This document shows, piece by piece, positions 1 to 64,000 of a stretch of DNA of 64,000 nucleotides. Under the pieces are notes generated by a model. The model saw nothing but the letters and a program-made list of their open reading frames with translations, did no database searches and was not told where the DNA came from. Origin of the DNA: an uncultured Bacteroidales bacterium. Lineage in GTDB: Bacteria; Bacteroidota; Bacteroidia; Bacteroidales; Muribaculaceae. Position 1 is the first letter of the stretch, and every line of letters starts with the position of its first letter. Location of the stretch: assembly GCA_902776435.1 (NCBI GenBank), contig CACYQB010000001.1, positions 1 through 64,000 on the forward strand, written 5' to 3'. The position numbers and the translations under genes were made by a program.

Positions 1-1013
1 CTGTAGTTGGTGCCATAGAAATAAACCACATGGTCGGTAATGTCATAGCCATCGGAGTAAATACTGTAGGGTATTTCAGTCATGTCGTCCTCAATGTCAT
101 AGTCATAGTCCCAATAATCAAAGGTGTAGATTTGGTCATCATCAAGGAAGATGCTGTAACTCAGCCTAGTAGGATCAAGGGGATTGCCTTCTGTATCGGT
201 GGTGGGCAGGGTGAAATAGAACTGGCTGGTGGCCCAGTCGTTACCGCAGTCATACCACTCGTCGGCAGTGGGATTAGCAGGAATGATGGGGTTCTCGTCA
301 TTGAGAACGGCAACCGTGCTGAACTGCAGCACATTGGCCCACTCGTGATCGTCGGTGTAGATTAAACACGGGCCAGTCGTGTTGCCCCACTCGGGATAGG
401 GAGCCCACACATCGCCCTGGCCATCGAGCAGCGTGATGGTATTGCCCTCGACCTTGTAGCGGATTTCGGTCACATCAGGGTCGTAGGCACCATAGAGCCA
501 ATAGACAGGCTCGTCGTAGTCATCCCACCCGATCTGCTCAAACCAGGTGTGGCCCCACACCAGCAGACCGCCATAGCCGTAATTGGCCATCCACGAAACG
601 CATTGGCCAGTGGGGACGCTGATGATACCACTCTCCTGGTCATAAGTACCCTCTACCCAATTGCCATTGGTGAGCGTGGCAATGGGATTTTGGATGTAAA
701 CCTTTCCATCCTCGGCGAACACGACGTTCATGACATCTTCAAACTCGGTGATACCTGTTTCCATGAACTTGTGGTAGATGTAACCGCCAGTACGGTAATA
801 GGTCAAAAGGGTTCCCTCGGGGACCTCGCTGATGACAACGGGGATTTCATCAGAAGCATCGGTGATCATGTTTAGACTGTTTCCATTCATGGTTATCTCA
901 TCAGGAGAGAGAGGGCGGTAGTCAGCCTGTGAACCATGCGACTTAAACTGTCCTCCTGCCGACACTGGGAGCACAACAGCCATTGCGGCCAATAAAAAGA
1001 GTAACTTGTTCAT
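1..1013 (-). CDS. secreted protein of unknown function, C-terminus outside the window
   Basis: An open frame on the minus strand runs from an ATG at 1013 to the window edge with no stop, giving at least 337 residues. The N-terminus is a typical signal peptide (MNKLLFLLAAMAVVLPVSA). The mature part is rich in Asp, Tyr, Trp and Gly, with stretches such as YDPDVTEIRYKVEGNTITL that suggest beta-sheet structure; no catalytic motif was recognised. The missing C-terminus could hold a sorting tag or dockerin like other secreted proteins in this window. A TAnnTTTG box on the minus strand (1080-1087) with a matching TTTG 20 nt further upstream places a promoter about 65 nt before the start. Function unknown. 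Confidence 0.75.
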   Translation of the reverse strand, partial: MNKLLFLLAAMAVVLPVSAGGQFKSHGSQADYRPLSPDEITMNGNSLNMITDASDEIPVVISEVPEGTLLTYYRTGGYIYHKFMETGITEFEDVMNVVFAEDGKVYIQNPIATLTNGNWVEGTYDQESGIISVPTGQCVSWMANYGYGGLLVWGHTWFEQIGWDDYDEPVYWLYGAYDPDVTEIRYKVEGNTITLLDGQGDVWAPYPEWGNTTGPCLIYTDDHEWANVLQFSTVAVLNDENPIIPANPTADEWYDCGNDWATSQFYFTLPTTDTEGNPLDPTRLSYSIFLDDDQIYTFDYWDYDYDIEDDMTEIPYSIYSDGYDITDHVVYFYGTNY

Positions 1014-1079
1014 AATAATTAAATGATTTTGATTAGAAAATGGTTTCAAAGCGTTTTCACCAGTTGATGAATTCTTCGG

Positions 1080-1111
1080 CAAAAATAGTTAAGGCCATTC
1101 CCTTATGCAAA
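1080..1111 (-). promoter_or_regulatory. Bacteroidetes-type promoter of the truncated secreted protein
   Basis: Read on the minus strand, TATTTTTG (1080-1087) fits TAnnTTTG, and TTTG (1108-1111) lies 20 nt upstream, the usual -33/-7 arrangement. Confidence 0.5.
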
Positions 1112-1207
1112 GAAATAGCCTGCGCCTGTGTTCTGTTTCCGTGAAACAGAACCAAAAACTGTGTATTAAAGGGCGTTTTTCACTGAAACATGCCCATGGA
1201 ATGTACC

Positions 1208-2857
1208 CTATTTTTCCTTGGCCATCTTCATGAAGTCGGAGGGAGAAATGCCCGTGATGCGCTTAAAGGTGACGGTGAAATTGCTGCGGGAATTGAAACC
1301 CAGATTTGCAGCGATGGCCTCGATGGTCAAGTTACCATACCGCTCGGTATCGTTAAACATGCGGCACGCCTCTCGCACCCGCTGCTCGTTAAGCACCTGC
1401 TTGAAACTCTTGCCGTAGCACTCGTTCAACACTTGGGAGACATACTTATAGTTGCTGCCCACCTGGTCGGCCAACTGCTGTAGAGAGAAATCGGGCTTGC
1501 ATATGATGCTCATGTCATCCATCACCCGTTTAATCTGGTCAAAGAGACGGTCCTTGCTCTCTTGGTCAAGCAGACCTTGATACTTGGGCGTGCCCTCCTC
1601 CTGTTCATCGATTGGCTGCGCCGTCAACGGGGTATCGGCAACCTTGACATCAAGCAACTGAACATTTTTCTCATAAAGATGCCTGATGTAGTTACGTTGC
1701 TTGATATTGCTGCGCACGAGCAGTAACAACGCTATCAGGATGATGGCGGCTATCAGGCTCATCATGAGAAGCAACTGATGGGCACGTTCATGTTTGGCCT
1801 GAATCTGTGCTACTTGCTCATTGACGCGTCGCATCTCGTCAAGAAACCGCGATTTCTCGAGTTTTTCGGCATGGCTTTTTTGGATGAGTTCGTCTTTTGC
1901 CTTGAGGTATTTGTAATCATAGTTGTCGGCCTTTTGACTATTGCCCAAAGCGGCATAAACCTGGGCAAGAGCATGATAGGTATCAATCAGTTCGCTCTGC
2001 ATTCCTTGTTTGAGGGTAATCTCTTCAACCTGCTGCAGACAATTAATAGCCTCCTGGTAACGATGCATGGCTGACAATACAATGGCCTTCTGCTGCATGG
2101 CCTTGATGATGCACTGCTGACGGTTGGTCGTCACCTCTTGGGCTTTAATCTCCATTTGACCATAGTATTCAAGCGCTTTGGCATATTGTCCAGAGAAATA
2201 TGCCTCGGTGGCTTGGCAAAACAAGCGCGTGCATTGCCACATCTCCACGCTGTCGGTCAACTGCAGCTTTTTGAAACGCACTAGATCAGGCTCTATAAGC
2301 TTGATATCGCTTTTATTGCGCATCATATCCAGCAAGTTGTAAATACTGGTAACGGCTACATTCCATTCCTGCGCTTTGACCGCTACATCAAAGGCTTGCC
2401 TTGTATTGTCCAGCGCATCGCTTGAGAAAGTCTCGCCAGCGTAGAGACTGTTGCGGGAATTGATAATTGAAGCCATGTTCAGATATGCGTATGCCAGGTT
2501 GTTGTCAAAGCCGTAGCGCCTGGACAATTCCATCGATTGGTTCAGGTTCTCGTAAGCCTTGTGATAGTCATAATAATAGGTAGCATAGATGTAGCCCACA
2601 TTGTTAAGCGCTCTGGCAATCTGATACATCTCTTTGCGGTCCAAATCTTTACGTTGGGCACGACCTGCAACAATACTATAGCACACTATCGCACTGTCGG
2701 CCCAACCCTTGTTCTGCAAGAAGTCCTGGCCGCGGTGCATCAATTCTTCAGTGGACAAACGTGCCAAACAATTGTACTGGTTGACATTATAGGCATGGGC
2801 TCCCCAGGCGCTAACCCAAACCAGGAGCATTAACAGTATGGCATATAGTTGCTTCAT
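1208..2857 (-). CDS. membrane-tethered TPR / AraC-family regulator
   Basis: A 549-residue protein with a signal peptide (residues 1-23), an N-terminal helical region with tetratricopeptide-like repeats (about 60-330, for example DTYHALAQVYAALGNSQKA), a short coiled stretch, one membrane segment (about 360-385, LLMMSLIAAIILIALLLLV) and a cytoplasmic C-terminal AraC-type double helix-turn-helix (about 440-549, with FSLQQLADQVGSNYKYVSQV and IEAIAANLGFNSRSNFTVTF). The layout suggests a one-component regulator with a periplasmic TPR domain. It has no kinase or receiver domain. A promoter box TACCTTTG lies on the minus strand at 2954-2961. It is divergent from the C10 peptidase gene, so that gene is a possible target, though this is only context. 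Confidence 0.85.
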   Translation of the reverse strand: MKQLYAILLMLLVWVSAWGAHAYNVNQYNCLARLSTEELMHRGQDFLQNKGWADSAIVCYSIVAGRAQRKDLDRKEMYQIARALNNVGYIYATYYYDYHKAYENLNQSMELSRRYGFDNNLAYAYLNMASIINSRNSLYAGETFSSDALDNTRQAFDVAVKAQEWNVAVTSIYNLLDMMRNKSDIKLIEPDLVRFKKLQLTDSVEMWQCTRLFCQATEAYFSGQYAKALEYYGQMEIKAQEVTTNRQQCIIKAMQQKAIVLSAMHRYQEAINCLQQVEEITLKQGMQSELIDTYHALAQVYAALGNSQKADNYDYKYLKAKDELIQKSHAEKLEKSRFLDEMRRVNEQVAQIQAKHERAHQLLLMMSLIAAIILIALLLLVRSNIKQRNYIRHLYEKNVQLLDVKVADTPLTAQPIDEQEEGTPKYQGLLDQESKDRLFDQIKRVMDDMSIICKPDFSLQQLADQVGSNYKYVSQVLNECYGKSFKQVLNEQRVREACRMFNDTERYGNLTIEAIAANLGFNSRSNFTVTFKRITGISPSDFMKMAKEK

Positions 2858-3260
2858 GTTTTGCTTGACTATCGAGTGTTACATAACAATTACATGAGCA
2901 ATTATACGCTCACTTCTATCATTGTTGTTCATTATAACAGCTCATTGATGTTACAAAGGTAATATTTAATGTAAGAACAGCATGAAATCAAGAGAGAATC
3001 CTCTTGAATTAATGGAATCCAATAGGGTCTACAAAGAAAAAAGGGTTGGTTCTTTTGATGTAAAAGTTCGACTCTTATTCTTTACTGATTCGTTGATGAG
3101 TCGTATTTGCGCCATAATACTGGGGGAGCGTGCGCTGCCCTTTTTGTGCCGTTGGGCGCCTTTAGGCTGTGGGGGTTCTCATTGGTCAGGAGTTGCAGAG
3201 TTCGGGAGGATGTTGTATATTTGCAGGCATGAAGTCGTATAATCTTTAAATTTTTGTGTT
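2858..3260. promoter_or_regulatory. divergent intergenic region with two promoters
   Basis: This 403-nt gap separates the TPR/AraC gene from the C10 peptidase. Minus-strand TACCTTTG at 2954-2961 serves the regulator. Plus-strand TATATTTG at 3216-3223, with TTG at 3193-3195 (20-nt spacer), serves the peptidase. I saw no convincing gene in between. Confidence 0.6.
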
Positions 3261-4928
3261 ATGAAACGTATTTTTCTTTTGATTTCGATGATGGTTTTGG
3301 CGGTAACGGGTGTTCATGCCGCAAGTGTTACTGTTGCCCAGGCCAAGGCTGCAGCGCAACGTTTTACTCAGGAAAACCGATCGCGCTTTGCTTCGGGTAA
3401 TGCTGGAGACAACCTGCAACTGGCCTTTACGGCCCGCAGCAACGGGATTGATGCCGATTACTATGTGTTTAACCTGAAGGGTGATGGCGGTTACATCGTC
3501 GTTGGTGGTGATGACGTTGCGGAACCCGTGTGGGGCTACAGCACGCATGGTGAGTTTGATTATGGCAAGATGCCTGAGAATATGCGTTGGTGGCTCTCAG
3601 AGTATCAGCGTCAGCTGAATTGGCTGCGCGAGAATGTCAAAGCGGGAGCCCGTCAGGTTGCCAAACTCTCGAGAAGTGTGTCACCCTTGATGTCGTCGAT
3701 ATGGGGTCAGGATGAGCCCTTCAACATGTATTGTCCCCGCATTGGCAATTACATAGCCCCGACAGGTTGCCTGGCTACCGCGATGGCTCAGATTATGTAC
3801 TATTATCGATGGCCGCAGCAGGGTGCCGGCAGCCACAGTTACACTTTTACGCCTTATGGTGGCCAGGAAATGACTCTTTCGGCCGATTTCTCGCAGTCGA
3901 CCTATGATTGGGACAATATGCTTGACAGCTATAACTCTTCCTATAATGAGGTACAAGCCAATGCAGTGGCCCGATTGATGAGTGATGCTGGCATTTCTAT
4001 TGACATGGAGTATAACTCTGGTGAGAGCTATGCCTATTATAGCCATGCCATTGAAGCGCTGATGGCTTATTTTGATTACTCGACATCAATGAGTTATTTG
4101 TTAAGAAATGGTTATTCCGACGACTGGGACGAGATGTTGCGCGGCGAAATCGATGCCAACAGGCCTATTTTCTATTTCGGCCAGACTCCAACTAACGCTG
4201 GTCATGCTTTTGTCCTGGACGGTTATGATGACAATGGTTATTTCCATGTGAATTGGGGTTGGTATGGCTGGTATGATAATTATTTCTTGACGAGCCTGTT
4301 GCGTCCTTATGTCGGCAACAATAACCCGGATGAAGCTAATTATTCTTATGATCAAGGAGCCATTGTCGGCATTCAGCCTGATGCCACCGGTAGCGGCGCC
4401 ATCGTCCTGAAATCCGGTATCACTCCCGCGGCACCTACAATGCCTGCAAATGATGTCAGGGCATCGTTTGACGTCCAGTCATTGGGAGGACCGTTTAACG
4501 GAACCTTGGATTTCATTGTTTGTAGAAAAACAGGCGATGACTCTTATAGTTGGTACTATAGCAATGTCGTGACAATCAACTTGTCGCTTGCTGCAGGCGA
4601 GAGGAAGACCATCGAGGTGAGCCGTGCGTTCAATAACTTGACCGAGGGCGAGACTTATTATTTCTTCCTGATTAATCCTTATATCACTATTGCCAACTAT
4701 TATTGGTGCACTCCAGTTGGGTTTACAGTCGGTGATTGGCCTGTCATGCTGGGCGACGTGAACGGTGACCGCAAAATTACCATCAGCGACGTAACAGCTC
4801 TTATCGATCTGCTGCTAAGTGGCGAAACGATCAATAAAGAGGTCGCTGACATCAATAAAGATGGCAATGTAACCATCGCTGATGTGACCGCTCTCATTGA
4901 CTACCTGTTGAGTGGCAATGGAGACTAA
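3261..4928 (+). CDS. C10 family (streptopain-like) cysteine peptidase with C-terminal dockerin
   Basis: 555 residues. Signal peptide 1-20; an N-terminal Spi-like prodomain (about 22-130) that would keep the zymogen inactive; peptidase C10 domain (about 140-375) with the nucleophile Cys170 in APTGCLATAMAQ and the catalytic His315 in NAGHAFVLDGYDDNGYFHV followed by NWGW; a beta-rich linker domain (about 380-490); and a C-terminal type I dockerin-like pair of calcium loops (about 498-553: GDVNGDRKITISDVTALID and ADINKDGNVTIADVTALID). It should be an exported endopeptidase. The dockerin implies docking onto a cohesin partner rather than covalent sorting, as no T9SS-type tag is present. A second dockerin protein lies at 58426-59979 and cohesin-like proteins at 35360 and 37652. 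Confidence 0.9.
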   Translation: MKRIFLLISMMVLAVTGVHAASVTVAQAKAAAQRFTQENRSRFASGNAGDNLQLAFTARSNGIDADYYVFNLKGDGGYIVVGGDDVAEPVWGYSTHGEFDYGKMPENMRWWLSEYQRQLNWLRENVKAGARQVAKLSRSVSPLMSSIWGQDEPFNMYCPRIGNYIAPTGCLATAMAQIMYYYRWPQQGAGSHSYTFTPYGGQEMTLSADFSQSTYDWDNMLDSYNSSYNEVQANAVARLMSDAGISIDMEYNSGESYAYYSHAIEALMAYFDYSTSMSYLLRNGYSDDWDEMLRGEIDANRPIFYFGQTPTNAGHAFVLDGYDDNGYFHVNWGWYGWYDNYFLTSLLRPYVGNNNPDEANYSYDQGAIVGIQPDATGSGAIVLKSGITPAAPTMPANDVRASFDVQSLGGPFNGTLDFIVCRKTGDDSYSWYYSNVVTINLSLAAGERKTIEVSRAFNNLTEGETYYFFLINPYITIANYYWCTPVGFTVGDWPVMLGDVNGDRKITISDVTALIDLLLSGETINKEVADINKDGNVTIADVTALIDYLLSGNGD

Positions 4929-4988
4929 CACTTAATGAATGCACAGAGCAGTCCGCATTTAGGGGACTGAGCATCGGCGCTATAAAAA

Positions 4989-5022
4989 GGGCCCGGCTGG
5001 AATGTGGAATCCAGTCGGGCCC
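4989..5022. terminator. bidirectional hairpin between convergent genes
   Basis: A 13-bp stem (4989-5001 with 5010-5022, one G-T pair, 8-nt loop) preceded by an A-run and followed by a short T-run. It sits between the C10 peptidase and the convergent fructokinase. Confidence 0.75.
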
Positions 5023-5047
5023 GTTTATTGGTTAGCAGGTATTTACT

Positions 5048-5938
5048 TTATTGGGCAGCGGCGAGGAGGTTGGGAGGCAAGGTGGGCATGGCGCCGTTCT
5101 GGGTGCAGACGTAGGCGCTGACCTTGACGGCCAACTCGTGGGCCTCGGGGACAGACTTGCCGTTGAGGATGGCGGCGCAGAAGGAACCAGTGAACGAGTC
5201 ACCGGCGCCGACGGTGTCGGCCACTTCAACCTTGGGGGTCTCCTGGAATGACATCTGGCCACGTGTGAAGACGTAGGAGCCGTTGGTGCCGCAGGTGAGC
5301 ACGAGCATGTCGAGGTCGTACTTGCCCAGGATCAACCAGCACTTGTTCTCGATGTCAAGACCGGGATAGCCGAACATGCGTCCGATGGTCACCAATTCCT
5401 CATCGTTGATCTTGAGGATGTTGCAACGGCGCATCGACTGCTGGATGATCTCCTTGTTATAGAACTGCTGACGCAGGTTGATGTCAAAGATCTTCATGCA
5501 GTCGTCGGGGGTGGCGTCGAGGAAACGGTGGATGTTCTCGCGCGACACGACGTTGCGCTGAGCCAGTGAGCCGTAGCACACGGCGCGGCAGTTGGCAGCG
5601 ATTTCCTCGATTTCGGGCGTGAAGGGGATGTTGTCCCATGCCACGTTTTCCTTGATGTCATAGGTGGGGATTCCCTCCTCGTTGAGCGTTACCTGTACGG
5701 TGCCGGTGGGATAGGGTACACGCGGCATGAGGTACTTGAGGCCATGCTCCTCGAGGGCTTCGATGGTCTCCTCGGCGAGCTTGTCCTCGCCCAGTGCACT
5801 GATGGCGATGGAGTTGTCACTGCCGACGAACTGTCCGGCATGATAGGCGAAGTTGGCAGGGGCACCACCCAGTTTCTTGCCTTCGGGGAGAACATCCCAC
5901 AGGGCCTCGCCCAGGCCCACTACATAACGTTTGTCCAT
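5048..5938 (-). CDS. PfkB-family fructokinase of the fructan locus
   Basis: 296 residues of the ribokinase/PfkB fold. The substrate-side motif GGAPANFAYHAG is at 24-36 and the signature DTVGAGDSFTG at 241-251, with Asp247 the expected catalytic base and the anion hole formed by GAG. It should phosphorylate fructose (probably to fructose-6-phosphate) with ATP in the cytoplasm. It is the last gene of the minus-strand fructan operon, 30 nt after the MFS importer, and corresponds in position to BT1757 of B. thetaiotaomicron. The leader just before its start contains degenerate ACTAAGG/ACTAAAA heptamers like those in front of the importer. Confidence 0.9.
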   Translation of the reverse strand: MDKRYVVGLGEALWDVLPEGKKLGGAPANFAYHAGQFVGSDNSIAISALGEDKLAEETIEALEEHGLKYLMPRVPYPTGTVQVTLNEEGIPTYDIKENVAWDNIPFTPEIEEIAANCRAVCYGSLAQRNVVSRENIHRFLDATPDDCMKIFDINLRQQFYNKEIIQQSMRRCNILKINDEELVTIGRMFGYPGLDIENKCWLILGKYDLDMLVLTCGTNGSYVFTRGQMSFQETPKVEVADTVGAGDSFTGSFCAAILNGKSVPEAHELAVKVSAYVCTQNGAMPTLPPNLLAAAQ

Positions 5939-5968
5939 ATTTAGTTTTAAGTTTTTAGTCCTTAGTTT

Positions 5969-7132
5969 TTAGTTTTGAGTCTTGAGTTGCTTGATGTAGG
6001 TGAACAGGTAGATGACACCGATGGCCATCACTGCTACAGCGCCTGCCTGGCCAACAGCGTCGCTGGCGAAGCCCATGAGCAGCGGGAAAATCGTGCCGCC
6101 GAACAGACCCATGATCATCAGGCCAGATACCTCGTTCTGCTTCTTGGGCATCGACTCAAGAGCGGTGGCAAAGCACATGGAGAATACGTTAGAGTTGCCG
6201 TAGCCCACGAGAGCGATAGCGGTGTACAGGATCCACTTCTCGGCGCCGAAGAACAAGCCGCACATCGACAGGGCCATCATGATGACACTGATGATGAAGA
6301 ACGTTCTCATCTTGAGTACGCGCAGGAAGAATGAGCCGGTCAAGCAACCGATGGTACGGAAGATGAAGTAGAGCGAGGTAGCAAATGCGGCCTCGTTCAA
6401 GGTCATGCCCAGACGCTCCATGAGAATCTTGGGAGCGGTGGTGTTGGTGCCCACATCGATGCCCACATGGCACATGATGCCCAGGAACGAGAGCAATACG
6501 ATGGGCTCACCGAGGAGCTTGAAGCACTCCACAAAGGTCGAAGGCTTGCCCTCGATTTTCTCCTCATGGATGGGAGTCACTCCTAGCAAGACAGTCGAGA
6601 AGAGACCTACTACAAAGTAGATGGCGAACAGGACACGCCAGTCAAGTCCCAGGCTGGGAATCACCTGTGTGGCACCCCACATGGCCAGATAAGGCGCGAG
6701 GAAGGAGGCGATGGCCTTGATGAACTGGCCGAAGGTGAGCGTCGAGGCCAGATTACCGCCGCCCATCACGGTGGATACCAGCGGGTTGAGCGAGGTCTGC
6801 ATCAGCGCATTGCCGATACCCAGCAGCGAGAAGGCGATAAGCATCACGGCAAAACTGTTGCCGAACAAAGGTATCATCAGCGAAAGGATGGTCACTGCCA
6901 ACGAGAGGAGCACCGTCTTCTTGCGGCCGATCTTGTTCATCAGCATGCCCGTGGGAACGCTGAAGATGAGGAACCAGAAGAACACCAGCGAGGGGAAGAT
7001 GTTAGCCACCGAGTCCGAGAGTTGGAGGTCTTCTTTCACATAGTTGGATGCGATACCCACCAGGTCCACGAAGCCCATGCAGAAGAAGCACAGCATGACC
7101 GAGATGATCGCGATTTTATTAGTTTTTGCCAT
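5969..7132 (-). CDS. MFS sugar importer (FucP-like) of the fructan locus
   Basis: 387 residues with about 12 hydrophobic segments. It has an MFS loop motif after the second helix (MLMNKIGRKKTV) and the FucP-type opening in which an N-terminal helix continues as FFCMGFVDLVGIASNYVKEDL. It should carry fructose across the inner membrane. It lies between a GH32 enzyme and the fructokinase, matching BT1758 in the B. thetaiotaomicron levan locus. The gap before it (89 nt) is the longest in the operon and holds a seven-unit heptamer array, described separately. Substrate is inferred from context. Confidence 0.88.
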   Translation of the reverse strand: MAKTNKIAIISVMLCFFCMGFVDLVGIASNYVKEDLQLSDSVANIFPSLVFFWFLIFSVPTGMLMNKIGRKKTVLLSLAVTILSLMIPLFGNSFAVMLIAFSLLGIGNALMQTSLNPLVSTVMGGGNLASTLTFGQFIKAIASFLAPYLAMWGATQVIPSLGLDWRVLFAIYFVVGLFSTVLLGVTPIHEEKIEGKPSTFVECFKLLGEPIVLLSFLGIMCHVGIDVGTNTTAPKILMERLGMTLNEAAFATSLYFIFRTIGCLTGSFFLRVLKMRTFFIISVIMMALSMCGLFFGAEKWILYTAIALVGYGNSNVFSMCFATALESMPKKQNEVSGLMIMGLFGGTIFPLLMGFASDAVGQAGAVAVMAIGVIYLFTYIKQLKTQN

Positions 7133-7145
7133 TTTGTTATGAGTT

Positions 7146-7194
7146 TTAGTCCTTAGTTTTTAGTCCTTAGTCCTTAGTCCTTAGTCCTTAGTCC
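7146..7194 (-). repeat. seven-unit heptamer array ahead of the sugar importer start
   Basis: Seven exact-phase 7-nt units on the plus strand: six TTAGTCC and one TTAGTTT. In the mRNA (minus strand) the unit reads GGACTAA, so a purine-rich AAGGA motif recurs every 7 nt immediately upstream of the importer start codon at 7132. Confidence 0.9.
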
Positions 7195-7221
7195 TTTGTT
7201 TGATTACTATCGTCTGAAAGA

Positions 7222-8883
7222 CTAATAGTTGATCTGATAGATCGTGGCCTTGCCGCCCTTGACCTTGATGTTGGTGTAAGGCGTGGTGGGGAACACGAGG
7301 TTGGTCATCGCCATCTTGCCGTCGGCATCAAAGGCCTCGATGCTGCAACGGTCAACGAAGATGCGCAGTTGCTTGATGGCACCGTGGGTGGGAGCGACGG
7401 TCACAACGGGGAAAGCCTCGCTGAAGGAGGCATCACCGCTGGCGGTGCGGTCCATGGCAAAGGTCTGCTTGGCCGCATCATAGGTCATCACCACCTGCTC
7501 GCCATTGGCGTTGGAGAGCGTCAACTCCATCGAGTTTTTCACATCCACAACGATTTCGCAGGTCTCGGTCGGCTTCTTCACCTTGGCACCGCGGGCTGCA
7601 AGCATTTCGGGTGAAGGCTTCACGCTGACGTAGGACTCCTCGCCATCGGTGAACAGGCCCAGGTCGCGGGGAATTGAGTTGGCGCTGCGGAACTGACGCG
7701 TGGGTACCTGGTTGGCATACTGCCAGTTGGACATCCAGGCTATTACCACATGGCGGCCAGCGGGTGCGTTATAGAACGATACCGTGGCATAGTGGTCCTT
7801 GCCGTAGTCCATCCACTTGGTGACCTTGGGCATCGACTCACAGGTGAACTTGTGGCCGTCAAAGTCGCCCACGAAGTACTGGGTTGCCGAGCCGCCGAAG
7901 GGGCCACCGGGATTGATGTTGCACAGCAGTACCCACTTGCCGTCGATTTTCATCAGGTCGGGGCACTCCCACACACCACCATGGTTGCCGTATTCCTTAC
8001 CGAAGGAACTCTCATACTTCCAGTTTTTCAGGTCTTTGGAACTATAGATGTTCATCTCCTGACCAGCAGCCAGAATCAGATTCCAGGCATTGATGTCGCT
8101 GTTCCAGAAGGGGTTCGGGTCACGGAAGTCGGGCACATCGCTCGTCAACACAGGGTTGCCCTCATACTTGTCGAACGTCATGCCGTTGTCGTGAGAAATG
8201 GCGATAGATTGCGTCTGGTTCTGTCCAGCCGAGGTGTAGATGGCTACCACGTCGTTGCCGTCGGTCACACAGGAGCCCGAGAAGATGGTTCCCAGGGCAT
8301 CAGGCTCGATGGCGATGGGCTGGTGGGTCCAGTGGATGAGGTCGGTCGATGTAGAGTGTCCCCACGTCATATTTTCCCACTGTGAGCCGTAGGGGTTGAA
8401 CTGGTAATAGAGGTGCCACACACCATCCTTGTAGAACATACCATTGGGGTCGTTCATCCAGCCATAGGCGGGAGTATGGTGGTAGGCGGGACGGAAACGC
8501 TCGCGATTAGCATCGTCGAACGTGTCGGTCACCCGCATCTCGCGCCAGCAGACAAAGTCCTTGACGGCGCCAGTGGTGCGGCGGTCGCCATGGAAGGAGA
8601 TATCGACCAGCACCTTCTTGTTGCCGAAGCGCTGGATATCCAGGGGCACATAGTAGTCCACCTTGTCAACAGCAAAGCGCACATTGAGCGTCTGTACTTG
8701 CTCGTTATTTACAATGACACGCACATAGGCGTTCTCCTCTTTCTCCTGCACTGGCAGTAACAAGTACTTGCCCGTAGCGTCAACCCGCAGCATGGCGTGG
8801 TTGTCGCTCAAAATCTGGGGGGCCAGTGCCGTGGCCGAGAAGGCCACGAGCACTGCCGCCATCAGAGTGAATAGTTTGTTCAT
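7222..8883 (-). CDS. GH32 beta-fructosidase (exo-levanase/inulinase type)
   Basis: 553 residues. Signal peptide 1-20 without a lipobox, so probably periplasmic. An N-terminal beta domain (about 25-115) of the kind found on Bacteroides GH32 enzymes precedes the five-bladed propeller. Catalytic motifs are intact: GWMNDPNG with nucleophile Asp145, FRDP with transition-state stabiliser Asp255, and WECPDL with acid/base Glu307. The C-terminal beta-sandwich follows (about 430-553). It should release fructose from fructo-oligosaccharides. It lies between the second GH32 gene and the importer, matching BT1759. Confidence 0.93.
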   Translation of the reverse strand: MNKLFTLMAAVLVAFSATALAPQILSDNHAMLRVDATGKYLLLPVQEKEENAYVRVIVNNEQVQTLNVRFAVDKVDYYVPLDIQRFGNKKVLVDISFHGDRRTTGAVKDFVCWREMRVTDTFDDANRERFRPAYHHTPAYGWMNDPNGMFYKDGVWHLYYQFNPYGSQWENMTWGHSTSTDLIHWTHQPIAIEPDALGTIFSGSCVTDGNDVVAIYTSAGQNQTQSIAISHDNGMTFDKYEGNPVLTSDVPDFRDPNPFWNSDINAWNLILAAGQEMNIYSSKDLKNWKYESSFGKEYGNHGGVWECPDLMKIDGKWVLLCNINPGGPFGGSATQYFVGDFDGHKFTCESMPKVTKWMDYGKDHYATVSFYNAPAGRHVVIAWMSNWQYANQVPTRQFRSANSIPRDLGLFTDGEESYVSVKPSPEMLAARGAKVKKPTETCEIVVDVKNSMELTLSNANGEQVVMTYDAAKQTFAMDRTASGDASFSEAFPVVTVAPTHGAIKQLRIFVDRCSIEAFDADGKMAMTNLVFPTTPYTNIKVKGGKATIYQINY

Positions 8884-8910
8884 GATCGTAAAGGTGTGGT
8901 TATTTACCGT

Positions 8911-10503
8911 TTACTGGAACACTTTCAGGTCCGAAATGGTGATCTTGCCACCATAATTGTTGATACTCCAGCAATTCTTCTGGATACCGTAGATGCGGTT
9001 GGTGTAAGCGCAAACGTCGTTGATGTACATCACCATGACCGAATTGTCGGTGTAGATGTTGATGTTATAGACGTTGTTCTCGGGGCGCACGAACCAATAG
9101 CCATCGATACCCTCGATAAAGCCCTTACCAGCGGTACCTTCCTGCTCGAAGTTCACCTTGCGGTGGTTTTCGTCCTCGGGGTTGACCATCATCGTGTAGT
9201 AACGATCGCTGTCGGAACCACGCACCAGCGAAATGCCGAAGCGGTCCCAATTGTTGGATGTGGTTACCTTGAACGAGATGTGGTTGCTGGTACCCAGGCG
9301 GTTGTACAGTACATAGGAATCATCGCCCGAGAGGGTGCCATTGACACCACTCATCTGGGCACCCTTGCTGGCCATCACCTTGACGTTCTGCTCCTTGTTG
9401 AACTTAGCAGAGATAGCAGGTACCTCGCCCAGGGTCAGCGTACCGTCGGCATGCTGGATAATCTTGTGGCATACCAGTGCGCCAGACCAGTTGGGCTCGC
9501 CACCGGCTCCCACATTGATATTCTTGTCATGGATGGTGTTACCCGTGCGGAAGGGGCACCAACCCCAGATGTAGCGGTCCTGGCCGTTGCTTGCCGTCTT
9601 GCCGGCATAGAAAGCGCGGGTGTCGAGAACGCCCTCATGACCGTCCTTGGGCCAGTTGGCACCGGGATCGTTGAAGCAGGCCTTCAGGGCCTCGAAGGTG
9701 GGCGCCATCATGTATTTCACCTTGCGGCTCCATGAAGCGCGGTAACCCTCACTGTACACGAAGTACCAGTAGTTGCCCATCTTGAAGATGTCGGGGCACT
9801 CACACATGCGGTCCCAAATCATGGGGAAGTTGCCAACGTGTTCCCACACCTTCAAGTCGCTGGACTTGAACTCAGCAAACTTCAGGTTGCTGGAGATGAC
9901 CATGTGATAGAGACCGTCGTCGGCAACAAAGATCTGCGGGTCGCGGAAGTCGTTGTCCGAGTAACCATAGGTCGAACCCTTCAACATCCACACGGCATCC
10001 TTAGACCAGTCCTTGAAGTCGGACGAGGTTGCCCTCATGACGGCTTCGCGGCCATAACGGTCATGTCCCGTGTAATAGATGTAGTATAAACCATCCTTTT
10101 CACTATAGATGCAGCAGCCAGTACCGAGTGCAGCATCTTGCTCATCGGGAGAAGTGCCAGTCGACAGAACCTCACCCATCGACTGATAGGTAGCGCCGTC
10201 AACGGTAGTCACGCCCCAGAAGGGGTGGTAGTTGAAGGTGGCATTGTTGTCAAACTCCTGCAGGTAGAGCACCTTGAAGTGGCCAGCCTTGGCATCATAG
10301 AAAGGCATGGGGTCACCACAACGGCCAATTGCGGGGTTGTAGTAGGTCTGGAAACCAGCCTCGTCCACCGAATTGAAGAATGTGGTTGTGCCGTCCCAGT
10401 CCTTAGCAGGATCGGGGCCGAAGCTATCCTCGCTGCAAGCCGACGAAGCGACCATAAAGCAACACAGCAGTAAAGCGCTGAAAATATTCTTATACTGTTT
10501 CAT
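8911..10503 (-). CDS. GH32-like surface lipoprotein, candidate endo-levanase (BT1760-like)
   Basis: 530 residues with a lipoprotein signal (VASSACSED, lipid Cys23). The propeller carries GH32-type acidic positions: Asp64 in RCGDPMPFYD replacing the usual NDPNG context, Asp188 in DFRDPQ, and Glu235 in MCECPDIF. A C-terminal beta-sandwich domain spans roughly 370-530. Position in the operon, directly after the DUF4960 lipoprotein, equals that of BT1760, which is known as a surface endo-levanase. Endo activity on levan is therefore inferred from synteny, not proved by the sequence. It is separated by 7 nt from the upstream lipoprotein gene, suggesting coupled translation. Confidence 0.85.
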   Translation of the reverse strand: MKQYKNIFSALLLCCFMVASSACSEDSFGPDPAKDWDGTTTFFNSVDEAGFQTYYNPAIGRCGDPMPFYDAKAGHFKVLYLQEFDNNATFNYHPFWGVTTVDGATYQSMGEVLSTGTSPDEQDAALGTGCCIYSEKDGLYYIYYTGHDRYGREAVMRATSSDFKDWSKDAVWMLKGSTYGYSDNDFRDPQIFVADDGLYHMVISSNLKFAEFKSSDLKVWEHVGNFPMIWDRMCECPDIFKMGNYWYFVYSEGYRASWSRKVKYMMAPTFEALKACFNDPGANWPKDGHEGVLDTRAFYAGKTASNGQDRYIWGWCPFRTGNTIHDKNINVGAGGEPNWSGALVCHKIIQHADGTLTLGEVPAISAKFNKEQNVKVMASKGAQMSGVNGTLSGDDSYVLYNRLGTSNHISFKVTTSNNWDRFGISLVRGSDSDRYYTMMVNPEDENHRKVNFEQEGTAGKGFIEGIDGYWFVRPENNVYNINIYTDNSVMVMYINDVCAYTNRIYGIQKNCWSINNYGGKITISDLKVFQ

Positions 10504-10510
10504 GAGTCAA

Positions 10511-11941
10511 TTACTTGGTTAAATAGTTGATAGCATTCTTGGTCATAATCTCAATGTTCTTGTGGAACTTCTCGGTATAACCTGCCTCGTAGGTGTAGGA
10601 ATACCAGTCGTAGCAGCCCGAACCAACGCAGATGATGCCACCCTTGCCGTCGTGAGCAGGATACTCCCAGAGCACGATAGCGCCGTCACCACCAACGCCG
10701 AGAACCCGGCCACCGGTGCGGCCTGTCCAGACGTCATAGTTGTCATAGCCACCCCAGTCGGTACCGATGTGGTACTGGGCGGTTGAGTTGGTGATGTGGT
10801 AACCGGCATCGGTGCAATAAACCTCGTTGGGGTTGTCACCGGCCACGAGACCTTGATAGATGGCATGGTCATTTTGGCCGTCGAAGATGCGGAAGGTCCA
10901 CGGGCCGCCGCACAGTTCGGCATAGGCCTCGTCCTGACCCCAGCAGTTGTTGGGCGTTGTCCACTCGTCGTCACCGGTAGTGCCGATGAATGACGGCAGG
11001 TTAACGGCATAGCGAGTGAGCAGCATTGCACCGCCGTTCTCGTAGAACTGGCGCAGCTCGTTCAGGGTGTTCATCGCGTCGGTAGCCTTAGCAACAAAGT
11101 TGTCATGGCCATCCACGCCACCGTCAACGTGCCAGTGCCACCAGATGAGCTTGCACTCCGACAGGTCGAGGGTGCCAGCGCGCAGGTCGGCAAACGAAGC
11201 ATACAGCGAGCTCTCAACATTGCCGAGCATCCACTGGCAAGCAGCCTGAGCCTCGGGATCCAGTTCACTCATCGTGGGAGCGGAACCCAGGAAGAGAGCC
11301 TTGGGCTTGCTGATGGCGATAACCTTAACGGTATAAACGCTCTCGGCGGAGTTGTTCTTCACCGTGTAGGTGACAGGCTGAGAGAAGTCTTGAGCCACAC
11401 CCGATGACGGGGTAATCGTTGCATTGGCACTATAAGTAATGGTCGGTACCAGGTTGGTGATGTCAAGCGTTGCGGGGATGTAAACCACAATCGTCTTGGC
11501 CTCCTGGTCGATGCTACCCGTGTAGATGTCGTTGATCACAAACGAGGTGATGCGAGCCTCATCGTGGAGTACAGACAAGGTCCAGTCCATAAAGACGTCA
11601 CCGTTCTTGACATGCAGCACCTTGGCAGCGTCCATGTTGATGGTTTCGCCCTCGCGAATGTTGCACACAGCACCATCCGACATTTTCAAAGCCGTAACCT
11701 TCATGGCCGATGTTTCATAGACCTCGGGCAAACGGACGAGGATGGAGCGTGAAGGCAGGTCGATGATACCCTCGAAGTTGTCAAGGGTGAGCTTATCAAT
11801 CATGCAGTTGCCTGACAACTTCAGGTCGCTGATGTTGTCATCGGAGCATGAGCTGAGCATCGAGGCGAGTCCGCAGCATGCAAGACACGCACAGAATATA
11901 TATAATATCTTAGCTTTCATAATCATTGTTATTTTATTCAT
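10511..11941 (-). CDS. DUF4960 surface glycan-binding lipoprotein (BT1761-like)
   Basis: 476 residues. The N-terminus is a lipoprotein signal ending at MLSSCSDDN (Cys32 from this start; an internal ATG at 11920 gives a more ordinary signal peptide and may be the true start). Two immunoglobulin-like modules (about 45-215, with the repeated pattern of a strand followed by SVYTVKVIA) lead into a C-terminal DUF4960 region (about 218-476) rich in Trp and Gly (IWWHWHVDGG, GGPWTFRIFDG, SGCYDWYSYTYEAGY), consistent with sugar binding. It occupies the position of BT1761, a levan-binding lipoprotein, between susD and the GH32 lipoprotein. Confidence 0.85.
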   Translation of the reverse strand: MNKITMIMKAKILYIFCACLACCGLASMLSSCSDDNISDLKLSGNCMIDKLTLDNFEGIIDLPSRSILVRLPEVYETSAMKVTALKMSDGAVCNIREGETINMDAAKVLHVKNGDVFMDWTLSVLHDEARITSFVINDIYTGSIDQEAKTIVVYIPATLDITNLVPTITYSANATITPSSGVAQDFSQPVTYTVKNNSAESVYTVKVIAISKPKALFLGSAPTMSELDPEAQAACQWMLGNVESSLYASFADLRAGTLDLSECKLIWWHWHVDGGVDGHDNFVAKATDAMNTLNELRQFYENGGAMLLTRYAVNLPSFIGTTGDDEWTTPNNCWGQDEAYAELCGGPWTFRIFDGQNDHAIYQGLVAGDNPNEVYCTDAGYHITNSTAQYHIGTDWGGYDNYDVWTGRTGGRVLGVGGDGAIVLWEYPAHDGKGGIICVGSGCYDWYSYTYEAGYTEKFHKNIEIMTKNAINYLTK

Positions 11942-11965
11942 CGGAAATTAACTATGTTGCTGTGA

Positions 11966-13705
11966 TTACCAGTTGCCAATGTTCTGCGTGTAATGGCCGT
12001 TGGAGGCCGAAATCTGGCTGAACGGGATGGGCAGATACTCATCCTTGTTGGCGGTGAAATGGGCAGCGCTGTAAATGGCACAGCTGCTGATTTCCTCGGA
12101 GAAGTACTTGTTGAGCACCGTGGCGGCATCACCCCAGCGCACGAGGTCGAAGAAACGCTCGCTCTCCATACCCATTTCCAAACGGCGTTCCATCTTCACA
12201 ATCTTCACAGCCTGGTCTTTGGAATAGCTGCCGCGATAGTTGCTGATGTACATCTTCACACCATAGGAGTTGGGATAGCTGGAAATCATCTGAGTGCTGG
12301 TGGCAGCACGTGAGCGCAGCTGGTTCACGAGAGTGATGGCCTGGTCAGTCTGGCCCAGCTGGGCATAGGCCTCGGCACGCATCAGCAGCACGTCAGCATA
12401 GCGGAAGACGATGCGGTTCATCGAGCTGGCCCAGTAAGAACCCTTAATGAGGTAACTGCCGATGAGAGCAGGGTCAACATTGTGCTTGAGGGACACGTAG
12501 TAGCCGTACAGACCGTTGCTGCGGCTCCAGATGCTGGTCTCCTCCATCATGTAGTTGCGGTTGAACATGTAGGGCAGTCCCGGCATACCTACGGTGAGGA
12601 ACAGGCGCGGGTCAGCATTGTCGGTGCTCAAGTCGAAGTCTTTCTCGTTGAAGTTGTCGAGCAGGGGCAGACCATCGGCACCGGTGTGGTAAGCATTCAC
12701 CAGGTTCTGTGAGGGCTTGTAGAAGTCACAACCGCCATCGGTAGCGCCAGGGATGTTGGGCGGAATCAGGCCGTAGCTCCAGTTCAGGTTACCATAGGTG
12801 GAACCGTCGTTGCGGGAGTACTGAATGGCCCAGATGCTCTCGATACCGTTTTCGTACTGCTCCTCAGGACGGAAGTTGTTGTGGATATCGTCCTCCAGAC
12901 CGTAGTTGGCATACAGAGCGGGATTGGTGAACTCGATGACCTTCTCCAGGTCGCCCTGATTGATGCTCGTTACCTGGTTGCTCTTGGCATCATCCTGACG
13001 ATAAGCCTTGTAGAGATAAACCTTAGCCAGGAAAGCGGCAGCGGCGGCCTTGGTGGGACGTCCCTTGTCCTGTTGAACTACGGGCAGGGTGTTGTAGGCT
13101 TCCATCAGGTCGTTGATGATGAGCTGCCAGCCCTCGTCGTTGGAGTACTGCGTGTTAGACAACTCGTTGTACTCGTCGTAGGTCAAATTCTCGTTGATGA
13201 CAAAGGGGATGTTCTTGTACAGGCGCTTGAGCAGGAAGTGGCCGTAGGCACGCAAGAACTTCATCTCGGCCAGGCGCTGTCCCTTCATGGCGTAACTGTC
13301 ATCGGTCTCATTGAGCAGAGCGATGGCACTGTTCACACGCGACAGGCTGTTGTACAACCTTACCCACATGTCATTAATGTTCCAGTTGGTGGTGAGCACA
13401 CCCTGCTGAATCTCCAGCTGATGGAAGACGTCACCGTCGCTGGTACCGTTACCACCCTTGTAGGCGTCATCACTACGGACGTCGAAGTTCCACATCGAGA
13501 ATGATGAATTGATGTCTTCGGCCGAGGTGAAGATAGCGTAGGCCGAGATGGCCATAGCCTCGGCATTCTCGGGCGACTTTACCTGTTCGTCGCTGAGTGT
13601 GGCCTGGGGCTTGTGCTCGTCAAGAAAATCATTACAAGACGTGAACAATGTGGTGGCACTGCAGCAAACCAGCCCGACACACAATATATTAAATATCTTT
13701 TTCAT
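11966..13705 (-). CDS. susD: SusD-family fructan-binding lipoprotein
   Basis: 579 residues from the ATG at 13705; a longer frame opens at 13798 but its first 31 codons overlap the end of susC and precede a clean lipoprotein signal (MKKIFNILCVGLVCCSATTLFTSC, here in two pieces: start to CCSATT, then LFTSC with lipid Cys24). The TPR-rich SusD fold is visible (AEMKFLRAYGHFLLKRLYKNIPFV; DVLLMRAEAYAQLGQTDQAI; MERRLEMGMESERFFDLVRW). It caps the SusC barrel and captures fructan at the surface. Sixteen nucleotides separate it from susC. Equivalent to BT1762. Confidence 0.95.
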   Translation of the reverse strand: MKKIFNILCVGLVCCSATTLFTSCNDFLDEHKPQATLSDEQVKSPENAEAMAISAYAIFTSAEDINSSFSMWNFDVRSDDAYKGGNGTSDGDVFHQLEIQQGVLTTNWNINDMWVRLYNSLSRVNSAIALLNETDDSYAMKGQRLAEMKFLRAYGHFLLKRLYKNIPFVINENLTYDEYNELSNTQYSNDEGWQLIINDLMEAYNTLPVVQQDKGRPTKAAAAAFLAKVYLYKAYRQDDAKSNQVTSINQGDLEKVIEFTNPALYANYGLEDDIHNNFRPEEQYENGIESIWAIQYSRNDGSTYGNLNWSYGLIPPNIPGATDGGCDFYKPSQNLVNAYHTGADGLPLLDNFNEKDFDLSTDNADPRLFLTVGMPGLPYMFNRNYMMEETSIWSRSNGLYGYYVSLKHNVDPALIGSYLIKGSYWASSMNRIVFRYADVLLMRAEAYAQLGQTDQAITLVNQLRSRAATSTQMISSYPNSYGVKMYISNYRGSYSKDQAVKIVKMERRLEMGMESERFFDLVRWGDAATVLNKYFSEEISSCAIYSAAHFTANKDEYLPIPFSQISASNGHYTQNIGNW

Positions 13706-13721
13706 AGTGAATCCTGAATTT

Positions 13722-16700
13722 TTAGAATGAAACATTAAGACCATAGGTGACATTGAGGGGGATAGGATAGCCGAAGTTGGGATTCTCGGGATCCACACCG
13801 GTAAATGACTTGCTCTTGATGGTCAGCAGATTCTGGGCTGATACATACATGCGCAGGCGGGCGATGTGCAACTTGTCACACACCTTGCTGCCGAAGTTGT
13901 AACCCAGCTGAATGTTACGCATCTTGGCGAAGGAACCATTCTCCACGAAGTAGCTGCTCACGCGCTTCTCGTTGTTGTTGTCCATCGTGCTGACAGCGGG
14001 GATGTTGGAGCTGGGATTAACGGGGCTCCAAGCGTCGAGCAAGCGACGGCCCTTATTCAGGTTGGTGATATTCAGACCAGCCCACAGGTCGGTCTCGCGC
14101 TTCAGGTCGCTGATGACGTCAACGCCCTGTACGCCTTGCCAGAACATGGTGAAGTCCAGGTTCTTGTATTCAAGATAGATGTTCAGACCCCAAGTGAAGT
14201 CGGGCACGGGAGAGTAGATCCACTTCTGGTCCTTCTCGTTGATGATGCCATCCTCGTTCAGGTCTTTCCAGCGGATGCGACCCAGGCCGGCACCATTCTG
14301 TGTGGCGTGGTTGTCAATCTCGTCCTGGCTCTTGAAGATGCCGTCATACACATAGCCCACCTGGGCGCCCATGGGATGACCGACAACGCTCTCAACGCCG
14401 TTACCGCCGAAGGTGCCAGCAGCTGCCAGCGTCTCGGGGAGCTTGGTCACCTTGTTGCGGTAGGTGCCGATGTTGCCAGAGATGTCATACTGGAAATCGC
14501 CCACGCTGCCGCGGTAGCCCACGTTCAGCTCGATACCCTTATTGGTCATCTCACCTGCATTGATCCACTGGCTACTGCCCTCACCCATCACACCGATGCC
14601 GGGCATGTAAACCAGAATGTCGGTGGTCTTCTTGTAGTACCACTCAAACGAACCGTACAGTGCGTTGCGCAGCATACCGAAGTCAAAACCGACGTTGGTC
14701 TGTGTCGTGGTTTCCCACTTGAGGTTATCGTTACCCAACTGGTTGCGCTTGAAACCGCTGGGGAGCGTCTGGCCACCGTTAGTACCGGCAATGTCATAGC
14801 TGGTACCGTAGCTCTGGCCACCGAATCCAGCCTCACCATAGTTGCTCTCAAAGATGGTGTAGCGTGCAATGTTGGAAATCTCCTGGTTACCGGTCTGTCC
14901 CCATGATGCGCGCAGCTTGAGGTTGTCGAGCCACTCCATGCGCTTCATGAAGGGTTCCTCGCTGATGCGCCAACCGAGGCTGACCGAGGGGAATGTACCA
15001 TAGCGGTTATTGCGACCGAAACGGCTTGAACCATCGTAGCGGACGGTCAAACTAGCCAGATAACGGTCAGCATAGGTATAATTCATCTTGCCGAAGAAGG
15101 ACACCAGCGTGTAGCCCTCGCCAGAGCCGTAGGCTTCTGCCTCGCCGACTGCCGCATTGGGCCACATGTAGTCGGGATTCAGCACTGCAAAGTCATAGGC
15201 CTTGCCGCTGAGCCATGAGTCGTCCTCGCGGTTCAACTCGGTACCGACCATGATATCACCGCGATGTGCGCCGCGCTCCAGGTTGTAGGTAGCGATGGCG
15301 TTCCACATCCACTTGGTCCAGTGCTCCTGCTTAGCCTCAACGGCATTGGTAGAATTGGCCACGGTACCTTCGGTGATGGGATAGGTGAAGATGCGCTGTT
15401 GTTTCTGTGAGTAGTCAAGACCAAAGGTTGACTTGATGTTGAAATCGGCAATGGGGTTGATGTTGATGAAAGCATCACCGAACATGCGCCAGTAGGTGTA
15501 GCGGTTGTCGCTGTTGCGGTCCAGACGTGCCACGGGGTTCTCACGGTCGGGATAACCGCCAACGGGACCAGCATACTTGCCGTCCGTCGTGTAAACGGGC
15601 AGTGAGGGGTTGAACTGCAGCACGTTCTCGAGGAAGCCGCCAGGAGCCTGAAGCTCGTTGGTGCGGTTTACAGTGAAGTGCTCACCCACGGTCACAATCT
15701 TGCGGTCACCGACGTTCAACAACTTGTAGGTTGAGTTCATACGGGCCGAAAGACGTTGGAAGTCAGACTTCTTGATAATACCGTCGTTCTTGTAGTAGCC
15801 GAGTGAGAAGAAGGAGGTACCATTCTCAGTACCCTGGCTCAGCGAGACGTTATACTGCTGAACCAAACCTGTACGGGTGGTCTCCTTGAACCAGTCGGTG
15901 TCGGCGGCGGGAGTCTTGCCGGCAGGATCCAGATACTTGCTCATGGTGATGCTGTTGAGCATGGGCACGCCCTGAGCATTGTAACTCCAGTCATAGTTAT
16001 ATCCCAGACCGTTCAGGTTGGGATTCAGGCCGTCATTCACATAACCTTGCCACATCACTTGGCCAAACTCCTTAGCGTTCAGCACTTTCATCTTGTGGGC
16101 GTAGGTCTGTACAGACAGGCTGGCATCGAAGTCGATCTTCACTTTACCGTCCTTGCCGCCCTTGGTGGTGATGATGATGACACCGTTGGCAGCGCGGCTA
16201 CCGTAGATAGACGCCGAGGCGGCATCCTTGAGCACCTGGATGCTCTCGATGTCGTTGCCGTTGAGCTCGTGCATACCGGCCTTGGTGGGAACACCGTCGA
16301 TGATGTAGAGCGGGTCATTGTTGTTGAGGGTACCTGTACCACGGATGCGGACAGTGGCTGCACCCGAGGGGTTACCGTCGGCCGAGATGTTCATGCCCGG
16401 CACGCGACCCTGCATCGCCTTGATGGGGTTGTTCTCGTTCTGTTTTACCAGATCGGTCACGCTGACTACACTCACGGCACCGGTCAAGTCGGCCTTGCGC
16501 TGTGTGGTATAACCAGTCACGACAATCTCGTTGAGGGCAAGTGCATCCTCTTTCATGGTGATGACCATGCCATCAGCGGCAGGCATCTCAACGTTGAGGT
16601 AGCCCACATAGGAGAAAACGAGTGTTGCTCCGGGATTTACCTTGATGACGAAGTTACCGTCAAAGTCGGTCACTGTACCGTTAGTGGTACCTTTCTCTAT

Positions 16701-16829
16701 CACAGTGGCGCCGATGACGGTTTCTCCTGTCTCGTCAACGACGGTGCCTGTGATTTCTGTTTGCGCATACAGAATCGTACACGTCAACATGAGCATGAAG
16801 CTGAGTAGAAATCTTTTCAGTACGTTCAT
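13722..16829 (-). CDS. susC: SusC-family TonB-dependent fructan transporter
   Basis: 1035 residues. Signal peptide 1-22 (ends LYAQ), carboxypeptidase-like regulatory domain (about 24-105, ITGTVVDETGETVIGATV), SusC signature and plug (about 110-230, including LNEIVVTGYTTQRKADLTG, PLYIIDGVP and DAASASIYGSRAANGVIII), then a 22-strand barrel ending in an aromatic residue (VTYGLNVSF). First gene of the fructan operon; the minus-strand box TAACTTTG (16902-16909) about 75 nt upstream is a likely promoter -7 element. Equivalent to BT1763. It has no extra N-terminal STN domain, so it is not an anti-sigma signalling type. Confidence 0.95.
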   Translation of the reverse strand: MNVLKRFLLSFMLMLTCTILYAQTEITGTVVDETGETVIGATVIEKGTTNGTVTDFDGNFVIKVNPGATLVFSYVGYLNVEMPAADGMVITMKEDALALNEIVVTGYTTQRKADLTGAVSVVSVTDLVKQNENNPIKAMQGRVPGMNISADGNPSGAATVRIRGTGTLNNNDPLYIIDGVPTKAGMHELNGNDIESIQVLKDAASASIYGSRAANGVIIITTKGGKDGKVKIDFDASLSVQTYAHKMKVLNAKEFGQVMWQGYVNDGLNPNLNGLGYNYDWSYNAQGVPMLNSITMSKYLDPAGKTPAADTDWFKETTRTGLVQQYNVSLSQGTENGTSFFSLGYYKNDGIIKKSDFQRLSARMNSTYKLLNVGDRKIVTVGEHFTVNRTNELQAPGGFLENVLQFNPSLPVYTTDGKYAGPVGGYPDRENPVARLDRNSDNRYTYWRMFGDAFININPIADFNIKSTFGLDYSQKQQRIFTYPITEGTVANSTNAVEAKQEHWTKWMWNAIATYNLERGAHRGDIMVGTELNREDDSWLSGKAYDFAVLNPDYMWPNAAVGEAEAYGSGEGYTLVSFFGKMNYTYADRYLASLTVRYDGSSRFGRNNRYGTFPSVSLGWRISEEPFMKRMEWLDNLKLRASWGQTGNQEISNIARYTIFESNYGEAGFGGQSYGTSYDIAGTNGGQTLPSGFKRNQLGNDNLKWETTTQTNVGFDFGMLRNALYGSFEWYYKKTTDILVYMPGIGVMGEGSSQWINAGEMTNKGIELNVGYRGSVGDFQYDISGNIGTYRNKVTKLPETLAAAGTFGGNGVESVVGHPMGAQVGYVYDGIFKSQDEIDNHATQNGAGLGRIRWKDLNEDGIINEKDQKWIYSPVPDFTWGLNIYLEYKNLDFTMFWQGVQGVDVISDLKRETDLWAGLNITNLNKGRRLLDAWSPVNPSSNIPAVSTMDNNNEKRVSSYFVENGSFAKMRNIQLGYNFGSKVCDKLHIARLRMYVSAQNLLTIKSKSFTGVDPENPNFGYPIPLNVTYGLNVSF

Positions 16830-16901
16830 TGTTCTGTTGGTTTTGGTTAATATAATGGGTTAGTTTATGCCAATAGTTGGTTCGGTTTATGCTATTTGTT
16901 G

Positions 16902-16909
16902 CAAAGTTA
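16902..16909 (-). promoter_or_regulatory. candidate -7 box of the fructan operon promoter
   Basis: TAACTTTG on the minus strand fits TAnnTTTG. No clear TTTG was seen at the expected spacing, which would fit a promoter that needs the HTCS activator. Confidence 0.4.
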
Positions 16910-17148
16910 ACTTATTGAAATATGAGGAACTATCAGATTTCGTTCAACCGCTTGTAAATATGTTTCAATGTATCAATTCTGCTAGTCGATGAACGATTTT
17001 TACAAGTGTCGTATGGGGTGATGCGGTTTTACGGTGGATAAAAAAACAGCATCAGTTAGCGTCTTTTATTATGAAAGATGTGTCTTACGGGGCAGAAAGG
17101 GTATTCATATTGCGATTCTGTTAATAAAGGTTAAAGATTGGACTAAAA

Positions 17149-17259
17149 TTTGGTTTATAATATAAACCGCTTTATATTTGCAGCGTGAAATGAGAACGGT
17201 AATCGCGAGTGCTGTTCTTTTTTCGGAGAGTTTTAGTTTATTTTTTAAACCGCTTTATA
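17149..17259 (+). promoter_or_regulatory. promoter with overlapping palindrome and 13-nt direct repeat
   Basis: TTTG (17149-17152) and TATATTTG (17173-17180), spaced 20 nt, form a good promoter. A perfect palindrome with 8-nt arms around a central A (17152-17168, GGTTTATAATATAAACC) fills the spacer, and AAACCGCTTTATA occurs twice (17164-17176 and 17247-17259). This is a natural operator candidate for the winged-helix protein encoded second in the operon. Confidence 0.55.
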
Positions 17260-17283
17260 GCCAAATCAAAAACAATTCAAGTT

Positions 17284-17907
17284 ATGGAAGAGAAGAAAAT
17301 GACCGAGAAAGAGAGTCTCGAATTGATTACCGCGATGATTCAGCGCACGCGTGAGCGCTATGTGGGTGACGGCAACATTTTGCTGATGTGGGGTTACCTC
17401 ACGGTGATTGTGACCGCACTGGTGTGGATCATGCTTATCACGACGCACAACCCGGCATGGAACTGGCTGTGGTTTGCGATTGGAATCGTTGGTGGAATTG
17501 CCACTCCCATCATGTCTAAGAAGAGCGACCTTAAGAACGGGGTCAAGAGTTACTCCGACAAAATCACGTCTCAAATTTGGACCACTGTAGGTTTGGCATC
17601 AGTGGTAGCAACACTGTTCTGCTTCGGGTTTGCCCTCAAGGGCTTTAACCCCTGGGGAATGATGTTTGTTATCCCGCTCATCATCGTACCGATGGCCGAA
17701 ATCGCCCAGGGCATCATTGTGAAAGAAAAATCGCTCATCGCGGGCGGTGCCATCGGCCTGTGCGTTGGACTATTCACGTTTTGCTGCATTGTTAGTAACG
17801 CACGCCTCCTCATCAACTGGTTCCTGCCGTTGTTTATGTTTGCCTTTGGCTGCATGATGATCATCCCAGGCCACATCATTAACCGTAAAGCCAAGATGCA
17901 GCGATGA
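17284..17907 (+). CDS. six-helix membrane protein of unknown function
   Basis: 207 residues from the ATG at 17284 (MEEKKMTEKESLELITAMI); a longer frame from 17209 adds 25 residues that run through the leader and one copy of the 13-nt repeat, so it is not preferred. After an amphipathic N-terminus come about six membrane helices (ILLMWGYLTVIVTALVWIML; WLWFAIGIVGGIATPI; VGLASVVATLFCFGFAL; MMFVIPLIIVPMAEI; LIAGGAIGLCVGLFTF; LFMFAFGCMMIIPG). No transport or enzyme motif was recognised. Its stop overlaps the start of the winged-helix gene (ATGA), so the two are translated together; membrane protein plus small DNA-binding protein is a recurring Bacteroidales pair. Confidence 0.8.
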   Translation: MEEKKMTEKESLELITAMIQRTRERYVGDGNILLMWGYLTVIVTALVWIMLITTHNPAWNWLWFAIGIVGGIATPIMSKKSDLKNGVKSYSDKITSQIWTTVGLASVVATLFCFGFALKGFNPWGMMFVIPLIIVPMAEIAQGIIVKEKSLIAGGAIGLCVGLFTFCCIVSNARLLINWFLPLFMFAFGCMMIIPGHIINRKAKMQR

Positions 17908-18185
17908 AAGAGTTGGATCCCATCCTTCACTCCCAACTGCGGTTGGCGGTGATGTCCATCCTGATGAACGTGGACGAGGCCGACTTTGTCTACCTCAAGG
18001 AACAGACCGAGTCCACAGCAGGTAACCTGAGCGTGCAGCTCGACAAACTGTCCAATGCCGGTTACATCACCGTCACCAAGGGCTTTGTCGGCAAGAAGAC
18101 GCGCACCACCTGTCAGGTCACCGAGCAAGGCCGCAAAGCCTTCGAGGAATATGTCGAGGCCTTGAAAGCTTATCTGAACCTCTGA
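17904..18185 (+). CDS. winged-helix transcriptional regulator
   Basis: 93 residues, nearly all a single winged-helix DNA-binding domain: HSQLRLAVMSILM (helix 1), STAGNLSVQLDKLSNAGYI (recognition region) and a wing ITVTKGFVGKKTRTTCQVTE, ending with ARG-type dimerisation helix RKAFEEYVEALKAYL. This is the small MarR/PadR-like type (PF13601 style). It overlaps the preceding membrane protein gene by 4 nt. It probably represses its own operon through the palindrome in the promoter at 17149-17180; that target is inferred from position only. Confidence 0.88.
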   Translation: MKELDPILHSQLRLAVMSILMNVDEADFVYLKEQTESTAGNLSVQLDKLSNAGYITVTKGFVGKKTRTTCQVTEQGRKAFEEYVEALKAYLNL

Positions 18186-18189
18186 TTAA

Positions 18190-18383
18190 GTGAGTTCGAT
18201 GAAATTTTTATTGATATGCAGTGCGTTAGCTACTCCCCCTCTAAGATTAGAGGGGGTGCCCGAAGGGCAGGGGAGTTGATGATATTTTGACAGTGTCTGC
18301 TTTCAGCGGTATCGACGCCCCCCAGCCCCCTCTTATCCAAGAGGGGGAGCTGAGTATCAGCAGTTTAATTTCATCGAACTCAC
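18190..18383. mobile_element. 194-bp MITE-like element, copy A
   Basis: Perfect 17-bp terminal inverted repeats (GTGAGTTCGATGAAATT at 18190-18206 and its complement at 18367-18383) bound a non-coding interior. Inside are two strong GC hairpins (18235-18256 and 18326-18347, arms CCCCCTCT...AGAGGGGG) and a small one, TGCCCGAAGGGCA. Copies B (32990-33183, reversed, also 194 bp) and C (51234-51433) share the interior. Confidence 0.9.
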
Positions 18384-18473
18384 GTTGATTTGGAGACTTA
18401 TCAATGTAATAAGAGCGCTCATCCCACACGGGAGGGCGCTCTTATCTTAATTATTGGGTATAAATTAACGGAA

Positions 18474-20672
18474 TCAGGACTTGCGTGCCTCGCCTGGCAC
18501 GGTGCCGAACTCGTCTTTGTAACACTTGGTGAAGTAGGAGGGCGAGGCAAAGCCCACCTGATAGGCAATCTCGCTGACTGATAGCGTTGACTCTTGCAGG
18601 AGTTTTTGGGCTTGGGCCAGCCTTGCCTTGCGCAACAGATCCACTGGCGTATTGCCTGTCAGGGCCTTGACTTTGCGGTAAAGTTGCACACGGCTCAGTC
18701 CCATGTCGGCCGCGAGGTCCTCAATGCTCAGGTTGTTGTCCGACAGGCGCTCCTCAACCATGTTCTTAAATCGGGAAATAAAGGCGTCCTCGATGGGCGT
18801 TGTGGCGACTGCAGTGCCCTGGGGTGGCGTGACTGATGCTTCTGTAACAGGCTTCATGCCCCACAGGTCTTTGAGCTGATGGCGGCTTTGCAGCAGGTTG
18901 TCGATGCGGGCCAGCAGTAATTCCGGGGAGAAGGGTTTGGTGATATAGGCGTCGGCTCCGCTTTCGTAACCCTCAATCTGTTGTTTTTCCAGGGCTCTGG
19001 CCGTGAGCAGAATAACGGGGATATGGCTGGAAATAACGTCCTTTTTTACCTGTTGGCAGAACTCCAGTCCATTCATCACCGGCATCATCACGTCCGAGAC
19101 AATGAGGTCGGGCACTTGTTCGCGGGCGAGTTCGAGTCCGCGCTTACCATCTTCGGCTTCCAGCAGGCGGTATTGCCCTTGCAGGATGGACCGCAGATAG
19201 GTGCGGATGTCAGCATTGTCATCGACGATGAGTACCGTGGGAGCGTCCTCGTCCTGTTCGGGTTCCACGGCGGGGGCAGCAATGGGTTGTGACACGGTGA
19301 TGGCATCCACCTGTGCGCTTGTCATCTCTTGGATGGGAGTCCCCACTTGGGCATCCAGCATCTTGTTGATGAGGCTTGTGAGGTGCTGAGTATTGCGGCG
19401 AACGATGCTAAAGAGTTCGCGTGCATTATCGGTCGCATCTCTGAAGTCATTGGTCCTTAGCAACTGGTCCAGTGGACCTTGAATGAGCGTTAGCGGTGTT
19501 CGCAATTCGTGGCTCACCTGGGTGTAGAAGTCCAGTTGTTCGCGTTCCATCAGCATGCGTTCGTCCTGGATGCGGGCACGCTGCAGGTAATACATGTAGA
19601 TGCCGGCAAGCAACGCCAGCAACAGCAGTATCGCGGCCAGAGCCACAAAGATGAGCGTGCGCTGGTTGCCCAGTTGATCGAGATATTGGCTGGCTTTTTC
19701 ATGCAACTGCTCGAGGTTGCTCGACTGGCGCATGATTTCCTCGCTTTCCATCAGCAGCACGCGGGCGTTGTCCTGAGTGACAAGTGCCGACATCAGATTC
19801 GTCTCCTTCTCATAGGGCTTCCCCTCAAGGATGTCCACCGCCAGTTGCAGCAACTGGTCGCCGTGGGTGGGGTAGATATAGGACGCATCCAGCAGCGAGT
19901 CCTGCACCAGACGGATGCCGCCATTCTCACCCGGCAGGCCATCGATGCCGCAGAACAGCGGCAGGATCCCGCCCGCTTCCTCAAATGCCTTGCGCGCACC
20001 CATTGCTGTGCGGTCGTTCATGCCGAACACCAGGTCGATCTTCTCCCCCTTGTTTTTGTCAAGCCATTGCTTCACTGTGTTGTAGGCCGTCGGTTCGGTC
20101 CAGTCGCCTTGCAAGGTCGCAACTACCTGGATGCCTGGATGCTGGGCAATGGCCTCCCTGAAGCCATTGTGGCGCTCAATGGCGGGTGAAGAACCTTTCA
20201 GTCCCATCACCTCGATGATTTTGCCACGTTCATTCAGCCGAGTGGCGACATACTCGCCCATCAGGTGCCCCATCTCATAGTTGTCGGCACCCATATAGGC
20301 CGTGTATTTCTTGGTGTTGGTCTTGCGTTCAAACACAATCACCGGGATGCCCTTGTCATAGGCCCTGTCGATGGCCGGGGAAATGGTCGATACCTGGTTG
20401 GGAGCCACAATCAGCAGGTCAATTCCAGTGCTTACGAGGCTGTCAATCTGTTGGATTTGGCGCTCATCGCTATCATATGCCGCGGCGAACCTTAGCTCCA
20501 CATTGTCATGGAAATAGGCGCCGATCTGTAATTCCGAGTTCTGCTTGTCGCGCCAGATGTCATCGGAGCACTGCGACACTCCGATGCGGTATTTCTTAGC
20601 ATCCTGCGAGCATGAGGCCAACAGGCCAAGTATCATTAGTGTTATAAAAGCAAATTGATAGTATTTTCGCAT
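18474..20672 (-). CDS. hybrid two-component regulator lacking the ATPase domain
   Basis: 732 residues. N-terminal signal/anchor with LLASC (1-21); periplasmic sugar-binding domain of the LacI/RbsB type (about 28-315, IGVSQCSDDIWR, DLLIVAPNQVSTISPAID, GIPVIVFERKT); membrane helix (about 339-362); HisKA helix pair with H-box QVSHELRTPLTLIQGP (His388); receiver domain (about 479-595, DD at 484-485, phospho-acceptor Asp527 in SDVMMPVMNG, Lys579); AraC helix-turn-helix (about 645-732). Between the H-box helices (to about 440) and the receiver there is only a 38-residue linker, so the N, G1, F and G2 boxes of a HATPase_c domain are absent. It sits beside the fructan locus, as BT1754 does, and probably senses fructose. 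Confidence 0.9.
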   Translation of the reverse strand: MRKYYQFAFITLMILGLLASCSQDAKKYRIGVSQCSDDIWRDKQNSELQIGAYFHDNVELRFAAAYDSDERQIQQIDSLVSTGIDLLIVAPNQVSTISPAIDRAYDKGIPVIVFERKTNTKKYTAYMGADNYEMGHLMGEYVATRLNERGKIIEVMGLKGSSPAIERHNGFREAIAQHPGIQVVATLQGDWTEPTAYNTVKQWLDKNKGEKIDLVFGMNDRTAMGARKAFEEAGGILPLFCGIDGLPGENGGIRLVQDSLLDASYIYPTHGDQLLQLAVDILEGKPYEKETNLMSALVTQDNARVLLMESEEIMRQSSNLEQLHEKASQYLDQLGNQRTLIFVALAAILLLLALLAGIYMYYLQRARIQDERMLMEREQLDFYTQVSHELRTPLTLIQGPLDQLLRTNDFRDATDNARELFSIVRRNTQHLTSLINKMLDAQVGTPIQEMTSAQVDAITVSQPIAAPAVEPEQDEDAPTVLIVDDNADIRTYLRSILQGQYRLLEAEDGKRGLELAREQVPDLIVSDVMMPVMNGLEFCQQVKKDVISSHIPVILLTARALEKQQIEGYESGADAYITKPFSPELLLARIDNLLQSRHQLKDLWGMKPVTEASVTPPQGTAVATTPIEDAFISRFKNMVEERLSDNNLSIEDLAADMGLSRVQLYRKVKALTGNTPVDLLRKARLAQAQKLLQESTLSVSEIAYQVGFASPSYFTKCYKDEFGTVPGEARKS

Positions 20673-20863
20673 TTTTAGTCAACTTTATAGCCCAAAAGAC
20701 ATTAATTAGATAACGTGATGGTTATAAAAATGTCAATCAGACTGCAAAATTGCTAAATTTCTAAAACATATCAAAATTTCCTGCATGATATTTAATCTAC
20801 ACCCCACAAAAAACGCTAGTCTTGAAACTTATAAGGTTTCTATAAGTTTTGGACGTGGTAGAC

Positions 20864-20894
20864 TTTGAGATTTGCTCAAATAAGGTTAATTTTG
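20864..20894 (+). promoter_or_regulatory. promoter of the P1 peptidase gene
   Basis: TTTG (20864-20867) and TAATTTTG (20887-20894) with a 19-nt spacer, about 70 nt before the start codon at 20966. Confidence 0.6.
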
Positions 20895-20965
20895 CAAATG
20901 ATTAGGTATTTCATAGACCAGGGTATTTCACGAGTTGTTGTCGTTACACAGGAGAATAAGGATTT

Positions 20966-22087
20966 ATGAAGAGATTTTTTTTATTGGCTATTACGTTAGT
21001 GGCGGTGGCTGTGTCGGCGCTTGCATCGCAGCACAGGACGTTGCGGGAGTGGGGGTTCCCGACGGGGATTTTTGAGCCGGGGCAGTATAATGCCATTACA
21101 GATGTGCCGGGTGTGACGGTGGGCCATGTTACTCTCATTGATGGCGATAGTGTGCGCACGGGTGTGACGGCCATTGTGCCTCATCAGGGCAACATTTTCC
21201 GTCAGAAGGTGCCTGCAGCCATCTATGTGGGTAATGGCTTTGGCAAATTGGCAGGCGTAACTCAGGTGTCTGAACTCGGTAATATCGAGGCGCCCATTGT
21301 GCTGACCAACACGCTGAGTGTGGCGGCCGGCATCGAGGGCGTTGTCCGTTACACGCTGATGCAGCCAGGCAATGAGAACGAACGTTCAGTCAACGCCGTG
21401 GTGGGTGAGACCAACGACGGTAGATTGAACGACATACGCGGGATGCACGTCACTCCTCAGATGGTCATCGACGCCATCACTCAGGCTCATGGCGGCCCTG
21501 TGGAACAGGGCAATGTGGGTGCTGGAACAGGCACCATCTGTTTTGGATTCAAGGGCGGAATCGGCACCTCGTCTCGCGTGTTGCCTGAGTCGCTGGGCGG
21601 TTACACTGTCGGCGTGCTGGTCCAGACGAACTATGGCGGCATTCTCGAGATTGACGGTGTGCAGGTGGGCCAAAAACTCCATAAGCATGATTTCATCGAC
21701 CATGTGCGCAAGAACGAGAATATTGACGGTTCCTGCATGATGGTCGTCATCACCGACGCACCGCTCGACTCCCGCAATCTGGAGCGAGTTGCAAAGCGTG
21801 CTATGATGGGTATGGCTAAGACGGGCGGAATCGCCAGTAACGGCAGTGGAGACTATGTCATCGCCTTGTCTGTAGCCCCTGGGAACCTCATCGACAGTAG
21901 CGCTAAAACCATTACTTCGACTGTGCTGGCCAATGGTGAAATGTCGTCCATCTTTGCCGCAACGATCGAGGCAACTGCTGAAGCACTGTGGAACTCGCTG
22001 TTTATGGCCGACCCGATGACAGGCCGCAATGGTAACCACGTGGATGCGCTTCCTGTTGAACAGGTGTTGGAGATGCTGAGGAAATAA
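20966..22087 (+). CDS. P1 family (DmpA-like) self-processing aminopeptidase
   Basis: 373 residues with a signal peptide (1-20), so exported. The family features are clear: NAITDVPGVTVGHVTL near the N-terminus, GNGFGKLAGVTQVSELG, and the autocleavage site at Gly255-Ser256 in NIDGSCMMVVITDAPL, where the freed Ser becomes the N-terminal nucleophile. Related enzymes (DmpA, BapA) cleave N-terminal L-residues, D-amides or beta-peptides, so a role in scavenging unusual peptides, including wall peptides, is possible. It is followed by repeat DNA and a C26 peptidase in the same direction, but not in an obvious operon. Confidence 0.9.
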   Translation: MKRFFLLAITLVAVAVSALASQHRTLREWGFPTGIFEPGQYNAITDVPGVTVGHVTLIDGDSVRTGVTAIVPHQGNIFRQKVPAAIYVGNGFGKLAGVTQVSELGNIEAPIVLTNTLSVAAGIEGVVRYTLMQPGNENERSVNAVVGETNDGRLNDIRGMHVTPQMVIDAITQAHGGPVEQGNVGAGTGTICFGFKGGIGTSSRVLPESLGGYTVGVLVQTNYGGILEIDGVQVGQKLHKHDFIDHVRKNENIDGSCMMVVITDAPLDSRNLERVAKRAMMGMAKTGGIASNGSGDYVIALSVAPGNLIDSSAKTITSTVLANGEMSSIFAATIEATAEALWNSLFMADPMTGRNGNHVDALPVEQVLEMLRK

Positions 22088-22236
22088 TAGGCTTTAGGCT
22101 TTAGGTTTTAGGTTTTAGGGGTGGCGCGAGTGCAGCTTAGTATTTTAATCGGCGTGACGGCCGAGAAATTTAAATAAAATTTTTTTGATTTCTTGCGAGC
22201 AATAGAAAATAGGCTTTAGGTTTTAGGTTTTTTGTT
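22088..22236 (+). repeat. composite intergenic repeat R1
   Basis: TTTAGGC/TTTAGGT heptamers at each end (22090-22121 and 22211-22233) surround a core with the hairpin CGGCGTGACGGCCG and the A/T run ending GATTTCTTGCGAGCAAT. A related core lies in the opposite orientation at 25609-25741. Confidence 0.8.
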
Positions 22237-23811
22237 ATGAGGCGGATTTTTTTGAGATTCTGGATTCTTGTTGTGGTGGCGTTTGCAATGTCGCTGACTG
22301 CAAACGCGGGTGATGCTGCACGGGTGAGGGTTGGACTGGCTTGGCAACCGACTGATGCAGCCTACGACCGCGTCGTTCTGTCTATCGAAGCAGCGGGCGG
22401 CGAAGCGGTGATTTTGCCCCAGGTGCGACCCGTTGGAATTGACTACGATGGCATGGTGATAAACCCGAAATTTGTCGATGAAATGGGCGTTTTGCGTCAA
22501 GAATATGCCGATCTGGTCAAGCGGAATACCTATCATGGCACTGATATCGGCGAGGCTCTGGCTGGTGTGCAGGCTGTGGTCTTTTTAGGTGGTGGCGACA
22601 TCAGCCCGACGTTGTTTGCCGAGCCCCAACCCTGGCACGGCATCGCAGATGATAGTCCTGCCAATGCCACACGCGATGTGTCGGAATACCTCACGATGGC
22701 CTATTGCCTTGACCACGATATCCCCGTGCTGGGCCTGTGCCGCGGCATGCAGATGCTTGCGGTCGTTTCGGGGGCTCCACTCATTCAGGATTTGGGCAAA
22801 AAGTACGATGAAATGGGCATAAATTACCATTTTCTGCACCGCATGGAGCGCGACGCAGAAGGCAAACGTTATTACACGCCCCATGACGTGACGGTCACCG
22901 ACCATACCTCGCTGCTCTATACCATAACTAGCACCGATACCATCCATAGCGTGCCCTCGTGGCACCATCAGGTCGTGGGTGACGTGGCGGGCACTCCGTT
23001 GAGGGTGGCAGGCGTGACGGAAACAGACGGCATTGACATTATCGAGGCCATTGAGCGCACTGACAAACACTTTGCACTCGGCGTCCAGTTCCATCCCGAA
23101 GAGGCCATCCGCCAGCACGTTAAGGCGGTGCCAGGCGCTTCCCGCTTTATGCCCCTTGACGAGGCCGTGAAATATTTCACTTCACTGATTGAACATGCCC
23201 AAGTAGGTCGCCATTTCATCCAGGGACGCGCCTATACGGTGTCTGATACCACCGTTTATAACAAGACAGATGACGAGTGCTACAACTTCTTTGCTGTCCT
23301 GGGACGAGCCGAACAAGGCTCTCTCGATGGAGCTGCAGCCGAGTTGTCCTTGTTACTCAACCTGTTTGAGCGTCGTCATCCCGATGCAAGGAACGTATCG
23401 ATTCAGGAAGTCGCCAAGTGGGCGACAGAGTGCGGGTGGTTCGCCCATGCCAGCCGTCGTTGGGAAAGCACGGCAGCACCTGAGTATATTGCTGTAGCCA
23501 AAAACGTTTTGGGCGGCAACCGCGTCTTACCATCCAACATCGTTGAGCACGATTGCCGGGAAGATTTGGCCTATATCGAGACCGATGGCGTGAGATACAG
23601 TCCGTATGAGAATGATAAATACGTGAGCGGGGTAACTGTGTGCTATCAAGCCCCTGTGCATGAGCACAATGGCCGCAAGTTCGGGTTCAGGAAACCAAGC
23701 CATTGGGTTTTCTATGCCTTCCCTGCTGCTAAGAGCGATCCGTTCGGTTCACTATGTGACGAGAATTGTGGCCACGAGAACGTGACCAACGAAGAAGATA
23801 TCGTCAGATAA
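22237..23811 (+). CDS. exported C26 (gamma-glutamyl hydrolase-like) peptidase fused to a SleB-like domain
   Basis: 524 residues, signal peptide 1-24. Residues about 30-325 are a class I amidotransferase fold of the PuuD/C26 type with nucleophile Cys168 (VLGLCRGMQML) and the His286/Glu288 pair (GVQFHPEEA); such enzymes hydrolyse gamma-glutamyl bonds. Residues about 335-510 resemble the SleB/cell-wall-hydrolase_2 domain: FFAVLGRAEQGSLDGAAAEL (candidate catalytic Glu359), AVAKNVLGGNRVLPSNIVEH, and SHWVFYAF. The second assignment rests on pattern only. The pair would suit cutting both the peptide and glycan parts of peptidoglycan fragments. The next gene is convergent, 14 nt away. Confidence 0.75.
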   Translation: MRRIFLRFWILVVVAFAMSLTANAGDAARVRVGLAWQPTDAAYDRVVLSIEAAGGEAVILPQVRPVGIDYDGMVINPKFVDEMGVLRQEYADLVKRNTYHGTDIGEALAGVQAVVFLGGGDISPTLFAEPQPWHGIADDSPANATRDVSEYLTMAYCLDHDIPVLGLCRGMQMLAVVSGAPLIQDLGKKYDEMGINYHFLHRMERDAEGKRYYTPHDVTVTDHTSLLYTITSTDTIHSVPSWHHQVVGDVAGTPLRVAGVTETDGIDIIEAIERTDKHFALGVQFHPEEAIRQHVKAVPGASRFMPLDEAVKYFTSLIEHAQVGRHFIQGRAYTVSDTTVYNKTDDECYNFFAVLGRAEQGSLDGAAAELSLLLNLFERRHPDARNVSIQEVAKWATECGWFAHASRRWESTAAPEYIAVAKNVLGGNRVLPSNIVEHDCREDLAYIETDGVRYSPYENDKYVSGVTVCYQAPVHEHNGRKFGFRKPSHWVFYAFPAAKSDPFGSLCDENCGHENVTNEEDIVR

Positions 23812-23825
23812 CTGATAAAGCCCGT

Positions 23826-25583
23826 TTATAGTAGCATCAAGGGCATCTCAAGCGGAGCGTCCTTGAGAATCAATTCAGCTAACTGGTTGATAGTGAAGAT
23901 GGTTTTGATATTTGTGCAGCGAGGAATACGTTGCACTTTGCCCTCATTGATAGCATAGCAACCATTGTTCTCGCTGATGTGGTTGTCGTCGGTGACGTGC
24001 AGTTTTAGCGATAGGTCAGTATGGGCGGCTGCATAGAGCTTCAACGCTTCCATGACATTAATGATGCGCACCATCCCCTTGTAATGCGGTTTGACGAGGT
24101 AATATGACTTGTCGTAACAAGCGTATTGCTGAAGTGTCTCCCAATTGCGCTCATCTTGCAGCAGCACGCAGGGGCGTGAGCGCTGCCACTCGTCATAGTC
24201 CGCGAAGCCGTTTTCCACGACATCCTCGTCTTGCAACGGTGCGATGCCGACCTGGGCGTAGCCGAATTTCTCGTACATTTCCTGCAAACCATCCTGTTCG
24301 ATCAGCAAGGTGGAGAACACTTTGCCCTGGCACAGCAGCCCGCGGTGCATGTACTTGAACAGGCGTGAAATCATGTGCTGGCCGCGAAGCTCAGGCAGGG
24401 TGCCGACAGCATAGAGATAAACCGCTTCGGCCTCTTGGCCATGATAAAGCAGGCGGTAGGGGAGCGCTTGGGCTGCCGATACGACTTGTCCATCCTGGAT
24501 GCGGCAATAATTGCCGGCTGGGGAATACACGCGCGAGAAGAAGATGTCCAGAGCCTCGTCGCGGTCGTTGAACACCGTCTTCATCAAGTGGCGCACGCCT
24601 TCCCGCTTGCGCTCCACTTTTGCTGCAGATGGCTTGCCCGAGGAGATGGCACGGTCTTTCTTGATCTGGTAGGCAGGATGATAGGACGATTTGGCACGGC
24701 GCAGACCGGGCAAGCCCATGTCTTCTTCCAGATTGATGTAGATGTATTGCTCGGGAATCTGCTGCATGAACTCGTGGCGCACGACAGTGTACACGCCCTT
24801 GTAAGCAATGTCGGCCTTCTCGACGCACAGGTCAAAGGTGTTGCCGTTGATGGGGACGCCATAAGTGAAGGCAACTATCTTACCGTCAACATATAAGGCC
24901 CCGCCGATGGCACCGAAACGTTCCCAGTTGTCAAACACTTGTCTGATGGACTCGCGTTCCATCACCTTGCTGTCAGCCCCTTGGAGGTGGCCGATGGCCT
25001 CGGCGTTGTCGCTCCAGCGTTGCAGCAGTTGCAGGCACTCGGGAAACATCGATGGCTCAAGGGTGCGGTATTCGTGATTGGGATAGAATCGCGGGAACTG
25101 GTACAGGTGCTGCCGCTTGGGGCGCATGTCCTTACCCTCAAGGGCGATGATGCTCTCTCTCAAGCAGATGTAATCGTAGCGCTCGGTCAGCGGTTGGGAG
25201 AACTCAAATTCGCCTGGGAAAGTCCGTTGCAGGAAGTCTATGGCTTGCTGGTTCAGGTTAGTGATGCTGAAGGGCTGGTGATGGGCAAAGCACTCATCGC
25301 GCATGGCGCGGATGACGCATTCCAGATTCCCATCGCCTGCCTCGGCCAGGCGCGGGTGTTCAACCCCCTCGGGGACTGGCGGCAGCGGCATGGTGTGGGT
25401 GTATTGTCCGTCGTAGATGAAACGCATCACCAGATATCCCATGACGATGGCATATTCCAGTCCGAACTGGTTCCAGGTGAGCAGATTTACAGCACTCCAC
25501 TCGCAGCCCTGGACGTCCTCCCAGCGCATGTAGTCGCTGATGACGTCCAGGTCCTTGAAACGAATTGCCTTATACTCAATCAC
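23826..25583 (-). CDS. DUF2156 / GNAT / SCP2-like fusion protein
   Basis: About 585 residues. The frame can start with TTG at 25610, but family members begin like the MIEYKAI that a GTG at 25583 would give, so that start is chosen. N-terminal part (to about 300) is DUF2156, related to the aminoacyl-phosphatidylglycerol synthase acyltransferase fold (PNHEYRTLEPSMFPECLQLL; YINLEEDMGLPGLRRAKSSYHP). The middle (about 335-470) is a GNAT acetyltransferase (AVGTLPELRGQHMISRLFKY). The C-terminal 85 residues resemble the SCP2-like tail of Eis-type acetyltransferases (LSLKLHVTDDNHISENNGCY). In Bacteroides the two transferase parts are usually separate proteins, as far as I recall. Substrates unknown. 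Confidence 0.75.
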   Translation of the reverse strand: MIEYKAIRFKDLDVISDYMRWEDVQGCEWSAVNLLTWNQFGLEYAIVMGYLVMRFIYDGQYTHTMPLPPVPEGVEHPRLAEAGDGNLECVIRAMRDECFAHHQPFSITNLNQQAIDFLQRTFPGEFEFSQPLTERYDYICLRESIIALEGKDMRPKRQHLYQFPRFYPNHEYRTLEPSMFPECLQLLQRWSDNAEAIGHLQGADSKVMERESIRQVFDNWERFGAIGGALYVDGKIVAFTYGVPINGNTFDLCVEKADIAYKGVYTVVRHEFMQQIPEQYIYINLEEDMGLPGLRRAKSSYHPAYQIKKDRAISSGKPSAAKVERKREGVRHLMKTVFNDRDEALDIFFSRVYSPAGNYCRIQDGQVVSAAQALPYRLLYHGQEAEAVYLYAVGTLPELRGQHMISRLFKYMHRGLLCQGKVFSTLLIEQDGLQEMYEKFGYAQVGIAPLQDEDVVENGFADYDEWQRSRPCVLLQDERNWETLQQYACYDKSYYLVKPHYKGMVRIINVMEALKLYAAAHTDLSLKLHVTDDNHISENNGCYAINEGKVQRIPRCTNIKTIFTINQLAELILKDAPLEMPLMLL

Positions 25584-25608
25584 ATGAGTTGTATTGGTGT
25601 TATTACCC

Positions 25609-25741
25609 AAAGCCTAAAGCCTTTTTCGATTGCTCGCTAGGGCTCGCAAGAAATCAAAAAATTATATTTAAATATCCCGGCCGTCAGGCCGATTAAAAAA
25701 CTTAGCGGCATTCTCGCCTCCCTAAAGCCTAAAGCCTAAAA
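25609..25741 (-). repeat. composite intergenic repeat R2, inverted relative to R1
   Basis: Contains CCTAAAG heptamers at both ends, the duplicated GCTCGC(T/A)AGGGCTCGC motif, an A/T core and the hairpin CGGCCGTCAGGCCG, i.e. the R1 core read on the other strand. Confidence 0.8.
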
Positions 25742-26833
25742 TTAAGGAACCGTGTAGCCCTGTTCCACGAGTTCTTCCTTTGTCCTTTGCTTGCTATGGA
25801 GGCCAACGCGTTCCATCTTGTAACTACCGTCTTTCTTGACCGTTATCCTGACGAGCAGGTCGTCACCTCCATTGGGATGGTCCACAAAGTTCATTGAAGG
25901 CATGGTGATGTGGTGCACGCCGCCAAAGTCGCGCTCATCCCACGCGTGGACATGTCCCCAGAACGCGATGGTCGTGTTCCAATCGGCCAGTTTGTCCAGG
26001 ATATAATACAATTCCTCGCGGCAGTAGGTCGATGCGAACTCGTTGAGCGACGGGCGGAAGATATTGGTGTGGGTGAAAGTAAAGGTGTTGCGGATTTTCT
26101 TGTTGTCGCGCTGGAAGAAACCATTCTCGATTTCATCAATCTGATAGCTGCCAAGAGTGCCATTGGCCGAGTCCAGGAAGATGAATCGGTCATAGGCAGT
26201 ATCATTATCGCAGATTACACGGACAGTGAACTCATAGAACGAGGTCTTGAACAGTCTGCTAAACAAGGCCCATCCATTGTGGGTGATGTCATGGTTGCCT
26301 ACAACCGGATAGAAGGGCAGAGCTGTAGGGAAGATGTTGTGTTCGTCCTTGCGATAGATGCAATCGGTTCTTGGGTCATAAAACAAGGTGGTGTCCTGAT
26401 ATATCTCTCCATCCTCCTTGAGCAAGGGTTCAAGGTATTTGTCCATCCATTCATCGGTTGCATCTTCTATGGCTATTTCTGTATTATTGTAATACTCGGC
26501 CTTGGTGTCGGCTAGATCGCCCAAGTGGCAAAAGAAGAGGTCATCGTGTTCCATGCCGATTTCAAGCATTTCTTCAAGTCGGCCCGGATCTAGAGTGATG
26601 TGGCTGTCGCTGCCCACCAGGAAGGAATACTCCTGGATGGTGTCGGCCAGATATTTGTCCCAAGCGACCTCTGCGACTGAAAAGTTGACCAGTGACTGCT
26701 TGACACGGTCGTCAACGCTGGTATTGCCGATGAGCACGCCCGTAGGGCTCACTTTCTCACACGAACTGAATAACGCGCTTGCCGCCATCAGTGCCACGGC
26801 AGCCATGAGGGTATATGATATTGACTTTTTCAT
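25742..26833 (-). CDS. metallophosphoesterase lipoprotein
   Basis: 363 residues from the ATG at 26833 (MKKSISYTLMAAVALMA); an ATG 12 nt upstream would overlap the preceding gene. A lipobox ends LFSSCEK. The calcineurin-like metal motifs are present: GSDSH, HLGDLAD, VGNHDIT and FWGHVHAWD, in the right order. It is therefore a surface or periplasmic phosphoesterase; substrate unknown. It starts 2 nt after the stop of the beta-barrel gene upstream, so the two are one operon. Confidence 0.88.
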   Translation of the reverse strand: MKKSISYTLMAAVALMAASALFSSCEKVSPTGVLIGNTSVDDRVKQSLVNFSVAEVAWDKYLADTIQEYSFLVGSDSHITLDPGRLEEMLEIGMEHDDLFFCHLGDLADTKAEYYNNTEIAIEDATDEWMDKYLEPLLKEDGEIYQDTTLFYDPRTDCIYRKDEHNIFPTALPFYPVVGNHDITHNGWALFSRLFKTSFYEFTVRVICDNDTAYDRFIFLDSANGTLGSYQIDEIENGFFQRDNKKIRNTFTFTHTNIFRPSLNEFASTYCREELYYILDKLADWNTTIAFWGHVHAWDERDFGGVHHITMPSMNFVDHPNGGDDLLVRITVKKDGSYKMERVGLHSKQRTKEELVEQGYTVP

Positions 26834-26835
26834 TG

Positions 26836-27558
26836 TTATTTCCATCGATAAATTACACCTACTTTACCTGTTGTCTCATATTTGCTCGCCAACTGGCTCA
26901 TCGAGCCTGCGGGGCGGACGTTGAATTCACCAAACAGCTTCCATGTGGGATTGAACCTGTAGTAGAAGTCCAGACCCCAGTTGATGTTCCAGTTCTCGTA
27001 GTAGAAGTCGTCATAGTTGCGGAACAGCAGGCCCACGTTCCACTTGTTGGTGCGGGGACGCAGCGTGGCATGAGCGCCAAAGGTGAGCGTGACAGGCTCG
27101 GTGTAGTGGTCGCCCATCATGTTGTACCCGATGAATGAGCCGCCCAGGGTGATGTCCCAGTAGCCGCGCTCAAAGCGGACGGACAGGTTGCCCACGTTCT
27201 CATTAGTGTTATAGCTGTGGTAGTGGTTGAACATGTATTCACCCGAAGCGAACATGTGGAATGACTTGATTTTCAAGTGATACTGTCCTTTGGCTTTGAA
27301 ACCATAGAGGCCCTTGCTATACTGCAGGTTGGCTCCTCCGTCGACGCTCCAGTGTTCGTCGAAGTAATGCCTGTAGTGCACGGTGTTGCCGATGCACGGC
27401 CCGGTGATGATGTTTTTTCCCGTGGTCAATGACATTGACACCTCGTTCTTGTTTTCCCCGTCAAAGGTGTGGCTGCCACTATAGTATTGAGCCATCGATG
27501 TGACGGCGGTGGCGGTCAATAATAATATTGACAGGGTTAATCGTTTGATGATGTGCAT
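26836..27558 (-). CDS. small outer-membrane beta-barrel protein
   Basis: 240 residues. Signal peptide 1-23 (TAVTSMAQ). The rest alternates polar and aromatic residues in amphipathic strands (HWSVDGGANLQYSKGL; GYWDITLGGSFIGYN; WNINWGLDFYYRFNPTW), ending in a C-terminal strand VGVIYRWK, as expected of an 8-10-strand porin-like barrel. No substrate motif. It is cotranscribed with the phosphoesterase lipoprotein. A TATCTTTG box on the minus strand at 27602-27609 supplies a promoter. Confidence 0.75.
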   Translation of the reverse strand: MHIIKRLTLSILLLTATAVTSMAQYYSGSHTFDGENKNEVSMSLTTGKNIITGPCIGNTVHYRHYFDEHWSVDGGANLQYSKGLYGFKAKGQYHLKIKSFHMFASGEYMFNHYHSYNTNENVGNLSVRFERGYWDITLGGSFIGYNMMGDHYTEPVTLTFGAHATLRPRTNKWNVGLLFRNYDDFYYENWNINWGLDFYYRFNPTWKLFGEFNVRPAGSMSQLASKYETTGKVGVIYRWK

Positions 27559-27673
27559 AATAGAGTTGAATAATTAATTTGTCGTTTTTGAAATTTGCTT
27601 GCAAAGATACTCATTTCTCGCCAAAAATAAAAAAAAGTTGTATCTTTGTCCCTCTAAAAAAATTGGAATAGAT

Positions 27674-28114
27674 ATGATAATTCTGATGATAAACGTTAAA
27701 ACCCTCTTTATTTTGGCCATTGTGTGCATTATTGCCGTTTCATGCGCCAGAATGTTCAGTAATAGGGGCACTACAGGCGACAACAGGATGCTTACCTCGT
27801 ATTCTAATGTTAATGTCGAGGAATTCCAGACAATGATAGCCGACCCCAATGTCCAGTTGCTCGATGTGCGCACGCCCGAAGAATATGACGAGGGTCACAT
27901 CGCCGGAGCAACCCTGATTGATGTCAATGACAGTACATTTGTCGAGCGGGCTGTGGCTGCGCTCGATAAGCAACGCCCCGTGGCCGTCTATTGCCGCAGT
28001 GGTCGCCGCAGCGGTCGTGCAGCCAACCTGCTGTCGGCCCAAGGCTATACCGTGACCAATCTCAATGGAGGAGTGATGGCCTGGCAGGACGCAGGCAAGA
28101 CCTTGATCAAGTAA
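27674..28114 (+). CDS. rhodanese-domain lipoprotein
   Basis: 146 residues from the ATG at 27674; a longer frame from 27599 runs through the promoter (TATCTTTG at 27641-27648) and is rejected. Membrane/lipoprotein signal ending VSCAR, then a single rhodanese domain (about 50-145): LLDVRTPEEYDEGHIAGATL and the active-site loop VYCRSGRRSGRAAN with the sulfur-carrying Cys, closing with NLNGGVMAWQDAG. It should act as a periplasmic sulfurtransferase or thiol-handling protein. The NUDIX gene begins 2 nt after its stop. Confidence 0.88.
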   Translation: MIILMINVKTLFILAIVCIIAVSCARMFSNRGTTGDNRMLTSYSNVNVEEFQTMIADPNVQLLDVRTPEEYDEGHIAGATLIDVNDSTFVERAVAALDKQRPVAVYCRSGRRSGRAANLLSAQGYTVTNLNGGVMAWQDAGKTLIK

Positions 28115-28116
28115 CC

Positions 28117-28515
28117 ATGGAGCGCAAGCATTTCAACGTTGTGGCTGCCGTCATCGAGGTGGACGGCAAGGTGCTGTGCATGCAGCGCGGCGAGTCACGT
28201 TATGACTACACCAGTCATCATTGGGAATTTCCCGGCGGAAAGATTGAGCCCGGTGAGACCCCGCAACAGGCTGTGCACCGCGAGTTGCTCGAAGAAATGG
28301 ACCTGGATGTCGAGGTCCACGAGCATCTGGCAACCGTCACTTATGACTATCCCGACTTCACCATCACCCTAGCCGCCTATCGTTGCACGGCCAGCACAAC
28401 CGACTTCACCATGCGAGAGCACGCCGCCAGCCGCTGGCTCCCCTGGGATGAACTGAAGTCGCTCCCCTGGTGCGCCGCCGACGAGCGCCTCATCGAACAG
28501 TTTAGCGAACGCTAG
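28117..28515 (+). CDS. NUDIX hydrolase, MutT-like
   Basis: 132 residues starting at the ATG 2 nt after the rhodanese stop (MERKHFNVVAAVIEVDGKV). The NUDIX box is complete: GGKIEPGETPQQAVHRELLE followed by EMDL, matching GX5EX7REUXEEXGU apart from the last Gly position. Single-domain proteins of this size that begin with HFNVVAAVI are usually (deoxy)nucleoside triphosphate pyrophosphohydrolases that clean oxidised nucleotides. It is the last gene of a two-gene operon ending in a strong hairpin. Confidence 0.88.
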   Translation: MERKHFNVVAAVIEVDGKVLCMQRGESRYDYTSHHWEFPGGKIEPGETPQQAVHRELLEEMDLDVEVHEHLATVTYDYPDFTITLAAYRCTASTTDFTMREHAASRWLPWDELKSLPWCAADERLIEQFSER

Positions 28516-28546
28516 AACACCCCTCTAACCTCTAAACTCTAAACTT

Positions 28547-28581
28547 CGAGCCCCTGAAGTGCATCACACTTCAGGGGCTCG
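28547..28581. terminator. bidirectional hairpin
   Basis: A perfect 15-bp stem (28547-28561 with 28567-28581, loop CATCA) between the convergent NUDIX and carboxynorspermidine synthase genes. The TCTAAAC heptamers at 28522-28546 precede it. Confidence 0.75.
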
Positions 28582-28587
28582 AATGTC

Positions 28588-29784
28588 TCATGCTTCCAGG
28601 TCAATGTTGAACTGCTCGTGCCAGGGCAGGCCCTGCTTGTTGAGTACATCCAGGAACGGATCGGGATCAAATTCCTCGACATTGTGCACGCCTGGCTTCC
28701 TCCACAGTCCCTTGAGGAACATCATGGCGCCTGTCATGGCTGGAACGCCGGTGGTGTAGCTCACGGCCTGCATGCCGGTCTCCTCGTAGGCCTTGTGGTG
28801 GTCGCAGTTATTATAAATGTAATAGGTCAACGGCTTGCCCTCCTTGTCGGTACCGCTGATGCGGCAACCGATGCTCGTCTCGCCCGTGTAGTTCTCACCC
28901 AGGTCTTGCGGGTTGGGCAGCACGGCCTTGAGGAACTGCAGCGGCACGATATCCATGCCCTGGTAGTTGATGGGCTCGATGCTTGCCATGCCGATGTCCT
29001 GGATCACGCGCAGGTGGGTCAGATATTCTTCGCCAAAGGTCATCCAGAAGCGCGCACGCTTAATAGTGGGGAAGTTGATGACCAGCGACTCCAGTTCCTC
29101 GTGGTACATGAGGTAACTCTCACGCGGGCCGATCATGGGGTAGGTGAGGGGCTTGTGGATTTCCAGCGGGCCGGTCTCTATCCACTTGCCGTTCTCCCAG
29201 TAGCGTCCCTTCTGGGTGATCTCGCGGATGTTGATTTCGGGATTGAAGTTGGTGGCGAAGGCCTTGCCGTGGTTACCGGCATTGCAGTCCACGATGTCGA
29301 GGGTGTGCATCTCGCCGAAGTGGTGCTTGGCGGCATAGGCAGTATAGACGCCGCTCACGCCTGGGTCAAAGCCGCAGCCCAGGATGGCGGTCAAGCCAGC
29401 CTTCTCGAAGCGCTCGCGATAGGCCCATTGCCAGCTGTACTCAAAGTGGGCCTCGTCACGGGGCTCATAGTTGGCGGTATCAAGATAGTGTACACCGCAG
29501 CGCAGGCAGGCCTCCATGATGGTCAGGTCCTGATAGGGCAAGGCCAAGTTGATGACCATGTCGGGCTTGTGGCGTTCCAGCAGTGCGACGAGTTGGTCCA
29601 CGTCGTCGGCATCCACCTGGTCGGTAGTGATATTGTCCTTGCCGATAGCCTTGGCCACGGCGTCACACTTGGCGCGGTTGCGCGAGGCAATCACGATTTC
29701 GTTAAACACGTCAGGGTTTTGCGCGCACTTATGAGCGCACACGGTGCCGACGCCACCGCATCCGATAATAATGACTTTGCTCAT
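28588..29784 (-). CDS. carboxynorspermidine synthase (saccharopine dehydrogenase family)
   Basis: 398 residues. N-terminal Rossmann fold with the dinucleotide motif VIIIGCGGVGTVCAH; family features include HYLDTANYEPRDEAHF, ILGCGFDPGVSGVYTAYA and the C-terminal SYTTGVPAMTGAMMFL. In Bacteroidales this protein condenses aspartate semialdehyde with putrescine (or diaminopropane) using NADPH, the first step of the carboxyspermidine route. The window also encodes SpeA (56333-58249), which starts the same pathway. Promoter box TATATTTG on the minus strand at 29814-29821. Distinguished from true lysine-pathway saccharopine dehydrogenase by length and the above motifs; confidence in substrate is moderate. 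Confidence 0.88.
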   Translation of the reverse strand: MSKVIIIGCGGVGTVCAHKCAQNPDVFNEIVIASRNRAKCDAVAKAIGKDNITTDQVDADDVDQLVALLERHKPDMVINLALPYQDLTIMEACLRCGVHYLDTANYEPRDEAHFEYSWQWAYRERFEKAGLTAILGCGFDPGVSGVYTAYAAKHHFGEMHTLDIVDCNAGNHGKAFATNFNPEINIREITQKGRYWENGKWIETGPLEIHKPLTYPMIGPRESYLMYHEELESLVINFPTIKRARFWMTFGEEYLTHLRVIQDIGMASIEPINYQGMDIVPLQFLKAVLPNPQDLGENYTGETSIGCRISGTDKEGKPLTYYIYNNCDHHKAYEETGMQAVSYTTGVPAMTGAMMFLKGLWRKPGVHNVEEFDPDPFLDVLNKQGLPWHEQFNIDLEA

Positions 29785-29922
29785 AACAGGTGTCTAATTT
29801 TCATTCTTTCCCGCAAATATACGACAAAAAACCTATCGTGACAAAAGAATTGTAAAGTTTCTTGTTGTTGACGCTCACAACTCCCCAATTCGTCTATAAA
29901 AACGCATGAATTATCGAATATT

Positions 29923-29955
29923 TTTGTTCTATTTCACTGTTTTCAAGTAATTTTG
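29923..29955 (+). promoter_or_regulatory. promoter of the TonB-type barrel gene
   Basis: TTTG (29923-29926) and TAATTTTG (29948-29955), spacer 21 nt. Confidence 0.6.
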
Positions 29956-30010
29956 CGCCAAACATTAACACGTCAATAACACGACAATTCAATAACACCA
30001 CATTAGAGTC

Positions 30011-32842
30011 ATGAAAAAGATATTCAATGTGCTTTTAGTGAGCTTGTGCTGCTTGATTTCCTTGAATTCGGGCGCTACTGTCATCAATGGCGTGCTGCTG
30101 GATTCACAGGACACCACCGCCCTCATCGAGGCCACGGTCAAGCTCTTGAAGGCATCCAAGGACAGCACAATGGTTAAAGGCACCACGACCGATATCAATG
30201 GTGTCTTTAACATCAAGGGCGTTAAGCCTGGCCATTACCTGTTGCGGTTCTCCTATCTGGGCTATAACGACGTCATCAAGCACGTCAGCGTGGGTGAAGA
30301 CGGCCGCGACGTCAACATCGGCGCGGTCACGATGGATCCTAACACCATCATGCTCAAGGAGGCTGTGGTCGTGGGTGTCAAGAGCCCCATCACGGTCAAG
30401 GAGGACACCATCGAGTTCAATGCCGACACCTATAAGACGCAGGCTAATGCCGTCGTCGAGGACCTGCTGAAGCGCCTGCCGGGTGTCGAGGTGGGCAGTG
30501 ACGGCAAGATCACCGCCAACGGTAAGGAGGTGAAAAAAATCCTTATCGACGGCAAGGAATTCTTCAGCGATGACCCCACGGTGGCCAGCAAAAACATTCC
30601 CGCCGAAATGATCAACAAGCTCCAGGTTATCGACCGCAAGAGCGACCTGGCCCGCTTGACAGGCGTGGATGACGGCGACGATGAGACGGTCATCAACCTC
30701 ACGGTCAAGAAGGGCATGAACAACGGTTGGTTCGGTACGGTCAATGCGGGCTATGGCACCGATAAACGCTATGCGGGTAACGTGATGATCAACCACTTCC
30801 GTGACGGTAACCAGTTTACCATCCTGGGTGGCGGCAACAATACGAACAACCTGGGCTTCGGCGACGGGGCTTCGGGGCGTTTCCAGCGCTTCGGTGGTGA
30901 TCGCGGTGTGACCACTTCACAGTATGCCGGTATCAACTTCAACGTCGGCAGCAAGGAGGACGAGCATTTCCGCGTGGGCGGTGACATCATGTACAGCCAC
31001 AGCGACCGCGACACCCGCACCAGCACTGCGCGACAGAATCTGTTGACCGACTCGGTCAGTTACTACGACGCCAACACTGCCGCTCGTGACAAGGGCCACA
31101 ACCTGCGTGGTGATTTCCGCATCAAGTGGGAGGTGGACAGCAACAATACTCTCGAGTTCCGTCCCAATTTCTCGTTCAACTTCAACAAGAGCGAGCGTGG
31201 CGACTCGTCGCTCACCCGTGCCGGCGATGCGGCCAGGACCTATGTCAACCGCAGTTTGAGCAACTTCAGGAACGATGGGAAGAGTTATGAGTGGGGCGCA
31301 CGCCTGATTTATAACCACAAGGTGGCCAGCCATCCCGGCCGCAGCCAGTCGTTGATGCTCAACTACCGCTATAGTGATGTGCGCGAGGATGCCGACACCT
31401 ATACCAACAACACCTACTACCTCCTGGAGGACGAGGACGAACTCATCGACCAGACGGCCAACAACCGCCGTAAGACTCATAACGTGACGGGACGCATCTC
31501 ATGGACCGAGCCCATCGGTGACGTCAAGAACGCACGCTTCCTGGAGTTCTCCTACCGCGGCAACTACCGCTACACCACGAGCGACAAGATGGTCTATGAC
31601 AACGATCGCACGGGCATTTGGCCCGGTGGTACTATCACCGATCAGGAGTGGAACGAGTCGTTGAGCAACAGTTTCCGCAACACGTTTTTCAACCAGGAGT
31701 TCAGTGCTGGTTTCCGCCAGGTGCGCAAGGCCTATAACCTGAATGTGGGAATCAGCGTCAACAGCGCCATGTCCAAGAGCAAGGACCTCATCAACAGCGC
31801 CCGCGATATCGCTGAGCGCTGGGCATGGTCGGTGGCTCCCTACGCCCGTTTCCGCTACAAGTTTACCGATACGCGCAACTTGAACTTCTTCTATCGTATG
31901 CGTGCCAACCAGCCCAGCATCGCCCAGTTGCAGCCCGTGGCCGACGTGAGCAACCCGCTCAACGTAATCATCGGTAATCCCGAGTTGAAGCCCACCTTCA
32001 ACCATAATATCAACCTCAGGTTCGGTGACTTTGCCCAGGGCGCCCAGCGCAGCATCATGGCAATGATGAACGTTGATTTTGCCCAGAACAGCATCGTTTC
32101 GGATGTGACCACCGACGAGCTGACAGGTGGACGCATCACCAGTTATACCAACGTGGGCGGCGTGTGGAGCGCCATGGCGATGAACATGTTGAGTTTCCCC
32201 TTCGGAGCCAGCAAGGTATGGTACTTCACCAGCCACATGTTCACCCGTTATGGTGTAACCAAGAGTGTCACCAACGGCGTTGAGAACCGCAGCAACACCT
32301 GGATGATCAACTATTCGCCTGGCTTGGCGTTCCGCAACAGTGTGTTTGACATTGAGTTGCGTCCCCGTTACAGCTTCCAGAACACCACGACCTCGGCGCT
32401 CAAGTCCAACGCCCGCAACATCCACACCTGGGGCGGCATGTTCGATGCTACCTATTCGGCGCCTTTCGGTCTGGTTGTCAGCACCGACCTGCGCTACAGC
32501 ACCACCAGCGGTTATAGCGCCGGTTACAACAGCGACCAGTGGATCTGGAACGGTTCGCTCGCCTATCAGTTCCTGAAAGAGAAACAGGCGGCCGTCACCA
32601 TCTCGGTCTATGATATCCTGGGCCAGCGCAAGAACATCTACCGCAACGTGACGGGTGACTACATCGAGGATATCAACTACAACTCTCTGGGCCGTTACGG
32701 CATGGTGACTTTCACCTACCGCTTCAACACCTTCAAGAAGGGTGAACAGCCCAAGGACCGCAACGCTGATCGCTGGGATGGCCCTGGCCGCTGGGGTGGT
32801 GGCGGTCCTGGCGGACGTCCCGGTGGTCGTCCTCCCTTCTGA
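30011..32842 (+). CDS. outer-membrane TonB-type receptor with OMP_b-brl_3 barrel
   Basis: 943 residues. Signal peptide about 1-23; a carboxypeptidase-regulatory-like domain (about 24-110, INGVLLDSQDTTALIEATV); plug-like region (about 120-225, LPGVEVGSDGKITANGKEV, IDGKEFFSDDPTVASKNIP); then a large barrel typical of the OMP_b-brl_3 family (RANQPSIAQLQPVADVSNPL, IGNPELKPTFNHN). The C-terminus is unusual: after the last strand (YGMVTFTYRFNTF) comes a roughly 30-residue basic, Gly/Pro/Arg-rich tail (GGGGPGGRPGGRPPF) that would project from the barrel. No SusD gene follows, so it is not a classic SusCD pair. Ligand unknown. Confidence 0.88.
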   Translation: MKKIFNVLLVSLCCLISLNSGATVINGVLLDSQDTTALIEATVKLLKASKDSTMVKGTTTDINGVFNIKGVKPGHYLLRFSYLGYNDVIKHVSVGEDGRDVNIGAVTMDPNTIMLKEAVVVGVKSPITVKEDTIEFNADTYKTQANAVVEDLLKRLPGVEVGSDGKITANGKEVKKILIDGKEFFSDDPTVASKNIPAEMINKLQVIDRKSDLARLTGVDDGDDETVINLTVKKGMNNGWFGTVNAGYGTDKRYAGNVMINHFRDGNQFTILGGGNNTNNLGFGDGASGRFQRFGGDRGVTTSQYAGINFNVGSKEDEHFRVGGDIMYSHSDRDTRTSTARQNLLTDSVSYYDANTAARDKGHNLRGDFRIKWEVDSNNTLEFRPNFSFNFNKSERGDSSLTRAGDAARTYVNRSLSNFRNDGKSYEWGARLIYNHKVASHPGRSQSLMLNYRYSDVREDADTYTNNTYYLLEDEDELIDQTANNRRKTHNVTGRISWTEPIGDVKNARFLEFSYRGNYRYTTSDKMVYDNDRTGIWPGGTITDQEWNESLSNSFRNTFFNQEFSAGFRQVRKAYNLNVGISVNSAMSKSKDLINSARDIAERWAWSVAPYARFRYKFTDTRNLNFFYRMRANQPSIAQLQPVADVSNPLNVIIGNPELKPTFNHNINLRFGDFAQGAQRSIMAMMNVDFAQNSIVSDVTTDELTGGRITSYTNVGGVWSAMAMNMLSFPFGASKVWYFTSHMFTRYGVTKSVTNGVENRSNTWMINYSPGLAFRNSVFDIELRPRYSFQNTTTSALKSNARNIHTWGGMFDATYSAPFGLVVSTDLRYSTTSGYSAGYNSDQWIWNGSLAYQFLKEKQAAVTISVYDILGQRKNIYRNVTGDYIEDINYNSLGRYGMVTFTYRFNTFKKGEQPKDRNADRWDGPGRWGGGGPGGRPGGRPPF

Positions 32843-32879
32843 TGATATAGCCACAAAATATATATACTATAATGTACAG

Positions 32880-32909
32880 CCCTGCCGATGGATATTTCGG
32901 CAGGGTTTT
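32880..32909 (+). terminator. rho-independent terminator
   Basis: A 9-bp stem CCCTGCCGA/TCGGCAGGG (32880-32888 with 32897-32905) followed by TTTT, 40 nt after the barrel gene. Confidence 0.8.
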
Positions 32910-32989
32910 CTTTGTGGCGGGTCTATATTCATTCATTGAACTAGTATCGCGCTTCGCGCGAGAAATTAAGCGAAAATTATTATGATAAC

Positions 32990-33183
32990 GTGAACTCGAT
33001 GAAAATAAACTGCTGATACTCAGCTCCCCCTCTTGGATAAGAGGGGGCCGGGGGCGTCAATGCCACCTAAGTCATACACCAACGCGGTAACATCAACGCC
33101 CCTGCCCTTCGGGCACCCCCTCTAATCTTAGAGGGGGAGATGCTAACGCGCTGATTCTTAGTGAACAATTTCATCGAACTCAC
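32990..33183. mobile_element. 194-bp MITE-like element, copy B (reverse orientation)
   Basis: Same length as copy A and the same interior read in reverse. The terminal repeats are GTGAACTCGATGAAAAT at the left and the complement of GTGAGTTCGATGAAATT at the right (33167-33183); similarity continues outward to ATAAC...GTTAT. The two GGGGG/CCCCC hairpins are conserved. Confidence 0.88.
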
Positions 33184-33396
33184 GTTATGATAAGAGACAT
33201 TTTATATTTTTGCTTAATTTCTCGGCCGTCAGGCCGATTAAGAATCAAGTGGCAATTGTGGCACAGCACTTTACTCTGTGTTGTTGTGCGTTTGTGCTAA
33301 TAAAAAACGGAAAACTGTCACCTATTCATTAAATAATACCTACCTTTGCAGCGATTTTATTGACCACTAACCATTTAAACTGATTGAATTGAAGTC
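33184..33396 (+). promoter_or_regulatory. gap with repeat fragment and promoter
   Basis: A fragment of the R1/R2 core (TTAATTTCTCGGCCGTCAGG, then CCGATTAAG, about 33212-33242) is followed by a promoter box TACCTTTG at 33341-33348 for the membrane protein gene at 33397. Confidence 0.55.
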
Positions 33397-34584
33397 ATGA
33401 AAATGCGAATGCGTAGAATGCACATGCCGTTGGCCAAGAGGTATATCCGTTCCCTCAAGCGCGCCCGGCATCGCTTCAGCGGCGTCATCTGCCTGTCCAT
33501 CGTTGTCGCCCTCTTTGGCGGCTTAGCCATCAAGATGGGTGCTGCCAACATGTTGAATACCGTCATGCACACCGCCCACGACCTGCTGTTGAACACCTGC
33601 TTTTTCTTGATGGCCGTCTGTGTCATTACGGGCGCCATCGGACGCCTGTTTGTCGAGTTCGGCGTTGTCGATTTGCTCGAGAAGGCGCTGCGTCCCTTGA
33701 TGAAGCCGCTGTTCAACCTCCCCGGCATGGCCTCGCTGGGTGCCGTCTTGACTTTCCTCAGCGATAATCCCGCCATCATCACCCTCTCTCAGGACAAGCG
33801 CTTCGCTTCTCACTTTAAGAAATACCAGTACATCTCCCTCACCAACTTTGGTACCGCCTTCGGCATGGGCCTCATTGTCATTGTCTTCATGATGGGTTAT
33901 GGCTATTTCAAGGAGCCTCTTGTGGGCCTCGTTGGTGCTGTCTTCGGCTGTATGGTCTCAACGCGTCTGATGCAGTATTTCGTCCGCAAGACGCATCCCG
34001 AGTATGCCGACGAACCTGCCTGCGAACTCACCGAGGCCGACCTCCAGGTCGAGCACGAGGAGTATAAGTCACTTTTCCTGCGCATCCTCAACTCGCTGCT
34101 TGACGGCGGGCGCACTGGCGTGGACGTGGGTCTGGCCATCATCCCGGGCGTTATCATCATCTCGTCGCTAGTGATGATTCTCACCTTCTCTCCCGGTGAA
34201 GGCGGGATATATACCGGTGCTGCTTATGAGGGCGTTGGCGTCCTCCCCTGGTTGGGTGACAAGATCAGCATCGTCTTCCAGGTGCTCTTTGGCTTCAATG
34301 ATCCCCACCTCATTGGTTTCCCCATCACCGCCCTGGGTGCTGTCGGTGCCGCCCTCGGTCTGGTGCCCAAGTTCATCCAGGAGGGTTGGGTCGATGGCAA
34401 TGCCATCGCCGTGTTCACCGCCATCGGCATGTGCTGGAGCGGCTTCCTGAGCACCCACACTGCCATGCTCGACTCGATGCACTACCGCGAGCTCACTTCG
34501 CGAGCCATTCTGTCTCACACCATCGGAGGCCTCTTTGCGGCCATCGTCGCCCACTGGCTCTACTACGCCATCTGCCTCTTGTAA
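33397..34584 (+). CDS. nucleoside-gate domain membrane protein (SpmA/SpmB-like)
   Basis: 395 residues with 8-10 hydrophobic helices and two Gate (nucleoside recognition) halves: residues about 30-170 (NTCFFLMAVCVITGAIGRLF, LTFLSDNPAIITLSQDKRFA) and about 240-390 (DVGLAIIPGVIIISSLVMIL, IGFPITALGAVGAALGLVPK). The halves are separated by a hydrophilic linker (HPEYADEPACELTEADLQVE). Related proteins are described only as conserved membrane proteins with the Gate domain; a solute-transport role is likely but the substrate is unknown. The start is the ATG at 33397 of MKMRMRRMHMP, though ATG codons within the next 30 nt are also possible. Confidence 0.8.
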   Translation: MKMRMRRMHMPLAKRYIRSLKRARHRFSGVICLSIVVALFGGLAIKMGAANMLNTVMHTAHDLLLNTCFFLMAVCVITGAIGRLFVEFGVVDLLEKALRPLMKPLFNLPGMASLGAVLTFLSDNPAIITLSQDKRFASHFKKYQYISLTNFGTAFGMGLIVIVFMMGYGYFKEPLVGLVGAVFGCMVSTRLMQYFVRKTHPEYADEPACELTEADLQVEHEEYKSLFLRILNSLLDGGRTGVDVGLAIIPGVIIISSLVMILTFSPGEGGIYTGAAYEGVGVLPWLGDKISIVFQVLFGFNDPHLIGFPITALGAVGAALGLVPKFIQEGWVDGNAIAVFTAIGMCWSGFLSTHTAMLDSMHYRELTSRAILSHTIGGLFAAIVAHWLYYAICLL

Positions 34585-35012
34585 CCCCCTTATCAGACAA
34601 CAAAGACAACACTTTTTCAGACAACTAAGACAACATGATTACAACAAGAACAACTTGTTTTTAGGCATCCGCTCTGACTGTCTGGAACAAGGATCGCTCG
34701 CTACACTCGCGAGAAATCCAAGAAAATATAAAAAACTTTTTTTGATTTCTTGCGAGCCATCGTGAAGAGGCTTTAGGTTTTAGGCTTTAGGGTATGCGGC
34801 ACCCCCTTTAAACTTTAAACTCTAAACTCTAAACTTTAAACTGCGAGCGAAGCGAGCATTAAGACTTAGCGGCTTTGCGGCTTAGCGTGAGGTTATTGGG
34901 CGCGGAGGGGCGGATGAGGCCGTTGTTTGGAGAATAGAGAGTGGTGTCTTTGATTTAACATTTTTTAATAGTTTTTTTCGTGGGGGAATGTTGTAGTTTC
35001 GACGAAAAGAGT
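34585..35012. repeat. composite intergenic repeat R4
   Basis: Begins with ACAAC-rich DNA and GGCATCCGC (34598-34675), then the A/T core with GATTTCTTGCGAGCC, TTTAGGC heptamers (34771-34795), TAAACTC heptamers (34808-34845) and one right arm CTTAGCGGCTTTGCGGCTTA (34865-34884) ending GCGTGAGG. No gene is evident here. Confidence 0.75.
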
Positions 35013-35020
35013 TAATTTTG
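34991..35020 (+). promoter_or_regulatory. promoter of the first cohesin-like protein
   Basis: TTG (34991-34993) and TAATTTTG (35013-35020), spacer 19 nt. The start codon lies 340 nt downstream, so the transcript has a long leader. Confidence 0.6.
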
Positions 35021-35026
35021 CGTTGA

Positions 35027-35359
35027 ACTATATAGTGATTTCACAACCTATAGAATCGTAAAGTATTTGGAATGAGATTATTAGGAAAGCGTACCTTGGT
35101 TTTTTGGCAATCGTTGTCAAGAAGTATGCGTTGTCCAGTACCCTTAACCCAGTGTTTTCGATTCTAGGCGTGAAACTTAAGGACCAAATGTGATTTACTA
35201 AGCAACTGATTAATGTGGAAAGAATTGAATTAGAGACAAATAATAGTTATCCGAAACGCTTTGATATGCCTTAATTGATTTCCGACTGAATGTAAAAAAC
35301 GAGAGAAATTTGAAATATTTTTATTACTTTATTTATTAACAACTTAAATTTATTCTATT
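35027..35359 (+). promoter_or_regulatory. long structured 5' leader
   Basis: A long-range helix pairs 35047-35058 with 35159-35168 (CCT..AGAATCG with CGATTCTAGG). It encloses a hairpin GTAC/GTAC-closed arm holding TTGGCAA-TCG-TTGTCAA (7 bp). A 31-nt stretch at 35245-35275 (AGTTATCCGAAACGCTTTGA...) recurs at the same distance (about 114 nt) before the start codon of the paralogue. Class unknown; no Rfam family recognised. Confidence 0.45.
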
Positions 35360-36925
35360 ATGAAGAAATTTTTATTTACTCTTGCTGCTCTGCTGATGGT
35401 TGGTAGCATCAGCGCTGAGGAGTATTGCTACATTGAGAACTTCGAGGTAGCTCAGAATCAGCTTGGTACTGAAATCGATGTGCCTGTAATGGCTCACTTT
35501 GACTGCTACTTGAACGCTCTGGATGTTGACGTTATCCTTCCCGCAGGCATGACTTGCGTATGGGCTGAGGATGGTGCTGACTGCGCCGTTGATTATTTCA
35601 ATGCACAGGGCAAGCCCAAAACCGTTTATGCAACTTGGGCTGCTAGTGAAGATTTCACCAACTTCATCGCAATCACTGGTGCTACTACTAAGTCTTATGT
35701 TGAAGTTGATGGCGAGTGGGTTTACTCTGGTGCTCCCAAGTGGGCTCCCGGTGACTATGAGGAGATGCTGGTTCTCACCTTCGCAATCGCTGAGGATTTC
35801 CAGGGTGGCGAAATCGTTGTTGTTACTCGCCCCGCTTGTGGTGAGGACGTTCACGAGAACACCGCTCCTAAGGGTCAGGAGAACTTCCACAACTGCATCG
35901 TTACCGTTGAGGGTGGCGTTCAGCCCCTGCAGGATCTGACCGGTATCATCGAGCTTAGCGAGGTTACCGAGGATGGTCACGTAGCAATCAGCTACACTGG
36001 TACTGAGGATGTAACCATCACCGTTAACGGTGTTGAGTACACCGAGCCCATCCAGCTCGCTGAGGGTACCAACGAACTCACCGTTGTTGTTAGCGCTGAG
36101 GGTTACAATGACCTGACCGGTAATTACACCATCATCTGGACTCCCGTTCCTCCCACGCCCGAGGTAACCGCTACTCCGACCTTCGACTGGAACTCTGAGA
36201 CCTTCACCATCACCGCTATCGGCGCTGGCGAGGTTCTGATGTATGTTGATGGCGAGCCCGTTGCTAATCCCTATACCTTCGAGCAGACCGACGTTGAGAT
36301 GACTTACACCGTTACCGCTACCGCTCAGGAGCCTGGTAAGGAGATCAGTGAGATCGCAACCATGACTGTAACCGTTCCCGCTAAGGAGGTTACCCCCGTT
36401 GATCCCGAGGATCACAATGTAGGTTACTGGTTGGTAATGCTTGACAAGGACATGAACCCCAAGTGGTACAAGCTCGTTGAGGGTGACAATGGTGACTACA
36501 CCACCACCGTTGCTTTGACCTATGACATCTTCGGCCGCTACAACCACGACACCGGCTATCGTGGCGATGTTCCCTTCTACTTCATGGTGGATGGCGTTCG
36601 CTATGGTGCTGAGGAGGAAGAGGTAGTTACCAACCTTGGTCAGGCTCTGTTGAATCCTCTGGCTGCTGCTGAGGGTTACTACACCGTGCCCGTAGGTTAC
36701 AACTACACTCTGGGTATTGCCTTCGAGACCGAGGGTGATGGCATGTTCGTTTATGCTGCTCAGGCTGGCTTCACCGGCGTTGACGAGCTGATGAACGGCA
36801 AGACCGTTGCTAACACTCGCTACTTCAACATGGCTGGTCAGGAGATGACCGAGGCTAACGGCATGACTATCGTCGTTACCACCTACACCGACGGCACTAC
36901 CAGCGCTGTTAAGGTGATGAAGTAA
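35360..36925 (+). CDS. secreted protein with cohesin-like domain and C-terminal sorting tag
   Basis: 521 residues. Signal peptide 1-19. Residues about 22-185 form a cohesin-like beta-sandwich by pattern (NQLGTEIDVPVMAHFDCYLN, then W-P-G-DYEEMLVLTFAIAEDFQGG). Two Ig/chitobiase-like modules follow (about 195-360: TVNGVEYTEPIQLAEGTNEL; MYVDGEPVANPYTF), then a unique domain (about 370-470) and a 45-residue tail GKTVANTRYFNMAGQEMTEA-NGMTIVVTTY typical of Bacteroidales T9SS-type sorting tags. Codon use is strongly biased to GCT, GTT, GGT and ACC, unlike flanking genes with GCC and GTC, which suggests very high expression. Paralogous to 37652-39805. Function as a scaffold is inferred. Confidence 0.8.
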   Translation: MKKFLFTLAALLMVGSISAEEYCYIENFEVAQNQLGTEIDVPVMAHFDCYLNALDVDVILPAGMTCVWAEDGADCAVDYFNAQGKPKTVYATWAASEDFTNFIAITGATTKSYVEVDGEWVYSGAPKWAPGDYEEMLVLTFAIAEDFQGGEIVVVTRPACGEDVHENTAPKGQENFHNCIVTVEGGVQPLQDLTGIIELSEVTEDGHVAISYTGTEDVTITVNGVEYTEPIQLAEGTNELTVVVSAEGYNDLTGNYTIIWTPVPPTPEVTATPTFDWNSETFTITAIGAGEVLMYVDGEPVANPYTFEQTDVEMTYTVTATAQEPGKEISEIATMTVTVPAKEVTPVDPEDHNVGYWLVMLDKDMNPKWYKLVEGDNGDYTTTVALTYDIFGRYNHDTGYRGDVPFYFMVDGVRYGAEEEEVVTNLGQALLNPLAAAEGYYTVPVGYNYTLGIAFETEGDGMFVYAAQAGFTGVDELMNGKTVANTRYFNMAGQEMTEANGMTIVVTTYTDGTTSAVKVMK

Positions 36926-36954
36926 TCCGTCACGGATCTTAAGCTTTAAAAAAA

Positions 36955-36984
36955 GGAGCGTCCCCTCGTGGGCCGCTCTTTTTT
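36955..36984 (+). terminator. rho-independent terminator
   Basis: 9-bp stem with one mismatch (36956-36964 with 36970-36978) followed by a T-run to 36984, 30 nt after the stop. Confidence 0.85.
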
Positions 36985-36998
36985 ACGCACATTGTGGT

Positions 36999-37131
36999 CT
37001 CACGCTAAGTCACCAAGCCGCTAAGTTTTATTGCTCGCAAGGGCTCGCAAGAAATCAAAAAAAAATTTTATTTAAATTTCTCGGCCGTTAGGCCGATTAA
37101 AAAACTTTGCGGCTTGGCGGCTTAGCGTGAG
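36999..37131. repeat. inverted-arm element without ORF (R5)
   Basis: 133 bp bounded by CTCACGCTAAGTCACCAAGC at the left and the complementary CTTGGCGGCTTAGCGTGAG at the right. The interior has GCTCGCAAGGGCTCGCAAG, an A/T core and the hairpin CGGCCGTTAGGCCG. TAAACTC heptamers follow to about 37195. Confidence 0.85.
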
Positions 37132-37273
37132 TTCCAAGGCATGTGGCAGCTTCTTTAAACATTAAACTGTAAACTCTAAACTGCGAGCGCAGCGAGCATG
37201 AGATAGGGTGGTGGTTTTTGGTAGGTTGGTGTGGGCGTTCTGTATTTTTTTATGAAAAAAAAATCGATTTTTC

Positions 37274-37304
37274 TTTGTCAGAACTAAAAATAGGATTATC
37301 TTTG
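37274..37304 (+). promoter_or_regulatory. promoter of the second cohesin-like protein
   Basis: TTTG (37274-37277) and TATCTTTG (37297-37304), spacer 19 nt; start codon 348 nt downstream. Confidence 0.6.
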
Positions 37305-37310
37305 CAACAC

Positions 37311-37651
37311 AAGATGAACCAGTAAGCATCGTCCTAAAGAATCTATTGTAGTCCGGATAATATGAAATGCAACCGTGAACTTGAGTTTTCGAGGCTGACC
37401 CGCAGGGCCAGTAGCGCTTGTTTTATCCCTGCATGTGAGATCGCTGGCGATGCGAACGCGACAACAATAGACCGTATTATTCGAACCTTATATAACATTA
37501 CCTTATTTATATGATTTATTATTACCTGACTCAAGTTTAGTTATTCCGGAACTCTTTGAAATCTTAATTTTACATTTCACTTATGCTTGCTTAAAAGAAC
37601 TGTTTTATTCACTAATAACTTTTATTAACATTTTAAAATTTTATTCAAATT
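37311..37651 (+). promoter_or_regulatory. long structured 5' leader of the paralogue
   Basis: A closing helix CGGATAATA/TATTATTCG (about 37354-37362 with 37476-37484) encloses a 6-bp GCAGGG/CCCTGC stem and a small ATCG/CGAT hairpin. The stretch at 37538-37571 (AGTTATTCCGGAACTCTTTG) matches the other leader at equal distance from the ATG, and both leaders end with TTTATTAACA before the start codon. A 63-codon minus-strand frame here is not considered a gene. Confidence 0.45.
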
Positions 37652-39805
37652 ATGAAGAAATTTTTATTTACTCTTGCAGCTCTCATGATGGCTGGTAGCG
37701 CATTCGCAACGAATGACTATTGCTACATTGAGGACTTCTACGTAACTGCCGACCAGCTCGGTCAAGAGATTGATGTGCCCTTGAAGGCTCACATCGAAGG
37801 CATTCTGAATGCATGGGATGTTACCATCAATTATCCCGAGGGTATTACTGGCGTTTGGGCAGAGGATGGTGAAGACATGGCTTTCACCTACTTCAATGCT
37901 AGAGGTGTAGAGAAGACTGGTGCCGGTACTTGGGCATGGAATGAGGACGAAGGTTTCACCCATGGTGTTGCTATCACTGGTGCTACCATCAAGTCTTACC
38001 AGAATGTTGATGGCGAGTGGGTTTACTCAGGTGCTCCCAAGTGGGAACCGGGTGAGTATGAAGAGGTTGCTATTCTGACTATCCTCATTGATCCTAGTTT
38101 CGACATCACCAAGCCCGTCAAATTCAACATCGTTTCTATTCCCGCTTGCGGTGAGGATGTTCGTCCCAACCACTCAACTGGTGAGACTGCTACCTATGAG
38201 GTAACCGTCAATCCCGAGGACACTCCCACTCCCGAGGCATTCCAGGCTAGTGGTACTATCACCTTCGCTGGCAACGTAGCTACTCTGCAGTACACCAGCA
38301 ACGATGCTGACGCTGTTGTTACCGTTACCGTTGGTGGTACTGCTGTAAACGTTACCTTCGTTGATGGCAAGGCTGAGGTTGTAATTCCTGAGACCGCAAC
38401 CGAACCCGGTACCTACACCGTTCCCGTTGTTATGACTATCGCTCCGGGTGCTGATGGTTCACACGTTGGTGAGGCTGTTCCCGTACAGGAGAACTACACC
38501 TACACCGTTGCTAAGCCCACCTTCGTAGCTAATCCCACCATCACCTTCGATGCTAATGGTGTTGCTACTCTGACCATGAACGCTAACGATCCCAACGCTA
38601 CCGCTGTTGTTACCGTTGACGGTGAGACTGCAAACGTTGCCTTCGAGAATGGCGTTGCTACCCTGCCTCTGACTCTGTCAACTGAGGTTGGTGATCACTC
38701 TATCGTTGTTGCTATGACCGTATCTCCCAGTGCAGACTATGAGGGTCAGCCCGCTAGCGCCACCGGTACCTACACCTACACTGTAGCTCCTAGCGTTGAT
38801 CCCGATGCTGCTGTTCCCGTTATCACCTTTACTCCCAACGAGAATGGTGTTCAGGTTAACATCGAGAACTACACCGAGTACACCATCAAGGTGAACGGTG
38901 TTCAGGTTGATCCCGCCCGCGCTCTGCCCTACCAGGTTAACCAGACCTATCAGCAGCAGGTTATCGACGTTTATGCTAAGAACGCTCCCGCTGGCTACAC
39001 TGCTAAGGATGCATCTGACTCTTACACTCTGACTGCTAAGGCTAACGAGGCTTCACAGCCCGCTACCCTGGGCACTCCTTACACCGATGCTAACAACCTG
39101 TACATCCCCGTTAATGGTAATGTACAGAGCATCCTCGTTGACGGTGCTCCCTACGCTCTCAATGCAGCTGGCGAACTCGTTCTGCCGCGCGCTGAGCAGC
39201 CTTGGACTCCCGAATCAATCGTAATCGTTACCAACGATAGCTCAACCGATCCTTATATTCCTTGTGATGATGCTACCGCTAACTTCGATGGCATCACCGT
39301 TCCCGCTTGGGTAACCGTTCCCGCTATCGACCTCGTTGAGGGTAACTCAAATGGTCACTGGGTAGACAGCTATGTTGATGATCAGGGCAACCCCGTTTGG
39401 GGCCACATGGAGTATGACGAGGAAGGTCACTGCATGAACGTAACCTTCTCGACTACCTATGAGGATGCTATTCTGTACTACCAGATCCTGGATGAGGATG
39501 GCAATATCTTGGCTGCTTACAGTGGTCAAACCGAGGATCAGTCTATTACTGTAACTCTCAATGAGAACGGTAAGTACACCGCTGTTGCTTGGGTTGTTCT
39601 TCCCAACGACGAGTCTCGCAGGAACGTCCGTGAATTCGAGATCGATGACATGACCAATGTTAACGAGCTCGTAAACGGCAAGACCGTTGCTAACGTACGC
39701 TACTTCAACGTAGCTGGTCAGGAGATGCAGGAGGCTAACGGCATGACCATCGTCGTTACCACCTACACCGACGGTACCACCAGCACCGTTAAGGTTATGA
39801 AGTAA
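37652..39805 (+). CDS. secreted multi-domain protein with cohesin-like domain and C-terminal sorting tag
   Basis: 717 residues, paralogue of the preceding gene. Signal peptide about 1-19; cohesin-like domain (about 22-190: DQLGQEIDVPLKAHIEGILN, APKWEPGEYEEVAILTILID, IPACGEDV). Then repeated beta-sandwich modules (about 197-390; each has a strand set such as TITFAGNVATLQYTSND and TITFDANGVATLTMNANDP), an Ig-like part, and a module near 560-660 (WGHMEYDEEGHCMNVTFSTT). The C-terminal tag (GKTVANVRYFNVAGQEMQEA then NGMTIVVTTY) is almost identical to that of the paralogue. Same extreme codon bias. The modules look like duplicated units, as in surface adhesins or scaffolds. Function unknown. Confidence 0.8.
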   Translation: MKKFLFTLAALMMAGSAFATNDYCYIEDFYVTADQLGQEIDVPLKAHIEGILNAWDVTINYPEGITGVWAEDGEDMAFTYFNARGVEKTGAGTWAWNEDEGFTHGVAITGATIKSYQNVDGEWVYSGAPKWEPGEYEEVAILTILIDPSFDITKPVKFNIVSIPACGEDVRPNHSTGETATYEVTVNPEDTPTPEAFQASGTITFAGNVATLQYTSNDADAVVTVTVGGTAVNVTFVDGKAEVVIPETATEPGTYTVPVVMTIAPGADGSHVGEAVPVQENYTYTVAKPTFVANPTITFDANGVATLTMNANDPNATAVVTVDGETANVAFENGVATLPLTLSTEVGDHSIVVAMTVSPSADYEGQPASATGTYTYTVAPSVDPDAAVPVITFTPNENGVQVNIENYTEYTIKVNGVQVDPARALPYQVNQTYQQQVIDVYAKNAPAGYTAKDASDSYTLTAKANEASQPATLGTPYTDANNLYIPVNGNVQSILVDGAPYALNAAGELVLPRAEQPWTPESIVIVTNDSSTDPYIPCDDATANFDGITVPAWVTVPAIDLVEGNSNGHWVDSYVDDQGNPVWGHMEYDEEGHCMNVTFSTTYEDAILYYQILDEDGNILAAYSGQTEDQSITVTLNENGKYTAVAWVVLPNDESRRNVREFEIDDMTNVNELVNGKTVANVRYFNVAGQEMQEANGMTIVVTTYTDGTTSTVKVMK

Positions 39806-39835
39806 TCCATCTCTGGATTAATTCCAACTAAACAA

Positions 39836-39866
39836 GGAGCGGCCCCTCACGGGCCGCTCTTTTTTT
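39836..39866 (+). terminator. rho-independent terminator
   Basis: Perfect 9-bp stem GAGCGGCCC/GGGCCGCTC (39837-39845 with 39851-39859) followed by seven T. It is nearly identical to the terminator of the paralogue. Confidence 0.9.
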
Positions 39867-39869
39867 ACG

Positions 39870-39990
39870 CACTTTTTCAAACAACAATAACTACTCTTTT
39901 GGGGCATCCGCATCCTTTTTATCAAACAACCGAAACAACATTGTTACAACACAAACAACTTTTTTTTGGGGGCATCCGCATCCTTTGTGT
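39870..39990. repeat. ACAAC-rich repeat with GGCATCCGC boxes
   Basis: Two units of (A/C)AAACAAC-rich sequence each followed by T-run and GGGGCATCCGCATCC. The same combination occurs at 34598-34675. Confidence 0.65.
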
Positions 39991-40230
39991 CTCACGCAAA
40001 GCCGCAAAGTCGCAAAGATTTTTAATCGGCCTTACGGCCGAGAAATTTAAATAAAAATTTTTTTTTGATTTCTTGCGAGCCCTTGCGAGCAATCATTTTA
40101 GGCTTTAGGTTTTAGGCATTAGGCTATGGGCTTTAGGGTATGCGGCACGCCCTTTAAACTTTAAACTCTCAACTTTAAACTGCGAGCACTGCGAGCATTA
40201 AATCTTAGCGGCTTTGCGGCTTTGCGTGAG
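39991..40230. repeat. inverted-arm element without ORF (R6)
   Basis: 240 bp bounded by CTCACGCAAAGCCGCAAAG and CTTTGCGGCTTTGCGTGAG. The interior holds the hairpin CGGCCTTACGGCCG, GCGAGCCCTTGCGAGC, TTTAGGC heptamers and TAAACTT/TAAACTC heptamers, i.e. all modules of the family in one copy. Confidence 0.88.
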
Positions 40231-40266
40231 GTCTAAGGGGTGCGGAAGCCCTAAATGCGCTGGTAG

Positions 40267-42532
<2,266 letters not shown>

Positions 42533-42545
42533 AAAACAGAAGAAA

Positions 42546-44630
42546 ATGGATAAGAACACTTTGATTGGAATGTTGCTGATGGGAGTCGTGATTTTCGGCT
42601 TCATGTGGCTGCAGCAGCCCAGTGAGGCCGAAATGGCCGAGCGTCAGCGACAGTTGGACTCGATCGCCGCGGTAGAGAAAGCCGAGGCGCAACGGGACAT
42701 CGCCGCCGGTGACGTGGACACCCTGAGCACCAGCGAACTCGCTCATCTGCAGAGCGTGCTCGAGAACATGCCCGCCGAGGGCGCAGTTATCAACAACGAG
42801 GGCGTAGTCCTCTCATTGCGGGACGGCAAGATCTCGGGTACGGTTTCCGTGGCCGACACTACCGTGCAGTGGGACGAAGTCACGTCCGCCACGAGCCAGA
42901 ATCCCGCGGTGCACAACCTCGCCGTGCAGGCGGTGCAGCGTGCACTCGACGTGTATGCCAAGAACGGCTCCTTTGCCGCCTCACTGACCGGCACCGAGGA
43001 ACTTGTCACCCTCGAGAACGACTCCCTCAAGGTGGAGTTGAGCACCAAGGGCGGCATTATCGCCCGCGCTACCCTCAAGGGCTACAAGACGTGGAAGACG
43101 CCTCAAGTGGTCCTGTTTGACAAGGGCGACAACGACTACAGCTTCACGCTGAGCAACAACACGCAGCGCTTCGAGACCAAGAACTTCTATTTCACCCCCA
43201 AGAAACTCAACGACAGCACCGTGGTGATGAACCTGGAGCTCGAGGGCGGCGCCCAGTGGGGACTGAAATACACCCTGGTTCCGGGAAGCTACATGGTGCG
43301 CATGGAGATGGTGCAGCAGCACATGACACGCATCATCCCGCTGAACATCAACCTCGTGGACCTGGACTGGCACCAGAAAATCTCGCGTCACGAGTTCGGC
43401 AAGCAGTTTGAGGAACGCAACAGCGGTATCTATTACAAGTTTGCCGGCAAGGGTGGTGATGTGAAATATACCAGCGAGGGCAGCAACGACGAGAAGGAAG
43501 TCAAGGAGAACCTCAAGTGGGTGAGCGCCAAGAATCAGTTCTTCTCAACTGTGCTCATCAGCGACAGCGTGATGAATTCGGCCAAGCTCAACAGCCAGGT
43601 CATCGACAAAGATTCAAAGGACTATGACACTTACCTGAAGGACGTCAATATCCACACGTTGGTGCCTTACTCGAGCGGTAAGGACGTGCCTGCGTCGTTC
43701 TACTTCTACATGGGCCCGAACCGCTACTACATGCTCTCGAGCTATGACAAGTTCTCGCCCAAAGAGGACCTGAAACTCACGCACCTCATCCCGCTAGGCT
43801 GGAAGTTCTTCCGCTGGATCAACACGGGTGTCATCATCCCCGTGTTCCACTGGCTGGGCAAGTTCATGACCAACTATGGCTTGATCATCCTTGTGCTGAC
43901 CATCCTCATCAAGCTCATCCTGGCTCCGCTCACCTTCAAGACCTATATCTCTCAGGCCAAGATGCGCATCCTGGCGCCTGATATCGCCAAGATCAACGAG
44001 AAGTATCCCAACCAGGAGGATGCCTTGAAGAAGCAGCAGAAGACGATGGAACTCTACCGTCAGGCGGGTGCCAACCCGATGGGCGGCTGTCTGCCCATGT
44101 TGCTGCAGATGCCCATCCTGATTGCGATGTTCACCTTCTTCCCCTCGTGCATCGAGTTGAGAGGTCAGTCGTTCCTGTGGGCCAAAGACTTGAGTGCTCC
44201 TGACAAGATTCTGGAGTGGAGTGGTAACATCCCCATCTTGTCGAGCCTGTTCGGTAACCACTTAAGCCTCTTCTGCTTGTTGATGACGGCGACCAATATC
44301 ATCTATACTTACTTGACCACCAAGTCGCAGCCGTCGTCGCAGTCGATGCCGGGTATGAAGTGGATGATGTACCTGATGCCGCTGATGTTCTTGTTCTTCT
44401 TCAACAACTACGCCTCGGGCTTGAGTTATTACTACTTCATCTTCACGCTGATTACGATCATCCAGACCTATTGCTGCCGATTCTTCGTCACCGAGGAGAA
44501 GGTGCGTGCGACCATGGCCGCCAACGCAGCCAAGCCTAAGAAGAAATCCAAGTGGATGCAGCGCCTGGAAGAAGCCCAGAAGCAGCAGCAGGCAATGCAA
44601 CGCTCTGCCGCTAAGCGCCAGAAGCGTTAG
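42546..44630 (+). CDS. yidC: membrane protein insertase YidC
   Basis: 694 residues. N-terminal membrane helix (TLIGMLLMGVVIFGFMWLQ), large periplasmic beta-sandwich (about 90-400), then the conserved insertase core (about 430-660) with the five-helix bundle: ITVLTILIKLILAPLTFKTY-type helix, IAKINEKYPNQEDALKKQQK coiled hairpin, GGCLPMLLQMPILIAMFTFF, and the last helices. A positively charged tail (KPKKKSKWMQRLEEAQKQQQ) may bind the ribosome. It inserts proteins into the inner membrane with or without Sec. In Bacteroides and Porphyromonas yidC usually follows pyrG directly. Its TAG stop is followed at once by heptamer repeat. Confidence 0.96.
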   Translation: MDKNTLIGMLLMGVVIFGFMWLQQPSEAEMAERQRQLDSIAAVEKAEAQRDIAAGDVDTLSTSELAHLQSVLENMPAEGAVINNEGVVLSLRDGKISGTVSVADTTVQWDEVTSATSQNPAVHNLAVQAVQRALDVYAKNGSFAASLTGTEELVTLENDSLKVELSTKGGIIARATLKGYKTWKTPQVVLFDKGDNDYSFTLSNNTQRFETKNFYFTPKKLNDSTVVMNLELEGGAQWGLKYTLVPGSYMVRMEMVQQHMTRIIPLNINLVDLDWHQKISRHEFGKQFEERNSGIYYKFAGKGGDVKYTSEGSNDEKEVKENLKWVSAKNQFFSTVLISDSVMNSAKLNSQVIDKDSKDYDTYLKDVNIHTLVPYSSGKDVPASFYFYMGPNRYYMLSSYDKFSPKEDLKLTHLIPLGWKFFRWINTGVIIPVFHWLGKFMTNYGLIILVLTILIKLILAPLTFKTYISQAKMRILAPDIAKINEKYPNQEDALKKQQKTMELYRQAGANPMGGCLPMLLQMPILIAMFTFFPSCIELRGQSFLWAKDLSAPDKILEWSGNIPILSSLFGNHLSLFCLLMTATNIIYTYLTTKSQPSSQSMPGMKWMMYLMPLMFLFFFNNYASGLSYYYFIFTLITIIQTYCCRFFVTEEKVRATMAANAAKPKKKSKWMQRLEEAQKQQQAMQRSAAKRQKR

Positions 44631-45190
44631 GCTTTAGGTTTTAGGTTTTAGGCTTTAGGGAAAACTGAATATGATAAAGTCGAGTGATTATCAAGATTTG
44701 AAGGTGTGGCAGAAGGCTATAGATCTGACCGTTGAGGTGTATGAGTTAGTCAAACTGCTGCCCCGTGATGAGCACTACGCTTTATCAGACCAAATGCGTC
44801 GAGCTGTCGTATCGATACCCTCAAATATCGCCGAAGGTCGAGGACGAGGAGGCAATAAGGAATTTGTTCATTATTTGCTGATGTCGCGAGGATCATTGTG
44901 GGAACTCTCAACGCAGTTGGTAATCTGCGAAAAACTACATTTCTTAGACTCATCGCAGACTTCTCATGCAAAGCAGATGATCACTGAAATAAGCAAAATG
45001 ATAAATGCTTTGGCTAATGCTTTCAGTGGAGGTAATGAGGCTGAAATTTAAAAAAAATGGTGAAAATTGGTATGATTTTTGCAACTTTTTTAAAGGAAGA
45101 GGAGTCTAACGATAAAACAATATGTAAAACTGCTGAAGGAAAAAGGCAATGGTAATCTTACCTAAAGCCTAAAACCTAAAGCCTAAAACC
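44628..45190. mobile_element. inverted heptamer-armed element carrying a four-helix-bundle gene
   Basis: Left arm 44628-44660 (TAGGCTTTAGGTTTTAGGTT then TTAGGCTTTAGGG) and right arm 45161-45190 (CCTAAAGCCTAAAACCTAAA then GCCTAAAACC) are complementary over about 30 nt. The ORF 44671-45051 lies between. The left arm begins inside the yidC stop codon and the right arm ends 5 nt before the next start codon. Confidence 0.75.
44671..45051 (+). CDS. four-helix-bundle protein (23S rRNA intervening-sequence protein family)
   Basis: 126 residues matching the TIGR02436-type pattern: DLKVWQKAIDLTVEVYELVK, QMRRAVVSIPSNIAEGRGRG, FVHYLLMSRGSLWELSTQL. These proteins were first found encoded in intervening sequences of 23S rRNA genes (for example in Leptospira and Coxiella) and later as isolated genes in many genomes; they bind nucleic acid weakly and have no assigned activity. 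Here the gene lies between complementary arms, which would give an RNA stem with the ORF in the loop, as in rRNA intervening sequences. Base composition is lower in G+C than the neighbours. Confidence 0.93.
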   Translation: MIKSSDYQDLKVWQKAIDLTVEVYELVKLLPRDEHYALSDQMRRAVVSIPSNIAEGRGRGGNKEFVHYLLMSRGSLWELSTQLVICEKLHFLDSSQTSHAKQMITEISKMINALANAFSGGNEAEI

Positions 45191-45195
45191 TTGAT

Positions 45196-45636
45196 ATGAC
45201 TATGTATATTCATCAGTGTCCCGAGTGCGGAAAGCAGTATAGCACTCAAGAGAAGGTTAATCGCGTGAAGTGCCCCTATTGCGGCGCAGAGACCAATGTA
45301 TCCTACAGCGATCAGCAACAGACCCAGTGGCAGCAGTTCGGCAACCAGGCCTCGAACGCCATCGATAGCGTTTTCAATAACGGCCCGTCGGGCAAGAGCC
45401 GCGGTATCGCCGGCCTGTTGGCCCTGTTCCTGGGCTGCGTGGGCCTGCACTATTTCTACCTCAACAAGACCAACGCTGGCGTTGTATTCCTCATTGCCAG
45501 CCTGCTGTCTTGCGGTGTCCTAGCCGTTGTCACCCAGATTGTGTCGATCATCCAGGCTGTGCTCTTCTTCACCTCGACTCAGGAGGAGTTTGAGCTCAAG
45601 TGGGTTAATACCCCCAATAACTTCCCGTTGTTCTAA
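45196..45636 (+). CDS. TM2-domain membrane protein with zinc ribbon
   Basis: 146 residues. N-terminal zinc ribbon (CPECGKQYSTQEKVNRVKCP followed by YCG; four Cys) and two C-terminal helices of the TM2 type (RGIAGLLALFLGCVGLHYFY then LNKTNAGVVFLIASLLSCGV). TM2 proteins of this size are common in Bacteroidales and of unknown role. First gene of a seven-gene envelope operon; the GH25 gene begins 14 nt after its stop. The start could also be the second ATG, at 45202. Confidence 0.85.
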   Translation: MTMYIHQCPECGKQYSTQEKVNRVKCPYCGAETNVSYSDQQQTQWQQFGNQASNAIDSVFNNGPSGKSRGIAGLLALFLGCVGLHYFYLNKTNAGVVFLIASLLSCGVLAVVTQIVSIIQAVLFFTSTQEEFELKWVNTPNNFPLF

Positions 45637-45650
45637 CACCCTGATTGCCT

Positions 45651-46424
45651 ATGGGTAAACGACAAGTGCCTACACGACCAGACTACATCAAGTGGCTGCT
45701 CCTGATTGGGGCGGCTGCACTTGTTGTGCTCATGGGTGCCTATGTCGTGTGGCACTATGTGTTACCCCACTCGGTGACCGTGGACCGCTACCGCTATCCC
45801 GTGGCGGGCATCGACATCTCCAAGCACAACGGCGAGATCGACTTTGACGCCGTGGCGGCCGACGATTACCAGTTTGTCTTCATCAAGGCCAGTGAGGGCA
45901 AGACTTACAGGGACGCCGCCTTTAACCACAATTACCAGCAAGCGCGTGACGCAGGCCTGAAAGTCGGCGCCTACCACTTCTTCCGCAAGAACCGCAGCGG
46001 TCAGGAGCAGGCCAGTAATTTCCTGGGTGCCGTCCAGGGCAAGGTTTTCGACCTGCCCCTGGTCATCGACCTGGAGGACGACTGGGGCAATGGCGCCACC
46101 ATCGACCGCGAGACAGCGCTGCACCGCGTCATGGATATGATTTCTATCCTCAAGCAGCATGGCTACCCGGTAATGATATACACCAACTTTGACGGCTATA
46201 AAAAGTATTACAAGGGTATGCTGGGCGATAACGACCTGTGGCTCTGCTCGTTTACCAGCCCCGACCTGTTGCCTAACGTGCCCCATTGCATCCAGCAGTT
46301 CAGCCACGAGGGCGAGGTCAATGGCGTGAAAGGCAAAGTGGACCTGAACGTGTATCGCGGCACCAAGAAGGAGTGGCAGCGCTATCTGGACGAGGTGGAA
46401 CAGCAACAGAAGTACAAACATTGA
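45651..46424 (+). CDS. GH25 family muramidase (lysozyme)
   Basis: 257 residues from the ATG at 45651 (a TTG 6 nt earlier is rejected). An N-terminal membrane anchor (IKWLLLIGAAALVVLMGAYV) is followed by a GH25 barrel: GIDISKHNGEIDFDAV (catalytic Asp), FVFIKASEGKTYRD, GAYHFFRKN and VIDLEDDWG (catalytic acid residues). It should cut the MurNAc-GlcNAc bond of peptidoglycan while tethered in the inner membrane facing the periplasm. Neighbouring genes encode envelope proteins, so a role in wall remodelling rather than defence is likely. Confidence 0.92.
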   Translation: MGKRQVPTRPDYIKWLLLIGAAALVVLMGAYVVWHYVLPHSVTVDRYRYPVAGIDISKHNGEIDFDAVAADDYQFVFIKASEGKTYRDAAFNHNYQQARDAGLKVGAYHFFRKNRSGQEQASNFLGAVQGKVFDLPLVIDLEDDWGNGATIDRETALHRVMDMISILKQHGYPVMIYTNFDGYKKYYKGMLGDNDLWLCSFTSPDLLPNVPHCIQQFSHEGEVNGVKGKVDLNVYRGTKKEWQRYLDEVEQQQKYKH

Positions 46425-46435
46425 TTATCTTGATA

Positions 46436-47044
46436 ATGAATATGAAAAGACTCATAGCCCCCCTAGCCGCGCTCCTGCTCCTACTCATGGCCGGCAGCGT
46501 GGATGCCAGCGCCACAGTTTATAACTGGAGCCGGTATGACTTGTCGTTTGAGACCCCCGATGACGGCTTTGTGCTCTATAACACGCCCACCCGCTTTGAA
46601 ATCCAGTGGGAAGACATGGTCATGACCGTGCAGCTGTATAGCCAGGACAAGGGCGACGAGAAGAAACTGCTCACCGAGAACCTGCAACGCAAGGCCCTGG
46701 GCTTCAATATGTATGACCTGCACAATGGCAAGTTGAAGGTCAAGGGTTTCAAGAAGACCTACAGCATCGACGGCACCATGCCCGACGGCTCGCGCGCCAT
46801 TATCGCCGACCTGGTGAGCAAGCACCAGAACCTCATTGTCGAGATTACCGTCAACTACCTGTATGGCAACCGCGAAATCGTGGAGGACATGATCAAGAGC
46901 TTTGCCGAGAACAAGACCAAGCAGCCCAACCACGAGCGCAAACGCCAAAAAGTGCAAACCAAGCAGAAGGCCGACAAAGAGAAGCGGGACAAGCAGCAAC
47001 AAGAGCAGCGTCCTGCCCGCAAGGAGAAACTCTATGACGCTTGA
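46436..47044 (+). CDS. exported protein of unknown function with basic tail
   Basis: 202 residues from the ATG at 46436 (ATG at 46442 also possible). Signal peptide (LIAPLAALLLLLMAGSVDA), a compact domain of about 130 residues (WSRYDLSFETPDDGFVLYN, YDLHNGKLKVKGFKKTYSI, ITVNYLYGNREIVEDMIKSF), then about 40 residues of Lys/Gln/Arg-rich sequence (KQKADKEKRDKQQQEQRPAR) that should be helical and could bind wall or nucleic acid polyanions. I do not recognise the family. It sits 11 nt after the GH25 gene. Confidence 0.78.
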   Translation: MNMKRLIAPLAALLLLLMAGSVDASATVYNWSRYDLSFETPDDGFVLYNTPTRFEIQWEDMVMTVQLYSQDKGDEKKLLTENLQRKALGFNMYDLHNGKLKVKGFKKTYSIDGTMPDGSRAIIADLVSKHQNLIVEITVNYLYGNREIVEDMIKSFAENKTKQPNHERKRQKVQTKQKADKEKRDKQQQEQRPARKEKLYDA

Positions 47045-47091
47045 GTCCCATCAGATAGAACTGAAGTTTAACCTCTAAAGAATACTGACCA

Positions 47092-48330
47092 ATGAAAAGA
47101 ATGACACTCCAAGCCTGTATGACTCTGGCACTGATGCTGGCGATGAGTACACCAGCCATTGCCCAGAATAGCGAGAAACCCGCCGTGGAGCCCGACATGC
47201 TCTACGCTCCGCTCGTGTATGACAACTATAGTGCCGAAATGTCGATGAAACCGGCCCAAAACGGCGAATTGTATGCCCTCGATGCCGGTGACGGCTGGCT
47301 GCAGGAGGCCATGGACAATGCTGACCGCTCACGCGCCATCCGTCAGCGTGCCATGATCGATAACCCGCAGCTCGTCTCCTATAACGCCAATCGTCTGCCC
47401 GCTCCACCGCCAGAGGGTGTCATCGACGCTAACCCTCGTCAGGGTATGCTCACCATTGCTCCCCCTCAGGTGGTTGTCGAGGACGTTACGCCTCCCGAAG
47501 CGCCGGCACCTCCCGTTCATCACTGGCTGCACGTGTTCAACGCATCGCTGCAATTTACCCAGGCCTATATCAGCGGTAACTGGTATCAGGGCGGTGAAAA
47601 TAACTTGGCGCTGCTCGGCAACATCAACTGGAACTGCAACCTTAACCAGGACCTTCACCCCAACTGGTTGTTCAACAATGCCTTGTCCTATAAGTTGGGT
47701 ATCGCTACGACTCATGGCGACAGCATCCGCAAGTATCTCATTAACGAGGATAACTTCCTGTTTACCTCACAGTTAGGTTACAAGGCGATCAAGAACTGGT
47801 ATTACAGTGCCATGCTGCAGTTCACGACCCAGTTCCTGAACAACTACAAGACCAACACCCGCACGATGACCGCGGCCTTCCTCTCGCCTGCCGAGTTGAA
47901 CATCGGTCTCGGTATGACCTACAGCTACAAGAAAGCCGATGACCGCATGTTCACGCTGGCCATCGCGCCGCTATCCTATAACTTAAAGTATTGCCGCAAC
48001 ATCACCGACATCGACCCGACACGATTCGGCATCGATGCCGGGCACCATTGCAAGAGTGCCTTCGGTAGCAACTTCGAGGCCAAGCTGTTGTGGCGCTTCA
48101 ACCCCAATGTGATGCTCACTTCCAGGTTGTATATGTTCACCAACTACCAGTATGTGCAGGGCGACTGGGAGAACACGCTCGACCTGTCCATCGGCAAGTA
48201 CCTGACCACCCAGTTGTTCACTCACCTGCGCTTTGACCGCTCGCGCGCCCGTGACGATGACTGGAATTACTGGCAGTTCAAGGAAATCCTCAGCCTGGGT
48301 ATCATTTACCGCTTCGCCACCGTCAATTGA
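47092..48330 (+). CDS. DUF3078 outer-membrane protein
   Basis: 412 residues. Signal peptide 1-24 (SMTPAIAQ-like end STPAIAQ), a Pro-rich linker (about 95-140, PPAPEGVID, VTPPEAPAPP), then a C-terminal beta-barrel of the DUF3078 family (LQFTQAYISGNWYQGGENNL, GMTYSYKKADDRMFTLAIAP, FKEILSLGIIYRFATVN). DUF3078 proteins are conserved in Bacteroidales outer membranes, without a known role. It is part of the envelope operon, 47 nt after the previous gene and 12 nt before the next. Confidence 0.85.
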   Translation: MKRMTLQACMTLALMLAMSTPAIAQNSEKPAVEPDMLYAPLVYDNYSAEMSMKPAQNGELYALDAGDGWLQEAMDNADRSRAIRQRAMIDNPQLVSYNANRLPAPPPEGVIDANPRQGMLTIAPPQVVVEDVTPPEAPAPPVHHWLHVFNASLQFTQAYISGNWYQGGENNLALLGNINWNCNLNQDLHPNWLFNNALSYKLGIATTHGDSIRKYLINEDNFLFTSQLGYKAIKNWYYSAMLQFTTQFLNNYKTNTRTMTAAFLSPAELNIGLGMTYSYKKADDRMFTLAIAPLSYNLKYCRNITDIDPTRFGIDAGHHCKSAFGSNFEAKLLWRFNPNVMLTSRLYMFTNYQYVQGDWENTLDLSIGKYLTTQLFTHLRFDRSRARDDDWNYWQFKEILSLGIIYRFATVN

Positions 48331-48342
48331 TAGAAACCCCGC

Positions 48343-48939
48343 ATGACCCGTCGCCTGGCTTGCATATTGTCGTTGCTGATGCTACTGCCCCTCGTGGTAG
48401 TGGCGGGCAATGGCGTGCCCAAGCGCTCGGTCATTCTGGCGGGACTTGACGTGGACTCGATGAGGGTGCGCCTCGACGAGACCGACATGCAGCCCCTCGA
48501 GGGCATCTGGTATTATCCTAACGAGGAAATGACCCTGGGCATCGAGCGTTATCGTGGCGAGCACAACATCGGCTACCGCATCATCCTGCTGGAGTCGCAG
48601 GACATTAACGTGATGCCAGGCACCGTCATCGGCTATATTGCCCGTACGGCCCTGGACAACAAGTACCAGTTGTGGCTCTACAGCCAGCGCGACAAGGTCA
48701 CCCTGATCAAGCCGCTGGAGTGTGTCGCCACGCTGAATGCGGCAGCCACGACACTCACCTTTGACCCGCCGCACTGGAAGGTCAAGGTGCGTGTCAACAT
48801 CGCCCGTTTCCTGCCCACGCTGTTCAATGGCGTGAGCATTATCCCCGAGAGAGTGGGGGAGTCCACGCCGATCGGCTTCCGCAAAGTATATCCCGAAGGC
48901 TCGGACAAAAGTCCCTTTAACAGAGTGCGTTACCTGTGA
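48343..48939 (+). CDS. exported protein of unknown function
   Basis: 198 residues with a signal peptide (LSLLMLLPLVVVAGN). The mature part is beta-rich, with LEGIWYYPNEEMTLGIERYR, a lipocalin-like opening strand (G-x-W), then GYRIILLESQDINVMPGTVI and a basic C-terminus. A small beta-barrel or lipocalin-like fold is a guess. The next gene's ATG overlaps its TGA, so translation is coupled. Confidence 0.75.
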   Translation: MTRRLACILSLLMLLPLVVVAGNGVPKRSVILAGLDVDSMRVRLDETDMQPLEGIWYYPNEEMTLGIERYRGEHNIGYRIILLESQDINVMPGTVIGYIARTALDNKYQLWLYSQRDKVTLIKPLECVATLNAAATTLTFDPPHWKVKVRVNIARFLPTLFNGVSIIPERVGESTPIGFRKVYPEGSDKSPFNRVRYL

Positions 48940-49457
48940 TGAGAACGAAGATTAAACATATTTTAACCTTCCCGCCCCTCCTTCTTGCGGTAGTGATACT
49001 CCTGTCGGCTGTGGCCATGGATGCCGATGCCCGCACGCGGACCACGCGCAAGAACCTGCGCAGCACCGAGGTGCCGATTGCCGTCGTGGAGTCCACCGAC
49101 AGCCTCTTGCCCGACAGCCTGCTCCAGGTCGACCCCAAAGCCGTGACCCTGAAGGGCTACAGCAAGCGGGCCAGCGACAGCAAGGAATCCTTCTTCATCA
49201 CCAACAACACGCGGCACCGCATGAGTGCTGTCCGCCTGTTGCTGCGATACACGACCATGCAGGGCGAGATGCTCACGCAGCGCACGGTCACAGTCCCCGT
49301 GAGCCTCAAGCCTGGCGAGACCAAACTCGTGAGCGTCAAGTCGTTTGACGTGCAACGCCTGTTCTACTACTATGCGGGACCACAGCCGCGTAAGTCGGCG
49401 ACACCGTTCCAGGTGGCCTTCCGCCTCACGGGCTATGACATCCCGGTGGGAAACTGA
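48939..49457 (+). CDS. exported protein of unknown function with one beta-sandwich
   Basis: 172 residues from the ATG at 48939 within TGATG (a GTG one codon earlier is not preferred). Signal peptide (PPLLLAVVILLSAVAMDADA); the mature part from about 75 is a FxLYD-like beta-sandwich: SFFITNNTRHRMSAVRLLLR, VPVSLKPGETKLVSVKSFDV, FQVAFRLTGYDIPVGN. Such modules usually mediate protein contact. Coupled to the gene before it; the C69 dipeptidase follows after 54 nt. Confidence 0.75.
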   Translation: MRTKIKHILTFPPLLLAVVILLSAVAMDADARTRTTRKNLRSTEVPIAVVESTDSLLPDSLLQVDPKAVTLKGYSKRASDSKESFFITNNTRHRMSAVRLLLRYTTMQGEMLTQRTVTVPVSLKPGETKLVSVKSFDVQRLFYYYAGPQPRKSATPFQVAFRLTGYDIPVGN

Positions 49458-49511
49458 AAATAACCTAACAATCATCATAACTTTATAACATCACTAAACA
49501 AACAAGAGAAA

Positions 49512-51215
49512 ATGAAACATCTGTCAATCCAATTGTTATCGGTTGCCCTGCTGGCCCTTGCCGGATGGAGCGTAGCCGACGCCTGCACCAACCTGCTCGT
49601 GGGCAAGAATGCCAGTGCCGATGGCTCGACCATTATCACCTATGCCGCCGACAGCCACACGCTGTTCGGTGACCTGCAGTATCTGCCTGCCGCCGACCAT
49701 GCGCCCGGCTCGATGCGCGAAATCATCGACTGGGACAGCGGTAAGCGCCTGGGTGCCATCCCCGAGGTGGCTCACACCTATGCCGTCGTGGGTAATATGA
49801 ACGAGCACCAGGTGACCATCGCCGAGAGCACCTGGGGCGGACGTGAGGAGCTGTGGGACACCACTGGTAACTCGATTATCGACTATGGTAGCTTGATGTA
49901 CATTGCCCTGCAGCGTTCCAAGACCGCTCGCGAGGCCATCAAGTGGATGACCGAGCTGGTGGCTAAGTACGGCTATGCCAGTGAAGGCGAGTCCTTCTCG
50001 ATTGGCGACCCCAACGAGATCTGGATTATGGATATGATTGGTAAGGGCTCCGGCGAAATCGGTGCCGTGTGGGTAGCCATCCGCATTCCCGATGATTGCA
50101 TTGCCGGCCATGCCAACAATCCCCGCATCTGGAAGTTTGACATGAAGGACAAGAAGAATGTCATGTACAGCAAGGACGTGATTTCGTTCGCCAAGAAGAA
50201 AGGCCTGTTCAGCGGCAAGGATGCCGACTTCGCCTTTGCACCTGTTTATCAGAAGTTTGATGCTGGAGCCCTGCGCGGCTGTGATGCCCGTGTGTGGAGT
50301 TACTTCAACCGTTTCCACAAGGGTATGGACGCTTATCTGCCCTTCATCTACGGCAAGACCAGGGCCGATGCCGACGTCATGCCCCTTTATGTTAAGCCCG
50401 ACCGCAAGGTCAGCGTTCGCGACATGCAGGAGATGATGCGCGACCACTTCGAGGGAACCCCGTTTGACATGACCAAGGATCCCGGTGCTACCACAGCCTA
50501 TGGCGTGCCTTATCGCTGGCGCCCCATGGACTTTGAGGTGGACGGCGTGAAATACAGCCAGGAGCGTGCCATCGCTACCCAGCAGACAGGTTGGGTCTTT
50601 GCCGCACAGATGCGCTCATGGATGCCCGATGAGGTGGGCGGTTGCTTCTGGTTCGGTGTCGATGATGCCAACACCGCAGTCTTTGTGCCCATGTACTGCT
50701 GTATCACCAAGGTGCCCGAGAGCTATCGCCAAGGCAAGGCCGACATGTACACCCTGGATTGGGATTGCGCCTTCTGGGTTAACAACTGGGTGGCTAACCA
50801 GGCCTACGCACGTTATTCCCAGATGATTGGCGACATCCGCAAGGTGCAGGGTGACATTGAGGACACCTTTGCTAAGCGCCAGTCCATCATCGAGGCTGAG
50901 GCCACGTCGCTGCTCACCACCGACCGCGCTGCCGCCATCCGCCTGTTGACGGAATATTCGGTCAACGCCGGCCAGGAGGCCACCGCCCGCTACAGGAAAC
51001 TGGGTGAGTACCTCTTTGTGAAGTACCTTGACGGCAATGTCAAGAAGGAAAAGGACGGCAAGTTCCTGCGCAACGCTTACGGCACGCCGGCTTCGCCCAA
51101 CCAGCCTGGCTATACCCAAGAGTATTATGAGATGCAGGCCAAGGGCCTTGACGGCAGCGGTAAAGTCCTCAAGGTAGAAGAACCCGTCTGGCTCGAAGAA
51201 AAAGACAAAAACTAA
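49512..51215 (+). CDS. C69 family dipeptidase (PepD-like)
   Basis: 567 residues. The signal peptide ends at ADA, so cleavage exposes Cys25 (CTNLLVGKNASADGSTIITY), the N-terminal nucleophile of this Ntn-hydrolase family. Family blocks follow: VVGNMNEHQVTIAESTWGGR, SFSIGDPNEIWIMDMIGKG, and the late HANNPRIWKF. It should hydrolyse dipeptides in the periplasm. Last gene of the envelope operon, followed by repeat copy C and a terminator hairpin. Confidence 0.93.
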   Translation: MKHLSIQLLSVALLALAGWSVADACTNLLVGKNASADGSTIITYAADSHTLFGDLQYLPAADHAPGSMREIIDWDSGKRLGAIPEVAHTYAVVGNMNEHQVTIAESTWGGREELWDTTGNSIIDYGSLMYIALQRSKTAREAIKWMTELVAKYGYASEGESFSIGDPNEIWIMDMIGKGSGEIGAVWVAIRIPDDCIAGHANNPRIWKFDMKDKKNVMYSKDVISFAKKKGLFSGKDADFAFAPVYQKFDAGALRGCDARVWSYFNRFHKGMDAYLPFIYGKTRADADVMPLYVKPDRKVSVRDMQEMMRDHFEGTPFDMTKDPGATTAYGVPYRWRPMDFEVDGVKYSQERAIATQQTGWVFAAQMRSWMPDEVGGCFWFGVDDANTAVFVPMYCCITKVPESYRQGKADMYTLDWDCAFWVNNWVANQAYARYSQMIGDIRKVQGDIEDTFAKRQSIIEAEATSLLTTDRAAAIRLLTEYSVNAGQEATARYRKLGEYLFVKYLDGNVKKEKDGKFLRNAYGTPASPNQPGYTQEYYEMQAKGLDGSGKVLKVEEPVWLEEKDKN

Positions 51216-51233
51216 AAACTGGTGACAGTCAAC

Positions 51234-51433
51234 TTACGTGAATCAGACGAAGTTGTTTCGCTGAGAATCAAAGCGTTAGTAATTTCCCCTCTAATCTTAG
51301 AGGGGGTGCCCAAAGGGCAGGGGCGTTGATGTTACGGCGACTGCTTTCGGTGTCATCGACGCCCCCCCGGCCCCCTCTTATCCAAGAGGGGGAGCTGAGA
51401 ATCAGCAATTTATATTTCATTGAATTCACGTTA
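51234..51433. mobile_element. MITE-like element, copy C (degenerate ends)
   Basis: Interior as in copy A, same orientation: CCCCTCTAATCTTAGAGGGG then TGCCCAAAGGGCA, and CCCCCTCTTATCCAAGAGGG. Terminal repeats have drifted (ACGTGAAT at the left, ATTCACGT at the right). Confidence 0.82.
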
Positions 51434-51441
51434 AACTAAAA

Positions 51442-51473
51442 GCCGCATCGATATCACATCGGTGCGGCGTTTT
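51442..51473 (+). terminator. rho-independent terminator of the envelope operon
   Basis: 11-bp stem (51442-51452 with 51458-51468, one G-T pair, loop ATCAC-sized) preceded by AAAACTAAAA and followed by GTTTTA. The rest of the gap to 51719 holds a promoter box TAATTTTG (51680-51687). Confidence 0.75.
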
Positions 51474-51719
51474 ATCTGTTTACTTACTATCTGTTTCTCT
51501 CTATCGATATCTATTCTCGATGATAGATAATCAACTAATAACTAATTCACTTTTTCACATTGCAAAATTAGAACGATTTCAGGGGGTGTGCAATCACATG
51601 AATTAGTCATATTTCAGTAAATTCCTCATCATAATAGGGGATTTTGCAAAAAATGAACCGTTTATTGCAAAATAATTGCTAATTTTGTTCACGATAAAAA
51701 ACCAATAAAGCGAACTACT

Positions 51720-52607
51720 ATGATCAAACGAATATCTCTGATTTTTGCAGTGACAATGCTGGCCCTTGCCGGTCAAGCCCAACTCTTGTGGAAAGTGAGT
51801 GGTAATGGACTGGGAAGGCCGAGTTACATCTTTGGCACGCATCACATGGCCCCATCGTCGATGATTGACCAGATTGCAGGCATGGACGAGGCCATCGAGG
51901 GATGTGACATCGTGGTGGGCGAAATCGAGAAAGACAGCCTCATGTCGCCTGAGATCCAGGCCCGTATGGCCCAGGCCATGATTGCTCCGCCCGATAGTGC
52001 ACTCGACAAACTTTATACCCCCGACGAATACCGCATCGTGGAGCAGGTCTTCAATAAGTACTTTGGCACTATGGGCGTGAAACTCAGCCAGATGAAGACG
52101 CTCAAGCCTAACGCCATCAGCACTCAGATGCAGGCCATGCAAGCCATCAAATACTTCCCTAACTTCAATGCCAATGCGCTGATTGACATGAAGGTGCAGG
52201 AACGTGCCAACGAGGCAGGACGTCCCTCGGCCGGGCTCGAGTCTGTTCAGGAACAGATCGACTTGCTCTTCAACAGCCCGCTGGAAGAACAAGCCATTGG
52301 CTTGCTTGAAACCTGCAAGCAGGACGAGTTTTTCCAGTCGCAGTCCGTGGCATTGTGCGATGCCTATATGGCTCAGGACCTGAACAAGCTGATGTCCATC
52401 ATGACCGATACCAGCATCGGCGGTGATAGCGAAGAAGTCATGGATGCCCTGATTTACAGCCGCAACCGCATGTGGGCCGAGAAACTCAATGTGATGATGC
52501 CCGAGCGCGCCTGCCTGGTTTGCGTTGGTGCAGGACACTTGCCTGGAGAGAAGGGGCTGTTGCAGTTACTGCGTCAAGCTGGCTATACCGTTGAGCCGAT
52601 GCAGTAA
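51720..52607 (+). CDS. TraB/GumN family protein
   Basis: 295 residues. Signal peptide 1-19 (LALAGQAQ). Family motifs: LLWKVSGNGLGRPSYIFGTH, then DIVVGEIEKDS, and the C-terminal CLVCVGAGHLPGEKGLLQLL followed by RQAGYTVEP. The conserved GTHH and GxxH motifs with Glu suggest a metal-dependent peptidase-like (EreA/ChaN-related) fold, proposed for TraB. Exported. Promoter TAATTTTG about 35 nt before the start. Upstream of gldE but with its own promoter between them. Confidence 0.88.
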   Translation: MIKRISLIFAVTMLALAGQAQLLWKVSGNGLGRPSYIFGTHHMAPSSMIDQIAGMDEAIEGCDIVVGEIEKDSLMSPEIQARMAQAMIAPPDSALDKLYTPDEYRIVEQVFNKYFGTMGVKLSQMKTLKPNAISTQMQAMQAIKYFPNFNANALIDMKVQERANEAGRPSAGLESVQEQIDLLFNSPLEEQAIGLLETCKQDEFFQSQSVALCDAYMAQDLNKLMSIMTDTSIGGDSEEVMDALIYSRNRMWAEKLNVMMPERACLVCVGAGHLPGEKGLLQLLRQAGYTVEPMQ

Positions 52608-52621
52608 TTTTCTGTGAGTTG

Positions 52622-52652
52622 TTGTGTAGATTATAAAATTGGTGTATCTTTG
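52622..52652 (+). promoter_or_regulatory. gldE promoter
   Basis: TTG (52622-52624) and TATCTTTG (52645-52652), spacer 20 nt, 29 nt before the TTG start codon. Confidence 0.6.
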
Positions 52653-52681
52653 TCCCATTATTCAACAAAACAACTTGTATT

Positions 52682-54022
52682 TTGGACCCTGACCCTTTAT
52701 CGTGCCTACTTACGCTGCTGTGCGACGCAAGTGCCCAGCAGCCAATCATCACGTTCAACACGCCCACATCGGGCAGTATTATCGCCATCATAGTCGCCGT
52801 TTTAGGTCTATTCCTATCGGCATTTAATTCGGGCAGCGAGATTGCCTATTTCTCATTGCGTCCCGATGATGTGGACGACATCGAGGATAGCCACCGCCGT
52901 GAGCGCGTGGCCGAGTTGCTCGCCATGCCCGAAAAACTGCTTGCCACCATCCTGGTGGGCAATAATCTGGTAAATATCATGATTGCCATCGTGTTGAACT
53001 ACGCGATGAATCAGATTTTCAACTTCCATAGCACGGTGGTCAACTTCATCGTGCAGACTGTTATCCTCACGTTCTTGATTCTCCTCTTCGGCGAGGTGAT
53101 TCCCAAACTCTATGCTACCAACTTCAATGTCAAGTTCGCGGCCATGGCATCGGCGCCACTCAAGGCTGCCGTCAAGTTGTTCTCGCCGTTGACGGCACTG
53201 CTGGTGCGCAGCACAAGCCTGGTTAACAAGGTGGTGCCTAGTCAGACCGAAGAGCTGTCGGTCGATGACTTGACGCGCGCACTGGAAGTCAGTGAGGTGA
53301 ATAACCCTGACGAGAAGGAACTGCTCGAGGGCATTCTCTCGTTCGGTGACAAGACGGTGAGCGATATCATGCGTCCCCGCGTTGACGTGGTGGACATTGA
53401 CCAGGAAGACACGTTCGACGAGGTAGTGCGCAAGGTAATCGACACAGGTTATTCGCGCATGCCGGTCTATGAGGAGACTCCTGACAACATCAAGGGTATC
53501 CTGTATGCCAAGGACTTGCTGCCTTACATCGGCAACCGCGACAATACCTTCAAGTGGCAGACGCTGATGCGTCCCGCCTACTTCGTGCCCGAGACGCGTA
53601 TGCTCAACGACTTGCTGGAGGACTTCCGCATGAAAAAAATGCACATGGCCATCATCGTCGATGAGTATGGCTGTACCCAAGGTATCGCGACACTCGAGGA
53701 CGTGCTCGAGGAGATCGTGGGCGATATCAACGACGAGTATGATACCGAGGAAAAATTCTATAACCGCATCAATAAGAACACCTGGTTGTTCGACGGCAAG
53801 ACGCTCCTGAGTGACTTTGCGCGTGTGCTCGACATCGACGAGGAAGAGTTGGGAGAGCATGCCGAGGAGGCCGAGACTATTGCCGGGTTCCTGCTGGACC
53901 TTAAAGGTGAATTCCTCAAGGAAAAAGAGGTGGTCACCCACGGCCGTTTCACCTTTACCGTTGTCAAGGTTGTGAAATACCGCATTGCTAAGGTGAAGGT
54001 CACGGTTAGTGAGGAGGAGTAG
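52682..54022 (+). CDS. gldE: GldE-type CNNM/CorC membrane protein, TTG start
   Basis: 446 residues. DUF21/CNNM membrane domain (about 30-200: ILFGEVIPKLYATNFNVKFA, LLATILVGNNLVNIMIAIVL), CBS domain pair (about 215-345: DIMRPRVDVVDIDQEDTFDE, RMPVYEETPDNIKGILYAKD, HMAIIVDEYGCTQGIATLED) and a CorC_HlyC C-terminal domain (about 360-446). The family includes GldE, associated with gliding/T9SS genes, and Mg2+/Co2+ transport-like proteins. The start is TTG giving MDPDPLSCL, which matches the usual GldE opening; no upstream ATG exists in frame. Its TAG stop is followed by TTTAGGC heptamers. Confidence 0.88.
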   Translation: MDPDPLSCLLTLLCDASAQQPIITFNTPTSGSIIAIIVAVLGLFLSAFNSGSEIAYFSLRPDDVDDIEDSHRRERVAELLAMPEKLLATILVGNNLVNIMIAIVLNYAMNQIFNFHSTVVNFIVQTVILTFLILLFGEVIPKLYATNFNVKFAAMASAPLKAAVKLFSPLTALLVRSTSLVNKVVPSQTEELSVDDLTRALEVSEVNNPDEKELLEGILSFGDKTVSDIMRPRVDVVDIDQEDTFDEVVRKVIDTGYSRMPVYEETPDNIKGILYAKDLLPYIGNRDNTFKWQTLMRPAYFVPETRMLNDLLEDFRMKKMHMAIIVDEYGCTQGIATLEDVLEEIVGDINDEYDTEEKFYNRINKNTWLFDGKTLLSDFARVLDIDEEELGEHAEEAETIAGFLLDLKGEFLKEKEVVTHGRFTFTVVKVVKYRIAKVKVTVSEEE

Positions 54023-54087
54023 AGGCTTTAGGTTTTAGGTGGATGGGTGTATTCGTGGATGGGTGTATTTGTGGATGGGTGTAGTTG
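54020..54087 (+). repeat. heptamer fragment and 16-bp tandem repeat
   Basis: AGGCTTTAGGTTTTAGG (54023-54039) is followed by three 16-bp units TGGATGGGTGTATT(C/T)G (54040-54087), the last with AG for AT. No coding potential. Confidence 0.85.
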
Positions 54088-54183
54088 TGTAGTTGGGAAT
54101 TTGGGTATTATAGTCCTTAGAGGGTGAGTTGGCACGCGATTTGCTGCAATGGGTTGCAGTATAACTAATTCATGTGATTAAGG

Positions 54184-54624
54184 ATGGCAATCAACAACAT
54201 CAATCTTGACGATTATGCACAGTACTTCAACGACAGTAAGTTGTGGAAGAAACTGAGCAAGGTGGCCAAGAAGGCTGGGCGCAAGGCGGTCTATTATGTG
54301 CTTGTGCTCTATTATGTGTCGCGTGACCCTGCTGTTCCCACTAGCCTTAAACTCAAGGTGTTGGGTGCTCTGGGTTACTTTATCCTGCCGCTCGACTTCA
54401 TTCCTGACGTGATATTGGGCCTGGGTTTCACCGATGACCTTGCTGCCCTGGCGTGGGCACTGTTCACGATGAAGAAATACATCACCCCTGAGATTGAGCA
54501 GAAAGCCCGTCAGCGCCTGCGTGAATGGTTCGGGCCCGAGGAGGGTGAGGAAGGCGATCTGGTCATGCCTCACATCAACCCTAACGATCCCCGCATCATC
54601 GATATTGAGGCCGAGGAGTATTGA
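54184..54624 (+). CDS. YkvA / DUF1232 membrane protein
   Basis: 146 residues. The DUF1232 hallmark is at about 55-95: KLKVLGALGYFILPLDFIPD followed by VILGLGFTDDLAALAWAL, two helices that enter the membrane around the conserved PxDxxPD. A short N-terminal helical part and an acidic C-terminus (MPHINPNDPRIIDIEAEEY) flank it. Role unknown in this family; single-gene unit ending in a strong hairpin. Confidence 0.85.
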   Translation: MAINNINLDDYAQYFNDSKLWKKLSKVAKKAGRKAVYYVLVLYYVSRDPAVPTSLKLKVLGALGYFILPLDFIPDVILGLGFTDDLAALAWALFTMKKYITPEIEQKARQRLREWFGPEEGEEGDLVMPHINPNDPRIIDIEAEEY

Positions 54625-54654
54625 CAGATTCAAGTCGTATGGTACAAATAAAAC

Positions 54655-54685
54655 GAGGGTGGGCACCGCAGTGGTGCTCACCCTC
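54655..54685. terminator. bidirectional hairpin between YkvA and rpmA
   Basis: 13-bp stem (54655-54667 with 54673-54685, one G-T pair, loop GCAGT), A-rich on the left. Confidence 0.75.
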
Positions 54686-54710
54686 ATTCCCTTAGGGTTG
54701 GGATTTTTTC

Positions 54711-54980
54711 TTAGTTCTGTTCCTCCTTGGGAGCTTGGATCACGTTGATGTAGGTGTGACCAGCGCGCTGCTGGAACTCTACAGTGCCGTCAACCAGAGC
54801 ATAGAGGGTGTGGTCCTTGCCCATGCCAACATTGACGCCGGGACGATGCTGAGTACCGCGCTGACGGCGGATGATGTTACCGGCCTTGGCAAACTGACCA
54901 CCAAAAATCTTCACGCCGAGACGTTTGCTTTCGCTCTCGCGGCCGTTCTTAGAACTGCCGACACCTTTTTTATGTGCCAT
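54711..54980 (-). CDS. rpmA: 50S ribosomal protein bL27
   Basis: 89 residues, full length. Opens directly with [20 protein letters not shown], so it needs no N-terminal processing as in Firmicutes, and continues with [20 protein letters not shown] and [20 protein letters not shown]. It sits beside the peptidyl-transferase centre. It follows rplU by 30 nt in the usual order. Confidence 0.98.
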
Positions 54981-55010
54981 AATCTAGAGTTGTGATTTTT
55001 AAATGGTTAA

Positions 55011-55331
55011 TTAAGCAACGACTTCTTTAATCTCAAGCTGAGTGAACTGCTGGCGATGACCGTTGAGACGGCGATAGCCTTTGCGACGTTTCTTCTTGAA
55101 GACGATCACGTGTTCACCTTTCACGAGGGGAGCCTTTACCTCGCAAACAACCTTTGCACCTTCGACGGTAGGTGCGCCAACCTTAACGGCACCGTCGGCA
55201 TCCACGAGCAGAACGCGGTCGAACTCTACAGAGTCACCTTCCTTGCGCTCGTCGCCGAGATAGTGGACATACAACTTCTTGCCCTGCTCGGCACGGAACT
55301 GTTGTCCCTGAATTTCTACAATTGCGTACAT
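55011..55331 (-). CDS. rplU: 50S ribosomal protein bL21
   Basis: 106 residues from the ATG at 55331 ([20 protein letters not shown]); the frame extends 30 codons upstream into the promoter region and that part is discarded. The C-terminal signature [20 protein letters not shown] is present. Promoter -7 box TACCTTTG on the minus strand at 55379-55386. Cotranscribed with rpmA. Confidence 0.97.
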
Positions 55332-55455
55332 TTGTTCTAACAGCACTTTGTTAAGCCCCGCGGGCACTAATGCGGGTGCAAAGGTAATACTTTTTCCTGA
55401 ACCCGCAAGTCCCTGAATCAATTTTTTTTAAATTGTATTGATAAGAAATAAGAGG

Positions 55456-56196
55456 CTAAAAACTAAAAGGGTAGGTGATATCCCAGAGGAAGAGGGCGTG
55501 GCCAGGCATGGAGGTGCCGGCTGCACAGCGGTCCTTGCGCTCGATGACTTGGCAGAATTCTTCGACGGTCATCTTGTGGCGGCCTACCTCGACAAGGGTG
55601 CCGACGATGGCGCGGACCATGTTGCGCAGGAAGCGGTCGGCCGTGATGGTAAACACCCATTGGTCGCCTTCATGGGCCCATTGGGCATGGGTAATGCGGC
55701 AGTTGTTTGTCTTGACGTCGGTGTGCAGTTTGGAGAACGAGGTGAAATCGATGTAATTTAGCAGACATGCCGCGGCCTGGTTCATCAATTCAAAATCGAG
55801 GTTAGGCGGACATTTCCAACTCAGCGGATAGCGGAAAGGATCCTTGCGTGTGACGGCGAAGTACTTGTAAGTGCGGCTGGTGGCGTCAAAGCGGGCATGG
55901 GCATCGTCATGGACGGGCGAGATGCTGTAGATGGCGATATCTGGCGGCAGCAGGGCGTTGAGGCTGTGGACCAGGCGGTCAATGTCCTGGATGGGTTGCT
56001 CTGTGTCGAAATGGGCAACCATGAGACGCGCGTTGACACCGGCATCGGTACGGCCTGCTCCTGTCACGGGAGTTGGGACACGTAGCAGTGTGGCCAGAGC
56101 CTCCTCGATGACCTGTTGCACCGAGGTGTCATGAGGCTGCACTTGCCATCCATGGAAAGCCGCGCCCCGATAACCGAGTTTCATGAAATAGCGCAT
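55456..56196 (-). CDS. truA: tRNA pseudouridine(38-40) synthase
   Basis: 246 residues from the ATG at 56196 (MRYFMKLGYRGAAFHGWQVQ); a GTG 18 nt upstream is inside a repeat arm and is not used. Catalytic Asp in GAGRTDAGVNARLMVAHFD, and the tail FLRNMVRAIVGTLVEVGR. It converts U38-40 of the anticodon stem to pseudouridine. Separate from the rplU unit. Confidence 0.96.
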   Translation of the reverse strand: MRYFMKLGYRGAAFHGWQVQPHDTSVQQVIEEALATLLRVPTPVTGAGRTDAGVNARLMVAHFDTEQPIQDIDRLVHSLNALLPPDIAIYSISPVHDDAHARFDATSRTYKYFAVTRKDPFRYPLSWKCPPNLDFELMNQAAACLLNYIDFTSFSKLHTDVKTNNCRITHAQWAHEGDQWVFTITADRFLRNMVRAIVGTLVEVGRHKMTVEEFCQVIERKDRCAAGTSMPGHALFLWDITYPFSF

Positions 56197-56209
56197 TGCC
56201 GTTGTTTTC

Positions 56210-56321
56210 CTCACGCTAAGCCGCTAAGGCGCTAAGATTTTTTCTTATTGCTCGCAAGGGCTCGCAAGAAATTTAAATAAAATTAATTTTAAAACTTAGC
56301 GGCTTAGCGACTTAGCGTGAG
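56210..56321. repeat. inverted-arm element without ORF (R10)
   Basis: 112 bp. CTCACGCTAAGCCGCTAAGG and the complement of CTCACGCTAAGTCGCTAAGC bound a short core with GCTCGCAAGGGCTCGCAAG and an A/T run. It is the shortest complete member and forms an almost perfect cruciform. Confidence 0.9.
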
Positions 56322-56332
56322 ACAAATGAGGA

Positions 56333-58249
56333 CTACTTCTCGAGATAGGTGTAGCCGTAGAGGCCGCTGCGGAAGTTGCGGACGAACTCGTTGCCCTCGT
56401 CGCTGGTGATTTTTCCTGAACGGATGGACTCGCTCACCCAGGTCTCGACGTTGCGCACGAGTTGTTTGGGGTTGAACTCGACATAGTCGAGCACCTCGGC
56501 AACCGTCTCACCGTCAATCACCTGGTCAATTTCGTAGTGGTCCTTAAAGACATTGATATGGACAGCGTTGGTGTCACCGAACAGGTTGTGCATGTCGCCC
56601 AAAATCTCCTGATAGGCGCCCACGAGGAAAATGCCCAAGTAGTAGTGATGGCCCACCTTCAACTTGTGGACGGGCAATGAATGGGCGATGCCCTGGGCTG
56701 AGATGAAGTTGTTCAGTTTGCCGTCGCTGTCACAGGTCATGTCCTGCAGGGTGGCAAAGTGGGTGGGACGCTCGTTGAGCCTGTCGATGGGCATGACGGG
56801 AAAGACTTGGTCGATGGCCCATGCATCGGGCAATGACTGGAACAAGGAGAAGTTGCAGAAGTACTTATCGGGCAGCATCCGGCTCACGGAGCGCAACTCG
56901 TCGGGGGCGTGCTTCATGTTGCGCACAAAGCCGTCCACGTCGCGGGCGATGGACCAGAAGAGTTTCTCGACCATGGCTCGTGTGCGCAAATCAATGAGAC
57001 CCAGCGAGAAGCGGTCAAGTGCCTCGTCGCGTATCTGCAGGGCATCGTGCCAGTCCTCGAGCAAACGGGCCTGGTTGATTTTGTCCCAAATTTCATAGAT
57101 GTCGCGCACCAACTCGTCATCGTTCTCGGTGACGGTGTCCAACTTCTCGTCCCACTCGGGCAACGAGGTGGTCTCGAGCACGTCGACGACGAGCACCGAG
57201 TGATGAGCCGTCAGGGAGCGGCCGCTCTCGTTGATGATATTGGGATGCTTGAGACCGTTCTTGTTGCTGGCGTCAACAAGCGTATAAACAGCGTCGTTGA
57301 CATACTCCTGGATGCTATAGTTCATCGAGTGGCCACTGCCGCCCGAGCGTGTGCCGTCGTAGTCAACGCCCAGGCCGCCACCGATATCGACATATTCTAC
57401 CTCAAAGCCCAACTTGGCCAGTTGCACATAGAACTGTGCTGCCTCGCGCAAGGCGTTCTTGATGCGGCGAATCTTGGTGACCTGGCTGCCGATGTGGAAG
57501 TGGATGAGTTTGAGGCAGTCTTCCAGCTTGTGCTCATGCATATAGTCGATGGCGCTGAACAACTCGCTGGTGTTCAGACCAAACTTGCTGCTGTCGCCGC
57601 CACTCTCTTCCCACTTGCCGCTGCCGCTGCTCGACAGCTTGATGCGGAAGCCGATGTTGGGGCGGATGTGCAGTCGCTTGGCAACTCGGTCGATGAGTTC
57701 CAGCTCGCTCAGTTTCTCAACGACGACAAATATGCGGCGTCCCATCTTTTGTGCCAGCAGTGCAAGTTCGATGTAGCCCTCGTCCTTATAACCGTTGCAG
57801 ATGATGACGGGATTTGCGTTCAGGTCGGTCATGTTGCTGGCGAGCACGGCATGCAGTTCGGGCTTGCTGCCGGCTTCCAAACCGATGTTGAACTTCTTGC
57901 CGTGTCCGATGATTTCCTCGACGACTTGTCTCATCTGGTTCACCTTGATGGGATAGACGATGAAGTTGGCCCCCTGGTACTCATATTCCTTGGCGGCCTT
58001 CTTGAAGCAACTCGATATCTTGTCGATGCGGTTGTCGAGTATGTCGGGGAAACGCAACAGCACGGGCGCTGTCACCTTGCGGGAGTGCAACTCGTCCATG
58101 ACATCGGCCAAATCCACGGCGACACAACTGCTCTTGGGCGTCACGGTAACATGACCATTCTCGTTGATGGAGAAGTACTTGAGGCCCCAGCCTCCGATGT
58201 TGTAGAGTTCGGCGCTATCCTCGATGCGCCATTTGTTGATTGCTGACAC
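56333..58249 (-). CDS. speA: biosynthetic arginine decarboxylase
   Basis: 638 residues, the family's usual length. The PLP lysine is Lys102 in FIVYPIKVNQMRQVVE; FHIGSQVTKIRRIKNAL, VDIGGGLGVDYDGTRS and the second-site Cys in DMTCDSDGKLNNFI are all present. It makes agmatine from arginine, the first step toward putrescine, which feeds the carboxynorspermidine synthase encoded at 28588-29784. Promoter box TACCTTTG on the minus strand at 58303-58310. A repeat element separates its 3' end from truA. Confidence 0.96.
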   Translation of the reverse strand: MSAINKWRIEDSAELYNIGGWGLKYFSINENGHVTVTPKSSCVAVDLADVMDELHSRKVTAPVLLRFPDILDNRIDKISSCFKKAAKEYEYQGANFIVYPIKVNQMRQVVEEIIGHGKKFNIGLEAGSKPELHAVLASNMTDLNANPVIICNGYKDEGYIELALLAQKMGRRIFVVVEKLSELELIDRVAKRLHIRPNIGFRIKLSSSGSGKWEESGGDSSKFGLNTSELFSAIDYMHEHKLEDCLKLIHFHIGSQVTKIRRIKNALREAAQFYVQLAKLGFEVEYVDIGGGLGVDYDGTRSGGSGHSMNYSIQEYVNDAVYTLVDASNKNGLKHPNIINESGRSLTAHHSVLVVDVLETTSLPEWDEKLDTVTENDDELVRDIYEIWDKINQARLLEDWHDALQIRDEALDRFSLGLIDLRTRAMVEKLFWSIARDVDGFVRNMKHAPDELRSVSRMLPDKYFCNFSLFQSLPDAWAIDQVFPVMPIDRLNERPTHFATLQDMTCDSDGKLNNFISAQGIAHSLPVHKLKVGHHYYLGIFLVGAYQEILGDMHNLFGDTNAVHINVFKDHYEIDQVIDGETVAEVLDYVEFNPKQLVRNVETWVSESIRSGKITSDEGNEFVRNFRSGLYGYTYLEK

Positions 58250-58371
58250 GGCTTAGTAAATATTATTAGTCAGTTAAACAATGTGGCTTTTTTTTGTGAG
58301 CGCAAAGGTAACGATATTTATTGGTAATGACAATAGGGACCGCCGATTTTCACGGCCTGGGGACAAAAACA

Positions 58372-58400
58372 GGCAGAGGAGCACGCTTTGCTCCCCTGCC
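58372..58400 (-). terminator. terminator of the dockerin protein gene
   Basis: 12-bp stem with one mismatch (58372-58383 with 58389-58400); on the minus strand it is followed by a GTTTTTG tract. Confidence 0.75.
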
Positions 58401-58425
58401 GTGATGTTAAGATCAATCAGGATGA

Positions 58426-59979
58426 TTAATTGGGCCAGTTGCCTCCCAACAGGAAGTCGATCAGAGTGGTCACATCGTCAATCTTGACGTCGCCACTCTT
58501 GTTGCAGTCGGCAGCATTAATGTCGATGCCCTCTTCATTGCCGCCCAGCAGATAGTCAATCAGGGCGGTAACGTCATCAATCTTCACGAAGCCATCCATG
58601 TTCACGTCACCACGTATTCCTTGAGGATTGAGGTCCTCGATATAGAGCCTCATCTCATTGAGATCAATGGTCAACTTATACTCGCCGCCCTTGATGCCGA
58701 TAGCGTGATACTCGTCCCAGGTCAGTGATACATACTCTTGGCCTTCATACAAGAAATCAGTACCCTCGTTGGCAATGGCACCGAAGCGGAAAGGCTCAAT
58801 GTATCTCCAACCTCCATCGTCATTGTTCTCGGCGAGTTCAGTGGTGAAACCGAAGAAGTTGTACTCGTCAGGGAATGTAATGGTAGCGGTGTAAACATCG
58901 TTTTCGGCGTCATAATCAATCTCTTGGCCTTGTGTGGGATTCCAATCATTGCTATCTCCACCCAACATGTAAACATGGGGAACACTAGGCTCATCCTTGG
59001 TCAGACGGTAAACGCGCAGGCAATAGCCAGGCATATATTGATAAATAGTCACGCCTGTGTCATCCACCTCAGCATTTAGCCAGTTGGCTTGGAATGCGTT
59101 GGGATTGGCTTGAGCAGTAGATGTTACTGCGAGCAGGGGCTCGGCAGCGCCGGCTTCGGCAATGGCCCAACCGTCACGATAGTCTGGCATCAACGGATAA
59201 ATGAACATCTCTTTCCCATCCCAGATGAGCGGGAAGATGCCATTGGCGTGGCCCTTCTTGTTGACTTCATCTAAGTTAGGCAAAACGATGGATGTGAATG
59301 TGTAATTATCACCATCGGCCACCAATTTAGCAGGATTACCGCTGCGGTAGGCATATATTAGTGCTTCCTCTCCCTGCATGTCAATATAATAATTGATGAC
59401 GGTTGATGACTGGGGATTCACTAGCCCGTCACAAGTAGCCACATAAGTGTTGTCGGTGTCCAATTCACCCTCGGTAATCTTAATGCGGAGAACCTTGTCG
59501 GTGTAGATAGTGCCGTCGGTGTTCGCAGCGGTGATGTATAATTCACCGTCTTCCAGCAAGTCACCTTTAGCAAAGCCAAAGAAGTCACAACGTCCTTGGA
59601 ATCCAGTATCATTGGGAATCATGTAGGTTGCCGACTCGCCGGTTGTGGGGTTGCGGACTGTGAACGATTGATCAACCCACATGGTGCTACCAAACCCAGC
59701 ATCACTGGTAATAATGTTTCCGGCTTCGTCGCGGGTGATGGCGCAGTTTCTGCCACCAGGCAGTGTCTCTTCGGTTAAACCGTTCTCGTCAATGATGTAA
59801 ACCACTTGATCTGCCTTGTTGTTGATATAGAATTTGCCATCCATGCCAAATCCTTGACGGGTATCTCCAACGGGCAAGAAGGAAACGTCAGAAATCTCCC
59901 ACACCTTCTCAAGCGTGTAGCCGGCGCTAGCGCCCAGGGCTACTGCTGCCATTGCAGCGATTAGTAACAATTTCTTCAT
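58426..59979 (-). CDS. secreted propeller-like protein with SusF-like module and C-terminal dockerin
   Basis: 517 residues. Signal peptide 1-19. Residues about 22-330 look like a beta-propeller (repeated FGMDGKFYINNKADQVVYII, NCAITRDEAGNIITSDAG, LIWDGKEMFIYPLMPDYRDG). Residues about 335-440 resemble a SusE/SusF-type starch-binding module (YMLGGDSNDWNPTQGQEIDY, TATITFPDEYNFFGFTTEL). The C-terminal 65 residues are a type I dockerin-like pair (GDVNMDGFVKIDDVTALIDY and CNKSGDVKIDDVTTLIDFLL). Promoter TATATTTG on the minus strand at 60054-60061. It shares the dockerin with the C10 peptidase. Substrate of the propeller unknown. Confidence 0.8.
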   Translation of the reverse strand: MKKLLLIAAMAAVALGASAGYTLEKVWEISDVSFLPVGDTRQGFGMDGKFYINNKADQVVYIIDENGLTEETLPGGRNCAITRDEAGNIITSDAGFGSTMWVDQSFTVRNPTTGESATYMIPNDTGFQGRCDFFGFAKGDLLEDGELYITAANTDGTIYTDKVLRIKITEGELDTDNTYVATCDGLVNPQSSTVINYYIDMQGEEALIYAYRSGNPAKLVADGDNYTFTSIVLPNLDEVNKKGHANGIFPLIWDGKEMFIYPLMPDYRDGWAIAEAGAAEPLLAVTSTAQANPNAFQANWLNAEVDDTGVTIYQYMPGYCLRVYRLTKDEPSVPHVYMLGGDSNDWNPTQGQEIDYDAENDVYTATITFPDEYNFFGFTTELAENNDDGGWRYIEPFRFGAIANEGTDFLYEGQEYVSLTWDEYHAIGIKGGEYKLTIDLNEMRLYIEDLNPQGIRGDVNMDGFVKIDDVTALIDYLLGGNEEGIDINAADCNKSGDVKIDDVTTLIDFLLGGNWPN

Positions 59980-60275
59980 AATGTAGATAGTTTAAAGAGT
60001 TGAACAAAAAAGTTGGTTGAAAAAAGTTGGTTAATATATTATTATATAGGTGGCAAATATAGATAATAATAGATGATTTTCCAATTATTATTGTTTATTA
60101 TCTGAAGTTTAGTATTTTTTTCAGTGTTTTCGGTGGGGCTTGATTGTCGTTTCTGATTTCATTTTATAATTGTGAAAAAAATAATCCTCTGGCGCTTTGC
60201 CCAACGATAAAAAACACGTACCTTTGCAGGAAATAATATAAAACGTATTATCTAAATCGTATTATTTAAAGTATT
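59980..60275 (+). promoter_or_regulatory. divergent promoter region
   Basis: Contains the minus-strand promoter of the dockerin protein (60054-60061) and the aldolase promoter: TTTG (60196-60199) and TACCTTTG (60219-60226), spacer 19 nt. Otherwise A/T-rich without features. Confidence 0.6.
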
Positions 60276-61277
60276 ATGGTAAATTACAAGGATTTAGGTC
60301 TCGTGAACACCCGCGAGATGTTTGCTAAGGCAGTCGATGGCGGCTACGCCATTCCCGCGTTCAACTTCAACAACATGGAGCAGTTACAGGCTATCATCAA
60401 GGCTTGCGCCGAGACAAAGTCGCCTGTTATCCTGCAGGTATCGAGTGGTGCCCGCAAGTATGCCAATCAGACGCTGTTGCGTTACATGGCCGAGGGCGCT
60501 GTAGAGTATGCCAAGGAGTTGGGTTGGGAGCATCCCCAGATTTGCCTCCATCTGGACCATGGTGACACCTTTGAACTGTGCAAGTCCTGCGTGGACTTCG
60601 GTTTCTCGTCCGTCATGATCGACGGCTCATCGCTCCCCTATGAGGAGAACATCGCCCTGACCAAGAAGGTTGTAGAGTATGCCCATCAGTTTGACGTGAC
60701 CGTTGAGGCCGAGTTGGGCGTTCTCGCTGGCGTTGAGGACGACGTTGTAGCCGAGGAATCGCACTACACCAAGCCCGAAGAGGTGATCGACTTTGCCACC
60801 CGCTCCGGCTGCGACTCGCTGGCCATCAGCATCGGTACCAGCCATGGCGCTTACAAGTTCAAACCCGAGCAGTGCACCCGTGACCCGAAGACCGGTAAGC
60901 TCGTTCCTCCTCCCCTGGCATTTGACGTGCTCGAGGAGGTAGAGAAGAAACTCCCCGGCTTCCCCATCGTGCTGCACGGTTCGTCGAGTGTTCCCCAGGA
61001 GTATGTTGACATCATCAACACCCACGGTGGCAACCTGCCCGATGCCGTAGGTATCCCCGAGGACCAGCTGCGCAAGGCTGCCAAGAGCGCTGTTTGCAAG
61101 ATCAACATCGACAGCGACAGCCGACTGGCCTTCACCGCTGCCGTGCGCAAGGTGCTTGCCGAGAAGCCTGGTGAATTTGATCCCCGCAAGTACTGCGGTC
61201 CCGCTCGCGATGAGATGGTCAAGCTCTATAAGCACAAGATCATTGAAGTGCTGGGTAGCGACGGCAAGGCCGAGTAA
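60276..61277 (+). CDS. fba: class II fructose-1,6-bisphosphate aldolase
   Basis: 333 residues. Zinc-site motif ICLHLDHGDTFELCKSCVDF with the catalytic region, the signature VEAELGVLAGVEDDVVAEES, SCDSLAISIGTSHGAYKFKP-type zinc ligands and HGSSSVPQEYVDIIN, and the late VCKINIDSDSRLAFTAAVR. It splits fructose-1,6-bisphosphate to triose phosphates, or condenses them. It is on the same metabolic line as the fructan locus (fructose via fructokinase), but transcribed alone. Confidence 0.95.
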   Translation: MVNYKDLGLVNTREMFAKAVDGGYAIPAFNFNNMEQLQAIIKACAETKSPVILQVSSGARKYANQTLLRYMAEGAVEYAKELGWEHPQICLHLDHGDTFELCKSCVDFGFSSVMIDGSSLPYEENIALTKKVVEYAHQFDVTVEAELGVLAGVEDDVVAEESHYTKPEEVIDFATRSGCDSLAISIGTSHGAYKFKPEQCTRDPKTGKLVPPPLAFDVLEEVEKKLPGFPIVLHGSSSVPQEYVDIINTHGGNLPDAVGIPEDQLRKAAKSAVCKINIDSDSRLAFTAAVRKVLAEKPGEFDPRKYCGPARDEMVKLYKHKIIEVLGSDGKAE

Positions 61278-61415
61278 TCGACAACAGCCAACTGAATCCT
61301 GCAAGGTCACTTGTCTACGAGGCAAGTGGCCTTGCTTGCAATTTTTGTAAATAATTGATATTTAATTATTTGCATATTTCTCTAGAAAAAACAATTAAAA
61401 AAAGTTGCAAAAAAA

Positions 61416-61447
61416 TTTGGTCAGTTCACCAAACGGCATTACCTTTG
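61416..61447 (+). promoter_or_regulatory. tRNA promoter
   Basis: TTTG (61416-61419) and TACCTTTG (61440-61447), spacer 20 nt, about 40 nt before the tRNA. Confidence 0.65.
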
Positions 61448-61486
61448 CACCGCTTTACGAAACAAATGCGTTTCGGTAAGTGCGAT

Positions 61487-61561
61487 CGGGGTGTAGCTCA
61501 GTCCGGTTAGAGTACGCGTCTGGGGGGCGTGGGGTCGCTAGTTCGAATCTAGTCACCCCGA
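61487..61561 (+). tRNA. tRNA-Pro (anticodon GGG)
   Basis: 75-nt cloverleaf: acceptor CGGGGTG with CACCCCG, D-stem GCTC/GAGT, anticodon GGG at 61522-61524 in a 7-nt loop after T, T-loop TTCGAAT, discriminator A. CCA is not encoded. It reads CCC proline codons. A terminator hairpin follows. Confidence 0.93.
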
Positions 61562-61567
61562 CATCGC

Positions 61568-61605
61568 AAAAAGTGCTGATGATCATTGATTGTCGGCACT
61601 TTTTT
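61568..61605 (+). terminator. tRNA terminator
   Basis: 12-bp stem with AAAAAGTGC at 61568-61576 pairing with GCACTTTTT at 61596-61604, followed by further T and A/T-rich DNA. Confidence 0.8.
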
Positions 61606-61678
61606 AATTTTACAATCAACAATTTAACGAAAGTGTGACAAAAGGAACCGTCCCTTTTGTCTCAGAGTTAGGTGAAAG

Positions 61679-62770
61679 ATGAGAAGTGTGGTCATAATGT
61701 TGATGTTAGCGGTGGCATTGTCTTCGCTGGCTCAGTCGTGGTTGGGTGGGGACATCTCGATGATGACGTCCAATGCCCGAAATGGTGTGATTTACAAGGA
61801 TTCGTGTGGGGTGACCGTGGATCCGTATGACCTGTTCAAGCAACAGGGATGGAACATGATGCGTGTGCGCTTGTTTGTCGACCCGCAGAATGCGCCCGGC
61901 CGTCATCATGATGAGGGCGTGTGTCAGGACTTGGATTATGTCATTGACCTGTGCAAGACGATCAAGGCGCGTGGCTTTGAAGTGATGCTGGATTTCCATT
62001 ACAGCGACACGTGGGCAGACCCCGCCAAGCAGTTCACCCCCAAGCGTTGGGAAGGCTTGAACAGCAAGGTGTTGGCCAACAGCATCTACCGCTATACCCG
62101 CCACTGCCTGTTGGCCCTCAAGGCTGCGGGAGTTGTGCCTGCCACCATTCAGGTGGGCAACGAAATCACCTTTGGCATGGACTGGCCTGTGGGACGCGTG
62201 GATCCGATGAATGCCGAGAATTGGGACGTGTTCACTAATCTGCTCAAGGCGGGCTGTAAGGCGTGCCGCGAGGTGTGCCCGTCGGCAGGCATCATTATCC
62301 ATACTGAAAAGGCCGGCGTGTGGGAGATGACACGCAACTACTACGACCGCCTGAAGGAGGCTGGTGTGGACTATGACATCATCGGCTTGAGTTATTACCC
62401 CATGTGGCATGGCACGATTCCCAACTTGGGCAGGACACTTGACCTGCTTGCTGAGCGTTTCCCCGATAAGCCTGTGATGATTGTCGAGGCTGCCTATTAC
62501 TATCTTCATGACGGTGTGAACCGTGGCGAGGAAGATTTCTCCAATTGCCCTCCGGGCACGATCGAAGGCCAGCGTGAATTTACCGCACAGTTGGTGGCCG
62601 AGCTCAACCGCCATAACAACGTGACGGGCTTGTTCTGGTGGTACCCCGAGGAGAACCGTTACGGCACCCGCTTCGAGAAGAGCGATTGGGGACTGAACCG
62701 TGGCTTGTTCAATAGCGCCAACGGTCAAGCCTTGCCCGCGCTCTACGAGATGAGCCGCTTCAAGCAGTGA
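61679..62770 (+). CDS. GH53 endo-beta-1,4-galactanase
   Basis: 363 residues. Signal peptide 1-19 (SSLAQ). GH53 motifs in order: GGDISMMTSNARNGVIYKDS, RVRLFVDPQ, DFHYSDTWADPAKQ, the acid/base Glu in TIQVGNEITFGMDWPVG, and the nucleophile Glu in VMIVEAAYYY, ending FWWYPEENRYGT. It should cleave beta-1,4-galactan of pectic side chains (arabinogalactan I). No lipobox, so periplasmic or secreted. It stands alone, with no SusCD nearby. Confidence 0.93.
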   Translation: MRSVVIMLMLAVALSSLAQSWLGGDISMMTSNARNGVIYKDSCGVTVDPYDLFKQQGWNMMRVRLFVDPQNAPGRHHDEGVCQDLDYVIDLCKTIKARGFEVMLDFHYSDTWADPAKQFTPKRWEGLNSKVLANSIYRYTRHCLLALKAAGVVPATIQVGNEITFGMDWPVGRVDPMNAENWDVFTNLLKAGCKACREVCPSAGIIIHTEKAGVWEMTRNYYDRLKEAGVDYDIIGLSYYPMWHGTIPNLGRTLDLLAERFPDKPVMIVEAAYYYLHDGVNRGEEDFSNCPPGTIEGQREFTAQLVAELNRHNNVTGLFWWYPEENRYGTRFEKSDWGLNRGLFNSANGQALPALYEMSRFKQ

Positions 62771-62801
62771 CCGATTATCGGTATCAAACACACCCACGAT
62801 T

Positions 62802-63731
62802 ATGACTAAGAAATCCAAGTACATCGGCATCCTGTGTGCCGTGCTGTCGGCTGTGTGCTATGGCACAAACCCCTTTGGCGCTTTGCCCCTCTATGAGGAA
62901 GGCGTCAACACGGCGACAGTGCTGGCTCATCGCTTTGGCCAAGCGGTTATTCTGCTGGCCATAGTGATGCTCATCAAGCGTGAGAATTTCAAGGTTACCC
63001 GCCACGAGTTCAAGGTGTTGTTCTCGTTAGGTATCCTGTTTGCCGCATCGAGCATCACCTATTACCAGAGTTTCCACTTCATGGACGCGGGTATTGCCTC
63101 TACCATCCTGTTTGTCTATCCCGTGATGGTTGCCGTGATTATGGCTGCATTTTTCAAGGAAAAAGTCACGACGATGACTATTGTCGCCATCGTGATGTCG
63201 CTCGTGGGTATCGGCTTGCTCTACAAGGGTGGGACTGGAGTCTCGTTGAGCATAATCGGCATTGTGCTGTGTATCCTCTCTTCTTTGGCCTATGCCATTT
63301 ATATCATTGTGGTCAATCAGTCGAGCATCAAGATGTCGTCGTTCAAAGTTACATTCTATGCCATGCTGGTGTGTGAAATCACGTTGATACTTTATTCCTT
63401 TACCTCGCCCGAATTGTATTTGCACGCTCTGCCTTCAGCCCGTGCGTGGTCGTTTGCCGTCTGGCTTAGTGTGGTGCCTACTATTCTTTCATTGGTTTTC
63501 ATGACGGTTGCGGTGCATCATGTGGGCGCCACGCCGACTGCCATCTTGGGCGCACTTGAACCGCTCACGGCGGTGGCCATCGGCGTGATTATTTTCGGGG
63601 AGACCTTGACACCTCGCCTAATCGTCGGCATCCTGTTCATCCTCTTTGCCGTGATGCTGGTTGTCTTGGGCAAAGACCTTCACCTGCGGACCATTACCCA
63701 CGCCATCTCCCGCCTCTGGCGCTGGAAGTAA
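62802..63731 (+). CDS. EamA/DMT-family transporter
   Basis: 309 residues with ten hydrophobic helices in two EamA repeats (about 8-145 and 155-290): YIGILCAVLSAVCYGTNPFG, ITYYQSFHFMDAGIASTILF, and GATPTAILGALEPLTAVAIG. Drug/metabolite exporters of this type move amino acids, nucleotide sugars or small metabolites; substrate unknown. It follows GH53 after 31 nt and may be cotranscribed with it. Confidence 0.9.
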   Translation: MTKKSKYIGILCAVLSAVCYGTNPFGALPLYEEGVNTATVLAHRFGQAVILLAIVMLIKRENFKVTRHEFKVLFSLGILFAASSITYYQSFHFMDAGIASTILFVYPVMVAVIMAAFFKEKVTTMTIVAIVMSLVGIGLLYKGGTGVSLSIIGIVLCILSSLAYAIYIIVVNQSSIKMSSFKVTFYAMLVCEITLILYSFTSPELYLHALPSARAWSFAVWLSVVPTILSLVFMTVAVHHVGATPTAILGALEPLTAVAIGVIIFGETLTPRLIVGILFILFAVMLVVLGKDLHLRTITHAISRLWRWK

Positions 63732-63739
63732 AAGGCCAA

Positions 63740-64000
63740 TTACACGCCGAGGTGGTCGCGCAGGATGTCGAGGGCTGCGGTAACGTCGTCGGGGGTGACG
63801 GTCTGGTCGATGTGATAGTCGCCGATGGTGGCTAGTAGGGTGCAGGTGATTTCTCCGTTGCGGCTTTTTTTGTCATGGCGCATGAGGTCCAGCAATTCGT
63901 CGTAATCGTCGCAAGTGAATGGGAAGTCGTGGTAATTGTCGCGCACAAAGTTGCCCAGCAGGTGCACGTCTTCGCTGGGGAATTTTAGTATGATGTGTGA
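63740..64000 (-). CDS. aroB: 3-dehydroquinate synthase, C-terminal fragment
   Basis: The frame is open to the window edge on the minus strand (87 residues visible). The end ELLDLMRHDKKSRNGEITCT followed by LLATIGDYHIDQTVTPDDVT and AALDILRDHL matches the C-terminus of AroB (conserved MxHDKKxxxG). An internal GTG at 63967 is not the true start; the preceding residues (LKFPSEDVHLLGNFV) are continuous with it. Shikimate pathway. Convergent with the EamA gene, 8 nt apart. Confidence 0.85.
   Translation of the reverse strand, partial: SHIILKFPSEDVHLLGNFVRDNYHDFPFTCDDYDELLDLMRHDKKSRNGEITCTLLATIGDYHIDQTVTPDDVTAALDILRDHLGV

Follow-up and report, generated by a model that had tools for sequence, protein, structure and literature searches.

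The gene at positions 18474–20672 of the window (the whole 64,000-nucleotide stretch analysed here) encodes a fructan-locus regulator of 732 aa in one unbroken frame on the minus strand, stop codon included. The protein is clearly derived from the hybrid two-component system (HTCS) family, its ancestor being a BT1754-like hybrid two-component protein whose ATP-binding (CA) domain has been lost. Our leading but tentative reading, which we hold at somewhat less than an even chance, is that it is a phosphorylation-dependent regulator of the fructan locus whose phosphate comes from outside, and in which HisKA was most likely kept as a ligand-gated phosphatase.

The domain content was determined by a Pfam scan (E ≤ 0.1), which matched Peripla_BP_4 (residues 57–285), HisKA (380–440), Response_reg (480–590) and HTH_18 (653–731) and found no HATPase_c anywhere in the 732-aa frame. 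All features lie on the minus strand. The sequence begins with an N-terminal signal containing the lipobox LASC (residues 1–21; 20610–20672), followed by the periplasmic sugar-binding sensor (25–330; 19683–20600), a transmembrane segment at about residues 340–361 (19590–19655), recognised as a hydrophobic stretch and as a helix in the predicted model, and the HisKA (DHp) domain (19353–19535), which scored 45.4 bits against a cut-off of 26.9 and carries the phospho-acceptor His388 (19509–19511). A linker (441–479; 19236–19352) occupies the position of the ATPase in relatives, and the stretch 19241–19355 corresponds to residues 440–478. Downstream of it are the receiver (19235 to 18903; 95.5 bits) with its phosphorylation site Asp527 (19092–19094) and the sequence SHIP (549–552; 19017–19028), the receiver half of a published receiver/DNA-binding inhibitory motif, and the AraC-type DNA-binding domain (18480–18716). 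The initial annotation of this DNA had described a missing ATPase domain in a continuous frame with intact sensor, His388, Asp527 and AraC output, and every part of this description was confirmed. It had also stated that the protein cannot phosphorylate itself from ATP, which would follow from the missing domain.

An AlphaFold2 model computed with 40 sequences (mean pLDDT 77.7, pTM 0.46) placed the transmembrane segment and HisKA in long helices (311–405 and 415–442). The receiver and the AraC domain were better predicted than the low-confidence linker, in which residues 444–473 fell below pLDDT 50. The best PDB match to the sensor was 2x7x (E 1.5e-81), the structure of the related fructose-binding domain of BT1754, and residues 476–730 matched the solved hybrid two-component protein 12aw. 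The matches listed by a fold search covered mainly the sensor (residues 25–317) and do not bear on the other domains. Cys21 of the lipobox-like LASC was present in 91 of the 94 ATPase-less proteins compared below and in 64 of 65 intact relatives, while the lipobox pattern was matched in 75 of 94 and 37 of 65, respectively. Since this motif precedes the sensor and its Cys is conserved, the periplasmic sensor may be lipid-anchored besides its transmembrane tether.

The protein has the HTCS features of a periplasmic sensor with transmembrane segment (the latter judged from the sequence), HisKA with a phospho-acceptor His, and receiver Asp with AraC output, and lacks the HATPase_c domain. With the HTCS_Fru/BT1754 group it shares a COG1879-type, BT1754-related sensor and a position beside fructan-use genes; the putative fructose-binding residues 167, 191, 219 and 244 were kept in all 94 ATPase-less proteins. 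It also belongs to the "HisKA, no HATPase" class, having a sensor and a HisKA with conserved His and no recognisable HATPase. ToxR/CadC-like one-component membrane regulators consist of a sensor and a DNA-binding domain without phosphotransfer domains, and the presence of HisKA and receiver separates the window protein from them.

The neighbouring genes on the same strand encode a SusC-like receptor (13722–16829, assigned by Pfam and locus comparison) and, assigned by Pfam, a SusD-like protein (11966–13798), a BT1760-like GH32 (8911–10503), a second GH32 (7222–8883), an MFS transporter (5969–7132) and a fructokinase-like PfkB sugar kinase (5048–5938). The assignment to a fructan locus was thus correct, two GH32, SusC/D and PfkB all lying in the window. 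Within 99 compared loci, we found a SusC relative in 70, SusD in 65, endo-type GH32 in 24, exo-type GH32 in 22 and a sugar kinase in 11; many flanks of these loci stop at contig ends, and the set contains places taken twice and four loci that are not ATPase-less (L045–L048).

To describe the distribution, samples of increasing breadth were searched. Within the genus, E ≤ 1e-60 was reached by 42 of 101 genomes (the own genome of the window among them) and missed by the other 59. The ATPase-less architecture was present in 37 of the 42, in a single uninterrupted frame in 34; the broken copies carried one stop codon each (G099, G089) or were in two pieces (G060). The other five matches were two full-length proteins with a degenerate ATPase (G087, G021), a shorter form more reduced than the ATPase-less architecture (G003), an intact protein (G040) and a contig-end fragment (G085). 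The single-contig genome G004 contained a more distant ATPase-less copy with 43% identity. The family sample yielded matches in 219 of 397 genomes, and among the family matches listed none outside the genus spanned the junction in one piece, the frames being mostly 905–994 aa. Intact relatives of about this size are 1.24–1.36 times as long as the window protein, close to the factor of 1.3 first annotated for canonical HTCSs, and some of those listed are shorter because of contig ends or otherwise. The order sample gave matches at E ≤ 1e-90 in 8 of its 393 genomes, again counting the own genome: G735 had two ATPase-less copies, G523 a reduced form and G622 a distant ATPase-less copy, and the other four were intact in length.

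In a collection of named genomes, the best 80 of 585 confirmed loci all spanned the junction and had the ATPase-less architecture, a count which is not a frequency because the score ranking favours this form. These 80 were labelled Prevotella, Prevotellaceae, Muribaculaceae, Bacteroidales and, once, Bacteroides, and several of the isolate names referred to goat, sheep, yak, water buffalo, dairy cattle, red deer or roe deer. The ATPase-less regulator is widespread among gut bacteria, a good number of them ruminant-derived. An assembly deletion or frameshift was ruled out, since the same architecture occurs in 37 of 101 genus genomes and in the best 80 of 585 loci. The initial annotation had suggested such a search of related genomes and had treated the case as a single gene; its observation was right, but its scope was too narrow, as the form is shared across a large clade and the ATPase has been lost outside that clade as well.

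For the study of its origin, L014 and L095 (internal stop), L053 (partial) and the repeats L049–L051 and L054–L062 were left out, and the remaining 147 proteins were brought down to 124 by collapsing those whose last 500 residues are identical. The 124 aligned proteins comprised 94 ATPase-less ones keeping HisKA and receiver, three without HisKA, ATPase and receiver, which were counted apart, two with a degenerate ATPase and 25 intact ones; L251, L252 and L238 stand outside the 94. The 25, with 40 regions chosen from the family matches listed, formed an intact set of 65, of which L188 is cut by a contig end. In 56 of these 65, regular expressions recovered all three ATPase boxes (nine miss one or two patterns); none of the 94 ATPase-less relatives matched a G1 or G2 pattern. 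In the tree built without trait columns, all but one ATPase-less protein fell into one clade (SH-aLRT 100), which also held the degenerate and reduced forms. L176, the exception, was placed among intact proteins on a very long branch. In this tree and in a smaller first one, the two degenerate-ATPase proteins branched among ATPase-less ones on long branches, and both trees were quick ones with a risk of long-branch joins; the evidence fits separate ATPase losses as well as a decay that preceded the loss. The degenerate proteins keep an ATPase-sized stretch that scored 17.5 and 20.3 bits, below the cut-off of 26.4 (the intact L048 reached 98.6 bits), and their G1 and G2 boxes were unrecognisable by eye. 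Decay of the ATPase before its deletion is therefore plausible but not proven.

Three proteins retained the sensor and the AraC domain only, as judged by Pfam: L047 (568 aa frame), L175 (554 aa) and the second regulator of L156 (534 aa), at three tree positions. In the 97 ATPase-less proteins counted, HisKA and receiver were kept together in 94 and lost together in three, which suggests that they leave together and supports a functional pair in the 94. A phosphorylation-free version of the regulator may exist among the reduced forms. At L156, the ATPase-less regulator (7980–10160) is followed about 1.4 kb on by this second-type paralogue (11518–13119). At L161, the second-type paralogue (15748–17987) lies in two overlapping frames, with the H-box missing and the receiver in another frame; it is a pseudogene or an assembly fault and was not counted. 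ATPase loss outside the main clade or in other HTCSs was found in L176, L251 (which carries one stop codon), L252 and the propeller-type L238. The last (1990–5811), found in one genome, is a 1274-aa HTCS without HATPase_c and with Lys at H+1; its relatives in 9 other genomes of 61 (E ≤ 1e-120) have frames of 1429–1494 aa, and the two inspected have an N-box. L238 is apparently an independent ATPase loss.

To estimate selection, the window gene was compared with 30 genus relatives, of which 22–30 were usable per domain after saturated or unchanged comparisons had been dropped. The median dN/dS was 0.042 for the sensor, 0.072 for HisKA, 0.052 for the receiver, 0.058 for the AraC domain and 0.236 for the linker, which is the fastest-evolving part. 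Moreover, His388, Arg391, Thr392, Pro393, Asp484, Asp485, Asp527 and Lys579 were invariant in all 94 ATPase-less proteins. The mean relative site rate of the H-box was 0.11 in these proteins compared to 0.19 in the 25 intact relatives, and His388 was among the slowest 3% of sites.

The acidic residue at H+1 was lost in 12 of the 94 ATPase-less proteins (11 Q, 1 S), by seven changes on the tree, and in none of the 65 intact relatives (Fisher value 0.0016, which ignores relatedness), while the Thr at H+4 (Thr392) was kept in 94 of 94. The other 82, the window protein among them, retain the acid (80 E, 2 D), and elsewhere H+1 is S in L251 and Q in L252. In the extracts of Willett and Kirby (PMC3510030), the H+1 acid is needed for the kinase and not for the phosphatase activity of CrdS and three other HisKA proteins, and the H+4 Thr/Asn is needed for the phosphatase. 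Drift at H+1 with a fixed H+4 would be the trace expected of a HisKA freed from the kinase step and not from the phosphatase step. However, an HTCS of the own genome (C5; genome G000, loci L007 and L086; TPR-type, 973 aa frame) has Arg at H+1 despite an HATPase_c of 85.4 bits, the other 14 of the 15 distinct CA-containing HTCSs compared (19 rows) being acidic there. The H+1 residue is therefore not an absolute marker, and its use as a clean kinase marker is weakened.

According to the extracts of Gao and colleagues (PMC11253607), the receiver of HTCSs prevents the AraC domain from binding DNA by means of an S/CHIP-D-K contact, which is relieved by phosphorylation. The receiver half of this motif was strict S/C-H-I-P in 86 of the 94 ATPase-less proteins, the other eight having V as their third residue (94 of 94 if V is allowed), and the lysine was kept in 94 of 94. 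Since the receiver half is kept, phosphorylation should still matter. At position 628, which we take as the equivalent of D1344 of BT4124 on the basis of the 39-residue spacing to K1383/K667, the ATPase-less proteins have D in 14, E in 68 and other residues in 12 of 94, compared to D in 55 and E in 9 of 64 intact relatives (Fisher value for D 8e-20, again ignoring relatedness). If this mapping is right, the inhibitory lock was retuned and not abandoned. Disruption of the lock is described as speeding phosphorylation by a small donor (PMC11253607, extract), so a looser lock would suit an outside source of phosphate.

Such a source can be sought in the own genome, which is 95.36% complete. Genes for Pta and AckA are adjacent on C3, so acetyl phosphate is expected, and BT1754 was among the HTCS receivers tested in vitro with the small donor phosphoramidate (PMC11253607, extract). 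There were 11 HATPase_c matches, six of which look like signalling kinases: C10 (521 aa) and C21 (490 aa), which have neighbouring regulators, C26 (427 aa), C6 (298 aa) and the two TPR-type HTCSs C5 and C16 (947 aa). The five others resemble what we take to be GyrB, ParE, MutL, HtpG and a SpoIIE-type protein. An intact fructose-type paralogue that could serve as a heterodimer partner was absent from this genome. The flanks of loci L011–L062 and L094–L181, which are short and in many cases stop at contig ends, were also searched for an ATPase with a home-made profile. Apart from seven full-length regulators (L045, L046, L048, L177–L180), it matched six frames in five loci (L133, L142 with two, L158, L160, L167), representing kinases of several types. 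An ATPase encoded beside the gene as a rule was thus rejected. At L133, a receiver-less kinase (6094–7785; SBP_bac_3, HisKA, HATPase_c) shares the strand of the regulator and stops 15 bases short of its frame, and at L167 a 388-aa kinase, resembling the C26 kinase of the own genome, adjoins the regulator on the other strand. These two are leads for a trans kinase and not a constant companion.

In the mechanism that we tentatively favour, we infer the identity of the sugar, the phosphate source, the phosphatase activity and the sign of regulation. The CA-less protein would no longer make phosphate and would gate it instead. Asp527 would be charged externally, most simply by acetyl phosphate or another kinase, and the HisKA pair (His388, Thr392) would serve as a phosphatase or phosphate sink for the receiver within its own dimer, with an activity that depends on whether the periplasmic domain has bound sugar. 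In the absence of sugar, HisKA would keep the receiver unphosphorylated, and the receiver would hold the AraC domain off DNA; with sugar, a rearrangement of the transmembrane segment and HisKA would halt dephosphorylation, phosphate would build up on Asp527, and the fructan genes would be turned on. The isolated DHp of EnvZ or NtrB suffices for phosphatase activity, but the CA domain greatly raises this activity in both (PMC3510030, extract), which speaks against a CA-less phosphatase. Likewise, the invariance of His388 exceeds the strict need of a phosphatase, given that phospho-His is only modestly needed in CrdS, although PleC needs it (PMC3510030, extract). The retention of the H+1 acid in 82 of 94 proteins, the Arg of C5, the three sister proteins that manage without HisKA and receiver, and the altered DNA-binding half of the inhibitory contact (non-acidic at 628 in 12 of 94) also weigh against the phosphatase.

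Phosphorylation in trans, or a phosphorelay, is a somewhat unlikely alternative, in which the ATPase of another kinase, or another receiver, would charge His388, which would hand the phosphate on to Asp527 in the dimer, while the sugar controls access. Use as a phosphate carrier best explains why His388 never varies; the own genome has the further kinases C10, C21, C26, C6, C5 and C16, kinase genes adjoin the regulator in L133 and L167, and a relaxed kinase-receiver specificity of HTCSs is mentioned in the extracts of PMC11253607. However, 12 of 94 lack the H+1 acid that phosphorylation from ATP requires, the own genome has no intact fructose-type partner, and the kinase-like frames in the flanks, short as these are, occur in five loci only and differ in type. 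The initial proposal of phosphorylation in trans is thus kept, but a phosphatase role of HisKA, the receiver obtaining its phosphate by a different route, is at least as likely because the kinase-specific H+1 acid drifts. We consider it unlikely that signalling is independent of phosphorylation, the sugar shifting the dimer geometry through the transmembrane segment and HisKA bundle to the AraC domain while HisKA and receiver form a scaffold. A scaffold needs none of His388, Asp484, Asp485, Asp527 and Lys579, yet all are invariant, and HisKA and receiver were never lost singly in the counted set (the broken L161 copy is uncounted). Ligand-driven dimerisation alone, as first suggested, is disfavoured by these residues, but it gains from the three sister forms reduced to sensor and AraC, from the relaxation at position 628, likely the DNA-binding-domain anchor of the inhibitory contact, and from BT4236, with Q at the His site, which is proposed to be phosphorylation-independent (PMC11253607, extract). 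A decaying or inactive regulator is highly improbable. Two of 37 genus copies have a stop codon and one is split, and 59 of 101 genus genomes gave no match at the threshold; however, the low dN/dS of all folded domains means that the gene is not decaying, and it is widely distributed, often beside fructan genes. The suggestion of an inactive regulator is contradicted by this strong purifying selection.

In Bacteroides, HTCSs are described as a major regulator class for polysaccharide use (PMC11253607, extract). They are said to unite every domain of a two-component pair, the kinase domain included (PMC3404733, extract), and one genome survey reports a histidine-kinase domain in all the HTCSs that it identified (PMC3878776, extract). 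Going by such descriptions, the window protein differs from BT1754 (HTCS_Fru) of Bacteroides thetaiotaomicron in having a 39-residue linker in place of the kinase domain. BT4236 is likewise an HTCS unable to use canonical autophosphorylation, but it has lost the His (Q) and has a deviant inhibitory motif, CSIP-EK, whereas the window protein keeps the His and the receiver motif and has lost the ATPase (PMC11253607, extract). L047, L175 and the second copy of L156 have the same sensor family and AraC domain and additionally lack HisKA and receiver. The archaeal "HisKA, no HATPase" proteins are alike in having a sensor and a HisKA with conserved His and no ATPase, but in the extracts of PMC5847659 they are without the periplasmic sugar sensor and AraC output. 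Some of these archaeal regulators combine receiver, PAS/GAF and HisKA without ATPase, and phosphatase, phospho-acceptor or phosphotransfer roles were suggested by the authors (PMC5847659, extract). A search of open-licence PMC papers, which is not proof, found no description of an ATPase-less HTCS. HisKA without ATPase is thus already known from archaea, and nothing listed by that search described the HTCS variant, how it is conserved or how H+1 contrasts with H+4.

The 94 proteins are natural CA deletions maintained by purifying selection; together with their intact, degenerate-ATPase and further reduced relatives, they make it directly testable whether HTCSs are controlled by autophosphorylation, by phosphatase action or by ligand-driven geometry only. 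A broader idea, possible but doubtful, is that HTCSs were repeatedly converted from sensor kinases to sensor phosphatases, with the fructan genes on only when fructose is present together with phosphate from an independent source, for example acetyl phosphate. If so, the regulator would be an AND gate between substrate and metabolic state, and the ATPase loss in L176, L251, L252 and L238 would be the same conversion, the H+1 acid being lost afterwards. Such proteins may also be misnamed: annotation from HisKA and receiver would yield "kinase", and a rule requiring HATPase_c would skip them.

Further elements were observed around the gene. Between SusC and the regulator, positions 17209–18185 encode a protein without Pfam match and an HTH_34 winged-helix protein, an arrangement present in 2 of 99 loci (L062, L101). 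A C10 peptidase with Spi inhibitor and dockerin domain (3261–4928) adjoins the fructan locus. Directly downstream of the regulator lies a palindromic, MITE-like element of about 190 bp (18190–18380) with a single-strand fold z-score of -8.8, for which 52 matching stretches were listed in the own genome, including 32996–33183 and 51273–51424 of the window.
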